The notes below the pieces were generated by a model. That model searched no databases, had not been told where the DNA came from, and worked only from the letters and a program-made list of their open reading frames with translations. From assembly GCA_034190875.2 (NCBI GenBank), contig CM067355.1, positions 30,711,458-30,775,457 of the forward strand: DNA of 64,000 bases. The letters run 5' to 3'. This stretch comes from Urechis unicinctus (taxonomy: Eukaryota > Annelida > Polychaeta > Xenopneusta > Urechidae). Positions 1 through 64,000 of this stretch are shown in pieces; positions within the stretch are counted from its first letter, which is position 1; the number at the start of each line of letters is the position of its first letter. The translations under genes were made by a program, and so were the position numbers.

Positions 1-4
1 ATAT

Positions 5-94
<90 letters not shown>

Positions 95-118
95 TGTATA
101 TGTATATATATATTATTT
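1..118. repeat. (AT)n microsatellite
   Basis: The window opens inside an almost pure TA dinucleotide tract that decays into TATATG/CATATA variants by about position 118. Open frames across it are artefacts of the repeat. Confidence 0.95.
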
Positions 119-416
119 ATATAAATGTACGTATGCATATATATATACACAATTTCAATGCAGTGAATGTCCTCTTTGGATATATTATGTCCCATCTGCA
201 TATAATGCACCTTGAATTATCTGCGGACAGCCAAGAACACATTCACATGCCACATGGTAAGCTCCATGCGTGCTTATTCTTTGGAAGGTTCATATTCTAC
301 TACAGACAATGGACAATGGATCATGTACAAAGACAACAATACATGTGTGTTGACTAACGCGTTATCTCTTGGTTCTTCACATCATGACGAAAGTAATCCA
401 CATTGTGAATAAGTAT

Positions 417-418
<2 letters not shown>
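119..418. other. Unique non-coding stretch between two AT tracts
   Basis: No convincing gene is visible. Its last part (about 330-418, beginning GTGTTGACTAACGCG) is clearly related to 13950-14035 (TATTGACTAACACG, then a shared TCTCTTGGT and ATCCACCAT-like order). It is therefore a duplicated segment upstream of the sulfotransferase gene rather than a gene of its own. Confidence 0.5.
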
Positions 419-494
<76 letters not shown>

Positions 495-549
495 TTATAT
501 ATGCATACATGAATATATATATATATATACGTTAATATAGGTGTATACA

Positions 550-592
<43 letters not shown>
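419..592. repeat. Compound (AT)n microsatellite
   Basis: Two long TA tracts (about 419-487 and 556-592) are joined by TATG/CATA-rich sequence. A minus-strand ORF with long IYIYIY runs crosses it and is not a gene. Confidence 0.93.
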
Positions 593-594
<2 letters not shown>

Positions 595-698
595 AATATA
601 TAGGGGTGCATGTATTAATTGGTTGCAAATCGAAATTCACGCTCACACACACATTCACCAAGGTATATACATCGTTTGGTATTCATACAAAGATATAA

Positions 699-704
699 CA
701 GCTG
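699..704 (+). promoter_or_regulatory. Conserved CAGCTG box 63 bp upstream of the sulfotransferase ATG
   Basis: A CAGCTG (E-box-like palindrome, context AACAGCTGT) lies exactly 63 bp before the start codon. The same AACAGCTGT lies exactly 63 bp before the ATG in both 5' pseudogene copies (17470 and 22838), while the sequence between has diverged by substitution and small indels. Conservation could reflect a 5'UTR or promoter element, or only common descent. No TATA box is assigned. Confidence 0.3.
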
Positions 705-761
705 TGTAGGTCCCAGCTTGCTATCATTTTCAACGTCGCGTCTTTACCCTCACCAATAAAC

Positions 762-3700
762 ATGGCATATCTACGTGGCGTAACCCTTGCGTCCCGGGAC
801 ATCAAAACGGTTCTTTTTCTTGTCACTCTAACGATTGTACTATGCATACCAGTGATTAAACGCAGCATAGAGCTCAACGACCCACAACTGCTTCATACAG
901 CTGACAACACCACAAACGATTTATTCGATAGGTTTCGTTCTTCAAAGCAAACATCCATTTTGCCAAGTGAGAAAAAAAGAATTCTTTTCTCTGGCCCAAA
1001 CCGATACCATCATGAGAGTCACCGTGGATTAGTCCGAGATGACGTCAAAAATGTCAGCCATTCAACACAGGTATTCCAAGACGTATCACTGAAGTCGGAT
1101 ATAGACGCTCAAATAGACAATGCCACAGCGGTAAGTATTAATCATTATACTGGGAACGTGTTGCCAATTGCAAGCTACAGGGATGTTATAACGGTTCTAA
1201 AGTCGTCATGTGCCATTCTTGTTGAGGCTATTTACAAGCACCACTTATTATAACCTATGCTTAAATTCACCCTTAACTATTAAGCTATATCTGATCAAAT
1301 AACAGGGCGAGTGAGGAACTGCTGGTAAGCCCTTATACTTTGCCAGATACAAGGTACACTATGCCCACATTCGTAGACAGTTCCTAAACCCAATTTTACC
1401 GCACAAGCTTTAATTAGCTTCACGCTACGACCAGTATTTAACATTGAGAGACTTACTTGTAACAGCTATCGGGTCTTGCATTCTGTTTTCACATAGAATC
1501 ATTTAACATCCTCAAAAATACAGTAGGCATATTTCTTCACGACACACTTACTTGAGTGATTTAAATAGAGCCTTGCATCTTTCTCAGACGACTTGGCACG
1601 TATGTTGGTATCTAGATGAAGCCTTATCTGTTATAAGAGATCCACTACCATGTAGAGCTGCCTTCATGTGTCGGTTTAAGCATCGTATGCATAGTATGTA
1701 CCCGTACATTGCTCTGACGAGGGGAAGAATGACGTGTGAAGTGCGCCATACACGTCACATTTCCTCATTAAGCCATGAGATGTTGTAGGAATCCCGTAAA
1801 TTAAGAATAAGATCGATAAGTTTTGTGCATCTAACGCATGCAAAAAAATGTTGGAAGAAAAAATAATAATTCTAAACACGATCTAAATTGTTAATTAGCA
1901 ATATCCTCAGCTTCATTGATAAGTCGGACCGATTAATAGCAATTATAAGCAAGATTTCATAACAATTACGATACATGAAAACCTGACATAGCTTACTGTA
2001 ACAATTCCACTACAGTATTTAAGTAGCTTTAAAAGAATCTTAGTGAGCACAATTTGCTTTAATTGCACACAGTGCACCAATGTCTCGTCATTATTAAGTA
2101 GTCTCTGTTTTGTTTTGTTTTTGGGTTTTTTAAATACTGGTTAGGAACCCATTCCGGTGCTCCAGAATTACAAAAATCCATGTTGGTTAGAGCATGTCAA
2201 TGCTACGTACACCTACAAGGACAACAGTCTCTTCTTATCAAGACCACTTGGAAGCTATGGTTGGGAACCGAAAAAAGCACTAAACGACATGCGCAAGATC
2301 CTCTTGTCGCGTGGTTTGGAAAACGGTGGTGTGTCGTGGAGATTGAGATGTTTGCCGTTTTTCTATATCGCTGGGGTTTCTAAGTGCGGCACCTCGGATT
2401 TGGCAAGCATGCTCTCAGGACATCCCCAGATTATACCGCCTCTGGTGAAGGGACCTGAGTATTGGAATAGAATTCGTTATCAAGGTGAATATAAATTAAT
2501 GATGTATTCTAAATTATAATGCTACTAGCTGTTGTTAAACTAAATTGTGTATAAAACGAAAATAGTTCACAGTTATATGGTCAAATGATCTGACCAAGTA
2601 TCCCTGAATAAAAATTACAGGCAAGTAGATCGATCAAAACTTTACCTATCACTTTGTGAGCTTCACTGGAAGGACATGTTATGTTATGGTGTTGGTTAGC
2701 TGACACGGCATTCTCCTTGTCCTTCTCCTTGTTTGTACGGAGCGTCCTGCAGCCATATGCTCATCTGTGAATGTTTAACATTTCCTGTCATTAACTTACG
2801 TTTGTTCGTAATTACCTGTATTTATGATCACGTCTACTGCCAACATCAGCAGGATTCTTATAACAAGAGATTATTGTCTTGTATCATTCACTGTAAAGGA
2901 CTCTTGGATATGGCCTCATGAAATAATCATGAATATTTTCTGTAAGCTGGAGACAAGCATCTTGATTGTAACATGAGCTTGAAAAATGTAAATGTAATTT
3001 TGTATGCATGAATTGTGTCGGTTGTCGAGGTTTACAGCTATTGTTGCAATCGACCACCCCTCCCCTGTTTATTGGTTTGATTGATGTATGTGAATTATCC
3101 AGGATTACCGAATATAGGTCACAAACGGCGGCCAGGTAATCTATTGGACGTACCTCTCCCATTTAGTCATTATGTAGACTACTACGACCCCGTCTCTGAG
3201 ATAATTCGTTCCCAGCCTGTTCATGACGACATCACCAAAACGAAACAGCATCGCATGATTACAGGTATACGTTTGCAGTTACTTTGTGGGTTTCTGAAAC
3301 TTATATTTTACTGAACAATGCGGTTCATCTTAGTGTTAGTTCTAAGCATTTCTTTGATACATGTTGACAGGAGATTTTACCACTACCTATTTGTTTGAGT
3401 TTATTGGATGGCGAAAAATGACAGCAAATCAGAATAGAGCCGCTCCTAGGAAATTAGTAGCAGACATGATTCATCAACTTACGCCCAATGCTAAGATCGT
3501 ACTTATTCTACGTAATCCAACCACAAGGTTATGATTCAGAACATTTCAAAATCTTCGTTCCTGCACATTATGTGGAAACTTGCTGATGTTATAAGTGCAA
3601 AATCACAATGTATATTGATATGGCTCATGTTTGTGTGTATCTAGATTATTATCAGAATATCTGTATTTTAATACCAATGTGGAAAAGAGTAACGAGAAAT

Positions 3701-4479
3701 TCAAGGAACTTGTGACCCTTGCGATTAATATACAAGACGAGTGCTTTGCTAAAAGCTCCTCCCAGCGCACATGTGTATATGACACTGCAACCGACAACCG
3801 AGTCATACCTGTATGTGAAATCATGTTTACTAATTATGATTTAACTTGTCGTATAAACCAATATCTGACAGATGAATCAACAAATCAGTTTTGAAGTCTT
3901 ATCAGAAAGCAATGGAACTTGACTTTATTTTGCAGTTGCGAATTTGGGTGGGACTTTATTATATCTTTATACGGGACTGGATACAAGTATTTTCGAGAAA
4001 CCAGTTATATATCACTCGATTAGAGGACTATTCCGTGAACAGAATGCATATTGCCAACGAAATAGCCGAATTCCTAGACATAGGTTTGTTGATGTTGTTT
4101 TGGTACAACACTTCCTCTTGATGATGTCATTGATGGCGTTGAGATATTAAGTTTAGTAAAACCTTGTTTTTTTGCAATAAAAGTTCTTCTGTTTGAAAAA
4201 GTGAACGTGTGTAATATATGGTGCATTTTACATTTTTTTTTCTTGCATCTCTTCCAGAATACAACCATTAATAAGCAATTATTTCTTGTTTTAGACCCCT
4301 TTCAAGGTAAACGGCTTAATACATTACGCGCCAAAAACTCAGGAAGTGCCCAGAAGAAAGCAGTATTTGGAAAATTGAGGAACGATACAAAGAGCCTCAT
4401 TGACAATTACTACAAACCGTGGAACCAAAAGCTGGCTGTATTATTAAGAGATGATAGATATCTGTGGCGAGATTCGTAG
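762..4479 (+). CDS. Carbohydrate sulfotransferase, CHST15-like (seven exons)
   Basis: Predicted Golgi type II sulfotransferase that transfers sulfate from PAPS to a glycan; related to CHST15 (GalNAc-4-sulfate 6-O-sulfotransferase). Exons read from GT-AG junctions with matching phases: 762-1130, 2145-2484, 3103-3264, 3371-3527, 3645-3810, 3936-4083 and 4295-4479, giving 508 codons ending in TAG. A hydrophobic anchor lies at residues 17-33 after a short basic N-terminus, followed by a variable lumenal stem. The 5'-phosphosulfate loop is FYIAGVSKCGTSDL (Lys203, Cys204-Gly-Thr). The 3'-phosphate motif is VLILRNPTTRLLSEY (Arg338, Ser346), split by the exon 4/5 junction. Exon 6 carries the family motif RLEDYSVNR and exon 7 the typical C-terminal NYYKPWNQKLAVLL. 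No frameshift or stop is seen, so it looks functional. Acceptor substrate cannot be predicted. Three broken relatives of its 5' end lie elsewhere in the window. Confidence 0.9.
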
Positions 4480-4698
4480 CAAGTTTCCCGTTCGTCCAGA
4501 GAAGTAATTTCGTGTTGCAATGTTCTCAATTGTGTATGTTAGATATATACATATATACAAGCAATGATAAATGCATAACTCTTTTGTATTCTATCCGCAA
4601 TGGTCTCTAGGCTTACACGCTTCTCCTTGATGATAGAAATCAACATGCATAGTATTTCCTTTCCTGCGATTGAAGCATACCCATTGTACTCATGAATC

Positions 4699-4704
4699 AA
4701 TAAA
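4699..4704 (+). terminator. Candidate polyadenylation signal (AATAAA)
   Basis: AATAAA occurs about 220 bp after the sulfotransferase stop codon and is the first canonical hexamer in good position. It is a candidate only; transcript evidence would decide. Confidence 0.4.
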
Positions 4705-4894
4705 CATTTCGCAATCGGCATATTTACTGCTTTTGCTTCCCATGCTATGCAATTCTTTTTCTACCGTCAACAGACATCCCCCCTATGTATTAATACAGTT
4801 AATACATATTGGAGAGTTTTACTAAGAATGCATATAATCAAACATTTAATCATTCACTCACTCCAACTATGAGCCAGTGAATACAGAGGATCAT

Positions 4895-5825
4895 TTGGCC
4901 AGACCAGAGGGAATAATAGCGGATGTACGCCTATTTACTTCTCAGGCCACAGTTATATGATATATTTACACTGAAGCACCACCCGCCGTATAACTTGTTT
5001 CATCCACAAAACGTCAGAATGTTGCAATGGAAAGGATGCTAGCCAATTAATTTATGTAGAATGTTTAATCGTAATGAGATTCTCGTGAGTCTCTAATAAA
5101 TTGAAATGGAGGGTTGCAGTGTAAAACAAGAAAGACTAGAACAGTGAATGAAAATGCAACAAGTGATTTTTCTGCCGTGTTAAGTGCTTAGTACAGATAA
5201 TTGCATCGATTTTCAACTGCTTTGTATTGTTTCGACGCCAGTTTAATTGTCTGCTACAAATAAAAAGCATATCATGTCATATGTCAAATGATAACGAGGA
5301 GGAAAGATTGACCCGAAAATCATTACATGACCGGTTGTGATGTAAATGTATCATTGCTTACATTATCTGAAAAGGCTTCCCCGTGAAAAGGTGGTGTCTC
5401 CGTTACTGTATTTAGTCATCGGCGTCCGGAGATTTGCTGCTGCTCCTTAAGGAATTGAGGGTGCTGCAATCAGAAGTTTAGGATTCGCACAAGAAAGGCG
5501 TATGGCGCATCTCGATGACATTTGGTTCCTTTTTCAACAAGCACGTTAAAGGCAGGAATGATGTAACATCAGAGAATTATAGTCAGGTGTCATTCACTGT
5601 AAAAACACTCTTTGAGATGGCCACATGCACTTTGATTTACTGTTCCATAACGAATAAATATTCTGCAGAAATCTATGTGCTAGCGTCATTTCCATTACGA
5701 CATTTTGTCGTTTTGTGGATGAAACAAGTGACACGGCTGGTAGCACCTCCGTGAAAGTGTAACATATAGCTGGCATCAAAAGTAAATAGGTGCAAATTCC
5801 CTGTTGTTCCCTTAAGCCTTGCCAG
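4895..5825. mobile_element. Element with long diverged inverted repeats
   Basis: The segment at about 4895-5090 reappears inverted at about 5640-5820. Matching blocks include a GTTTTGTGGATGAAACAAGT core (forward near 5708, reversed near 4998), TTTCCATT, GCTAGC/GCTAGCAT and AGTAAATAGG(T/C)G, in mirrored order. Identity looks about three quarters by eye. The 550 bp between the arms hold no recognisable protein. This is the shape of a non-autonomous foldback DNA transposon. Exact ends and target duplication were not resolved. Confidence 0.55.
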
Positions 5826-6689
5826 ATAATCTAGCATCACAATTCCAATGCAACGTAAATGCTTAATAGACGTATATACAACGTATATACAACGGTTGCA
5901 TCTGTTACAATTACCAGCATTTCTTTACCCATGCATTGTACGTTAATGACAACTTTTGTCCCATCTAGACACAATTTACACAGATATCCGGTAATGACAG
6001 CACAATATTCTTATACAATGATGCAAACCACGCGATAAATGATAAAGTCAGAATATGTGATATATTTATATAACCTGGTGGCATTGTGGACTACTATCGG
6101 CATGGTGAAAAGATCCAAGAGAAAACGCGTTACATAACAAGTATGCCTTTTTGTATTTGTGCATAAATCATTTCGCTATTTAGATACAAGCCCTTCAAGA
6201 GTTCAATGAAGAAGCAAGCTTAACATGTGAGGCAAAACATGTGACATGCGAGTGTGTTACTTATTGTCAGCTGATATTCTAGCGCGCGTTGTATGTATTA
6301 GTACACACTAGCTTTTGAGCATAAATTAGTTGGTACATAATAAAAATCCAATGCAATACTTCAGTCAATACAATCATTCACACCATGCAGCACCGAGTAC
6401 TAGTGCCAGCTTTTCTAAGCATGCTTTTCTCTGTAGCTGTGTAATTTAAATATTATATCATCTTAAACGAATTAGGCCAGAAGCTAAGGAGAAAATATAA
6501 GTTCACACTTGAGGAAATTGCATTCACTGGTTCAAAGTGTGAGTGATGGAATGATTAAACGAACAAACAAGTACTAATGAGAAGTGTAGCTTTTATTGCT
6601 GGTATATATGTATATATCCAAATTCATCTACATAGATCATTACTAAACATTTCCATACAATAATGGCGGATCTAGGACTACTAAAAGAC
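5826..6689. other. Non-coding stretch with a dispersed repeat
   Basis: No gene seen. The block at about 6185-6340 resembles about 9645-9775: both contain a GCG(A)GTGTG-type start, TTGTCAGC, GCGCGC(A)TTGTAT, CACTAGCTTT and GAGCATAAATTA/GGGCATAAATTA in the same order. That points to two copies of an interspersed repeat of unknown class. Confidence 0.4.
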
Positions 6690-7380
6690 CTGTGAGGTTG
6701 TTTTGACTGTGTGGTCTGTATGCCTGTGTTTGTTGCATGCTAGTATTTTGTACCACTTCGACGGTGCTCCCAATGTGTTTTTTGTGTGGGTGTGTTCAAT
6801 GTTTTTGTTTGGTTGTTTGTGTATGTTCCATGGTGTGGTAGTGTTAGTTGTATATTTTGTATATGTGTTTTTGTTGTTGAACATCTGTTTTTTATGTGTG
6901 TCTCAAGGGTGCTGTCGAGTTTTCTGATCATGGTACTACTGCGTGTGGTTTGTGCCAGGATGGCTGTTTTGTTTGTTCTCCGTCTTTTGCCTGTTGTGGT
7001 TGTTCTGGTTTATTTGTCTCTACCAGTCTCTTTGTTGTCTTTGCCTGTTTGTTGGCTGGTTATGCTCTATGGTAATTATTAGATCTCTTTTGTTTGGGTT
7101 TTGTTTGCAACTGTGTTATTAATGGTGGTCGTGTTTGTATGGCTGATGGTGCTCTCTGTAAGCTGATGGTGCTGTTTGTGTGCTGATGGTTGTTTTTTGA
7201 TGCTCCTGTATTTTGTGCGGGAAGTTTGGTCCTGTGGCCATTAGGAGTTCTATTCTCTATCTGTGTCTTTGGCGTTTGGAGGCTCTGTACAGGGTTAAGT
7301 AAAAAACAAAAAAGACTTTTTACGAAGTTGGGGTGTCTCTGTGTTTATTGTTGTTTTGTGTGTCTTAGTTAGCGGTTTGC
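6690..7380. repeat. Strand-asymmetric T/G-rich cryptically simple tract
   Basis: About 700 bp in which the plus strand is almost entirely T and G (TGTGTT, TTTGTTTG, GTGTGGTTTG words). Several overlapping open frames exist on both strands only because stop codons are scarce in such composition; their products are V/L/F/C-rich or T/H/N-rich and look like nothing known. I do not call genes here. Confidence 0.7.
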
Positions 7381-7660
7381 ATGAAAACCCTGGGCAAGAT
7401 GATGAAGAGCGTCAAATGGTTAAATGCCTGTTCCATAATGAAAACTAACAAAAAACAACACCCTGTTAGATTCATGGTCATGGCTACTCCACAGATTACT
7501 TCCAATTATGCGTGGTCGACAATGTGCATAGTGGTGGTAAGGTGTGGTCTGTGGGCATGTCTTCGGTGCCACAATCCCTGCAGCTATGGGGATGCTGTGG
7601 GGGTTGTGGCAACTTTTTTAGGTCCATGTGTGCAGAACAGGTGGCTGTGTGAGGTCGGTT

Positions 7661-7790
7661 AGCCCCTGTGGATTGAACAAAAACAGGTGTTCCAGAACCG
7701 TCATTGTATTGTATGGGCATGTTTTTAGCCCCTGTGGGTTGAAAAAACTAGCTGTCCCAGAACCCCCTTTGTATATACTACTTTTCCCCT
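7661..7790. repeat. Tandem duplicate of a 66-bp unit
   Basis: AGCCCCTGTGG(A/G)TTGAA recurs at 7661 and 7727, followed in both cases by a run of A, a CTGTCC/GTGTTCC block, CAGAACC and TTTGTAT/ATTGTAT. Two direct copies with a 66-bp period. Confidence 0.7.
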
Positions 7791-8404
7791 TCACTTCACA
7801 TTTAAGTGCAACACTAACTAGTACCATTGAAAAAGAACAAAATATCATTAGTTGGTATTCACCATGATAAAGAATTCTGTTCCAGTAGGAAGGTTCCTTT
7901 GGCAGTCGCTGTATAATCTGGGGATGTGTGTGGGCGTGCTTGCCAAATCAATGGTGCCGCAATTAGAAACCCCAGCAATGCAAAAGAACGACAAGCATCT
8001 CAATCACCACGACATACCATTATTGCTTCGTTCCATTGCTTGACAAGATTGTGGTGTCGGTACAGCTGTAAGCAGTATTAATTTTTGTAATCCTGGAGAA
8101 GAGTAACTGTTTTCTAACCCGCCAAAAAGATACAAAATAGTGATTCTTACTTCGAAAGTATATATGAAGAAATATTACAAAAGAGGTACCTCATATATCT
8201 TGACTGGAGATGTACGGTTGGTTTGTACCTTAAATCACGTATTTCAGGAAAGCATTACATCTGGACGGGTATAGTTTGTCAACGTACCGAATTCTTCGCC
8301 ATATCATCTGATAACACCTTTCCAGCATGTGCATATTTATTTGCCACTGTGGCGTTGTCTATTTTATCTTCAATATCTGACTTCAGCGTTATGTCTTGGA
8401 AGCC

Positions 8405-8720
8405 TGTGTTTAGCGGCTCACTTATGTGACGTCATTTTAGAGAAATCGCCGCTGATTCTCAAAAATGTATCCGTTTGCGCCAACGGGGGGCGGAGGGTGG
8501 GTATCCATTTTATGAAGTGGCATAATAAACGCTTCCTTTGAAGAATGAGGCCTATCGAACCATGCCTGTGTTGCTGTGTGGTCAGCTGTATCAAACCCCG
8601 GGTGTCATTGTTCACTGGGACCAACATAGTAACTGGTATGCTTAACACAATCGTTAGTGTAAATAGAGACAGTATAGTTGTGATGTCCAAAGACAACCTA
8701 ATTGAGCCACGTATTCAATT
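8405..8720 (-). pseudogene. Relic of sulfotransferase exon 1, reversed
   Basis: Read on the minus strand from about 8700, this encodes LFTLTIVLSIPV, matching the membrane anchor LVTLTIVLCIPV of the intact gene at 762. NNDTRGLIQLTT follows, where the parent has its AD-N-TT stem. Further on, nucleotide similarity continues through the region equivalent to 995-1060 of the parent (GCAAACGGATAC for CCAAACCGATAC, then AATGACGTCA for GATGACGTCA). The ATG context is lost and no further sulfotransferase exons were found nearby on that strand, so it is a partial gene copy. It is more diverged than the two copies at 17.5 and 22.9 kb, hence probably an older event. Confidence 0.6.
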
Positions 8721-10974
8721 TTTACAACAGATATATTCTAATATGAATGCCAAACAAATAATATGCTTTCATGTTGGTGAATAATTAAAATCTGATTAGC
8801 AGGTATCTTGAAATGTCGATATGTGTGTGTGTGCATGAATGACTCGATTTGAAGTAGGCTCAATAAGTAGCGCGGTGTTATCAGAGGAGACTTAACAAAT
8901 GATTTATGACGACCAAGAACACCTGCGGTGAAAAGGCTTCCGTTGATTGATAACCACAAAAATTATTGCGCATGAAAATTTATCCCACTTAAAATAACAG
9001 CGATAATAAGCGAAGCAATATTATCCCAGTCTGAACCACGTGAATAGAAGGTAGGCTTTGCACGAGGCGATGCCTTTCCCCTTGTGTAGCCATGACAGCA
9101 GATGATGCAGATCAACGGCGAAATCATTCGAATTGTAAGCAGCCTCAAAGAAAAATCTAGGAAATGATTGGATAGCAACTACAACTAGCTAAGAAAATGT
9201 GCAGCTTATTATCACCTCTAAGACGCTTATTTGCAACTAGTCGTTATAATCAGGGTTTGTTCTGCTCAACAATTAAGCCCAGTTGCCGGCACAGCATCAA
9301 CTCGATTGACAACAACCATTATATTCATTATCACTTGTCACATCTGTCTGTCATTGCTGTGTGTAACAGTGCTTATCAGTCGCTGTTTTCTGGAGATCAC
9401 GTGACCTAGCGAACAGCTTACAGCAGATGAGAATCAATACAACACCTGCTACTTGACGAATGATTAGATTTTTAGGAAACATCTTCTACGTTGCCATCAA
9501 TTTATACAGGACGATATCTGCTACATCGGGTTTTCCATTCCTCAGAGCAGCCTGTGCCGTGCTTGCTTCCGGTTCAGGTACCCCAGCAAGTGTCCCACCT
9601 ATTGTCCGTATTTCTGCCCTTTTGTATTTGAGCATATCATTTTCTTAATAAGATACCGACCCGCCAATGAATGTGCAAGCATACAGCTGAACACGCGGCG
9701 TGCGAATGTGTCGATTGTTGTCAGCGCGCATTGTATACACTTGTATGCACTAGCTTTGGGGCATAAATTATTCAGAGTGGACTCAGGTACGTTATGAACT
9801 TCCAGCATTTCAATTATTCCCGTTTAGCAAGTACTTTATGACACCATATTTTGTGAGAAAAACCGAGTGTCAACCCTACATTGTACAACAGGAGGTCCTT
9901 ATTGGACTTTATTGACAGCTCACTTAATCGATTTACCGGGTCGGGTGAATTTTAGTTCAGTTGTCGCGCAGCATTTCGTGTTGCTATATAGACTTTGTTG
10001 GTAATCATTTGTTTGAAATTTCTGGACTAATACAATTACGTTTAATTTCGACGACGGTCTCGCTGGGTGCATCTGATTAATTAAGACTTTGTAAAGAATG
10101 AGAGAGAAGAGACACACAACACCAAAGCATTTCACCTTGATACTATGGGGTTGGTTTTGGAACTGTCCCTTCGGTATAAAGATAACGGTGTACTTTAGTA
10201 CCCTGCTTGTATATGATTTGACATCTTTAGTAAACTAACAGTGAGACGTGACACAACACAAACACTTTATAACTGGCAGCGCAGCCCAGACAAATTAGCA
10301 ACAACAATATGAATCAACAACATTGTTAAAGTATGCCCAGGTTCTCATCGCTATAGAGTAAAGCGCTATAGAAGAGCTTGCTGCCCGGAAGGACCAGGAA
10401 TATCGGTACCCAATTAATGTTGGTCCCCTGTGTTGGCAGAGGGATCTGATCAAAGTAACAAGCTTGACATTGATAGTATGTAACTATTGATAGATAGTAT
10501 GTCGCATGTAGCGGTCCAAGGGTGGATGCCAAAGTAAAGCTCTCCATTCTCTGAATTGACCTCGTTCACGGACTGATCATCAAATTTGCGGCCACAAGTG
10601 GTTCTGGTTTCTTTTGCAAGAAACTGGAGTGATTCCTTTCTCTCCAGGATGACAGTGACGGCCCCCCAGAACCTTTACTTCGTGATATCCTCCTAGCATC
10701 ATTCGACTCCCTCAACGAGCATGAGAAGCTGCAATTGTGGTAAATGTCAATCATGAAGCTATAAAGGGTTCATTCAGCACTGATAACTAGATCTCACAAG
10801 ATGTAGATGACCTCAATAAACGCGTTCAGGCAAATCCCGTATACTTACCATTCTACCACAATAGGACGCTGCGACGTCAAAACGCAAAATTTAATGCCAA
10901 TGAAGATCTCTCAAATTTGTTGCATTTTGTCAGTAAATACTTACCTTCATTCATTGCTGATGTAGCAGGCCAGA
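8721..10974. other. Intergenic DNA, no gene recognised
   Basis: Short frames only, none with a recognisable motif. It contains the second copy (about 9645-9775) of the dispersed repeat also seen at about 6185-6340. Composition is ordinary for the window. Confidence 0.4.
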
Positions 10975-11885
10975 TTTTAATAGGGTATAGGCTGGCCTGG
11001 GCCAAAATATACCCCAGGATGTAAAGTAGCCCAGACTGGTTAAAAGCCCAGGGTATATTTTAGCCTAGGCCAGACAATACCCCTCAATAAATCAGTCATT
11101 TCAAATAACGTCTTTTCATCATGATGTTCACATTCTAGATATAAGAGCGTTTTGAGTGAATACATTTCTTTTTGAGCCGTGTTGTCATATACTCTCTTTA
11201 CTTTTCTATTCAATAATCTAACATCAAACGCATTTGAATAGATAATGATAAACACCGATTTTCAAATACATTACAGCTGAGTACGATGCTGTGCGCGTTT
11301 CATAGTTCAGACGTTGTCAAAAACGGACTCTCGTGTGGTGATGTTGAATTCAATTTTGCAGTGTGATAGCGCGTCGTACGCGTATACACGTTGTAATTAG
11401 AAGACTATGAAGTAAGCTGTTATGCGCACTTTACACTTCCTGCAGTTGAATATTCTGGCAGATTTATTCTTCAGAGCTTGTCAGAGCACAGAGTTCCTTT
11501 TGGAGCACTTTAATGCGGTAATATACGTCATTTCCCAGTACCCTATGCACAAGATTAAGGTTGGGATATTATGCTTGCCAAAGTCAAAGATATTCAAAAC
11601 GTATTGCATGAAAAAGTCGCAACACTAAAGTTGGTAAATCGTAATGAGCTCAATTGTACATTAATGTGCATTTATGCACTTTAATCAGTTAATTTTATCA
11701 GCATTTTAGGTCCAAAAGAAAATACTACTCCCTTAAATATTGTGTGTCTGGGTGTAGGGGATATAATCTGGCCCAGGGGGTATTAAATGAACGAGCCCAA
11801 AATACACCCATGGTATTAAACAGCCTAGTCTTCTTTAATCCTGTGTATAGTATGGACGGGGGTTATATATTGGCCTGTGCCTTAT
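10975..11885. mobile_element. MITE-like element with GGCC/TATACCCC ends
   Basis: The left end (10980-11085) contains GGCCTGGGCCAAAATATACC and, 50 bp on, its approximate reverse complement CCCAGGGTATATTTTAGCC, forming a hairpin. The right end (11750-11885) carries related words: CTGGCCCAGGGGGTATT, GCCCAAAATACACCC and GGGGTTATATATTGGCC. Similar complex subterminal sequence at both ends, inverted overall, with about 650 bp of unremarkable sequence between, suggests a non-autonomous DNA transposon. No transposase and no confirmed target duplication. Confidence 0.45.
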
Positions 11886-12287
11886 ATATCGATTTTGATT
11901 ACAACTGATGAATTACACCGGCAACATTCTCCGTCCTAATGACGATTCGTATTCGCCAACAAAGCGTCATTGCAATCAATGTTGTCGGGTGATCTCCTTG
12001 TGGCTGCCACATACAAACAATTGATGCCTTGAAATTAAGTGCATGGCCACTTTCGAGCGTGCAGCCTAAAATAAGAGAATAATAATCTCAACGCGATTGT
12101 GGTGTAGTGCCTCATAATTATCTTCTTAGAGATTCCATCTTCTAGTAAACATCTGGCAATATCATCTAAAAAAACATCATAAACTATGCACCATAAAACA
12201 TTACCGTACGCTATCAGGTTTTTATTGTGATGTCATAGGTTAAGTTGTTGTGAGTTTATGTGAATAAAGGTTAACAAGAACCAATCG
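11886..12287. other. Upstream region of the methyltransferase-like ORF
   Basis: No gene, TATA box or clear upstream exon recognised. The ORF frame is closed by a TGA at 12261-12263. An upstream exon joined near 12270-12285 is possible but unsupported. Confidence 0.3.
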
Positions 12288-12938
12288 ATGGAATTCCCCC
12301 CCCCACCCTCCAACTACATACATCTTTTACGGAATCATACTGCAATATATTCAAGCCTTACTAAGACCAAGCACGGGGAAGGATACTCGGTACTATTTTT
12401 GGAACAGACGATGGTGTTCTGGGAGTTGATTCAAGCCCCATTCGTAGGGACTGTTTGTGAGGCAGGATTTAATGGCGGCCACAGCAGGTTGCTCTGGCTA
12501 GGCGCTAAACCCAACACCCACGTATATTCGTTTGATATCGGTAAACACTCGTATGCACGGCCTATGGCAGAGAACATTCAAAATATCTTTCCGGGGCGAC
12601 TTACTGTGACTTGGGGAAGCTCGGTTGACACACTGCCATTGTTTCGCGCCAATCACTCTGATATTGTCTGTGAATTTGTTGTCATTGACGGGGGACACAC
12701 AAGCAACATAACCAGATCTGACATATCTAATTTCAAGAAAATGTCTGCAACGCGGAATTTTTTCATATTGGATGATTATCCATCCCCGGCGCGGAATTTT
12801 GATCACATACTAGGACCGATATGGGAGGAAGCTAAACTAACAGGCGAAATTTCAGAGCTTTTTCGATGTTTATATCTCGATAAAAAGGAAAAGAGACATG
12901 GGTTTAGTGTAGGTCGATTTAACTGTTATCAGTCGTAA
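12288..12938 (+). CDS. Class I SAM-dependent methyltransferase-like protein
   Basis: Single uninterrupted frame of 216 codons with a Rossmann-type methyltransferase pattern. The SAM-binding glycine-rich motif I is VCEAGFNGGHS (residues 56-66). An acidic residue ends the second strand in VYSFDIG (Asp83). VVIDGGHT follows at residues 131-138 and FILDDYPSPARNF at 159-171. This arrangement is typical of the Methyltransf_24/CmcI-like group, which includes sugar and small-molecule O-methyltransferases; the exact family is not certain. There is no signal peptide or membrane anchor, and the N-terminus (MEFPPPPS...) looks short, so a 5' exon may be missing or the protein may be cytosolic. No frame breaks are seen. 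It stands alone between non-coding stretches, about 7.8 kb downstream of the sulfotransferase. Substrate unknown. Confidence 0.7.
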   Translation: MEFPPPPSNYIHLLRNHTAIYSSLTKTKHGEGYSVLFLEQTMVFWELIQAPFVGTVCEAGFNGGHSRLLWLGAKPNTHVYSFDIGKHSYARPMAENIQNIFPGRLTVTWGSSVDTLPLFRANHSDIVCEFVVIDGGHTSNITRSDISNFKKMSATRNFFILDDYPSPARNFDHILGPIWEEAKLTGEISELFRCLYLDKKEKRHGFSVGRFNCYQS

Positions 12939-14602
12939 CATCAGCTCTACCACTGATCAATCTCCGAGATTGTGTTAAATACTGAAACCACTAACTATAA
13001 CAAATACTGATCATAGACGCCGTGCATTGAATCATTGTGCTCGTTTGATAGGGATGGATGGTTCATTTTCCACACAACGTGATTCTACTATGCATCAACC
13101 ATGCATGGAAATATAAATCGAAACTGTGGTTTGGGTAATGGTGTAATGGTGTACTTTCGTGCGTTGTTTGTTGATGGTGATGATCTTCGATGTAACGTGT
13201 TCAGCAAACCACCATTCTATACCTCTCATCACCAACATGGTCAACAATGGTTTGTGGCAGTTATTATCGATGGCGGGCGCTGCCAACTGCGCTATTCATC
13301 GACAAGGCACAGCCAGCGTCCTATTTACGCTCACACGTTCGACGTCATATCACTTGAAAATGGTACAAGTCAACATTTGCTAGCAGTTGGCGAATTCAAA
13401 AGGAAAGTCTCCAATTGTTCCAAGTAGGAATATGTAATAAGTAATATGATACAGCGCATATCTTGCAGAATAACATGACCACACGCAGTTATAAATAGGC
13501 CATGGTTATCAATAAATGGCTCTTGTATCAACCAAACAGTCATATCTAGTTGAACATGATGTTTGGTTAAGTGGAGCTAGCTGGAGCAGCTTTTGTCATG
13601 GGTACGATACATGAGGTTTAATGGTCAGGCCTAGTCCTAGTTCAATCATAGAATATCTCCTCAAACATTAATGCGGATAGTCCTCACTACATCTTTCTGT
13701 TTTTGATTTGTAGAAACAAATAATTTGCTCTTGCATTATCAAGGCCGAGGCCGTTTATGATATACAGAGCAGTGATGATGACTATGATTTTTATAGCACT
13801 TTTCGAAACTATCTGCCAAACATCAGCAAATACACCCTAGAACACATTGTGAAAAAGAAGCACTTCAATTGCTTGAAAACGTAACGTCTGATATTGACGT
13901 TCCAAAGAGAGGGAAAAGTCGTATTATAGGGAAATGAATGAATGTATAAAAAAGCAGGTGTATTGACTAACACGTATTCTCTTGGTCTCTCATGCCATTA
14001 CGTTAGAAATCCACCATATCAACAAGCATTATAACAATAATGCATATTCTGACTTTATTATTAATCACTCCGTGTACACTTAAGAATCCCACCATTTGAA
14101 TTCGAAGTAGCTGTCCAATGTTACGATGAAGTTAGGTTAAACAAAAGAGTACATGTCCTATTGTGCCTATTTAATGAAATAGGAAACTGTTCCCCTTCGC
14201 TAGAATTTTAAAACATTATAATGGTTTAAGAGCGTAATTGCAGCATACATTTATGTTAATAACACAGTACACGAAGGAGTTAAGACAAGTTGTAATCTAA
14301 ATGCCTTTCGACACGCGTTCATTTAATGTGATCTGGACTTGGATGGCATTACCAGGAGATTACACAGTTCGTCCTAATACAAGTTATCTGAGGTTATGCG
14401 GAACCACGGTGAGACGCTGTCACATCTTCGTCAGATCACACCCACCCTCCCCTAATCAGACAATCGATATTTGTTATAATAGCACTATAAACTATCACTA
14501 TCAGTTTTACGTGGTTATGCCATAGCTTTCATCTCGGATGTGCTATGGATTAATCTATCATAGTCTTGCCCCCCTTGTAATCGTCTTTACCCCACATAAC
14601 AC
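12939..14602. other. Non-coding stretch between the methyltransferase and the segmental duplication
   Basis: Frames at 13101-13427 and 14301-14525 have no recognisable domain or splice context. The part at 13950-14035 is a copy of about 330-418, the upstream flank of the intact sulfotransferase. It lies about 3.5 kb before the first broken sulfotransferase copy. Confidence 0.4.
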
Positions 14603-14639
14603 GTGACGGTTAAAACAAACATTGAATGACCAGCTGCCA

Positions 14640-15360
14640 TTCTCGTCCCGCAATACTTCTACAGGCCATTTATTCATATCCCATCATGTTGATATTACGA
14701 TCATTGGTCAGCATCTGGCGTCTTCCCGGGCCGATGTGATCTCCGCTAGCCCTGTCTACGTCTTGTCTCACAGGCAATACTTCCAAATACCCATTCTGTG
14801 GTTTGCCGCCTGCCACGTGTTTGGCTCTCTATGCCACGTTTGGATTCACCATGATGAGAGAACACGAACAACTGCGCCCTGTATATATGGTGATGTCATC
14901 AGTGGATGCTGCGAACACGCTGCTACATTTTGATGACAATGCAGAGGGTGTTTCCTAAATTATTATCCATTGCATAAAATGGACAGCTGCTGTAATATTT
15001 CAATTGCTGAAAGGGATTCACACAGAAAACAGATAAGCACTCCTCTGATTGATTGACAAAAAGGTCAAGATAAGTCCAATTGTGAGTAAGTTCATAAACT
15101 TGCCAAATAGCTGAAGAACCCTCGTGAGAGATGGTTCTATATATTTGGGGGAATGCATTTTAGAATCGAGATACCACAGCTTGAAGAATTTTTCTTTGTT
15201 GTTGATATGGATAGCATGCATGCGGTCTGCAGGTCACTGAGTCACAGGAAGTTGGCCCCATCATCACTCACTGTTTATAGTCAGTCACCACTTCTACTGG
15301 CCCAAATGCAAAATTTCATACGGATATCCAACATGACCGCCTCCACATCCACGTGTATGT
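14640..15360 (-). pseudogene. Decayed BTB-kelch gene fragment, duplication copy 1
   Basis: Antisense to the window, this matches the intact gene at 28912-30873. The segment around 14690-14800 aligns with its kelch part near 29450-29570 (shared CATTGGTCAGCATCTG, CTTGTC, CAGGCAATACTTCCA). The segment 15030-15260 aligns with the BACK domain: the minus-strand frame reads FFKLWYLDSKMHSPKYIEPS against CFKLWNYATKLHSHKYIEPC. The segment 15270-15350 aligns with the BTB domain. The linker between BACK and kelch is missing and frames are broken, so it is a pseudogene. Confidence 0.75.
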
Positions 15361-15800
15361 CACACGGCCGAGACGGCCTGTTGCAAATCGCCAACCTAAC
15401 CTTCAGCGTGAGAAGCATTCGCATAGGTTTCCTCAAAGTACTACGGCAATCGATGAAGATCAAATGCCATGCAGGCCATCTGGGAATCAATCAAAGCTTA
15501 CGTCGAGCCCGTGACCTATTTTACTGGCCTGGTATGTCAGCAGACATAAGAAGCTATGTTGAGACTTGTGGAGTGTGTGCTTCTCACCCTGTAAAGCTAC
15601 CTCCAGAAACAGTTATCTCATATCAAACTTCAGAGCGTCTATGACAGAGAGTGGCCTTTTTTCATTTGAAGGACGGCTGTATTTGATAACCACGGACTGC
15701 CATTCTAATATATTCCAGATCGACTTATTGCGGAAAAGTCAAAGAGACATTTTGCTCATCGCGGTATACCAGAGGTTGTAATAACTGACTGTGGCACTTA
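15361..15800 (+). mobile_element. Ty3/gypsy integrase fragment, duplication copy 1
   Basis: The reading frame starting in the BTB relic encodes an H2C2 zinc-binding integrase N-terminus: HAGHLGINQSLRRARDLFYW, then CGVCASHP. After a deletion it continues into the core with LFSFEGRLYLITTDCHSN, which holds the first catalytic Asp. A frameshift then leads to the GIPEVVITDCGT block (second Asp) and the copy ends there. Everything from the YTDEAFR segment to the C-terminus is deleted, compared with copy 2. It is a dead fragment with no LTR seen. Confidence 0.8.
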
Positions 15801-15834
15801 GCTAACAACACCACAAGAAACTATACCAGCGACG

Positions 15835-16680
15835 CCATCTCAGATTATCACTACTCGCTCGGGAAGGAAGGACAAGGCTCCTATTAGATACAAGTTATAG
15901 ATAGTTTATTGATTATCTGCTTCAATGACTTTAATGTATGCCTGTTATATATTCTTGGTGGACATGCTATCACTATGACGCTTTAATGAATTAATGCTGG
16001 CCACTTTGTTTTGAACTGTTGACATTTTATTACTTTAATATTAGTTTCGCATTTATTTTTCTTGTGTTATTTTCCATTTTTTTTCCTTAAATGTTCCTTG
16101 ATCATCTCATCGCCTTAACTACAACAGTCACTTTAACAGGGGATTAAGACAACCGTCTTTATCACAGGTTTAACACGCCAGAGGTAGCATAGCAACATGA
16201 GTTTGCATGGCAAAATGTGTCATCATGGCAGCCCAGGTAAGCATAGCACCATGAGTTTGCAGAGTCAGCGTATCAAGTCAGCATGGCTACCTGAGACAGC
16301 AAAGCAACGTGCGTCATCCAAACATCTTACTTTTGCTAAGCAACATGTGTTACCATAGCAAGCCCATTCAGTTTGGCAATCCGAGTTAGCTGAACAACAT
16401 AAGCATTGTTTCTATCGATATACATGCATCTGCACACTGAACCACCCAATGTCCAGGTTGCTGTGACATCATTAGACTGTGTATTCAACACGGTATTGAT
16501 TAATATGTGTCAGGTGTTCTCTTCGATGTAATATTAACTATCATAGATTCGGGATATATAATTCTTGAACGGATATCAATATATTCTCCACACATTCATT
16601 CATAGACAGAAGTAATCACGTTCAGCTTCTCACGCACTTCGTTTCATGAACCCGCCTTATTCGGTAGGGACATTCCCGAG
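15835..16680. other. Shared non-coding block of the duplication
   Basis: Present in both copies (second at about 21285-22140) with high identity. The first part is T-rich and gene-free. From about 16140 it holds imperfect repeats of AGCA(A/T)AGCAACATG and CACCATGAGTTTGCA words. No protein or RNA gene recognised. It could be the downstream part of the gypsy insertion, but I see no LTR. Confidence 0.45.
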
Positions 16681-16689
16681 GCGGCAAAA

Positions 16690-17280
16690 CTGACCACAAA
16701 CAAGTCGCACAAAACTCCTCTCCCCACCACACCCCATCAAACACCACCCACAAGGCCCCCTGCAGGTCCACCAATTACAACACCCACTGCACCTCCCACC
16801 AACACCACTCATAACGCCCCCACCAACGCCACTTATTATACTCCATCAACATTACTAATTGCACACCCACCAACACCACTTATTACACACCCACCAACAC
16901 CACTTATTACACACCCACCAACACCACTTATTACACCCCACCAACATTACCCACAACACCCCCACCAACACCACGCATTACACCGCCACCATTACCACCC
17001 ACTACACCCTCACCAACATTACCCACAACACCCCCACCAACACCACGCATTACACCGCCACCATTACCACCCACTACACCCTCACCAACACCACCTACTA
17101 CACCCCCACCAACATTGCCCACTACACCCCAACCAACACCACTCATTACACCCCCACCAACACCACCCACTAACCCCTACCAACACCATGCATTACATCC
17201 CCACCAACACCACCCATTACACCCCTACGAACACAACCTATTACACCCCCACCAACACCACCCACTACATCCCCATATAT
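16690..17280. repeat. Cytosine-rich CACCAACA minisatellite, copy 1
   Basis: Imperfect tandem units of 21-24 bp built on CACCCACCAACACCACTTAT and variants such as CCCACTACACCC. A longer unit (about 68 bp) is itself repeated twice around 16950-17090. Strong C/A versus G/T strand asymmetry leaves both strands open, which explains the T/H/P-rich and G/V-rich frames over it. An ATATAT tract follows at 17272-17345. Confidence 0.9.
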
Positions 17281-17532
17281 ATATAAATATATGTATATAC
17301 ATATACATACAAAACTTATTTTCACGTATATATTCATATATATATATTCTTACGAACACCGCTAATCGATTCACACACGCGTAAATAAACGATTTCTGCT
17401 TCGATATACCTACTTATACCTACTTATACAAACGCATATGATGTGTTTACGTTCCATACCGGAACGAAACAGCTGTACTAGATCGAACAGGCACAAGTTG
17501 TCATCGGCGCATAGGTAACCTCACCTATCAAC

Positions 17533-19278
17533 ATGGCAAGTCTACGTGGCTCAGCTCGGTTGACATGGGACGCTAAAACTGTATTTTCTCTAGTCACACT
17601 AACTAGTGTACTATGCATACCCGTTTTTATATGGGGCATAGAGAACAATGACATGCAAAGGCTGACTACAGCTAACAACACAACCAGGCAGGTATTGTTT
17701 GATAGGTCTGGTTCTTCAAAGCAAACATTAATTATGTCAGGGCAGAAAAAAGGAAATCCCTCGTCTGGCCCAAGTCCTCGTGGATTTCAAAATGACGTCA
17801 CAAAGGCCAGTCACTCAGCACAGGGATACCAGGACGTAACAATGAAGTCGGATATTGATGCTCAAATAGACAATGCCATAGCGTTAAGTATTTATTGATT
17901 TACCAAGAAGGTGTTGTCCATTGCTAGTTACAGGGGCAAGCAAAAGGTTCTGGGCTCGCCATGTGACTTCCACTCGCCACCTCTGTTGGAGTTGTTTGCA
18001 GACACAACACAATATAACCACAGACCACTGTGTACCACTGTCACCATGAACTATTAAGCTGTGGTTTATCAGGGCGAGTTATGGATCAGTCCTGAGATAA
18101 AGCCTTGCATCTAGCAAGGTGCGATGGACACCATGGTCATATTCGTGGCCTTACCCTAAACCCAGAATCGTTGCCTTGGACGGGGATTATACTACGAACG
18201 ACACACTAACAACAGCGTTTAGGCCTTATATTCGTTTTTCTGATATCATCACACTATCTTTTACAGGTAATTCATGTATAGGTTATAAAGGCTCATCAAC
18301 ACATGTGTGTCATAGGCCTTCTATCATCGTTATGGGATGTAATGGAGAGTATATTGGCGGTTTAACGCCTCACGATTATGCTCGTCTAGATGTAAGGCTT
18401 TCCCGTAATACGAGGTTTTAGAGTCTACCCCATCGCAGATCTCGAGTCAATATATAGGAGTGTCAGTTACGAAAACCATATGCATGATATTAAGCGATAT
18501 ATTCTACTGATGTGGGGATAAAATGACTTCTGTTACTGCGCCACATACGAAAGATTAACACATTTAATCAAGAGATGTTGTATATATTTACCACATTTAC
18601 AGCAGGTTAATTGAGATTTGTGCATCTAGTTATTGCTGCAAACTGTTCGAAGAGGCTAAAAGATTGATGGTTCGCTTTGATTCTAATCTGGTTCCAAAGT
18701 GCTTATGAAATTGTCTCACAAATATCATTATCGATTCAGGAAAATCGACTCAGGATATCATTGACTCCATTGAAACGTCTGCCCAAATAAATGGCTAAAG
18801 TAAGCTGCCTGGTTAAAATATGTTAGCAATTGAAATCAGTTGTTAAGCAGATTTTAAAGAATCTCCTTTATTTTAACATGCACAATATGCTTTTACTATA
18901 AACAGTTTGCACGACCCGCCGTCACAAACAACTAATTTGTTTGTTTTTGTAAATATGGTTAGGAACCTATTCCTGTACTCCATAATTACAAAAATCCTTG
19001 CTGGCTAGAGCGAGTCAATGCCTACGTACAGTTACACAAACAACACGATCAACACGTAGAAAAACGGGAAAGGAGCTTTACAGCATGAGTCGCGTCATCT
19101 TGTCACGTGGTTTAGGCATCAGCGGTGTCTCGTGGAGATTGCGATGCTTGCCCTACTTCTACATTGCTGGGGTATCTAAATGCGGCCACTGATTTGGCGA
19201 AAACGCTCTCCGGACATCCCCGGATTGTACCTCCTCTAATGAAGTAATGTGCCTACTGGAACAGAATTCGTTATAAAG
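17533..19278 (+). pseudogene. Broken sulfotransferase copy 1 (exons 1-2)
   Basis: Exon 1 (17533-17883) keeps its ATG, the membrane anchor (VFSLVTLTSVLCIPVFI) and much of the stem of the intact gene at 762. Its splice donor is changed from GCG|GTAAGT to GCG|TTAAGT, so translation would run on to a stop at 17898 and give a 121-residue anchor-plus-stem stub. Exon 2 (about 18963-19278) keeps its acceptor TTAG and most of the sequence, but has frame-changing indels. The key one is a 2-bp loss in the PAPS loop (AAATGCGGCCACTGA against AAATGCGGCACCACTGA), which gives a stop right after KCG. Exons 3-7 are absent before the next duplication unit. An active enzyme cannot be made; a stub protein from exon 1 is possible but unsupported. 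Confidence 0.85.
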
Positions 19279-19639
19279 GTGAATATAAATCAATGCTTAT
19301 TATAATATCCAATAATACTAGTTGATAATGCAATCTATGGTGCATTGAACATGAATAATTCCCAGTTATATTTACAAATTATCTGAAAGGGTGTCCCTGT
19401 AAAAAGTAGCCAGCAAGTATATTTTTCACAAGAATAAGAAGAGGTTGTTTTCAGGAAACTGTTTAATTTGATTTATATCCTGTTGGCATATTTTCCCGTT
19501 GCTATTTCGGTAGTTGTGTACTTTCTGTAGCTTGGATAAATAAACACGTTGCGGTGCTGTCGTTTTCTCTTCGAAGTTCTATGAGTAATATAGTTGCAGA
19601 TGACGGTTAAAAGCAACATTGAATGACCAGCTGCCATTC

Positions 19640-20360
19640 TCGCCCCGCAATACTTCTACAGGCCATTTATTCATATCCCATCATGTTGATATTACGATCA
19701 TTGGTCAGCATCTGGCGTCTTTCCCGGGCCGATGTGATCTCCGCCAGCCCTGTCTACGTCTTGTCTCACAGGCAATACTTCCAAATACCCATTCTGTGGT
19801 TTGCCGCCTGCCACGTGTTTGGCTTTCTATGCCACGTTTGGATTCACCATGATGAGAGAGCACAAACACCTGCGCCCTGTATTTATGGTGATGTCATCAG
19901 TGGATGCTGCGAACACGCTGCTACATTTTGATGACAATGCAGAGGGTGTTTCCTAAAATATTATCCATTGCATAAAATGGACAGCTGCTGTAATATTTCA
20001 ATTGCTGAAAGGGACTCACATAGAAAACAGATAAGCACTCCTCTGATTGATTGACAAAAAGGTCAGGATAAGTCCAATTGTGAGTAAGTTCATAAACTTG
20101 CCAAATAGCTGAAGAACCCTCGTGAGAGATGGTTCTATATATTTGGGGGAATGCATTTTAGAATCGAGATACCACAGCTTGAAGAATTTTTCGTTGTTGT
20201 TGATATGGATAGCATGCATGCGGTCTGCAGGTCACTGAGTCACAAGAAGTTGGCCCCATCATCACTCACTCTTTATAGTCAGTCATCACTTCTACTGACC
20301 CCAAATACAAAATTTTCATACAGATAACCAACATGACCGCCTCCACATCCACGTGTATGT
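19640..20360 (-). pseudogene. Decayed BTB-kelch gene fragment, duplication copy 2
   Basis: Same structure as the fragment at 14640-15360 and near-identical to it (kelch, BACK and BTB remnants in antisense, linker deleted). The BACK part again reads FFKLWYLDSKMHSPKYIEPS at 20016-20219 on the minus strand. Small extra indels distinguish it, for example around 19720 and 20298. Confidence 0.75.
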
Positions 20361-21230
20361 CACACGGCCGAGACGGCCTGTTGCAAATCAACAACCTAAC
20401 CTTCAGCGTGAGAGGCATTCGCATAGGTTTCCTCAAAGTACTACGGCAATCGATGAAGATCAAATGCCATGCAGGCCATCTGGGAATCAACCAATGCTTA
20501 CGTCGAGCCCGTGACCTATTTTACTGGCCTGGTATGTCAGCAGACATAAGAAGCTATGTTGAGACTTGTGGAGTGTGTGCTTCTCACCCTGTAAAGCTAC
20601 CTCCAGAAACAGTTATCTCATCAAACTTCAGAGCGTCTATGACAGAGAGTGGCCTTTTTTCATTTGAAGGACGGCCGTATTTGATAACCACGGACTGCCA
20701 TTCTAATATCTTCCAGATCAACTTATTGCGGAAAAGTCAAAGAGACATTTTGTTCATCGCGGTATACCAGAGGTTGTAATAACTGACTGTGGCACTTAGT
20801 ATACAGACGAAGCATTCAGAACGTTTGCTAAGAAGTGAGAATCTACCCATATCACGTCAAGCCCAGGGAATCACCAAGGCAACGGTGCTGCTGAAGCTGA
20901 TGTAAAAACGGCAAAGAGACTGTTCATGAAAAGCAAAGCGGCAGGGGAGGATGTATATATGGGGCTCCTCAACCGCCATAACACCCCTACCGAAGGAAGT
21001 GATAACAGCCCTGCACAGAAGCTACTAGTTTGCAGAACTCAAGAAAGAGTCCTGTCATCTCGCCAAAAACTTGTGATACCTAGCGCAGAGAAAGATGGCT
21101 TCCTCAAGCAGGACTACATTGCGTCCAACAAAGTCTCTTTTGAACAGAACTCGATCTCCTCAAACCATGACAAGCCATCCGTATGCAGCCCATTGATCAC
21201 ACCAAGGAGTGGAAGGAGACAACAGTGAAA
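20361..21230 (+). mobile_element. Ty3/gypsy integrase fragment, duplication copy 2 (longer)
   Basis: Contains the H2C2 domain (HAGHLGINQCLRRARDLFYW), the core start LFSFEGRPYLITTDCHSN and VVITDCGT. Unlike copy 1 it continues: YTDEAFRTFAKK, then SSPGNHQGNGAAEADVKTAK (the region with the catalytic Glu), then GLLNRHNTPTEGSDNSPAQK up to a frame ending at 21228. A deletion at the H2C2/core junction, a frameshift after the first Asp and stop codons (for example within CGT-stop-YTDEA) make it inactive. It shows the ancestral state of the duplicated unit better than copy 1. No LTR or reverse transcriptase is attached. Confidence 0.83.
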
Positions 21231-22179
21231 AAGGTCCCCAAGGACAAGACATACAGAGTATTTCTCATATCCGCGAGGTCATCCTGGATCTATACCAGCG
21301 ACGCCATCTCAGATTATCACTACTCGCTCGGGAAGGAAGGATAAGGCTCCTATTAGATACAAGTTATAGATAGTTTATTGATTATCTGCTTCAATGACTT
21401 TAATGTATGCCTGTTATATATTTTTGGTGGTCATGCTATCACTATGACGCTTTAATGAATTAATGCTGGCCACTTTGTTTTGAACCGTTGACATTTTATT
21501 ACTTTAATATTAGTTTCGCATTTATTTTTCTTGTGTTATTTTCCTTTTTGTTCCTTAAATGTTCCATGATCAGCTCATCACCTTAACTACAACAGTCACT
21601 TTAACAGGGGATTAAGACAACCGTCTTTATCACAGGTTTAACACGCTAGAGGTAGCATAGCAACATGAGTTTGCATGGCAAAATGTGTCATCATAGCAGC
21701 CCAGGTAAGCATAGCACCATGAGTTTGCAGAGTCAGCGTATCAAGTCAGCATGGCTACCTGAGACAGCAAAGCAACGTGCGTCATCCAAACATCTGACTT
21801 TTGCTAAGCAACATGTGTTACCATAGCAAGCCCATTCAGTTTGGCAATCCAAGATAGCTGAACAACAAAAGCATTGTTTCTATCGATATACATGCATCTG
21901 CACACTGAACCACCCAATGTCCAGGTTGCTGTGACATCATTAGACTGTGTATTCAACACGGTATTGATTAATATGTGTCAGGTGTTCTCTTCGATGTAAT
22001 ATTAACTATCACAGATTCGGGATATATAATTCTTGAACGGATATCAATATATTCTGCACACATTCATTCATAGACAAAAGTAATCACGTTCAGCTTCTCG
22101 CGCACTTCGTTTCATGAACCCGCCTTATTCGGTAGGGACATTCCCAAGGCGGCAAAACTGACCACAAACAAGTCGCACA

Positions 22180-22650
22180 AAACTCCTCTCCCCACCACAC
22201 CCCATCAAACACCACCCACAAAGCCCCCTGCAGGTCCACCAATTACAACACCCACTGCACCTCCCACCAACACCACTCATAACGCCCCCACCAACACCAC
22301 TTATTACACACCCACCAACACCACTTATTACACCCCACCAACACCACTTATTACACCCCACCAACACCACTCATAACGCCCCCACCAACACCACTTATTA
22401 CACCCCACCAACACCACTCATAACGCCCCCACCAACGCCACTTATTATACTCCATCAACATTACCTACTACACCCCCACCAACATTACCCACTACACATC
22501 CACCAACACCACTCATTACACCCCCACCAACACCACCCACTAACCCCTACCAACACCATGCATTACATCCCCAACAACACCACCCATTACACCCCTACGA
22601 ACAAAACCTATTACACCCCTACCAACACCACCCACTACATCCCCATATAT
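22180..22650. repeat. Cytosine-rich CACCAACA minisatellite, copy 2
   Basis: Homologous to 16690-17280, but with a different number and order of 21-24-bp units (several CCACCAACACCACTTATTAC units, fewer CCACCATTACC variants). An ATATAT tract follows at 22640-22725. Length difference between duplicates shows that the array has changed since the duplication. Confidence 0.9.
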
Positions 22651-22900
22651 ATATAAATATATGTATATACATATACATTCAAAACTTATTTTCACGTATA
22701 TATTCATATATATATATATATATATTCTGACGAACACCGCTAATCGATTCACACACGCGTAAATAAACGATTTCTGCTTCGATATACCTACTTATACAAA
22801 CGCATGTGATGTGTTTACGTTTCATACCGGAACGAAACAGCTGTACTAGATCGAACAGGCACAAGTCGTCATCGGCGCATAGGTAACCTCACCTATCAAC

Positions 22901-25121
22901 ATGGCAAGTCTACGTGGCTCAGCTCGGTTGTCATGGGACGCTAAAACTGTATTTTCTCTAGTCACACTAACTAGTGTACTATGCATACCCGTTTTTATAT
23001 GGGGCATAGAGAACAATGACATGCAAAGGCTGACTACAGCTGACAACACAACCAGGCAGGTATTGTTTTATAGGTCTGGTTCTTCAAAGAAAACATTAAT
23101 TATGTCAGGGCAGAAAAAAGGAAATCCCTCGTCTGGCCCAAGTCCTCGTGGATTTCAAAATGACATCACAAAGGCCGGTCACTCAGCACAGGGATACCAG
23201 GACGTAACAATGAAGTCGGATATTGATGCTCAAATAGACAATGCCATAGCGTTAAGTATTTATTGATTTACCAAGAAGGTGTTGTCCATTGCTAGTTACA
23301 AGGGCAAGCAAAAGGTTCTGGGCTCGCCATGTGACTTCCACTCGCCACCTCTGTTGGAGTTGTTTGCAGACACAACACAATATAACCACAGACCACTGTG
23401 TACCACTGTCACCATGAACTATTAAGCTGTGGTTTATCAGGGCGAGTTCTGGATCAGTCCTGAGATAAAGCCTTGCATCTAGCAAGGTGCGATGGACACC
23501 ATGGTCATATTCCTGGCACAACCCTAAACCCAGCATCGCTGCCTTGGACGGGGATTATACTACGAACGACACACTAACAACAGCGTTTAGGCCTTATATT
23601 CGTTTTTCTGATATCATCACACTATCTTTTACAGGTAATTCATGTATAGGTTATAAAGGCTCATCAACACGTGTGTGTCATAGGCCTTCTATCATCGTTG
23701 TGAGATGCAATGGGGAGTATATTGGCTGGTTAACGCCTCACGATTATGCTCGTCTAGATGTAAGGCTTTCCCGTAATACGAGGTTTTAGAGCCTACCCCA
23801 TCGCAGATCTCGAGTCAATATATAGGAGTGTCAGTTACGAAAACCATATGCATGATATTAAGCGATATATTCTTCTGGTGTGGGGATAAAATGACTTCTT
23901 TTACTGCAGTGTCTCGTGGAGATTGCGATGTTTACCCTACCTCTACATCGCTGGGGTATCTAAATGCGGCACCACTGATTTGGCAAAAACGCTCTCGGGA
24001 CATCCCCAGATTGTACCTCCTCTAATAAAGGAATCTGCCTACTGGAACAGAATTTGTTATGACGGTGAATATAAATCAATGCTTATTATCACATCCAATA
24101 CTATTAGTTGATAATGCGCTCTTTGGTGCATTGAACATGAATAATTCCCAGTTATATGTACAAATTATCTGACTTATCTATTTCAATTGTCATCGTTTAC
24201 AGCTCCAGGCTTTTTTGTTTTTATTAAAACCCCTAGCAGGTGGTGGTGTCAGTTAACTGTCATGGTGTGTTCCTCATTCTTTTCCTTTATATTTCCGATG
24301 AATACAGTTCCAAACTAGACATCATTTCGTGCTCTTGCCTTGTTTGTTTTCCTCAAAGAAAGGTGTCGTTAACTGTCAATGTGTCTTCCTCACTCTTTCC
24401 TTTGTTGTACCTATTAGTTGGCAAATAGTAATTTTGTCATTTGGAACTGAGCGTCTTACAACCATATGTTTAAGATACATCCTTGATAGCTGCGTATTGC
24501 ATCTTGATAACCGTGCGATTATTCGTTATCAAGCATAGTAAAGATCGTTCTGAACCTGGTAATGATGTTTGGGTTGCTATTGTTGCCAGATATTTGCCTG
24601 TGCTTCGTAATTGTCCTGTATATTTACCAGTGCATGATACTGTATTTATGAAACTCCAACGTCTGCTTCTCTGCTTTCAATCTTGACGGTATCATCCTTG
24701 ACCCTGTAGAGTCTACTTATCACATGGTGAAAACTGATGTCATATTGTACCTTGAAGATGAGCACTCTGAATGTTTAATGTATTTGACAAAGGGAAAATT
24801 CGTTCTGATTATATTTATGACAACATCAAAAAAACGAAACAGCACCGATAAATTACTGGTGAGTACTTTTATTTATTGGCTTCAAGAAATCTTTGATCTC
24901 ATCAATAAAGCTATCGCTCTTTGTGTTAGTTCTTAATATATATATATATGATTCATGTTGACAGGAGATTTTACACAAAACTATGTGTATGAGTTTATTG
25001 GATGGCGAAAAATGGCTTCAAATCAGGATGAAGCTGTTCTTAGTAAAATAGTGTCAGACATAATTCACTAACTAACAGCCAAAGCTAAGATCGTACTTAT
25101 TCTGCGTTATCCCACCACAAG
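22901..25121 (+). pseudogene. Broken sulfotransferase copy 2 (exons 1, part of 2, remnants of 3 and 4)
   Basis: Exon 1 (22901-23251) is almost identical to copy 1 and has the same donor change (GCG|TTAAGT). Exon 2 is represented only by its 3' part (23908-24064). This part is intact across the PAPS loop (FYIAGVSKCGTTDLAKTL would be the local frame, with LYIAGV actually encoded). Its 5' part and the end of intron 1 are deleted. An exon 3 remnant lies at about 24795-24855 (AAAACGAAACAGCACCGAT). Exon 4 (24965-25121) has exactly the parental length of 157 bp and good splice sites, but carries an in-frame TAA at 25069-25071. Exons 5-7 were not found. A pseudogene, though longer than copy 1. Confidence 0.82.
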
Positions 25122-26640
25122 GTTCAAAACATTTCAAAATCTTTGTCATCCATGTTGTAATTTGTTAATGTTATAAATGCATTATTGCATTTTATATTAA
25201 TATAGCTCGTAATTGAATATCTCTTGTGATTGAGGCACAACCATGTCCATATACAAGTCGTTATTCCACACGCAAATTATTCAGACCTTTGTTCCCTTTG
25301 ATCCGTATAAAAAAATTTACAAACCCTATCCCTTACATTTACCCGATTGTAACAACAAAAAACCCACAATTAATTTGAATTGACACTAATACCGGTTGTC
25401 TATTCTCCAAAATAATGGACATGGTTGGAAGAGTCTGAGCTTACTAATTCTCAGATGTTGCCCTTTGTCCACCTGGCGTCCCCCGTGGACCTATTGCTCA
25501 TTTTAACTCCAAACAGGTGACCAATGAAGGACAGCTTCTTAAAAAGTACAAAATGACTCACTACTCACTTCCTGCTCTATATATTTGTTGTACTACTTTT
25601 AAGAGATATTCAGTACATCGAAAAAGGTAATACAGAGATGAATTTTAATGACATGGTTAAGGTCGGCGGGTATACGCAAAATAAATGCTGGCTCACCTAT
25701 GTTTTATCGCCGGCTTCGACAAACTAAATGACAGCAACGCGTTTTGTGTCGAGCAATACGATATATATTGTTGAAATAGACAAAACGTATCACATTTAAT
25801 GCTATAATTAAAACATTGAACCTACGTGTAAGAAGAAATCAATAATGCTACAGAAACAGCATTGATATCTCTAACGATGTTTTGCAATAATTAAACGTAT
25901 TTTGTACCAGATAGGAGTTTACGAGTTGTACATGACGAGGTCGTATGTATATATAAGGCAAAACAGATTGTTTAACCTCGCACTCGCCTGGGCAATGAAT
26001 CCTAATGCAATGAGAACATTGAGATATATCATTACCATGTAAGTCAAGTCTTGCTTTGACCGAAACAATGACGTGTCGTTCGTTCTCGTACTGCTTCATA
26101 CATTACTACAAAGCATCAATAGTTTTGTACATTCAATGGTTGATTCAAGTTAAGTATACAACTACAAATAACAAAGATGTCGTCCGTTGGATGTATAAGC
26201 AGGATCCAACATAAAGTTGGTCCACATGGAAAGTCGCCCTGTCCACAGGATATTTAATGCCACGAGGGGCGTTGCTTATACGTTTTGCACAAATTATTTC
26301 CATGCCGTCCAACCATCCAGTAGACTGGTAGAGGGGCTACTGCCATAAACTACGCCTCCTAAATGCGTCTCGATATAGAACATTTTTAAATGTTTAATCC
26401 TAGTTTTAGTGAAGATCTACGGTGTGACAGGTGGCGTCATCTATCGAATGATGTGCCTCTCTGATTTTGGATCTTATAGATGGATGGTATTAAGTACAAC
26501 AAAGACAAGCAGACCTTCATGATGAGCGCAGCTGGCCCCATGATCACACACACACACACACCGCATTGCCGTTGGCGAGCTATCTAATGCTACCAGACAA
26601 GAACATCATCACCTCAGTCATATATTAGCATGGCTAGGTC
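25122..26640. other. Non-coding stretch
   Basis: No recognisable gene. The 83-residue minus-strand frame at 25848-26099 has no domain I can name. A short (CA)n tract lies at 26547-26562. Confidence 0.4.
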
Positions 26641-26659
26641 ACAAAGTGCCATTCATCGC

Positions 26660-27200
26660 TGTATCTTGGAGGGGAGCCAACAACATTGCTGTATCTAGAC
26701 GTTGTACCTTCATCATTTCATTGTGAAGTTGTACCATCATCATTTTATTTTGATGCTGTACCATCATTGTTCCATTGTGATGTTGTACCATCATTATGTT
26801 ATTGTGATGTTGTTCCATCAATACTTGTTGTGCTGCTAGGTCATCATTACTTAGTTGTTTTGTTTCATTATTTAATGTTGTTTTTGTTCTATTGTCACTG
26901 TTTTGCGTGGGTAGTCCATCATGGCTGTATTGTAGTGATGTTCAATCACACCTGTATTGTGGAAGTTTTCCATCATCGTTGTTTTGTAGTAGGGTTCCAT
27001 TATCGCTGTTTTAGTGGTGTTCCATCATCCCTGTATTGTAGTGATATTCCATCTTCATGTATTGTAGAGATGTTCCGTCATCATTGCTTTGTAGTGGCAT
27101 TCCATCGTCGCTGTATTGTAGTGGCATTCCATCGTCGCTGTATTGTAGTGGTATTCCATCGTCGCTGTATTGTAGTGATGTTGTAGCGTTGTTCTAAGGT
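26660..27200. repeat. 27-bp minisatellite (CCATC(G/A)TCGCTGTATTGTAGT type)
   Basis: Tandem imperfect units of about 27 bp: clean at 27080-27170 (three near-identical units with CATTCCATCGTCGCTGTATT) and degenerate towards 26690 (TTGTACCATCATCATTTTAT variants). Period divisible by three keeps frames open on both strands, giving a 166-residue plus frame that is not judged to be a gene. Confidence 0.88.
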
Positions 27201-27754
27201 CATTAAATACTGGTGCATGATGAATCAGGATAGATATATCTCCCACCTCTATCATCTAGGCACCACAGACATCCAACACCCCAACCACTCTCAACCCCTA
27301 AAAGGGACACATATATTCGTATACAGTCATATTAACATACATATATACCTAACTCTGAATTATAATAGAAGCAAACACACTCATAGGATAGAAGAAGCGG
27401 ATCTCATTTTACTTATATTCTTTGTTGTATCACATCATCATATTTGAATTTGTCAAACTCGCGGTTTGATTTTAAAAATTTTACCATATAGAAAACGATA
27501 AGACCTATGGGTCCCTGAATGTGAGTCTGTATAAACGGCTTATTCGGCATGGCGAGAGGTTCATCATGGTTGAATATTATCGTATTTTTCCGTCTTCAGT
27601 AATTGTATATCACTTTTACAGTCTACTGAGTACTAAGTGGTAACTAATTCGAATTGAAATCTAAACCAATGGTGATGTGCGATGTATTATCCCTAGCGAG
27701 AGTTCCTCAGCAGAATGAGTAAAGTATGTGGTAGCTTTGTCAGGCAACAGCTTA

Positions 27755-27845
27755 TATCAGGAGGAGTGCAGGTACAACGTCTGATATCAGGAGGAGGGTA
27801 GGTACGACAGCTGATATCAGGAGTTGGGTAGGTACAACAAGACAA
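27755..27845. repeat. Short 30-bp tandem repeat
   Basis: Three units of about 30 bp containing CTGATATCAGGAG followed by a GGGTAGGTAC-like segment, each with a GATATC palindrome. Confidence 0.8.
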
Positions 27846-28911
27846 CAATGTGGAGAAAGTCAAGCAACACTTGAGCGACCCAGTAGGCATTCGACGATTA
27901 AAATGACCCCGTATAAATACATGTGGGTTGGATGTCTTAATACTTGAGTGTCAATGTCTTTTAATAGACCACCATCGCTTTAATGAAGATAAGATAAGTC
28001 AATTGAAAGCTCGCTTTATTAACACTATATAACTTAGTATATTTAATGTTTTCACATACCACAGCCCCACGTCGTTTTTATTTAAAACAACATTGATTCT
28101 TACACTTGATTTATCATCAACATTCAAAGTGAAAAATCAAGAAAGTATTTTAATTTATACCAAACACTGTTAGCAGTTTATACAGCGGTGCAATGGACTG
28201 CATAATTGTCCTTTAGCCTTCTGACAGAATGAAAGCTGTGTTAAATTATCTGTACATTTATATATAAATGTATAGATCATTTCTATGCATTTCTATCTTT
28301 ATTCATAGAAGTATATATATCTATATGTAAATGAATATATGTATATATATATATACGCACATATATATGCATATATATATACATACATACATATACATAC
28401 ACACATAAATGTATATTAACATTCATATATATATACATTCATATAAATATTCCTCATCATTTGTAGATCTAATATGACCAGTTTCTGGTCACCTGACTTC
28501 CATTTTCATTAAATTCAGCGATGATTAGCGCCATTTGCGCCTCATCTCATGAACAGCAAACTGAACATCTGTAACACATTATCCATCACGTTCCAGTACA
28601 ATATACAAAGCACCCTTTACACTACGAACTACTTAACAAGCCATTTCTTTTGAAGGCTCCCTTAAAACACAGTACAAAATAAAGCCTTATTCTGCAAATC
28701 TGACACCACTTGTGAATCTATGAATCTCTGCCAAAACACACCACTTATTAATCAACTATTACTGCGACGCTTCCATAACTGACCTCCCTTTCCATAACCT
28801 CAACTAGTTATAACTGAACTATTAATCCACAGCCTTAACGCACCATAACTAACCCTCACCCACCTGAGAGTACAGAGGTTCATCACACTGGCCACTGGTT
28901 ATTGCAGCAAC
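27846..28911. other. Non-coding stretch downstream of the BTB-kelch gene
   Basis: Contains an AT/CATA-rich simple-sequence block at about 28255-28450 and no recognisable gene. The last part probably includes the 3'UTR of the minus-strand gene ending at 28912, but no polyadenylation signal is assigned with confidence. Confidence 0.4.
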
Positions 28912-30873
28912 CTACACCTTGACAACCCCCGAGTGGAGAGCCACACATCCCGGGGAGGCACTCTTCAATTCTTTCCACAGAGCTTTGTTCTTCAGATCTT
29001 TATACTTAACGTCGTCAGTGAGCGCCACTAAAGCCCTCTCTGACTCGTATAACACAAGGTATTTACCATGAGCCATGATATTCACTCCTACAGGCGTGCA
29101 AGGCAACATCTCTTTCTCCCTTAATTCATTGTAAGCATTTTCGCCCGTCAACGGAAACATGCAGACATAGTTGTTGGAGTTTCGACCCTCTTTGAAAATG
29201 AATCCTGTATCGCCCACGACCGTCATGCATCGAACGGAAATCGCTTTTACATTGATATTGGACATTGCTTTCTTCTCTTGAATAGAGTATCGAACAAGAT
29301 TGAAGGTTTTGTCTTCCTGTGTCACCAGTACGATGTTGCCATTGTTGTCAGTGCAGGCATGCTGGACATTTGCGGCGTAGCTCACAAGTGACCAGTCACC
29401 CTCGCCAAATGACAGTACTTCTATGGCAGACACATCCTTGTCATCCTTTTGTCCTCCCATCACATAAAGGTCACGACCATTGGCCAGCATCTGATGTCCT
29501 TCCCTGGCGTAGTTTAGGTCTGACAGCCTCTTCCACGTCTTGTCAGACAGACAATACTTCCATACTTCATTGAAGGCCGCCCCAAGGCCGGAGAAAAAGA
29601 GCTCATTATGGTGCATGCAAGACGCAAATATCCCGTGAGCTCTACTCGGGAGGCTGGTAAGTTCTCTAGAATCTAGGTTTAGATTCACAGATATTGGTGC
29701 ATAATGTAACCTGGTATGATCCATCACGTTAGTGCTAATGGGGGATGACGCAGCGACTATTTCTACAGGAACTGGACCAACAACAGAGGAACGAGGAGGC
29801 AAGCATAATGAAGAAACGGATGTTACAGGGACGCTGTGGACAAATAAAGACCTGGTTGTTGCAGTGACCTGGCCAAATGAAAAACCGGATTGTTGAGGGA
29901 CCCTCTGGGCAACTGAAGATACGAGTTTTTCAGAGACGCTCTGGCGTTTGATGTCAGCCCTATTTTTGGTTATCAATGCGACTTTTGGATTCATCACGCT
30001 AATAAAGCACAAAACATCTGCGCATTCCTCATCTGGTGAGGAGATCTGTTCAAGCCGCAACAACGCTGCTATTTCAGGATCGTCTTGTAAAAAGTTAGAA
30101 CAATACAGAAGATGCTTCAGAAAATACTGATCCATTGCAAATAAGGGCAGCTGGTGTAGTATCGATTTCACCTGCTGTAAACGGGTCGTTGAATTACGTG
30201 ATCCCCAGAAAACAGCGGCTGATAAGCACTCCTCTGATTGGCTGACAATTAGGTCAGGATGGGTCAAATACTGTGCGACAAGTTCACCCGGCAGATTCAG
30301 AAAATCGTCGTCGAATTTGAACTTGTCAAAAAGCTGAAGAGCCTTTGTGAAGCATGGTTCAATATATTTGTGCGAGTGCAATTTTGTAGCGTAATTCCAC
30401 AACTTGAAGCAGTTTTCCTCTGTTGTTTTGACATGGTGTGATATGGTTTGCATGCATGCCTTCTGTAGGTTACTGAGCCCCAGGTAGATGGCCGCATCCA
30501 CTACTGACCATATCTGGTCCGTTGTAACTTCTACTGACCCCAAATACACGAATTTAACACAAACATCAAACATGGTCGCGTCAATATCTATGGATAAGTC
30601 ATCACTGCTTTTCTGTATTTTTGGCATCAGTAGCTCTCTCAAGAAAACGGACTCCGTGGCGAAGATAAACTTGTGGACTTTGAACACTGTACCACCACAG
30701 TTGATTGTAGCATCGCTTGTCTCCTCTTGATCCATGAGGTAACCACACCATTTGTCACCTGCAGCATCACCGATAGTTAGAAGCTCACTGGGCCGAGAAG
30801 GAACAGTTTCTTCCTCCTCCACTAGTGTAGCTGTGAATTCGCGGACAGAATCCGAATCTTCCGTTGCAAGCAT
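28912..30873 (-). CDS. BTB-BACK-kelch protein
   Basis: Single-exon gene of 653 residues. I chose the ATG at 30873 (MLATEDSDSV) because the related copy at 34082 starts at the equivalent place; the open frame continues 52 codons upstream, partly through a minisatellite. BTB domain at about 40-147 (DATINCGGTVFKVHKFIFA, then FDVCVKFVYLGSVEV), BACK domain at about 150-262 (CFKLWNYATKLHSHKYIEPC, LFAMDQYFLKHLL). A Ser/Val-rich linker (about 300-395) has weak internal repetition, and a degenerate kelch region runs from about 400 to 640 (LYVMGGQKDD is the clearest kelch word). Such proteins usually act as CUL3 ubiquitin-ligase substrate adaptors; target unknown. No stop or frameshift, so probably functional. 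Four broken relatives lie in this window, so the family has been expanding here. Gypsy and LINE remnants lie just upstream. Confidence 0.88.
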   Translation of the reverse strand: MLATEDSDSVREFTATLVEEEETVPSRPSELLTIGDAAGDKWCGYLMDQEETSDATINCGGTVFKVHKFIFATESVFLRELLMPKIQKSSDDLSIDIDATMFDVCVKFVYLGSVEVTTDQIWSVVDAAIYLGLSNLQKACMQTISHHVKTTEENCFKLWNYATKLHSHKYIEPCFTKALQLFDKFKFDDDFLNLPGELVAQYLTHPDLIVSQSEECLSAAVFWGSRNSTTRLQQVKSILHQLPLFAMDQYFLKHLLYCSNFLQDDPEIAALLRLEQISSPDEECADVLCFISVMNPKVALITKNRADIKRQSVSEKLVSSVAQRVPQQSGFSFGQVTATTRSLFVHSVPVTSVSSLCLPPRSSVVGPVPVEIVAASSPISTNVMDHTRLHYAPISVNLNLDSRELTSLPSRAHGIFASCMHHNELFFSGLGAAFNEVWKYCLSDKTWKRLSDLNYAREGHQMLANGRDLYVMGGQKDDKDVSAIEVLSFGEGDWSLVSYAANVQHACTDNNGNIVLVTQEDKTFNLVRYSIQEKKAMSNINVKAISVRCMTVVGDTGFIFKEGRNSNNYVCMFPLTGENAYNELREKEMLPCTPVGVNIMAHGKYLVLYESERALVALTDDVKYKDLKNKALWKELKSASPGCVALHSGVVKV

Positions 30874-30965
30874 TCTGAAATATTTAGATAATACGGTTAT
30901 ATACAACGTGTGTTGAAACACTGACATCGTACCGATAATATACAAAAGTGGGATATAATACGGAC

Positions 30966-31140
30966 GATAGACAACAATGATAGTCAGTGGTGATAGACAA
31001 CAATGATAGTCAGTGGTGATAGACAACAATGATAGTCAGTGGTGATAGACAGTACAGAAAACTAGTTGTAGCAGTGGTGCACAGCAGTGGTGCACAGCAG
31101 TGATAAACAGTAGTGGTATACGATGTGATGATACGCATCA
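30966..31140. repeat. 26-bp minisatellite upstream of the BTB-kelch gene
   Basis: Three clean 26-bp units start at 30966, 30992 and 31018 (GATAGACAACAATGATAGTC core), followed by degenerate GTGGT(G/A)CACAGCAGTG units to about 31140. Related TAGACA/CAGTGGTACAC sequence is found beside the BTB copies at 34082 and 37540. Confidence 0.88.
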
Positions 31141-31249
31141 GTGGTATACAGTAGATGCAGTAGTCATGCAGTTCACAATACGTTATGACTCAGTGCTAAT
31201 AGGGGAATACAATGCACTTTTTGTTATGGAGATATTCAAACCACTAGAC

Positions 31250-32825
31250 CGCAGGCAGTGTCGCTGAAACACGGCGAATGTGGGAATTGTCGACCAAAGC
31301 AATGAACTTTATTTCCAAGAAGTTTGTATTCACCGAGGAAGGTGAGGGTGAAGCTAACAATTGGAATAGAGTTCTAGGTAGATTCAAGGAATATTGTGAG
31401 CCAAAAGAATGAGTGTAATGAGAGGCACAAATTCAGGAACGAGATTAGAAGGAAGGGACAGCTACTGTCCAGTAGGTGAATGTTTCAGGTATAGTTATTG
31501 ATTTATGTCAGTATGAGTGCACTGCATGCGAATGTAGACATCAAATTAAGAAGATGTTGAGAAATATATTAATATTTGTTGTTATGGAAGTTAGAGTGAA
31601 GGAGCGCCTGTTTCGTGAAGCTAACCTGACCCGTTCAGGGGCAAAGGGTCGAGTCAAGCACCAGTGCAGCATGCAAAACAATTTCAGTATCAGAAAAGCA
31701 GAGACAAATGTGAGTACTTTTGCACAAGTCATTCCAAATTTGAATGTCCACCATATGGCTAGCAATGCAGCATGTGGCGGCGAAAAGACATCCTGGGGTT
31801 GTATGCAAAGGTGAAAATGGAAGCTTGAGAAAGAGAGTATACCAGATGAAACAAGTCAAGGCCGCTGAGAAAGATATGGGTATAATGACTGCATGTCAAC
31901 TGCCACAACAAGTATAGTGTTTATAGGTGGCACCGAGGTTGACTTAAAAAAATACACGCGTGCAATGTAACTTAAAACCAGTTACATTGTTCCACGATGT
32001 AAAAGCAAAGACGGTGCTGAGAGTCAAAAACACGGTGTTGTGTTTTTTTGAAAAACGAAATCACTCTCACAGGAAATAACCATGTGTTGTGTCACTCCTA
32101 AAGGCTAAATAGGACACTTAACATTCAATGTCACCGACCACACGGACACAGCAACATTTGAGCAGCAAGCCAGTGAGCTGATGGATTTGTTTAAAAGGGT
32201 TGATATCGTTTTTCGCAACCAGGAACTACACTGGAAGTGAATATTCCGATGTGTTCAGGGGATGCGGACAGCATAAGCAGCAATACAGCATTCGTTTAAA
32301 GCCAAAAGCAACAGCATCTATCCAACATCAAAGAAAACTCCCATATTTAATTATATCTATTCTATAATATTGCTGATCACCACAAAAGCATAAACGCCGG
32401 ACATGGTGCGTCAGAGGAAATTTTGAGTGATAATATGACTTCGATAGCATGGAATTCAGAGCATTTGCTCATACATTGTGAATTAAGGTCACATCGACAA
32501 GCCCAGGTTTTGCCCAATCCAATGGACAGGCAGAACGCTTGGTGCAATTGTGAGACGAATGCTTAAGAAAGCCTATGAGACTGGCCGTGTGGTCGATAAC
32601 TGACCGAATACCCCAATCATTAGACTTCAATAATCACCCTCACAGCTCTTAACGAGGAGGCTTCTGAGAGCAAAACTCGCAATCAATGATTCCATGCTGC
32701 AGTCAAAATAAGTGCAAGCACACAAGCAGTTAGAGGAGAGGCAGGTCATTCAAGAGAAGTACAAAGTTCTCGGGATGATCAGACGGACGTTCACTAGCCG
32801 CACTGATGGAGTTTTTATAAAACTT
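31250..32825 (+). mobile_element. Decayed Ty3/gypsy retrotransposon (gag to integrase pieces)
   Basis: Translated fragments follow the gypsy order. Gag-like RFKEYCEPKE is near 31385-31410, with KERLFREANLT near 31597-31630, a stretch typical of gypsy gag before the zinc knuckle. Cysteine-containing sequence near 31710-31800 resembles a decayed CCHC region in another frame. Integrase core remnants near 32440-32560 include a SDN word and, across frameshifts, the equivalent of SSPGFAQSNGQAERL; NTP-type integrase sequence follows to about 32720. Protease and reverse transcriptase are missing, frames are broken throughout, and no LTRs are seen. It is a different, more decayed gypsy lineage than the integrase fragments at 15.4 and 20.4 kb. 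Confidence 0.65.
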
Positions 32826-33300
32826 TAAGGGCACTTTTTTACCCCATGTAGAATATGCAATGCAAGCGTGGTCACAATTCCTTCAACGTGACATAGGTAT
32901 ATTATAAGGAGTTCAAAGGCGCGCTGCTGAGCTGAGCTCATAGCCAGTTTGTCTGAGTTAGGTAACCAACGAAGATTGCGCTTGTAAGAACTGACAACTC
33001 TTTAACAAAAGGCGTCTCCCTTGGAGACATCATAGAGGTATGCATAATGTTCAATTGATAAGATAACATTAGTGCTAACATTTTTCCCATTAACGCAGTG
33101 CTGAAAAAAATAAAACTCAAACTAAGAGATATTAATAAACCTTGACTATGGATTGGAAAGAATTAAAACGAAATAGCTTTTCGAATCGCGTTGTGAGTCA
33201 ATGGAATAGTTTACCAGCCTAGATAGTCTAACTGAACTCTTCAAAACCCCCCAAAAAAACGGATATGGATTTCAAGGCCACAGTTTTAGGTAATGATTTA
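32826..33300 (+). mobile_element. LINE reverse-transcriptase C-terminal relic
   Basis: Frames near 32830-32960 read like the end of a non-LTR reverse transcriptase (LPHVEYAMQAWSQFLQRDIG, then GVQRRAAEL, where active elements have a VQRRATK-type word). Later pieces read LGDIIEVCIMFN near 33025-33055 and, across a frame change, FSNRVVSQWNSLPA near 33178-33220 before the frame closes. This series is characteristic of the 3' end of RTE/CR1/Jockey-like ORF2. Stops and frameshifts make it dead; only the 3' end is present, as usual for 5'-truncated LINE copies. Confidence 0.7.
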
Positions 33301-33604
33301 ACTAGTTAGTAACACAACTTTGATGACCACTGACAGGTCACCTATGAATCTAACGGTCTTTGTGCCACCTTTCACTATAAGGTTTTGGGTGGCCATTATC
33401 GTAAATCAATGACAGTGTGATGCATGCATTAAGAGTATTGTCCTCAGACAAGAATCACAAGACGTCAATAAGAGATTAAGAGATGTATTTTCTGTGTAAA
33501 AGGGGGATGTTGTAGTCATACAGTTCACAATACCATATGACGTTTTAATTGGAGCCACCAAGTTCTGACAGCAAGTATAAAAGGCACTTCCTGTGCATGT
33601 GCAC

Positions 33605-33835
33605 GTGTTAGGCTATTTAAGTAGTGATAGACAACGGTGGTACAAAATGGTGATAGACAGCAGTGACATATAGCAGCATAGGACAGCGGTGGTACACCGT
33701 AATGGTACACATAGGTGATAGACATCAGGGGTACACAGTGACGATAGACAGCAATGGTACACAATAGTGATAGACAGGGATACACAGTGCTGATAGCCAA
33801 ATTTGTACACAGTGGTTATAGACAATAATTATATT
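33605..33835. repeat. Degenerate TAGACA/CAGTGGTACAC minisatellite
   Basis: Imperfect units of about 24-27 bp (GATAGACAGCAGTG, GGTGGTACACCGT, GATAGACAGGGATACACAG). Related to the arrays at 30966 and 38690. It lies about 250 bp upstream of the BTB pseudogene at 34082, on that gene's 5' side. A short TTTCGTTCG/TTTCGTTTC tract follows at 33836-33862. Confidence 0.8.
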
Positions 33836-34081
33836 GTTCGTTTCGTTCGTTTCGTTTCGTTTCTAGTGACGAGCTTCAGTGTTTCGTTTTCGGTAAGCTC
33901 ATGGGTTTCGTTTCTTGAAAAGGACAAGTTTGCTTGCTCCATATGCCAAACAGATCGCTATATCTAGACGGTCACGTGCGATGTGTAGCACTTTGAAACG
34001 GAGCAACCAGAAGCAAAAGACAATCAGTGTGCTGCGCTCTCACTTTGAGGATCGACCGAGTTTCCGCATACAATTTTAGCA

Positions 34082-34457
34082 ATGTCGTCATCTGAGTCAG
34101 ACGAGGAGGTGGAAATAAACGAGTTGAGCTTCTCCAAGCCGTCGCTATTGGTCACAGTAGGGGATTACTCTTGCGGGAAATGGTGTGATTTCATGTGGCC
34201 AAGTCACGAGACATCGGATGCCACCATTCTCTGTCGGGAGTCTTCATTCAAAGTCCATAAGTTCATTTTATCCTCTGAATCGACCAACCTGTGAGAGATG
34301 TTTTTGCCCAAATCTGCTGATAAGACAGGTTCCAATGAAGTATCTGTTTATGTGGATGTTGATATGCTCAAGCTGTGCCTTCAGTTTGTGTACATGGGGT
34401 CAGTGGACGTTACCAAGGACCAACTGGTTCCATTAATGGACGCCGCCATTGAGATGA
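34082..34457 (+). pseudogene. BTB-kelch copy truncated by a foldback element
   Basis: The frame reads MSSSESDEEVEINELSFSKP, then the BTB start DATILCRESSFKVHKFILSS, matching DATINCGGTVFKVHKFIFAT of the intact gene. A single in-frame TGA (34292-34294) interrupts it where the relative has an Arg or other sense codon. The frame then resumes with EMFLPKSADKTG and LCLQFVYMGSVDVTKDQLVP up to MDAAIEM, where BTB similarity ends and the CAGTTCGCCCC repeats of the foldback element begin. Two lesions, one nonsense change and one insertion or breakpoint. The acidic N-terminus resembles that of the intact gene. The remainder of the gene was not found beyond the element. Confidence 0.82.
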
Positions 34458-35289
34458 CAGTTCGCCCTCGGTGGGACAGTTCGCCCCCGGGTCAGTTCGC
34501 TCCCGGGTCAGTTCGCCCCACGTTTTGACTCGGCGGCCAGCGCATTTGGCCGGGCCGTCGTCTCGGGACGAAATGCGCCTTGAACAAAACTCGTACATAT
34601 ACAGATACCGAGCACCAGAAGAATGTGTGGTATATTTTATTTATGGCAGTAATAGATCATTTATAAAATCAGTTAAATAAAACAAAAGTACGAAGTTAAT
34701 AGAGGAATACGAACTTAAAGCGCATACAGATACAGAAACCGAGCGCCAGAAGAATGTGTTGCATATTCTATTTATGGCAGTAGCATATGTTATAATTGAT
34801 CACTTATAAAAATTAGCAAAATAAAACAAGAATACGATATAAATTGAGGAATACGAACTTAAAGCGCACACAATAATATATATAACGACACGAGCTCTTT
34901 ATTCAGCACTAATACGAAATGAATAGAGGAATGTTATGTCAAAACGCACAAAATTCAGGCTCTTTATTCAACATTAATAAAACATACATGACAAGAATAC
35001 ATGAATACGAAGTTAGTAGGAATATGAACTTAATAGAGGATATAGAGGAATATGAACTAGAAGCTCACACATGAACTAAAAGCTCACACATGCATGCACA
35101 TAAATATACATCACAAATATACATGACATGAATACAACAATACAAATAGAGGAATATGAACTAAGAGCGCACACATGCACACATTATAATATAACTCGAG
35201 ATCTTTACTCAACATTCATAAATCATACATGACAAGAATAAAAGAATACGAAGTAAATAGTGGTATATGAACTAAAAGCATACATGATA

Positions 35290-35540
35290 CTACACAGGTG
35301 TACCCTGGTGTGCCATCCTTCAACGTCGTTGTTGGTCCTGATGGAACGTATAAACACACTCCAACTGGCGATATCCCAGGTAGTTGATGTGAGCCAGGTG
35401 GTCGAAACGTAGACCAAGAGCTCCTGCAGTCTGTCGTTGATGGCCTGGTCTTGCAGTTTCTTGAAAGCAGGCTCGATGTGTTCCGCTGGAAGGAAGGGGA
35501 GAGACAGGAACGGCGTATCATCGTTGGTTCCTCTTGCGGA
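35290..35540 (-). pseudogene. MULE transposase C-terminal remnant
   Basis: The minus strand encodes FLSLPFLPAEHIEPAFKKLQ, then INDRLQELLVYVSTTWL, then SWSVFIRSIRTNNDVEGWHT. The last word (R-TNN-VEGWH) is a hallmark of the MULE-transposase-like proteins common in animal genomes. Only about 80 residues of the C-terminal part remain; sequence on either side is out of frame or unrelated. It identifies the surrounding foldback element as Mutator-like and non-autonomous. Confidence 0.72.
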
Positions 35541-35926
35541 CGTTGCAAATCCACTGGCTTGTAGTAGGGCCCTCCTTTTTCAGGCTGTACGCGTAGCCTA
35601 AGCTATATCGGCAAGAGTGGTTGTTATTGGAGATATTCTGGAGCTCTCGGCTAATGGGCTGAATATGCTGACTGTTTAGCAGTCGACCTTGTTAGCTAAT
35701 CTGTAGTTGGTCTGACTCACTCCTGTGTTGCAAGTTCGGTGCTGCCAACGGCTGCACCCCTCACACTCAAGAGCTTGCTGCCTTCTTCTGACTTCAGTAG
35801 CGCAGATTATGCAGATGTTCATGATTCAGGATTGTGACACATGAGCAGAGAAAATCTGATAAGTGAATGATCAAATGCAGACATCAGTACATTATAGAGG
35901 GAAGCATACCAGGTCACATCATTCTT

Positions 35927-36150
35927 GACGCTTCCCGCTCACAACTCACCAAGTGTCACGTCGCGATATGCTTTGTACTCAGGACGCTTACAGCTTCCAA
36001 CTCACCAGGTGACACGTCGCAATGTGCTTTGTACTCATGACGCTTACTGCTCACAACTCACCAGGTGACACGTCGCAATGTGCTTTGTACTCATGACGCT
36101 TCCCGCTCACAACTCACCACGTGTCAAGTCGCAGAGCACTTCGATCGTAT
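35927..36150. repeat. 56-bp tandem repeat inside the foldback element
   Basis: GACGCTT recurs at 35927, 35983, 36039 and 36095, giving an exact 56-bp period. Each unit contains CAACTCACCA(G/A)GTG and GTCGCAATGTGCTTTGTACT. Confidence 0.92.
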
Positions 36151-36790
36151 CCACGTGCTCAGCCTAACTACTCCATCTTTCAAAATGCAATTGAGTATTG
36201 TATGAATGTAGAGTCCGACTTGTATCATGTTTGTTTTGATGTAAGTTTTATGAATGTTGAATAAAGAGCCCAGGTTGTATTGAGTTATATGAGTGCATGT
36301 GTGTTGAATAAAGAGCCTGAGTTTTGTTAATATTCCTCTATTTATTTCGTATTCTAGTTTTATTTTGCTGGTTTTTCATAAGTGATCAATTATAACATAT
36401 GCTACTGCTATAGATAAAATATATCGCACATTCTTCTGGTGCTCGGTTTCTGTATCTGTACGCGTTTTGTTCCGAGACGACGGCCCGGCCAAATGCGCTG
36501 GCCGCCGAGTCCAAACGCCCTTACAACACTCTATACGGGGACGATGGACGGTAGACATAATGCTTTTAATTTATTTCATATCAAGATAATAAATTCATTA
36601 ATACTGTTCCTTTATTAAATGAAATATGTAGCATTTAGTATGTTCCTTTCTGTAAAACACGGGCGTAGCATTGCAGGGGCGAACTGAGCCGATGGCGAAC
36701 TGATCCGGGGGCGAACTGTCCCAGCGAGGGAGAACTGACCCGGGGGCGAACCGTCCCGGGGGCGAACTGACCCGATACCGTGGGGACCGT

Positions 36791-37534
36791 GGTACACCGC
36801 GCAATCCGACGGTAGGGGAATGGTCCTTTGATAGACTGGTTGTGGAATTAGTGAGTTAGTTTGGGGTAGGAAAAGAGCATTGATTTGCAGAGGCTGAGCA
36901 GTCAGCGGCGAGAAAGCTGGGTCCCGATGAAGATTTTACATTGGTGGAAAGGTCCCAAGATATCGGGGCTGTAGATCATTCCGACTTTGATGGGCCTGTT
37001 GTACTTTGTGGGGTATGTTTCCAAACCAAGGCGGGGTCAAAAGGATGTGCTGTGTTTGCGAGAAAGTTTGTACAAAACTCACGAATAACATGCGAGGAGA
37101 TAAAGTGATGTTGTGTGTACAAGAGAGGAAGCAAAATCGTGCGGGAAAAGTGCTCTCGCAAAGTACAGCACAGATTTGAAAGACTGTGAGGGGCCCGCGT
37201 TTTTTATACATTGATGTGGGTGCTACCAGATTTCACGAGTGTGTTAGTTAGGGTAGGGGTTTGGAATGTTTAAGGCTTGGTAGGAGGAGAACCTCTTCCC
37301 GGTATCGTGATCGGAGTCACTGAACAGCTGTGTGAGAAATGGTACTTAAAAAGAGGGGCCCATGGTCGCAATATAGACCCAAGTATTGTGATACAGGGCA
37401 TGGCGGCGAAAGGTTTGAGAATTTGAGGCTATGTAAGGTTTCGAGACTCGGGGTTTATGAAGCAGGATTGCACAAATTGGCAGGGTTCGTGCGAGTGCGA
37501 TGGTGTAGTATAATTTCAATGGCCCCTGTTTGGC
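36791..37534. other. G-rich non-coding stretch
   Basis: No recognisable gene. The words TATC(G)GGGCTGTAGATCATTCCGACT (around 36960) and TTTGGGCTGTAGATCATTCC (37630) recur, so a short segment is duplicated between this stretch and the BTB fragment that follows. The plus strand is richer in G than its surroundings. Confidence 0.4.
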
Positions 37535-38110
37535 GTCGTTGAGTCACGCGATCCCCAGAAAGCCGACGGCTGATAAGTACTCTTATGAACGACAAATTCA
37601 CCTGGCCTTTGAGAAAAGGTTCAAAGATATTTGGGCTGTAGATCATTCCGACTATGCGTAATTGTTGGACTTTTGAAGCAGTTTTTCTCCAATGTTATAA
37701 AATGGTGTGACATGGTTATGGTGCATGCTGTCTGTAGGTCACTGAGCTCCTGGAAGATTGCCGCATCCACCACTAACCATATATGGTCATCACTCCTACT
37801 GCCCCAAAAACAACACTTTCATGCACATATCAAATATGATCGCGTTCACGTCTATGCATAAGTCATCACTGTCAACGTTTTTTTGCTAAGCTTGGCTTCA
37901 GGCGAGTATACACTAGTGGTCTTTAAACACTGTACCAACACAGTTGATTGTAGCATCGCATGTCTCCTCTATATCCATGAGGCAACCACAACATTTGTCA
38001 CCTGCGGCATCACCGAAAGTTAGAAGCTCACTGGGCCGAGAAGGGTCACTTTCTTTCTCCCCTAGTTTAACTGTAGAATCCGAACGAACCGCTGCATTTA
38101 TCTGTAATAT
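37535..38110 (-). pseudogene. BTB-kelch gene fragment (BTB and start of BACK)
   Basis: Antisense, matching 30195-30850 of the intact gene: GATCCCCAGAAAGCCGACGG and GCTGATAAG near 37550-37575, then CATGCTGTCTGTAGGTCACTGAGC (37725-37748), GCCGCATCCACCACT, GATCGCG and ATGCATAAGTCATCACTG, then CTCACTGGGCCGAGAAGG near 38028. Internal deletions and frameshifts are frequent and about 80 codons of BACK are replaced by the duplicated GGGCTGTAGATCATTCC segment. Clearly dead. Confidence 0.78.
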
Positions 38111-38314
38111 TTATATCCTACTATTATGGACAAGGTGAATTTAAACACTGACATTAGTATTAAAGAAGATCGGAAATATTGACAAAGTGGTTATAATTGT
38201 TATGAGTAACATGTATCACTATATCATGATGGCACGAGATGTATTTACTAACATATATTATTATATGAATATATATGCAATGCTATCACTACATTTTCAA
38301 GCATTATCCCCTCC

Positions 38315-38595
38315 ATACAGTTAGCGTGAGGTCGCTGATTGTTGATGCATCCCTTACCACATACAGTTAGCGCGAGGTCGCTGGTTTTTGATGCATCCAA
38401 TACTACATACAGTTAGCGTGAGGTCGCTGGTTGTTGATGCATCCATTACCACATACAGTTAGCGTGAGGTCTCTGGTTGTTGATGCATCCATTACCACAT
38501 ACAGTTAGCGTGAGGTCGCTGGTTGTTGATGCATCCATTACCACATACAGTAAGCGTGAGGTCGCTGGTTGTTGATGCATTCATTACCAGCCAAT
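38315..38595. repeat. 46-bp minisatellite, six units
   Basis: CAGTTAGCGTGAGGTCGCTG recurs at 38318, 38364, 38410, 38456, 38502 and 38548: an exact 46-bp period with very few substitutions, each unit ending GTTGTTGATGCATCCATTAC. Low divergence suggests recent amplification. Confidence 0.95.
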
Positions 38596-38689
38596 CAATG
38601 TAGTCAAGCAAATTGTTATTCCGTATGCAGATTACCGTAATCAGTTTTAATCATTAGCACCTTCCTTCCTGACCGTATGATACCGGTAA

Positions 38690-39070
38690 TAGACAAAAAT
38701 GGCAGACAATGGTGACAGACAGCGGTGATAGACAGCAGTAGAATACTGTGGATATAGACATCAGTGGTACACAGCGGTGATAGACAGCAGTAGAATACTG
38801 TGGATATAGACATCAGTGGTATACAGCGGTGATAAACAGCAGTAGAATACTGTGGATATAGACAGCAGTGGTATACAGCGGTGATAGACATCAGTAGAAT
38901 ACTGTGGATATAGACAGCAGTGGTATACAGCGGTGATAGACAGCAGTAGAATACTGTGGATAAAGACAGCAGTGGTATACAGTGGTGACGTACAGCAGTG
39001 AGATATATCAATGATAGACAGCAGTGGTATATATTGGTGATGGATAGCAATGGTAAACATTGGTAATAGA
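38690..39070. repeat. 52-bp compound minisatellite (TAGACATCAGTGGTACACAG type)
   Basis: Units of 52 bp begin at 38755, 38807, 38859 and so on; each is made of two half-units (TAGACA(T/G)CAGTGGTA and GATAGACAGCAGTAGAATAC). Related to the arrays at 30966 and 33605. It lies about 600 bp upstream of the minus-strand BTB fragment at 37535-38110, again on the gene's 5' side. Confidence 0.9.
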
Positions 39071-39724
39071 CAGCCCACGGATGTCTCACGTGCCACTTGC
39101 CCGCGGATGTCCCACGTGCCACTTGCCCATGGATGTATGTGCGTGTCACCTGTATATATGGCACTAATTATATACCAACGAGCGGCATTTTCTTGCCATT
39201 ATCAGACTCTACGAATGTCTTGCATATTGGGCACGTTGTCGTGTGTACCTACATAAACTCCCACACCCTGAAAGTTATCACAATACTCGTACAGCAAGTT
39301 AGTAACAAACATATCATGTTTGTGTATTAAGACTCGTGATGTCTGTGGACATTGTGATAGACCTGATGTGTGCGCTGTTAAACAGGCAAAGACACTTTGC
39401 TTCTGACAGCGTGCGCTGTTTACTACCTACGATCACTCATATGCGCGCTGTAGAGGCAGGAATATTGACGACAAACTTTGCAATTTTGGCTCAAGTGGAC
39501 AAAATTCTGGAGACGATATCAACGATGGAAATTCCCGCCATTACCAGGCTCACGGAATACTACCAGAGCTAGCCAAATGGGTTGACGGGAACGAAAATAG
39601 AAACTAGAGTTAACAAAACGATTGTTATGATTCCGAAATGTTCGTGTTAGAGGATAGACATTTTATAATTTTCGAAATGCTTGAAGTATCATAATGTGTC
39701 TGTGGTTTCACAGGACAATTTTGA
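39071..39724. other. Non-coding stretch
   Basis: Begins with a twice-repeated GATGTC(T/C)CACGTGCCACTTGC (39080-39125). No gene recognised; the 78-residue frame at 39336-39572 has no known domain. Confidence 0.4.
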
Positions 39725-40634
39725 CAGCAATAATCCTGTCAAATGTGAAGTGGTTCAAAAAGCTGATATTATAACCAGCTAACTAGACTGGCTGTAATAA
39801 TGGCGCTATATTGGATAAATATTTAGCAGACAATCATTTTAATTAGCTGTTTTATTAACATCATTAGCCTGAAACTCGCTATTTGGTAAGTATGATTATC
39901 ATGACTAAAAGGCCTGGTGTCCGGTGGTACAACGTAGTATAGCGCTAACCACATGACCGTGATCCATAAGGCCTCGTATACATATTCTTATTCTTCGTTA
40001 GCAAAGCAACACTATCGGAAATCATAACGTTATAACAGAAACGAAACTAACTTTTCGTTTATGATATTCACAATGCTTGAGAAATCAATCGTGAAAATAC
40101 ACAAAAAACGATTATAAATGTTCCATGCATAGACCTTATCGTCCCCATACAAAGGGCAATATACAACTTACTCTTCGTGATTCCTGTGATCAGATGTTAC
40201 ATAGCTCCCCTAGGTGAAGGCTTACCACTACTGCGCGTGCGTACACAGGACGAATATCTCTTAGTGGAAATAAAACAGTGGGACGGTGAACGCAATAGCA
40301 TACCACTGCTGTCTCTTTTCACACCTGATAACACCTTAATCAGGAAAATGAATAATACCAAGCCTTATGGGTCACGGTCTTGCGGTTAACGCTATACTAC
40401 GTTATACCACCTAATACCAGACCTTATGGGTCATAGTCATGCAGTTACGTTATACTACGTTGTACCCACGGACACCAGTCATGATCATCATACTTACCAA
40501 ATAGCGAGTTTCTAGCTGATGTTGTTACAAAAAAACACATCCATTCAATATGGCGCAAATATTACGGCCAGCCTAGTTAGCTAGTTATAATATTAGCTTT
40601 TTGAACGACCTCACAGTTGACAGGCATATTGCTG
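39725..40634. mobile_element. 910-bp DNA transposon with about 240-bp inverted repeats
   Basis: Left arm 39725-39965 begins CAGCAATAATCCTGTCAAAT; right arm 40380-40634 ends with the mirror image (ACAGTTGACAGGCATATTGCTG). Further matching blocks in mirrored order: GTTCAAAAAGCTGATATTAT / ATATTAGCTTTTTGAAC, AGCTAACTAG / CTAGTTAGCT, GAAACTCGCTATTTGGTAAG / CTTACCAAATAGCGAGTTTC, and ATCATGACT / CAGTCATGAT. Just inside the arms are copies of a monomer: one inverted on the left (39908-39966) and about two direct on the right (40350-40480). The same monomer makes up the 59-bp satellite at 50-61 kb. No transposase; CAG...CTG termini recall hAT elements, but no matching 8-bp duplication was seen. Confidence 0.75.
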
Positions 40635-41870
40635 TAAGATATCCAGCCCACCAACTGAACGTACAGAAGCTTATAGTCATATGATCACATTTACACGACA
40701 TTGCAAAGTCGTCTGCATAATCGTTAAATGGAGAGAAGAATATTTGCATGTTCTTGCATGTTTTCAAATGTTCCCGCGCCCATTCCATCCTGTTTGTCGC
40801 TCTAACAACACGAAATCAATGGCTTGAAGATAATGCGATATATGCAATGTTTGTCCTTGGGGATCATAATCACAGGAACACATGGCGTTCAATTCGGTCT
40901 TGTTGAGGATGCGTAAAATTAGGCGAGATAGCTATCAAACATGATAGCATCATGTTTATCAACGTGTGCAATACTGTATTTGGTCTAAACCTAAAGAAAC
41001 TAACCTACCTAGGATAGGGTCATGAACCCGGTATGTAAGTGAAGCTACCAGTGGCGACAAGTATTCAAACAGTGGTGCACCTAAGTGCGAGTCAATGGCT
41101 GTTATCCCAGATCGATTACCATTAGGTGAGACTCGATCTGTTACCTAGATGAGACACGATCTGTTGCGATGATTGTAATCCCCAAGGCCGAATATTGCAC
41201 GTGTCATATCATCCTCAACGCATTGACTTCTGTGAACAAATAGGAGTCGAATGTTGTTTTATTTGTTCGGGGTTTTTTTTCTGGGATCGCCAGCTGTAAT
41301 AAAATCAGACACTATTTAACAATACTGTATCACAGCTCAGCACAAGGCGCCATTCAAACCAGACAATCTAGAGATAAAACTTGAATGCGATAATCAGGTA
41401 AAAACAGTATAGTGTTGGATATTATCCATTCATTTAGCAAGAGCGCACACATAAGCATATAAGGTCTGGGCATCAAGGCATATTGAAGAGGCTGTTCAGC
41501 CCCATATCGGCCAGTCAGGGATCATTTTGTTAATACATAACTACGTTTGAGCAGATATAAATAATGCCATCTTTAAATTTGTGCCACAAAGTTTACATGA
41601 TTGAAAATCATGTTGATAAATTTTCAACATTATTTATATGACTGATAATTTTCATGAAGTACCGTGGATAACGGTGAATCCCAAAAATCATGAACCACAC
41701 GAATGTTAGCTGTAAATCATTACAAGCTTTATAACTACCTCGCTATCTATGTGTATACTGCCGCTTTGGTTACAAAATGTAGATTTCAGAAAATCTTCAC
41801 TCATTAAAGTTTTGGGCATAATTGCATCAAGTTAGACCGACAAGCAGGAAGGGCAATTTCCATCAGCGTA
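40380..41870. repeat. Segmental duplicate A (second copy at 62280-64000)
   Basis: This block (transposon right arm, GT11 fragment, a short GATCTGTTACCTAGATGAGAC repeat and downstream non-coding sequence) recurs at the right end of the window at high identity, in the same orientation. Differences: copy B has an expanded 23-bp minisatellite and an extra 60-90 bp around 63550-63640. Confidence 0.88.
40635..40890 (-). pseudogene. GT11 fucosyltransferase fragment, copy 1
   Basis: Minus strand reads MEWAREHLKTCKNMQIFFSP, then FNDYADDFAMSCKCDHMTIS, then FCTFSWWAGYL, matching residues 289-339 of the intact GT11 protein at 42338. The equivalent of residues 255-288 is present with a short deletion (around 40805) that removes the VEKYGSNVSFVV segment. 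The C-terminal end is cut exactly where the inverted repeat of the 910-bp transposon starts (AGCA|GTAAGATATCC in the intact gene, ATTGCTG|TAAGATATCC here). The catalytic HIRRGD part is lost. A second copy lies at 62555. Confidence 0.85.
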
Positions 41871-42337
41871 AATGGCGACTGTAAGGATCTATTTTCTGAC
41901 CACAGAGCCCCGTAGCGACAGAAAGTCTGAAAACTTAAAACGTGTGGTTTCCAAGGTGGGTCTGCAAAGCAGATTGTTAGGCAACCTGTTTAAAAATACG
42001 GGGCTGAACAGTCCCTTTATTGCTCAACGTTATCTGACGCAGCTAAACGTAGAAACACGCACGCAAGCATGCTCTAAGACACTCACGCAGACCTGCATTC
42101 ACACACACAGACAAACATATGTCTGCATCAATACGCACATTGACACTTCTCCTAGTTGGGCACACTGACACACACCAACACGAACACAGATACACACAAT
42201 AAGACACAGAGTGTTCACCGGTACAAATCTACGCCCATTCATTCATAACCATATATGCAACTATCAAAAAAAACACCTTTAATAAATGAAACGACAGCAA
42301 GCAAGGAAGCAATAATGAGACTGCTGCCTATAATGCC
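41171..42337. other. Non-coding stretch downstream of GT11
   Basis: The first part belongs to the segmental duplicate (to about 41870). The rest (41871-42337) has a 98-residue plus frame with no recognised domain, then CACACACA-rich sequence (42090-42200). The 3'UTR of the minus-strand GT11 gene is probably in 42100-42337. Confidence 0.4.
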
Positions 42338-43456
42338 TCATTCGAACCACGAGGTGCGATTGGCTAGAGATGGAGGCAAATAAATCCAGTCTGTCGAGTT
42401 GTTATCAGCATCATAAGGAATAATCTTAATGCCAGCAGTAAGATATCCAGCCCACCAACTGAACGTACCGAAGCTTATAATCATATGATCACATTTATAT
42501 AGCAACGCGAAGTCGTCAGCATAATCGTTGAATGGAGAGAAGAATATTTTCAAATTTTTGGTTGGCTTTAAATGTTCCCGCACCCATTCCATTCCGTTTG
42601 TCGCTACAACAAAAGAAACATTCGAACCGTATTTTTCCACAGCGAAGTCAATGGCTTTAAGGTAATACGAAGCATGCAATGTTTGTCTTTGGGATTCAAA
42701 ATCACCTCGTCTGATGTGTATTCCAACAACTGCATCAGTAACAGCAGTCTTGACAGTAGTGTTAAGAAAAGTATTGGCATGTTGCAGAAATTCATCCCGA
42801 GGAATAAATTCATTCCTAATTAACGGTTCAATGTTATGAAAATAATGATCTGAAGCGGTGATCGCTCGTCCTGTGCCTTGAAAGTAACCATGAAGCCGAA
42901 TGTTCGTCTGGCTGTCGCACGTCTTATTGAGTTGAGCATGCAAATCCTCGGTCCTCCTGTCATAGTGACAAGCAAACACGCATACCTCTCGAAGCTTAAG
43001 GTAACGCTTAACTTTACTCGTGGCAATTGTGGCTGGCTTTGCAGGCATTTGAAAAATGCGTGTTATCAGATCCATATTTCCTGATGCAATCACAGGGGTA
43101 AGTCTGTTTCTGGAAGCAACCCCCAATAGAGCCGCATATTGACACATTTGATTTCCTAGTTGGCCTCCGCCTTTTATGGATATATATCCCTTGCACATGT
43201 CTACATGACCTTGTTGAGTGTTGTAAGATGTGGATCGGATTTGCATGGAAGGCGTATTGCTTGTTGCGTTATTATCACTCATCTCAATTTGAGTTTGGTT
43301 CAACCATGTATACGACGAAAATATCGAGATGAGAAGTACACAACATATCCATCCAAATAACTTTAAGCTATATGAACGTATGTCAGAATAATAGTCAATG
43401 TTTTCACTCATCTTGATGTTTTCCAAATGTTTTAGCTGTCTCGACCAAGCGCCCAA
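42338..43456 (-). CDS. GT11 fucosyltransferase (galactoside alpha-1,2-fucosyltransferase-like)
   Basis: Single exon, 372 residues from the first ATG (43456) or 357 from a second (43411, MSENIDYYSD). The shorter form places the anchor (LFGWICCVLLISIFSSYTWL, residues 33-52 of the long form) more typically, so the start is undecided. Type II Golgi topology. Family GT11 transfers fucose from GDP-fucose to galactose in alpha-1,2 linkage; the animal branch includes FUT1/FUT2. Motifs: GGGQLGNQMCQYAAL (96-110), VVGIHIRRGDF (243-253) for GDP-fucose binding, ISFGTFSWWAGYL (327-339) near the C-terminus. The stem (52-90) is Ser/Thr/Asn-rich. Length matches the family, and no frame breaks occur. Two truncated copies (40635-40890 and 62555-62810) show local duplication. 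Acceptor inferred from family only. Confidence 0.9.
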   Translation of the reverse strand: MGAWSRQLKHLENIKMSENIDYYSDIRSYSLKLFGWICCVLLISIFSSYTWLNQTQIEMSDNNATSNTPSMQIRSTSYNTQQGHVDMCKGYISIKGGGQLGNQMCQYAALLGVASRNRLTPVIASGNMDLITRIFQMPAKPATIATSKVKRYLKLREVCVFACHYDRRTEDLHAQLNKTCDSQTNIRLHGYFQGTGRAITASDHYFHNIEPLIRNEFIPRDEFLQHANTFLNTTVKTAVTDAVVGIHIRRGDFESQRQTLHASYYLKAIDFAVEKYGSNVSFVVATNGMEWVREHLKPTKNLKIFFSPFNDYADDFALLYKCDHMIISFGTFSWWAGYLTAGIKIIPYDADNNSTDWIYLPPSLANRTSWFE

Positions 43457-44140
43457 TTATCCTTCAGTGTATTCATCCAATATCAATCGCTATGTCGGCC
43501 AGCTGCTCATTAGCACTCTTCAAATAGATTCTTGTTATGCCCACTGTCCGATATGAGGACAACAAAGAATTGATAATATTGATTGCAGGGAACATTTCCG
43601 TTCACGTGCTCTGGGCGCATCACACCATGTGGCCTTTTCGTGACATGTTTTCAACATAAGTGGTTCATTAACCTCCTTTGCCTATAGAAAAAAAATTCAA
43701 AAATTGTCCGCAAGCACTCATATGTAAATGTTTGTCCCGAAATTTAATTTGCTTCCACGCAATGTAAAACAAACCTTACTGGTAAAGTGATATAACCCTT
43801 ATTGCGCTGAATTACAATGACTGAGGATAAAAGGTACGATATAGATGGGCCAATGGAATAAGGAAACAGAAAAGTATTTGCTCTGTTATTAAATGGCGTT
43901 AGCCTTTTCAGCTGTAACGGAATGAATATATTGCAGATGGAGGGGTTGTAATCTGTTGGATATGATCATGTAAATGAACAGAAAGGTGGAACGACTGGTT
44001 GCATGAAGTGAAGCCGTTGTGTGCGCTCGTAATGAATTATGATTTTAACTATTTAGTTATCTCTCAATTGCAGGCTTCTTAGGTCTTCTCACGATATACG
44101 ATAACAACTACATCTTTGATGGTCTCTGAGATGTTACCAT
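43457..44140. other. GT11 upstream region
   Basis: No gene recognised. It should contain the GT11 promoter; no core element is convincing. Confidence 0.35.
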
Positions 44141-44144
44141 GCTG

Positions 44145-44330
44145 ATTACAGAATGCCTGATTACAGAAAGCCAGATTACAGAATGCCTGACTACAGAATG
44201 CCTGATTACAGAATGTCTGGCTACAGAATGCCTGAGTACAGAATGCCTGACTACAGAATGGCAGACTACATAACCCCTGACTTCAGAATGCCTGACGGAA
44301 GAATATCTGATTACAGAATGCCTACCTTGA
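44145..44330. repeat. 15-bp minisatellite (TGCCTGATTACAGAA)
   Basis: About a dozen units of exactly 15 bp, AATGCCTGA(C/T)TACAG. Since 15 is a multiple of three, the plus frame reads MPDYR repeatedly and runs into unique sequence to 44518. No start context, intron or second half with a domain supports a gene. Confidence 0.92.
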
Positions 44331-45245
44331 AATCCATCGTCTTAAATCAAATAAATGAGATGACAACGTCAATTAGTACTTACTATGGTATCACGCAACA
44401 AAGTGGAGATGCACCCGCCTCGATCTTACGTGCTTTATATGATAACGTGCAGTTTTCATTACACCGAAAAGGTGTTCAATACAATGATGTATGTTGTGTC
44501 AATCAACAGTTTCAATGAGTGAAATATGTAAAAATTTTCACGTGTTAGAATTTGGACATATTTAGGAATATTTCCAATTTTATGAATCACACGAAAGTAT
44601 CAAACAGACTAGGCTATCAATCAGATGTTATGAGTCTTAATCAATATTTACTTCAGAAAAGTCGACTGCAAAATAACTAACGCGCAATCGTTCATCAACA
44701 GCTGATGCTGTTTTATGAAAAAAAAAAAACGCATCTATTGTATCTCTGAAAGCCAATAAACCCGTCCCGGGAATTGATCAGATTTCTTCTGTAACCCGTC
44801 GCTACTTCTCCAACTACATGTGTTAGGTTGAATTGTTGTTTGTTATTTAAAGGAAGGAACACGCGTCATTTACATGATTCATAATGCAGGTAATCTGAGG
44901 AATAACGAACATTATAACTGGATATTTGCAACATATAATCTCAAATGTGTTTCTCTGTATTTTCAGATTGCATTGATAGAAACAGCACAATGCTTAGGTT
45001 GGGTCTGATCTGATCCTTATTTTACACTCTTCTCATTCATAGCAAACTCACAGATTTTCACGAGTCATAATCTTTTTAAAATGCAAATATCAGGAGCACA
45101 TTTCTTTTCTCTTGAGATTGATACCACTTGCGACATACGTTACATTATTACGAGACTATGACATATATGCAGGTAACGTTTATCAATAAAAGCTCGAACA
45201 ATTGCACATAACATCCTGCCTATAGCATCATTACCAAGCTACACA
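44331..45245. other. Non-coding stretch
   Basis: No gene. The segment at about 44605-44690 (ATCAGATGTTATGAGTCTTA, then CTTCAGAAAAGTCGACTGC) is repeated at 49805-49855 at the left edge of the large satellite array. Confidence 0.45.
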
Positions 45246-45249
45246 GTGT

Positions 45250-45530
45250 TGACTGTTAGCATCATGCAAGTAATGACCAGCCGTAGCGCCATAATTACGC
45301 TGAATGTAGCAATTATGACCGGCCGTAACACCATAATTACGCTGAATGTAGCATTAATGACAGGCCGTTACGCCACAATTACGCAGAATGCAGCATTAAT
45401 GACCAGCCGCAGCACTATAATTACACAGAATGTAGCATTATGACAGGCCGTTATGCCATAATTACGCAGAATGTAGCATTAATAACCGGCCGTCGCACCA
45501 TAATTACGCAGAATGTAGCATTAATCAAAA
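45250..45530. repeat. 42-bp minisatellite (AATGTAGCATTAATGACCGG type)
   Basis: About seven units of 42 bp, each with GCCATAATTACGCAGAATGTAG-like sequence. A one-base loss near 45438 shifts the plus frame, which is why two open frames cover the array. The translated motif MTGRxxIITQNVAL is a by-product of the period. Confidence 0.9.
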
Positions 45531-45769
45531 CCCAGGGTACGAGCCACTTGGCACATCAGTGCTTGCTAATTTTTATATGCAGGATATGTGTTTTACTGCT
45601 CCTTTACTGCAAAGAAACGCAGTTTGAATCAAATTCATTGAGGATGAATAATTATGCATTCATGGAATGTATTGATTAAAATAATGCGAGCATAATCAGT
45701 GGTAATAAAGTGTAGTATTGTATCAGTTTACATGCCCTTGATGCGTATACACTTGTCATCGGTTAAATG

Positions 45770-46500
45770 AAAAAAAACAACTGCTTTACCTGCTATTGAC
45801 CATAAGCTATTCATACAGTACATTTGATAAGTACATTATGATCACGGTATTGCAAAACGAAATTATTGTGTATGTTATACCAGATTTAGCTTTGTCAATA
45901 CCCGTTAATTTCACTATTTACACCTGCTTTGACAATTATTCTAAACGTGTCCAATTGAACGTAATTATATTCTATGCTGAGACAGTGTCCTGTAATATAT
46001 CGGTTTGTTATTGAAATAGACCCAGTAGAAAAACAAACACAAGGCTACAATGATGAACAGAATATTGTTCACCATTCAAACAAATGACACGATGTCATAT
46101 AAAGCAATGCAACGTTTATATAACCAGCCGGGTAATTGGAGTTTGAGATCAATTCCAATATGTTAAATGCCAACATGTATGCAGCTTAATCCAAAGTAAT
46201 GATCTTCAAATATGTTATCCTCCACTAATAAATACTAGTAAATAAGCACACGCCGCTAGGATATTCACTTATCATTATAACTAATATTGCTGTTCTCACC
46301 TGACCACACTTAATCTCCAGCTTCTATACCACTGCTGGTACTCTTGCAGACCGTCAAGTCTCCAGGCGTAACGCAAGCCATCACATATAACACATCGCTT
46401 AATACGTTATGATAATACCACACCACTTTAGACGCTATGATAATTACACACCGCTTTAGACGTTATGATAATAGCAAATAATATGACGGGACTAACGATC
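45770..46500. repeat. Diverged relative of the array unit, left half (beside GT15)
   Basis: Aligns by eye with 51600-52200 of the array unit: TACCAGATTTAGCTT; then ATTGAAATAGACCCAGTAGA(A) with AAACACAAGGCTACAATGA against AAATAAAGACCCAATGGAAG with AACACATAACTGCAATGA; then TTGGAGTTTGAGATCAATTCC against TTGGAGTGTGATGTCAATTCC; then AATCCAAAGTAATGATCTTC against AATCCAAAGTGATATTCTTC; ending GACGTTATGATAATAGCA against GACGTTACGAAATTAGCA. The right half of the unit resumes on the far side of the GT15 gene, at about 48340. Confidence 0.65.
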
Positions 46501-46614
46501 GTCAATGCGTGGCCAGAAACGCGTACCAGCCCGTCATGAAACATATCAGAAAAATAAGTTCGACTTTGCGCAATACTCAGTGAACGATCATTTAATCTAA
46601 TCCCCAGTAGATAT

Positions 46615-47095
46615 AATACAAAGTCAATCAATGACAAGCAAAGTCAAACAATGGCAAGTATGTGCAGTGCAAAGTCAATCAATAACAAATGAATACAGTG
46701 CAAAGTCAATCAATAACAAAATAAATACAGTGTAAAGTCAAATCAACCACAAGTAATTACAGTCCAAAGTCATTCAATAACAAGTAAATACAGTGCAAAG
46801 TAAATCAATCACAAGTAAATACAGTGCAAAGTCAAAAAATTACGAGTAAATACAGTGCAAAGTCAATCAATAACAGGTAAATACAGTGCAAAAACCAATC
46901 ATTAACAAATAAATACAGTGCAAAGTCAATCAATAACAAGTAAATACAGTGCAAAGACAAGCAATAACAGGTAAATACAGTGCAAAGTCAATCAATAACA
47001 AGGTAAATGCAGTGCAAAGTAAATCAACAACAAGTAAATACAGTGCAAAGTCAAGCAATGATAAGTGAATACGGTGCAAAGTCGATATCCGATAG
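46615..47095. repeat. 31-bp minisatellite next to the GT15 stop codon
   Basis: About fifteen units of 31 bp (TAAATACAGTGCAAAGTCAA core; for example cores at 46822 and 46853). It ends only a few bases from the GT15 stop codon, so the whole 3'UTR of that gene is probably this repeat. Confidence 0.93.
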
Positions 47096-47100
47096 TGAGC

Positions 47101-48273
47101 TTATACATGTTGAACGAAAACCTGATGTTTATAAGCAACATCATGGAAATGATGAATTTGGTGTTTTGGAACAAATAAGGTGACGCCTATCGATTTTACT
47201 GCAGCATCACCCCATCTTTTGTAATAAATTCCACCAAGTCTATCAATAAAATGAACATAGTTCATGTACTGGTCGGAGAGCCAGATCGAAGTCTTAGATA
47301 GTTCGAAGTTGTTGTAGAAAATTTTTGATTTTTCCCACTCGCTGAAGAATTGGGTGTGGATTCCTGTGGAATTGATATATATATATATATATATATCAGC
47401 TGCTTCCAAAAGCCCAACTGCGCATGTGTCGAATTGTATGTTCAAGTATCCATAGAGATAATCTTTTTCGGTCATTGATTGGAAGAAATCATAGGGAACT
47501 CGACCAGTGAAATAAGAATTGTAATCTAGGCGAAGTATGTAGTCAAATAACTGCGTGATAGATCTGTAATAGACCAACAGAGCGTGAAATCGACACTTAT
47601 GTCTGTAACCTACATTATTGAAGCATTCATTATCTGGGATTTGATGACTTAAGAAGCTTGGAATCTCAAACGCAACCTTTTCAAACAACAGAAATGGATA
47701 GCCATTATTTTTGGCTCTCTGCATGCGTGGCACGAACTCATCTTCATGAAAAATGATGACTGGATATTTGAATTCGTTATTGAAATATTCATAGAAGCGT
47801 TCCAGTGAATTCAGTAATTGATCGCAAGTATCTAATTTAGCTAAGTAATAAATTGCTGCCTTTCGCTTCGATTCATTCCATCTGCTCATGATATCTCGTA
47901 AGGTGATGCAGTCATTTGCGCATGGACTGATCAAATCACTGCGGAGAATGCTTCTGTTCCAAGTTGGTGTTGTCATATCCAAGTTATACTTAGAACTTAA
48001 GTTGTAAATTCGTTCCAATGTGTTTAGGAAAGGTGCTGAATATGACGTCACAGTTGGTTTTGTCGCATTCAAGTCATATATGGAGCTTAATGTGTACATT
48101 TGGTCCTGGGTCTTTAGGACTGGTTTGATGTTTGACGTCATATACCAGAAGTATGCACACACCAAAAAAAGAACCACTACACTGACATATGCCGTTGATT
48201 TCCTATATGAGCACTGTAGTTTTCGTCCTGAAATATGATTGGGAAAACCGTTGTTTACACATAACGACGCCAT
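47101..48273 (-). CDS. GT15 alpha-1,2-mannosyltransferase-like protein (KRE2/MNT1/KTR family)
   Basis: Single exon, 390 residues from the ATG at 48273 (MASLCVNNG); an earlier in-frame ATG at 48327 adds 18. Type II anchor at about 28-45 (VSVVVLFLVCAYFWYM). GT15 enzymes transfer mannose from GDP-mannose in alpha-1,2 linkage in the Golgi and are best known from fungi. Family landmarks in order: YPVIIFHEDEF (about 170-180), YRHKCRF (223-229), RLDYNSYF (248-255), YNNFELSKTSIW (320-331), GGIYYKRWGDAAVKSI (347-362) and HQIHHFHDVAYKH (371-383). The Glu of NFE, proposed as catalytic in yeast Kre2, is kept. The metal-binding Glu of the yeast VEPD word is Asp here (RLDYN). Odd points: a TA microsatellite in frame adds IYIYIYI at 294-300, and the stem contains a 30-residue internal duplication. 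Length is normal and no break is seen. Confidence 0.85.
   Translation of the reverse strand: MASLCVNNGFPNHISGRKLQCSYRKSTAYVSVVVLFLVCAYFWYMTSNIKPVLKTQDQMYTLSSIYDLNATKPTVTSYSAPFLNTLERIYNLSSKYNLDMTTPTWNRSILRSDLISPCANDCITLRDIMSRWNESKRKAAIYYLAKLDTCDQLLNSLERFYEYFNNEFKYPVIIFHEDEFVPRMQRAKNNGYPFLLFEKVAFEIPSFLSHQIPDNECFNNVGYRHKCRFHALLVYYRSITQLFDYILRLDYNSYFTGRVPYDFFQSMTEKDYLYGYLNIQFDTCAVGLLEAADIYIYIYINSTGIHTQFFSEWEKSKIFYNNFELSKTSIWLSDQYMNYVHFIDRLGGIYYKRWGDAAVKSIGVTLFVPKHQIHHFHDVAYKHQVFVQHV
47375..47396. repeat. In-frame TA microsatellite inside the GT15 coding sequence
   Basis: Eleven or so TA units on the plus strand, encoding alternating Ile and Tyr on the minus strand. It sits between the conserved YGYLNIQFD segment and the NNFE motif, in a region that varies in length across the family. 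Confidence 0.92.
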
Positions 48274-48339
48274 TATTGATTTTCTGCAATAAAAGGTCAC
48301 GTAACGGTTAATTGTACACACTATCACATCAGCTATATT

Positions 48340-48600
48340 TCAGTAACTTTTAGACACAAAAAAGAAATATGAAGTAAACCCACCATTTCTCGCCCTACGT
48401 TCTCCCAGTAATTTAACCATTAACTAACATTCTTCTTAACCCATCCAGGCTTTCCGGCTAACCCTGCCTCAAGATATATACGAGGTAAGCTACTACCAAC
48501 TGTGGCGGGAATTATCTTCATCCTGCTGCTTTCATTAACAAGTTTGTATATAAACACTTTCAAATACAAATAATATTACCAAAAAGAGTAAATTCTATAT
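48340..48600. repeat. Diverged relative of the array unit, right half (beside GT15)
   Basis: Aligns with 52200-52400 of the array unit: AAAAAAGAAATATGAAG...CCATTTCTC; then TTCTTCTTAACCCATCCAGGCTTTCCGGCTAACC against TTCTTTTCAACTCCTTCTGGCATTCCAGTTAACG; ATATATACGAGGTAAGC against ATATATACAAGGCAAGC; and TTATCTTCATCCTGCTGCTTTCATT against TTTTCATCTCCGCTGCTTTCGTT. This also overlaps the presumed GT15 5'UTR/promoter. Confidence 0.65.
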
Positions 48601-49069
48601 TGCAATTTATATGTGTATGGTATGGCTTAGGCGAGAAGAGCTTTAGATAGACTGTCATATATCTGCACAGAATGTAGCTCTCTCTTAACATACAGTTCGT
48701 CCACAGCGCACACAGCGCAACATGTTATCCAGTGGCTGACCATAGAAGTGGTTTTTATATAAACCCAAGCGGCTGTTGTAAGGTTCTGGATGGCTGCAAT
48801 CCCCTATCAATAGCAACGGAGACTACATAGTATGCATGCCACCAGTCATGGATCCATCGTTATGTATTCTAGCAGGTTTATGAACCTCCCAATGGATAAC
48901 AAGAATTCAGCGATCAAACCTCACTACTTATGTCGTACTAGCAATCACCCTAAACCGCAAACCAGTTGACCACAGTGTCCGGGTTTCAAGCTGATAACTT
49001 GGCCTGCAAGTTGGCACCTGCCGGGCCATATCAAGGATAACGAACGTCACATCACGTCCGTTTTGGTCA
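48601..49069. other. Non-coding stretch upstream of GT15
   Basis: No gene recognised; presumably distal promoter of GT15 and unique spacer before the 39-bp minisatellite. Confidence 0.35.
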
Positions 49070-49800
49070 TCTGGAGGCTTCACTACATACACTCGCTGGT
49101 TGAATCTCCACCACTGCCACACTACATACACTCGCTGGTTGAATCTCCACCACTGCCACACTACGTACACTGGCTGGTTGAGTCTCCACCACTGCCACAC
49201 TACATACACTGGCTGGTTGAGACTTCTCCACTGCCTCACTACATAGACTGGCTGGTTGCATCTCCTCCATTGCCTCACTACATACACTCGCTGGTTGGGT
49301 CTCCCCCACTGCCTCACTACATACACGGGCTGGTTGCATCTCCTCCACTGCCTCACTACATACACTCGCTGGTTGGGTCTCCTCCACGGTCTCACTACAT
49401 ACACTGGCTGGTTGCATCTCCTCCACTGCCTCACTACATACACTCGCTGGTTGGGTCTCCTCCACTGCCTAACTACATACATTGGCTGGTTGGGTCTCCC
49501 CCACTGCCTCACTACATACACTCGCTGGTTGGGTCTCCTCCACTGCCTAACTACATACATTGGCTGGTTGGGTCTCTCCCACTGCCTAACTACATACATT
49601 GGCTGGTTGGGTCTCCTCCACTGCCTCACTACATACACTCGATGGTTGAGTCTCCTCCACTGCTTCACTACATAGACTGGCTGGTTGCATCTCCTCCACT
49701 GCCTCACTACATACACTCGATGGATGAGTCTCCTCCACTGCTTCACTACATACACTCACAGGTTGGGTCGCCTTAATGGCCTCACTACATACACTGGCTG
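49070..49800. repeat. 39-bp minisatellite, about 18-19 units
   Basis: Units of exactly 39 bp with CACTACATACACTCGCTGGT followed by TGGGTCTCCTCCACTGCCT. A period of 13 codons and a biased composition leave long open frames on both strands (237 codons plus, 275 minus, and others in further frames). Variation among units is spread evenly over codon positions, arguing against selection on any frame. The array runs up to the left edge of the large satellite array. Confidence 0.95.
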
Positions 49801-50119
49801 GCTATTAATCAGATGTTATTAGTCTTAATCAATATTAACTTCAGAAAAGTCGACCACAATATAAAGAAAGTTACGGTTTCGTTTCTGTTATTACGTTATG
49901 ATTACTGATAACGTTGCTTTGCTAACGAAGAAAAAGAACAACTGCTGACATGTGATACCTCTAAGTACACATCCCATCGCGATGACAACCTACAGTGGGC
50001 TGCATATATCAGACATGTGATGTCATGTGAATCGTGACAGCCAAATTCAATTTACAGAACGGGATGGCGAGAGTCACTGTTCAGGGTCAGATCTGTCACA
50101 GTGCCTATCAATGGATCGA

Positions 50120-51440
50120 CAGTACATAACACGGTCATGTGTTTAGCGTTATACTGCATTGTACCAACGGACACCTGGCCTTATGAGTCATTGTTACATG
50201 GAGAGCGCTAGACTCTTTTGTACCATAGAACACAAGCCCTCATGGTCACGGTCATGAGATTAGCGCGATACTATGCTGAACACCGGACACCAGGGCTCAT
50301 GGGTCAGTGTCATGTGGTAAGCGCTAAACTCCATTGTACCACCAGACACCATGACTCATGGGCCAGTGTCATGTGGTAAGCGCTAAACTCTGTTGTACCA
50401 CCAGACACCAGGACTCACGGGTCAGTGTCATGTGGAAAGCGCTAAACTCTATTGTACCACCAGACACCATGACTCATGGGCCAGTGTCATGTGGTAAGCA
50501 CTAAACTCTGTTGTACCACCAGACACCAGGACTCATGGGTCAGTGTCATGTGGAAAGCGCTAAACTCTGTTGTACCACCAGACACCAGGACTCATGGGTC
50601 AGTGTCATGTGGTAAGCGCTAAACTCCATTGTACCACCAGACACCATGACTCATGGGTCAGTGTCATGTGGAAAGCGCTAAACTCTGTTGTACCACCAGA
50701 CACCAGGACTCAAGGGTCAGTGTCATGTGGTAAGCGCTAAACTCCATTGTACCACCAGACACCATGACTCATGGGCCAGTGTCATGTGGTAAGCGCTAAA
50801 CTCTGTTGTACCACCAGACACCAGGACACATGGGTCAGTGTCATGTGGAAAGCGCTAAACTCTGTTGTACCACCAGACACCAGGACTCATGGGTCAGTGT
50901 CATGTGGAAAGCGCTAAACTCTATTGTACCACCAGACACCATGACTCATGGGCCAGTGTCATGTGGTAAGCACTAAACTCTGTTGTACCACCAGACACCA
51001 GGACTCATGGGTCAGTGTCATGTGGAAAGCGCTAAACTCTGTTGTACCACCAGACACCAGGACTCATGGGTCAGTGTCATGTGGTAAGCGCTAAACTCCA
51101 TTGTACCACCAGACACCATGACTCATGGGCCAGTGTCATGTGGATAAGCGCTAAACTCCATTGTGCCACCAGACACCAGGACTCATGGGTCAGTGTCATG
51201 TGGAAAGCGCTAAACTCTGTTGTACCACCAGACACCAGGACTCATGGGTCAGTGTCATGCGAAAAGCGCTAAACTCCGTGTACCACCAGACATCAGGACT
51301 CATGGGTCAGTGTCATGTGGAAAGCGCTAGTCTCCGTTGTACCACCGGACACCAGGCCTAATGGGTCACGGTCATGTGGTTAGCGCTATAATACGTTGTA
51401 CCACCGGTCACCAGGCCTTAGGGGTCATTTTCATCTTGTA
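50120..51440. repeat. 59-bp satellite block, unit A (about 22 monomers)
   Basis: Monomer of 59 bp: CCACCAGACACCAGGACTCA, then TGGGTCAGTGTCATGTGGAA, then AGCGCTAAACTCTGTTGTA, centred on the palindrome AGCGCT. Two variants alternate in places (ACCATGACTCATGGGCC with GGTAAGC, and ACCAGGACTCATGGGTC with GGAAAGC), showing a secondary dimeric or longer periodicity. Edge monomers are the most diverged and closest to the transposon version (TTAGCGCTATACTAC, CACCGGACACCAGGCC). Confidence 0.95.
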
Positions 51441-52434
51441 AGCACTATACCGCATTTTACCACTGGACACCAAGCATTATGGGTCACTGTCATGTGGTTA
51501 GCGCTATACTACATTTTACCACCGGACACTAGGCTTTATGGGTCACAGTCATGCAGTTTGAATTATCTTGATCCAAGTAACTGGTTGATTAACAACTTTT
51601 AATGCTGTTTAATTTGCACGTTATGATTACCGTTTTATGATATGAAATAATTGTTACGAGTTACAAATCCTACCAGATTTAGCTTGCAAATACCGGAGTT
51701 GCATATTGCTTGTACGTAGCATGTTTTGCAAAGAAAACTAGTCACAAGCACTCCTAATGAACGTTACTATACTCTCTGTCTCTGTTGTCCTGAAATACCT
51801 CCGTTAGTTATTGATATAAAGACCCAATGGAAGCACAAACACATAACTGCAATGATTTATAAAACATGGACATCCTTCAAAATAAAGCTATACATCGTTA
51901 AATTTATCCAGTCTGGTTATTGGAGTGTGATGTCAATTCCTGAACGTTTAATCCAAAGTGATATTCTTCAGAGATATTATCCTCTCGTTTAAAATAACTG
52001 TAACAAATCTTAAGCCGCCAGGAAATTCACTTGTCATCCTAGCTAACATGGCTGGTCTCGTCTGACCATACCTTATCGCCAGCTTTCATACTTCAGTAAG
52101 TTCCAGACCGTCTCCAGATATAAAGTTTGCCATCACGTATAAGATATCGCGTCAGACGTTACGAAATTAGCATACAATAGTTTGAAACATAATGATCACA
52201 AGAAAAAAACATTCCACTCTTCTCAAATCAGCTTACTTCTACTAATTTATTCCATTCCTGGCGTTCTTTTCAACTCCTTCTGGCATTCCAGTTAACGATA
52301 TATACAAGGCAAGCAACTTCAGTGACTGGAATGGTTGTTTTCATCTCCGCTGCTTTCGTTTCCTAGTCTGCACTTATACACTGTCACTAAACATCACATG
52401 GAACGTATATTACTATATTACTGATTAATGAGTT

Positions 52435-52710
52435 ATCAGGTGTGGGAAGCGACAGCAGTGGTATGTTTTTCAAAATCATAATTAAGGTGTTAACAGCTGT
52501 AAAAAATGATAGTAGTGGCATACAATTAATTTCATAATTAAGGTGCTATCAGGTGTGGAAAGCGACAGCATTGGTATGCTATTCATTTTCATAATTAAGG
52601 CGTTCTAAGGTATGGAAAGTGATATCAGTGGTGTGCTATTCATTTTCATGATGAAGGTGTTCTAAGCTGTAGAAAGCGACAGCAGTGGTATGCTATTGCC
52701 TTCTATTGTG
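52435..52710. repeat. 57-bp minisatellite within the array units (also 54735-55110, 57000-57410, 59285-59800, 61310-61590)
   Basis: Units of about 57 bp with GGAAAGCGACAGCAGTGGTA and TTCATTTTCATAATTAAGG. Four to five units in A, more in the others, with about nine in D (59285-59800), where an AB dimer (GATATCAGTGGTGTGC / GACAGCAGTGGTATGC) is repeated. Copy number differs among the five higher-order units. Confidence 0.9.
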
Positions 52711-53164
52711 AAATACTCAATGGTGGAAAGCGATTGCACTATACCCCAATGTGATACCTTAAAATACTTGTTGAATTTATTTCGACTTACTTTCCCTCTC
52801 ACTCTCAATGCCAGTTCAAGCAAGATCTATGTTGTCTCCATGGTGACCATTTAATTATACTTCTTTAGTATCTGGCCTTGTTACGCACAGCGCATATTTG
52901 ACAGCTAACCAAAGACACAGACCAGCTCGTCATTATAAATCTAGTATACTGTCCACAGTATTCGAACGCGCAACTACGAATGCACACATGACAATCATAT
53001 GACTCCATAGTGTTTGTTACCAACTCGCAATGCACCGCGTTCACGTCGCACTCTTTGTATTTACTCTGAGAGACTTTCTGACCTGTGTACCTTGCTTTGC
53101 TAACGAAGAATAAGAACAACTGCTGACTTGTGATACATCTAAGTACACATCCCATCGTGATGAC

Positions 53165-53850
53165 AACCTACAGCGGCATTGAACACAAGCCCTCATGGTC
53201 ACGGTCATGAGATTAGCGCGATACTATGCTGAACACCAGACACCAGGACTCATGGGTCAGTGTCATGTGGAAAGCGCTAAACTCCATTGTACCACCAGAC
53301 ACCATGACTCATGGGCCAGTGTCATGTGGTAAGCACTAAACTCTGTTGTACCACCAGACACCAGGACTCATGGGTCAGTGTCATGTGGAAAGCGCTAAAC
53401 TCTGTTGTACCACCAGACACCAGGACTCATGGGTCAGTGTCATGTGGAAAGCGCTAAACTCTGTTGTACCACCAGACACCAGGACTCATGGGTCAGTGTC
53501 ATGTGGAAAGCGCTAAACTCTGTTGTACCACCAGACACCAGGAATCATGGGTCAGTGTCATGTGGAAAGCGCTAAACTCCGTTGTACTACCAGACACCAG
53601 GACTCATGGGTCAGTGTCATGTGGAAAGCGCTAAACTCCGTTGTACCACCAGACATCAGGACTCATGGGTCACGGTCATGTGGTTAGCGCTATAATACGT
53701 TGTACCACCGGTCACCAGGCCTTAGGGGTCATTTTCATCTTGTAAGCACTATACCGCATTTTACAACTGGACACCAAGCATTATGGGTCACTGTCATGTG
53801 GTTAGCGCTATACTACATTTTACCACCGGACACTAGGCTTTATGGGTCAC
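53165..53850. repeat. 59-bp satellite block, unit B (about 11 monomers)
   Basis: Same monomer as in unit A, with nearly identical central copies. Leading (ACACAAGCCCTCATGGTCAC) and trailing monomers match the corresponding edges of the other units. Confidence 0.93.
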
Positions 53851-55714
53851 AGTCATGCAGTTTGAATTATCTTGATCCAAGTAACTGGTTGATTAACAAC
53901 TTTTAATGCTGTTTAACTTGCACGTTATGATTACCGTTTTATGATATGAAATAATTGTTACGAGTTACAAATCCTACCAGATTTAGCTTGCAAATACCGG
54001 AGTTGCATATTGTTTGTACGTAGCATGTTTTGCAAAGAAAACTAGTCACAAGCAGTCCTAATGAACGTTACTATACTCTCTGTCTCTGTTGTCCTGAAAT
54101 ACCTCCGTTAGTTATTGAAATAAAGACCCAATGGAAGCACAAACACATAGCTGCAATGATTTATAAAACATGGACATCCATCAAAATAAAGCTATACATC
54201 GTTAAATTTATCCAGTCTGGTTATTGGAGTGTGATGTCAATTCCTGAACGTTTAATCCAAAGTGATATTCTTCAGAGATAGTATCCTCTCGTTTAAAATA
54301 ACTGTAACAAATCTTAAGCCGCCTGGAAATTCACTTGTCATCCTAGCTAACATGGCTGGTCTCGTCTGACCATACCTTATCGCCAGCTTTCATACTTCAG
54401 TAAGTTCCAGACCGTCACCAGATATAAAGTTTGCCATCACGTATAAGATATTGCGTCAGACGTTATGAAATTAGCATACAATAGTTTGAAACATAATGAT
54501 CACAAGAAAAAAACATTCCACTCTTCTCGAATCAGCTTACTTCTACTAATTTATTCCATTCCTGGCGTTCTTTTCAACTCCTTCTGACATTCCAGTTCGT
54601 GATATATACAAAGCTAGCAACTTCAGTGACTGGAATGGTTGTTTTCATCTCCGCTGCTTTCATTTCCTAGTCAGCACTTAAACGTCACTAAACATCACAT
54701 GGATATATATTACTATATTACTGATTAATGAGTTATCAGGTGTGGGAAGCGACATCAGTGGTATGTTTTTCATTATCATAATTAAGGTGTTAACAGCAGT
54801 GAAAAATGACAGTAGTGGCATACAATTCATTTCATAATTTAGGTGCTATCAGGTGTGGAAAGCGACAGCAGTGGTATGTTTTTCATTATCATAATTAAGG
54901 TGTTAACAGCAGTGAAAAATGACAGTAGTGGCATACAATTCATTTCATAATTTAGGTGCTATCAGGTGTGGAAAGCGACAGCAGTGGTATGCTATTCATT
55001 TTCATAATTAAGGCGTTCTAAGGTATGGAAAGTGATATCAGTGGTGTGCTTTTCATTTTCATGATGAAGGTGTTCTAAGCTGTAGAAAGCGACAGCAGTG
55101 GTATGCTAATGCTTTCTATGCGAAATCATCAATGGTGGAAAACGATTGCACTATACCCCAATGTGATTCCTCAACATACTTGTTAATTTATTTCGACTTA
55201 CTTTCCCTCTCACTCTCAATGCCAGTTCAAGCAAAATATATGTTGTCTCCATGGTGACCATTTAATTATACTTCTTTAGTATCTGGCCTTGTTACGCAAA
55301 GCGCATATTTGACAGCTGACCAAAGACACAGACCAGCTCGTCATTATAAATCTAGTATACTGTCCACAGCATTCGAACGCGCAACTACGAATGCACAAAT
55401 GTCCATCATATGACTACATAGTGTATGTTACCAACTCGCAATGCACCGCGTTCACCGTCCCACCGTTGTATTTACTCTGAGAGACTTTCTGACCTGTGTA
55501 CCTTGCTTTGCTAACGAAGAATAAGAACAACTACATGACTCGTGATACATCTAAGTACACATCCCATCGTGATGACAACCTACAGCGGGCTGCATATATC
55601 AGACATGTGATGTCATGTGAATCGTGACAGCCAAAACCAATTTACAGAACGGGATGGCGAGAGTCACTGTTCAGGGTCAGATCTGTCACAGTGCCTATCA
55701 ATGGATCGACAGTA

Positions 55715-56118
55715 CATAATACGGTCATGTGTTTAGCGTTATACTGCATTGTACCAACGGACACCTGGCCTTATGAGTCATTGTTACTTGGAGAGCACTA
55801 GACTCTTTTGTACCATAGAACACACAGCCCTCATGGTCACGGTCATGAGATTAGCGTGATACTATGCTGAACCACCGGACACCATGACTCATGGGTCAGT
55901 GTCATGTGGTAAGCGCTAAAACTCTGTTGTACCACCAGACACCAGGGGTCACTCATGGGTCAGTGTCATGTGGAAAGCGCTAGGCCTTAGGGGTCATTTT
56001 CATCTTGTAAGCACTATACCGCATTTTACCACTGGACACCAAGCATTGTGGGTCACTGTCATGTGGTTAGCGCTATACTACATTTTACCACCGGGCACTA
56101 GGCTTTATTGGTCACAGT
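55715..56118. repeat. 59-bp satellite block, unit C (about 6-7 monomers)
   Basis: Short block, consisting mostly of the diverged edge monomers, with one or two central-type monomers and a junction AAAGCGCTAGGCCTTAGGGG shared with unit D. Confidence 0.9.
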
Positions 56119-58014
56119 CATGCAGTTTGAATTATCTTGATCCAAGTAACTGGTTGATTAACAACTTTTAATGCTGTTTAACTTGCACGTTATGATTACC
56201 GTTTTATGATATGAAATAATTGTTACGAGTTACAAATCCTACCAGATTTAGCTTGCAAATACCGGAGTTGCATATTGTTTGTACGTAGTATGTTTTGCAA
56301 AGAAAACTAGTCACAAGCAGTCCTAATGAACGTTACTATACTCTCTGTCTCTGTTGTCATGAAATACCTCGTTTAGTTATTGAAATAAAGACCCAATGGA
56401 AGCACAAACACATAGCTGCAATGATTTATAAAACATGGACATCCATCAAAATAAAGCTATACATCGTTAAATTTATCCAGTCTGGTTATTGGAGTGTGAT
56501 GTCAATTCCTGAACGTTTAATCCAAAGTGATATTCTTCAGAGATATTATCCTCTCGTTTAAAATAACTGTAACAAATCTTAAGCCGCCTGGAAATTCACT
56601 TGTCATCCTAGCTAACATGGCTGGTCTCGTCTGACCATACCTTATCGCCAGCTTTCATACTTCAGTAAGTTCCAGACCGTCTCCAGATATAAAGTTTGCC
56701 ATCACGTATAAGATATCGCGTCAGACGTTATGAAATTAGCATACAATAGTTTGAAACATAATGATCACAAGAAAAAAACATTCCACTCTTCTCGAATCAG
56801 CTTACTTCTACTAATTTTATTCATTCCTGGCGTTCTTTTCAACTCCTTCTGACATTCCAGTTAACGATATATACAAAGCAAGCAACTTCAGTGACTGGAA
56901 TGGTTGTTTTCATCTCCGCTGCTTTCATTTCCTAGTCAGCACTTAAAAACGTCACTAAACATCACATGGATATATATTACTATATTACTGATTAATGAGT
57001 TATCAGGTGTGGGAAGCGACATCAGTGGTATGTTTTTCATTATCATAATTAAGGTGTTAACAGCTGTGAAAAATGACAGTAGTGGCATACAATTCATTTC
57101 ATAATTTAGGTGCTATCAGGTGTGGAAAGCGACAGCAGTGGTATGTTTTCATTTTCATAATTAAGGTGTCTAAGGTAGCAAAGTGAAAAATGACAGTAGT
57201 GGCATACATTCATTCATTTCATAATTTAGGATGTGCTATCAGATTGTGTTCTAAGAAAGCGACAGCAGTGGTATGCTATTCATTTTCATAATTAAGGCGT
57301 TCTAAGGTATGGAAAGTGATATCAGTGGTGTGCTCATTTCATTTTCATGATGAAGGTGTTCTAAGCTGTATGAAAGCGACAGCAGTGGTAAAGCGGCAGC
57401 AGTGGTATGCTATGCTTTCTATGCGAAATATCAATGGTGGAAAACGATTGCACTATACCCCAATGTGATTCCTCAACATACTTGTTAATTTATTTCGACT
57501 TACTTTCCCTCTCACTCTCAATGCCAGTTCAAGCAAAATATATGTTGTCTCCATGGTGACCATTTAATTATACTTCTTTAGTATCTGGCCTTGTTACGCA
57601 CAGCGCATATTTGACAGCTGACCAAAGACACAGACCAGCTCGTCATTATAAATCTAGTATACTGTCCACAGCATTCGAACGCGCAACTACGAATGCACAA
57701 ATGTCCATCATATGACTACATAGTGTATGTTACCAACTCGCAATGCACCGCGTTCACCGTCCCACCGTTGTATTTACTCTGAGAGACTTTCTGACCTGTG
57801 TACCTTGCTTTGCTAACGAAGAATAAGAACAACTACTGACTTGTGATACCTCTAAGTACACATCCCATCGTGATGACAACCTACAGCGGGCTGCATATAT
57901 CAGACATGTGATGTCATGTGAATCGTGACAGCCAAAACCAATTTACAGAACGGGATGGCGAGAGTCACTGTTCAGGGTCAGATCTGTCACAGTGCCTATC
58001 AATGGATCGACAGT

Positions 58015-58412
58015 ACATAACACGGTCATGTGTTTAGCGTTATACTGCATTGTACCAACGGACACCTGGCCTTATGAGTCATTGTTACTTGGAGAGCACT
58101 AGACTCTTTTGTACCATAGAACACAAGCCCTCATGGTCACGGTCATGAGATTAGCGTGATACTATGCTGAACACCGGACACCATGACTCATGGGTCAGTG
58201 TCATGTGGTAAGCGCTAAACTCTGTTGTACCACCAGACACCAGGACTCATGGGTCAGTGTCATGTGGAAAGCGCTAGGCCTTAGGGGTCATTTTCATCTT
58301 GTAAGCACTATACCGCATTTTACCACTGGACACCAAGCATTGTGGGTCACTGTCATGTGGTTAGCGCTATACTACATTTTACCACCGGGCACTAGGCTTT
58401 ATTGGTCACAGT
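58015..58412. repeat. 59-bp satellite block, unit D (about 6-7 monomers)
   Basis: Near-identical in arrangement to unit C, including the same AAAGCGCTAGGCCTTAGGGG fusion of two monomers, so C and D share a recent ancestor. Confidence 0.9.
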
Positions 58413-59989
58413 CATGCAGTTTGAATTATCTTGATCCAAGTAACTGGTTGATTAACAACTTTTAATGCTGTTTAACTTGCACGTTATGATTACCGTTTTA
58501 TGATATGAAATAATTGTTACGAGTTACAAATCCTACCAGATTTAGCTTGCAAATACCGGAGTTGCATATTGTTTGTACGTAGTATGTTTTGCAAGAAAAC
58601 TAGTCACAAGCAGTCCTAATGAACGTTACTATACTCTCTGTCTCTGTTGTCATGAAATACCTCGTTAGTTATTGAAATAAAGACCCAATGGAAGCACAAA
58701 CACATAGCTGCAATGATTTATAAAACATGGACATCCATCAAAATAAAGCTATACATCGTTAAATTTATCCAGTCAGGTTATTGGAGTGTGATGTCAATTC
58801 CTGAACGTTTAATCCAAAGTGATATTCTTCAGAGATATTATCCTCTCGTTTAAAATAACTGTAACAAATCTTAAGCCGCCAGGAAATTCACTTGTCATCC
58901 TAGCTAACATGGCTGGTCTCGTCTGACCATACCTTATCGCCAGCTTTCATACTTCAGTAAGTTCCAGACCGTCTCCAGATATAAAGTTTGCCATCACGTA
59001 TAAGATATCGCGTCAGACGTTATGAAATTAGTATACAATAGTTTGAAACATAATGATCACAAGAAAAAAACATTCCACTCTTCTCGAATCAGCTTACTTC
59101 TACTAATTTATTCCATTCCTGGCGTTCTTTTCAACTCCTTCTGACTTTCCAGTTAACGATATATACAAAGCAAGCAACTTCAGTGACTGGAATGGTTGTT
59201 TTCATCTCCGCTGCTTTCATTTCCTAGTCTGCACTTAAACACCGTCACTAAACATCACATGGAATATATATTACTATATTACTGATTAATGAGTTATCAG
59301 GTGTGGGAAGCGACAGCAGTGGTATGTTTTTCATAATCATAATTAAGGTGTTAACAGCTGTGAAAAATGACAGTAGTGGCATACAATTCATTTCATAATT
59401 TAGGTGCTATCAGGTGTGGAAAGCGACAGCAGTGGTATGCTATTCATTTTCATAATTAAGGCTTTCTAAGGTATGGAAAGTGATATCAGTGGTGTGCTAT
59501 TCATTTTCATGATTAAGGTGTTCTAAGCTGTAGAAAGCGACAGCAGTGGTATGCTATTCATTTTCATAATTAAGGCGTTCTAAGGTATGGAAAGTGATAT
59601 CAGTGATGTGCTATTCATTTTCATGATTAAGGTGTTCTAAGCTGTCGAAAGCGACAGCAGTGGTATGCTATTCATTTTCATAATTAAGGCGTTCTAAGGT
59701 ATGGAAAGTGACATCAGTGGTGCGCTATTCATTTTCATTATTAAGGTGTTCTAAGCTGTAGAAAGCGACAGCGATGGTATGCTATTCATTTTCATGAATA
59801 AGGTGTTATCACCATGGTGACCACATCCTTCTTGATATCTGGTGATGACAACCTACATGTGGGCTGACATATATCAGACATGTGGTGTATATGTGAATCG
59901 TGACAGCCAAAAGCAATGTACAGAACGGGATAGCGAGAGTCACTGTTCAGGGTCAGATCTGTCACAGTGCCTATCAATGGATCGACAGT

Positions 59990-60420
59990 ACATAACACGG
60001 TCATGTGTTATACTGCATTGTACCAACGGACACCTGGCCTTATGAGTCATTGTTACGTGGAAAGCGCTAGACTCATTTGTACCATAGAACACAAGCCCTC
60101 ATGGTCACGGTCATGAGATTAGCGCGATACTATGCTGTGCACCGGACACCAGGACTCATGGGTCAGTGTCATGTGGTAAGCGCTAAACTCTCTGTTGTAC
60201 CACCAGTCCACCGGGACAGTCATGGGTCGCAGTGTCATGTGGTCATGTGGAAAGCGCTAGTCTCCGTTGTACCACCGGTCACCAGGCCTTAGGGGTCATT
60301 TTCATCTTGTAAGCACTATACCGCATTTTACCACTGGACACCAAGCATTATGGGTCACTGTCATGTGGTTAGCGCTATACTACATTTTACCACCGGACAC
60401 TAGGCTTTATGGGTCACAGT
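59990..60420. repeat. 59-bp satellite block, unit E (about 7 monomers)
   Basis: Edge monomers as in the other units; central monomers are disturbed by small insertions (around 60190-60245, with GGTCATGTGG duplicated). The preceding 59790-59990 shows a rearranged junction, which explains the shorter 2008-bp spacing. Confidence 0.88.
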
Positions 60421-62554
60421 CATGCAGTTTGAATTATCTTGATCCAAGTAACTGGTTGATTAACAACTTTTAATGCTGTTTAACTTGCACGTTATGATTA
60501 CCGTTTTATGATATGAAATAATTGTTACGAGTTACAAATCCTACCAGATTTAGCTTGCAAATACCGGAGTTGCATATTGTTTGTACGTAGCATGTTTTGC
60601 AAAGAAAACTAGTCACAAGCAGTCCTAATGAACGTTACTATACTCTCTGTCTCTGTTGTCCTGAAATACCTCCGTTAGTTATTGAAATAAAGACCCAATG
60701 GAAGCACAAACACATAGCTGCAATGATTTATAAAACATGGACATCCATCAAAATAAAGCTATACATCGTTAAATTTATCCAGTCTGGTTATTGGAGTGTG
60801 ATGTCAATTCCTGAACGTTTAATCCAAAGTGATATTCTTCACAGATATTATCCTCTCGTTTAAAATAACTGTAACAAATCTTAAGCCGCCAGGAAATTCA
60901 CTTGTCATCCTAGCTAACATGGCTGGTCTCGTCTGACCATACCTTATCGCCAGCTTTCATACTTCAGTAAGTTCCAGACCGTCTCCAGATATAAAGTTTG
61001 CCATCACGTATAAGATATCGCGTCAGACGTTACGAAATTAGCATACAATAGTTTGAAACATAATGATCACAAGAAAAAAACATTCCACTCTTCTCGAATC
61101 AGCTTACTTCTACTAATTTATTCCATTCCTGGCGTTCTTTTCAACTCCTTCTGGCATTCCAGTTAACGATATATACAAAGCAAGCAACTTCAGTGACTGG
61201 AATGGTTGTTTTTCATCTCCGCTGCTTTCATTACCTAGTCTGTACTTAAACACCGTCACTAAACATCACATGGAACGTATATTACTATATTACTGATTAA
61301 TGAGTTATCAGGTGTGGGAAGCGACAGCAGTGGTATGTTTTTCATAATCATAATTAAGGTGTTAACAGCTGTGAAAAATGACAGTAGTGGCATACAATTC
61401 ATTTCATAATTTAGGTGCTATCAGGTGTGGAAAGCGACAGCAGTGGTATGCTATTCATTTTCATAATTAAGGCGTTCTAAGGTATGGAAAGTGATATCAG
61501 TGGTGTGCTATTCATTTTGATTAATGATTTAGAAAGGACAGCAGTGGTCTAAGCTGTAGAAAGCGACGACAGCAGTGGTATGCTATTGCCTTCTATTGTG
61601 AAATACTCAATGGTGGAAAACGATTGCACTATACCCCAATGTGATTCCTTATAATACTTGTTGAATTTATTTCGACTTACTTTCCCTCTCACTCTCAATG
61701 CCAGTTCAAGCAAGATCTATGTTGTCTCCATGGTGACCATCTAATTATACTTCTTTAGTATCTGGCCTTGTTACGCACAGCGCACATTTGACAGCTGACC
61801 AAAGACACAGACCAGCTCGTCATTATAAATCTAGTATACTGTCCACAGCATTCGAACGCGCAACTACGAATGCACACATGACAATCATATGACTCCATAG
61901 TGTTTGTTACCAACTCGCAATGCACCGCGTTCACCGTCGCACTGTTGTATTTACTCTGAGAGACTTTCTGACCTGTGTACCTTGCTTTGCTAACGAAGAA
62001 TAAGAACAACTGCTGACTTGTGATACATCTAAGTACACATCCCATCGTGATGACAACCTACAGCGGGCTGCATATATCAGACATGTGGTGTAATTTTTAA
62101 TCGTGACAACCAAAAGCAATGAAGAGAACCTGATGGCGAGCGTCAATGTAAAATATACCACCTAACACCAGGCTTTATGCGTCACGACCATGCGGTTATC
62201 GCTATACAACATTATGCCACCTAACACCTGGCCTTATGCGTCATGGTCTTGCAGTTAACGCTAAACTATTTTGTACCACCTAATACCAGGCCTTATGGGT
62301 CACGGTCATGCAGTTAACGCTATACCATGTTGTATCACCGGACACCAGTCATGATCATCATACTTACCAAATAGCGAGTTTCTAGCTGATGTTGTTAATA
62401 AAAGCCAATTGAAATGATTGTTCGCAGAATATCTACAAAAACACACATTCACAAAAATATTCATCCAATATGGCGCCAATATTACGGCCAGCCTAGTTAG
62501 CTAGTTATAATATCTGCTTTTTGAACGACCTCACAGTTGACAGGCATATTGCTG

Positions 62555-62815
62555 TAAGATATCCAGCTCACCAACTGAACGTACCGAAGCTTATAGTCAA
62601 ATGATAACATTTACACGACATTGCGAAGTCGTCTGCATAATCGTTAAATGGAGAGAAGAATATTTGCATGTTCTTGCATGTTTTCAAATGTTCCCGCGCC
62701 CATTCCATCCTGTTTGTCGCTCTAACAACACGAAATCAATGGCTTGAAGATAATGCGATATATGCAATGTTTGTCCTTGGGGATCATAATCACAGGAACA
62801 CATGGCGTTCAATTC
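62555..62815 (-). pseudogene. GT11 fucosyltransferase fragment, copy 2
   Basis: Nearly identical to the fragment at 40635-40890, including the deletion that removes the VEKYGSNVSFVV segment and the identical junction with the transposon end (ATTGCTG|TAAGATATCC). A few substitutions differ (for example CCAGCTCACC for CCAGCCCACC). It arose by segmental duplication after the fragment was already broken. Confidence 0.87.
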
Positions 62816-63039
62816 GGTCTTGTTGAGGATGCGTAAAATTAGGTGAGATAGCTATCAAACATGATAGCATCATGTTTATCAACGTGTACAATACTGTATT
62901 TGGTCTAAACCTAAAGAAACTAACCTACCTAGGATAGGGTCATGAACCCGGTATGTAAGTGAAGCTACCAGTGGCGACAAGTATTCAAACAGTGGTGCAC
63001 CAAAGTGTTTCAGTGCGAGTCAATGGCTGTTTTCCCAGA

Positions 63040-63335
63040 TCGATTACCAGTAGGTGAGACTCGATCTGTTACCTACGTGTGCCGCGATCTGTTACCTAGG
63101 TGTGAAACGATCTGTTACCTAGGTGTGACACGATCTGTTACCTAGGTGTGCCGCGATCTGTTACCTAGGTGTGAAACGATCTGTTACCTAGGTGTGACAC
63201 GATCTGTTACCTAGGTGTGACACGATCTGTTACCTAGGTGTGACACGATCTGTTACCTAGGTGTGACACGATCTGTTACGATCTGTTACCTAGGTGTGCC
63301 GCGATATGTTACCTAGATGTGACGCGATCTGTTGC
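63040..63335. repeat. 23-bp minisatellite, expanded in duplicate B
   Basis: About twelve units of 23 bp (CGATCTGTTACCTAGGTGTG plus ACA, GCC or AAA). The orthologous position in duplicate A (41125-41170) has only two units (CGATCTGTTACCTAGATGAG). The array therefore grew after the segmental duplication. Each unit contains the palindrome CCTAGG. Confidence 0.95.
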
Positions 63336-64000
63336 GATGATTGTAATCCCCAAAGCCGAATACTGCACGTGTCATATCATTCTCAACGCATTGACTTCTG
63401 TGAACAAATACGAGTCGAATGTTGTTTTATTTGTACGTTTTGTTTTTTCTGAGATCGCCAACTGTAATAAAATCAGACGCCATCTTAACAATACTGTATC
63501 ACAGCTCAGCACAATGCGCCATTCAAACAAGACAAACGAGAAAAACGATTCTTAATGACACAGTACGGTGATAGAATGGCGCATGACAATACGAGGAAAC
63601 ATATACCAATCAGTTAACCAATCTGTTAATGTATATCCAGAAATAAAACTTGAATGCGATAATCAGGTAACAGCAGTATAGTAATGGATAATATCCATTC
63701 ATTTAGAAAGATCGCACACATAAGCATATAAGGTCTGGGCATAAAGGCATATTGAAGAGGCTGTTCAGCCCCATATCGGGCAGTCAGGGATCATTTGAGC
63801 AGACATAAATAATGCCATCTTTTAATTTGTGCCACAAAGTTTACATGATCGAAAATCATGTTGATAAATTTTCAACATTATTATTTGACTGGAAATTTTC
63901 ATGAAGTACCGTGGATAACGTTGACTCCCAAAGACCATGAACCACACGAATGTTATCTGTAAATCATTACACGATTTATAACTACCTCGCTATCGATGTG
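63336..64000. other. Non-coding end of the window (duplicate B)
   Basis: Matches 41170-41770 with small indels. No gene recognised. Confidence 0.6.

Follow-up and report, generated by a model that had tools for sequence, protein, structure and literature searches.

A 12.7-kb higher-order minisatellite and a related inverted repeat in the GT11/GT15 gene cluster of Urechis unicinctus: a probable case of growth by local duplication

Where gene clusters have been segmentally duplicated, local minisatellite and higher-order arrays are known to show tandem expansion of gene flanks, copy-number differences between paralogous blocks, and nested periods. The Urechis unicinctus locus analysed here has the same gene-flank tandem expansion, copy-number differences and nested periods, and is set apart from such arrays generally by the many stages that stand side by side, namely a single 57-mer seed, small runs, a 4.3-kb intermediate, and a five-unit array.

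Arrays connected with mobile elements form the other group of close relatives. The report on the foldback transposon Tetris and the TIR-220 satellite of Drosophila virilis (PMC4079207) describes inverted repeats, internal tandem repeats, kb-size arrays and rearranged forms; the ends of the terminal inverted repeats of Tetris are common to a second element, and Tetris is regarded as mobilised. The likeness lies in an inverted-repeat structure with internal tandem repeats, in kb-size arrays of the same repeats, and in the rearranged forms. Unlike Tetris, the Urechis copies are found in one duplicated gene cluster and have one common junction, and one of their ends is not an end. In the Pacific oyster, Helentron-carried satellite-like repeats are reported to have been dispersed genome-wide by mobile elements (PMC7492417). 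These resemble the present locus in being short tandem arrays of a satellite-like kind in the genome of an invertebrate, whereas the Urechis array was found only in one cluster among the matches listed.

The array, the short inverted repeat and their copies

The window, i.e., the whole stretch of 64,000 nucleotides that was analysed, holds a real 12.7-kb nested tandem-repeat array (49862-62554), which is related to a 910-bp inverted repeat at 39725-40634 (Table 1). Five copies of a 0.87-kb segment, S1, start at 51557, 53861, 56126, 58420 and 60428, with a spacing of 2.0-2.3 kb, and are 97.1-98.7% alike, while the S2a-M2-T stretch is 92.1-97.4% alike (4 copies). The order of the unit is S1-57-S2a-M2-T-S2b-59, repeated about five times, and the tandem 59-mers and 57-mers are thereby contained in longer units, five of which bear S1. 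The 59-mer runs comprise 24, 11, 5, 6, 7 and 3 monomers (profile search), and the unit lengths differ as well. In the longest run, where the identity at the tandem lag is blurred, probably by an indel, a 413-bp stretch recurs 472 bp further on at 97%, and the 472-bp offset rests on this recurrence. The initial annotation assigned the segment TTTGCTAACGAAG to each of the five units; five occurrences are indeed present, but they precede five of the six 59-mer runs, the segment being absent together with its neighbours at the junction 59807-59842, a deletion private to one unit.

Table 1. Features of the inverted repeat, the neighbouring genes and the array (positions in the window)
Feature	Position	Strand	Remarks
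Flank left of the short inverted repeat	39137-39724	+	right part (~39500-39724) homologous to dispersed loci, contiguous with left arm
Left inverted arm with one 59-mer (39909-39966, reversed)	39725-39979	+	
T segment (TTTGCTAACGAAGAATAAGA), reversed	39985-40009	-	
M1, interior	40010-40240	+	entire in the other two element copies
M2 segment and single 57-mer, reversed	40241-40360	-	S2a absent between them, unlike 4.3-kb copy and array
Two 59-mers and right inverted arm	40353-40634	+	outer part 156 bp vs 206 bp in array
GT11 (Glyco_transf_11) fragment, two pieces in different frames	40630-40871	-	cut at arm junction after WWAGYLTA
Intact Glyco_transf_11 (GT11) ORF, 372 aa	42338-43456	-	Pfam PF01531, E 1.9e-31
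GT15 flank homologous to S1 positions 62-619	45833-46423	+	64%, E 8e-53
Glyco_transf_15 (GT15) ORF	47101-48339	-	Pfam PF01793, E 3.1e-30; missing from array unit
Other GT15 flank, homologous to S1 positions 625-825	48350-48557	+	61%, E 4e-8; longer match in block B
39-bp minisatellite closing block A, directly left of array region	49080-49801	+	
Left edge of array	49802-49938	+	49802-49864 ~ 44614-44676 (90%); 49815-49910 = M1 reversed; 49914-49938 = T
S2b (49939-50129) and largest 59-mer run (24, profile search)	49939-51558	+	
Higher-order region: five S1 copies, each followed by 57-mers; S2a-M2-T-S2b and 59-mers between	51557-61301	+	
Junction in the one unit without S2a, M2, T and start of S2b	59807-59842	+	
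Last 57-mers, S2a, M2, T, S2b	61306-62149	+	
Three arm-class 59-mers and right arm (outer part 62349-62554)	62156-62554	+	
Second GT11 fragment copy, two pieces, one with internal stop	62550-62791	-	identical arm junction

The arms of the short repeat, about 255 bp each, agree at 73% over 256 columns (39724-39979 vs 40635-40414), and inverted terminal repeats of the kind expected of TIR or foldback elements are thus present. The arm, edge and flank matches are above chance, with E-values from 1e-20 to 0. The reverse-complemented interior matches the left edge of the array, as had been noted from the sequence (39985-40054 vs 49938-49867, 89% over 72 columns; 39985-40109 vs 49938-49815, 74%, under looser scoring), and the first 100 bases of M1 recur reversed, at 69-70%, at this edge and at C14:30253302-30253397. 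The arm likewise matches the right edge up to 62554, but the similarity does not stop at that base and runs on through 40635-41753 and 62555-64000, at 95.3% over 1097 aligned columns; the flank beyond the end of the window is likewise duplicated. Monomers of 59 bp are found in both arms, although the right arm has two (40363-40478, 2.0 copies) rather than one. The array had been placed between two parts of a single arm, whereas its left edge matches the interior beside the left arm and its right edge favours the right arm (79% over 359 columns including flank, vs 76% over 284 for the left arm). The initial view that one locus is represented in two versions, by the array and by the short inverted repeat, is supported.

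An intermediate-size version exists at C14:30412754-30417030 (4277 bp) and contains one S1, 57-mers (9.1 copies) and 59-mers (5.8 copies). Its S1 is only 82% like that of the array, although the surrounding pieces are 85-93% alike. The short form was earlier regarded as the unexpanded ancestor, yet it is missing S2a, which stands beside M2 in both the 4.3-kb form and the array; its segment content points rather to an origin by deletion from a longer form such as the 4.3-kb copy. An inversion of the interior through arm-arm recombination was also considered as the cause of the reversed interior in the array, and is unneeded if the ancestral halves both carried the same segments in mirrored order. 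Such an ancestor is in part supported, because the two halves of the 4.3-kb copy mirror each other partly, the left half reading reversed M2-S2a-57 and the right half forward S1-57-59, without a second S2a-M2-T.

Mean identities alone fail to part all the monomer classes (within u3 and within u4 the monomers agree at only 70-71%), and nearest relatives were therefore counted, with one of the 75 profile hits left out as too short and one of the two right-arm monomers of the short element missed by the profile. The nearest relative of an inner 59-mer is another inner monomer in 60 cases out of 60, and that of a right-arm monomer is another right-arm one in 11 out of 11. All 60 inner monomers are closer to the left-arm monomer, which they resemble at 76-82%, than to the right-arm ones. 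The idea that the array grew at its right edge, out of the monomers of the arm itself, is not supported by this; the 59-mers beside the right arm of the array are not of the expanded class. A single unexpanded 57-mer-like seed is found in the next block, block B (C14:30782144-30782217, 77%, 57 bp); no single-copy 59-mer seed was found outside the arms and arrays.

The duplicated gene cluster and the core of the array unit

All 104 listed element matches of the genome search lie within one 0.52-Mb stretch, C14:30.25-30.77 Mb, these counts being lower bounds. The search passes over very common words and scores first-look candidates only; about 366 kb between the fetched C14 stretches, at 30305-30400 and 30430-30701 kb, is covered by this search alone. 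The listed matches of S1 (10), of the 59-mer stretch (11), of the 57-mer stretch (14) and of M2-T-S2b (7) are confined to the cluster, and no abundant or dispersed satellite appears among them. The satellite was not found elsewhere in the genome at the sensitivity used, and the initial annotation is not refuted on that count.

The surroundings are duplicated as expected for segmental duplication. Block A (38.7-49.8 kb of the window) matches C14:30255773-30267220 at 91-96%, and pieces of the array's right flank are 81-90% like this same R1 stretch, continuing past the window to about C14:30785 kb. Part of an older dispersed sequence forms an inverted pair, the right member of which is joined to a truncated GT11 gene, and this arm/GT11 junction, together with what surrounds it, is present four times in about 0.5 Mb. 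At one of the four, between blocks A and B, lies the GT15 locus in a diverged copy that lacks the GT15 gene itself, and it is here that the 57- and 59-bp sequences form tandem runs and the S1-bearing segment is present about five times. The GT11 3′ end is followed by 59-mers and S1 at two further places, C14:30252455-30253716 and 30410340-30410965.

The core of the array unit matches both GT15 flanks in order, without GT15, the flanks being collinear with S1-57-S2a. The identities are 64% and 61% for the flanks of block A, and 63% and 59-71% for those of block B, whose best scores of 186 and 64 bits compare with at most 32.6 and 29.7 bits in 500 first-order Markov random sequences each. In the R1 block, the flank search gave no match of the second flank at E 1e-3, and S1 positions 623-855 match this block at 63% in a different comparison. 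The break in the S1 match at 619/625, with GT15 in between, suggested GT15 as a retrogene; alignment quality around this point is too low for a target duplication to be shown, and the idea was not retained.

Arm ends, dispersed sequence and transposition

What parts a satellite born from a transposon from one born by duplication is whether homology stops at the arm end. Of the two outer ends, the left one is crossed. Sequence outside the left end is clearly shared by four of ten dispersed loci (L021, L022, L023 and L028), where the stretch 39400-39724 by itself reaches 54-80 bits, the maximum in 200 random sequences each being 32.6; since L021-L023 are mutually related, these crossings represent about two to three independent lineages. 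The crossing is marginal in L024, and L025 shows it in one of its two tests; a single alignment reaches across 39725 in each of L021, L022, L024, L025 and L028. No homology outside the left end was detected in L026 and L027 (two tests) or in L029 and L030 (one test). On the right, the four ends found share one common junction with the broken GT11 gene. No target-site duplication is visible by eye, the flanks ...ACAATTTTGA and TAAGATATCC having no direct repeat at the given borders, and the left flank is the same in copies R1 and R2. The remainder of the broken GT11 gene was looked for on the far side of the left arm and not found.

Parts of the arms recur in dispersed loci on other contigs, and half of the 18 listed matches of the right arm alone lie outside the cluster, all of them partial and confined to positions 46-138 of 206. 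Among the matches listed there is no two-armed copy at an unrelated site, and inverted arms are present in none of the ten fetched dispersed loci. As to a coding exon, the listed reading frames of the dispersed sequence are short and nothing was recognised by eye. It may be an old mobile element partly contained in the arms. This is the starting point of the alternative in which a transposon inserted once into GT11, lost its left flank by rearrangement, and was then copied only by segmental duplication, the array growing in transposon-derived DNA. The right junction does interrupt coding sequence, but the left arm runs on without a break into more of this dispersed sequence beyond the supposed element, and GT15-flank DNA makes up the core of the unit; we consider this course of events unlikely.

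Quite improbable is a foldback-like or MITE-like DNA transposon with single 59-mers, expanded into a satellite in one copy as in Tetris. The 255-bp arms, the abrupt end of the right arm against coding sequence, the arm stretches common to other contigs, the four loci without homology outside the left end, and the resemblance of the inner monomers to the left-arm monomer are all in line with it. However, the continuity across the left end in L021, L022, L023 and L028 already largely refutes it, and neither a both-arm copy outside the cluster, nor a duplication at the ends, nor the other GT11 half was seen. The birth of a satellite inside a DNA transposon, as first proposed, is thus not borne out: the copies found lie in one cluster, with a single right junction and a left terminus crossed by homology, and the transposon reading mostly fails. 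That the array is in part an assembly artefact, with units misjoined or multiplied, is very improbable. Units this alike (S1 97-99%) are hard to assemble, but these differ in length and 59-mer number, one has a private deletion, and the array flanks are collinear with other copies.

Order of events and meaning

Judged from the alignments, the array is probably a higher-order minisatellite, private and specific to this locus, whose origin lies within nested segmental duplications, tandem and inverted, of the GT11 (fucosyltransferase-type)/GT15 cluster. In this origin by local duplication, the order would have been roughly the inverted pair and its GT11 junction, then block duplication, the GT15-less copy of the locus, and finally the array. 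The short monomers would have gained copies through replication slippage, and the 2.0-2.3-kb units through unequal crossing-over; internal deletion of a longer form like the 4.3-kb copy would have given the 910-bp form, and GT15 was presumably lost at the array locus rather than inserted elsewhere. Transposition is required at none of these steps. The dating is not clean, the 92.1-97.4% of S2a-M2-T overlapping the 95.3% of the flank duplicates.

The array and the inverted repeat look like the debris of repeated local duplication in a sugar-transferase gene cluster. With roughly even chances, the locus documents a nested-period satellite formed from ordinary gene-flank DNA without transposition, in which inverted and block duplications kept giving misaligned templates and the steps are preserved within 0.53 Mb. 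If this is true, the single-copy 57-bp seed, the small runs, the intermediate and the full array within that distance would allow the amplification steps to be ordered and dated. The locus is a good local birth record of an array, by a kind of event that is already known. It shifts a tempting case of satellite from transposon towards one in which segmentally duplicated gene flanks gave the satellite, and with the seed, the intermediate and the expanded form side by side it is suited to studying the first steps of array growth.

Common flank of the array and the short form

Both the 910-bp inverted repeat (39725-40634, the short form) and the 12.7-kb array (49862-62554) are present in the window. 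Their alignment confirms that the left edge of the array resembles the reversed interior of the short form and its right edge the arm. The latter match does not end at the arm, as the initial annotation had it, but runs on through 40635-41753 and 62555-64000, with 95.3% identity over 1097 aligned columns. A tblastn search of the window with the intact GT11 (Glyco_transf_11) ORF finds in this flank a broken GT11 gene, matched in residues 252-273 and, in another frame, 283-341. The arm/GT11 junction is identical in four copies, namely the short form and the array of the window, C14:30265261 and C14:30412754 (C14 being contig CM067355.1, with the window at 30711458-30775457). The common flank and junction indicate that a single locus was duplicated to give the array and the short form. 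The features of the region are collected in the table.

Features of the window and of related C14 loci (bare numbers are window positions)
Feature	Position	Identity	Remark
Intact GT11 ORF	42338-43456		Pfam match
GT11 fragment	40630-40871 and again 62550-62791		breaks off at arm; tblastn
Third GT11-like piece, inverted	41154-41266; 63327-63435	69-70%	beside each truncated GT11 fragment
GT15 ORF	47101-48339 (-)		Glyco_transf_15 (glycolipid 2-alpha-mannosyltransferase) match; one open frame, near GT11 ORF
GT15 gene and 31-bp minisatellite	46424-48349		absent from S1 between positions 619 and 625
S1 copies of the array (starts)	51557, 53861, 56126, 58420, 60428	97.1-98.7%
Partial S1, positions 1-210 (L009)	C14:30252455-30252665	99%	cut inside S1
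Partial S1, positions 409-856 (L014)	C14:30297475-30297920	88%	cut inside S1
39-bp minisatellite	49080-49801; C14:30783114-30785482		block A 0.7 kb long, block B ~2.4 kb
Another duplicated pair	14604-19386 / 19601-24172	91-97% (pieces)
Integrase zinc-binding match in that pair	20279-20779		PF17921
Look-alike ORFs in that pair	17515-17898; 22883-23266

Dispersed relatives and the left end

The 1.19-Gb assembly (926 contigs) was searched by a method that scores first-look candidates only and skips very common words, so that match counts are lower bounds. The short form gave at least 104 matches, all those listed lying in C14:30.25-30.77 Mb. The listed matches of S1 (at least 10), the 59-mer stretch (at least 11), the 57-mer stretch (at least 14) and M2-T-S2b (at least 7) all fall within the same cluster, reaching up to 30.782 Mb. 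The outer right arm alone gave at least 18 matches; among those listed, nine are in the cluster and nine, partial and 78-88% identical, on C11, C2, C15 and C1. A search with one of these (L024) led to further places on C7, C4, C5 and C11.

Ten dispersed loci (L021-L030) were taken, comprising seven of the nine right-arm places and three from the L024 search. Single BLAST alignments cross position 39725 in L021 (39510-39859), L022 (39500-39859), L028 (39500-39794), L024 (39684-39794) and L025 (39653-39794). The segment 39400-39724 alone scores 79.7, 78.3, 79.7 and 54.0 bits in L021, L022, L023 and L028; for each of these loci, 200 first-order Markov random sequences reached at most 32.6 bits. 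L024 is a borderline case (32.6 bits vs 28.3 in controls), and L025, L026, L027, L029 and L030 do not rise above their controls. For the last 100 bases before the left end, scored in five loci, L024, L025 and L021 exceed all 1000 shuffles and L026 and L027 do not. Since L021-L023 are mutually related, the crossing loci represent about two to three independent lineages. Homology running across 39725 indicates that it is most likely not a transposon end.

No direct repeat flanking the element was seen by eye, and the last ~31 GT11 residues were not found beyond its opposite end, where a search of the window for them gave, besides the intact gene, chance-level hits only (E 5.5, 9.4). Inverted arms occur in none of the ten dispersed loci (E 1e-3). 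Of five features defining foldback elements four were examined; the inverted arms are present and the three others were not found. The crossed left end, the lack of a direct repeat and the missing gene remainder together argue against the DNA transposon proposed initially. That proposal corresponds to the model of Tetris of Drosophila virilis, in which tandem repeats within a foldback element were amplified (PMC4079207).

Organization of the array and its relatives

Segments were mapped on three C14 stretches. The array begins with reversed M1, T, S2b and 59-mers, continues with repeats of S1-57-mers-S2a-M2-T-S2b-59-mers, and closes with the right arm and the GT11 fragment. The four copies of S2a-M2-T are 92.1-97.4% alike, and at one junction (59807-59842) S2a, M2 and T are missing together with part of S2b. 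By profile search the successive 59-mer runs hold 24, 11, 5, 6, 7 and 3 monomers; in the longest, a 413-bp stretch recurs 472 bp further on (97%). The cuts in L009 and L014 are signs of later rearrangement, and the two are probably not halves of one S1 copy.

A copy of intermediate size does exist, at C14:30412754-30417030 (4277 bp). In element direction it reads left arm-59-T-M1-M2-S2a-57-1.3 kb-S1-57-mers-59-mers-right arm-GT11 fragment, and it aligns with the short form on either side of a 3.4-kb stretch. A second short-form copy (99%) lies at C14:30265261-30266166. Because M2 and S2a are contiguous in both the 4277-bp copy and the array, the best reading is that S2a was lost from the short form, which would then be a deletion derivative rather than the ancestor.

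Comparison of 74 59-mers (one of 75 profile hits was too short) bears on the proposed growth from arm monomers. The nearest relative of every inner monomer, from the array runs and C14:30252664-30253026, is another inner one (60/60), and that of every right-arm monomer a right-arm one (11/11, including the array's own three). The expanded runs thus did not grow from right-arm monomers. For each of the 60 inner monomers the left-arm monomer is closer than any from the right arms, and a common origin of the expanded runs with it is possible, which slightly favours the earlier proposal. Mean identities separate the classes less sharply: inner runs average 70-74% with right arms and 76-82% with left arms, but runs u3 and u4 only 70-71% internally.

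Source and growth of the array unit

S1 62-619 resembles 45833-46423 and S1 625-825 resembles 48350-48557, stretches that lie on either side of the GT15 (Glyco_transf_15) ORF in block A, the duplicated block left of the array. In block B, its counterpart to the right, the second side extends the match from S1 625 into the 57-mer and includes S2a 54-188; the best scores of the two sides are 186 and 64 bits, where 500 random sequences for each reached no more than 32.6 and 29.7. For R1, a C14 stretch matching block A, one search gave the first side only and segment mapping the second (S1 623-855, 63%). Block B also holds a lone 57-mer-like sequence (C14:30782144-30782217, 77%). The array left edge, 49802-49864, resembles 44614-44676 of block A in like orientation (90%), and a similar edge occurs at C14:30252455-30253716, preceded by the 3' end of a GT11 gene and a stretch resembling 44478-44644. 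These GT15-flank and left-edge matches make the array region look like a third copy of the block, degenerate and lacking GT15.

The Glyco_transf_15 family is best known from fungi. Further GT15 copies lie at C14:30257252-30258473 (97%) and in block B, the latter matching in two parts only (query 1-690 and 1179-1239). S1 lacks GT15 either because the gene was inserted in one of the lineages or because it was lost from the other. Blocks A and B differ in tandem-repeat length at the 39-bp minisatellite too, and the window holds many unrelated minisatellites (periods 15, 23, 24, 26/52, 27, 31, 39, 42, 46 and 56 bp among others).

The arms are 73-76% alike, the flank duplicates 95.3%, the S1 units 97-99% and S2a-M2-T 92-97%, identities that make the order in which blocks were duplicated and units amplified no more than likely. 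In the 4.3-kb copy S1 shares 82% identity with that of the array, and the surrounding pieces are 85-93% alike, which does not fit one clock. The inverted arms, the common junction, the block duplications, the missing GT15 and the tandem units are seen directly; slippage and unequal crossing-over would be the amplifying steps, and these, like their order, we infer. The case is a real one: the array grew locally, most probably through segmental duplication within a gene cluster, and its record is well preserved.
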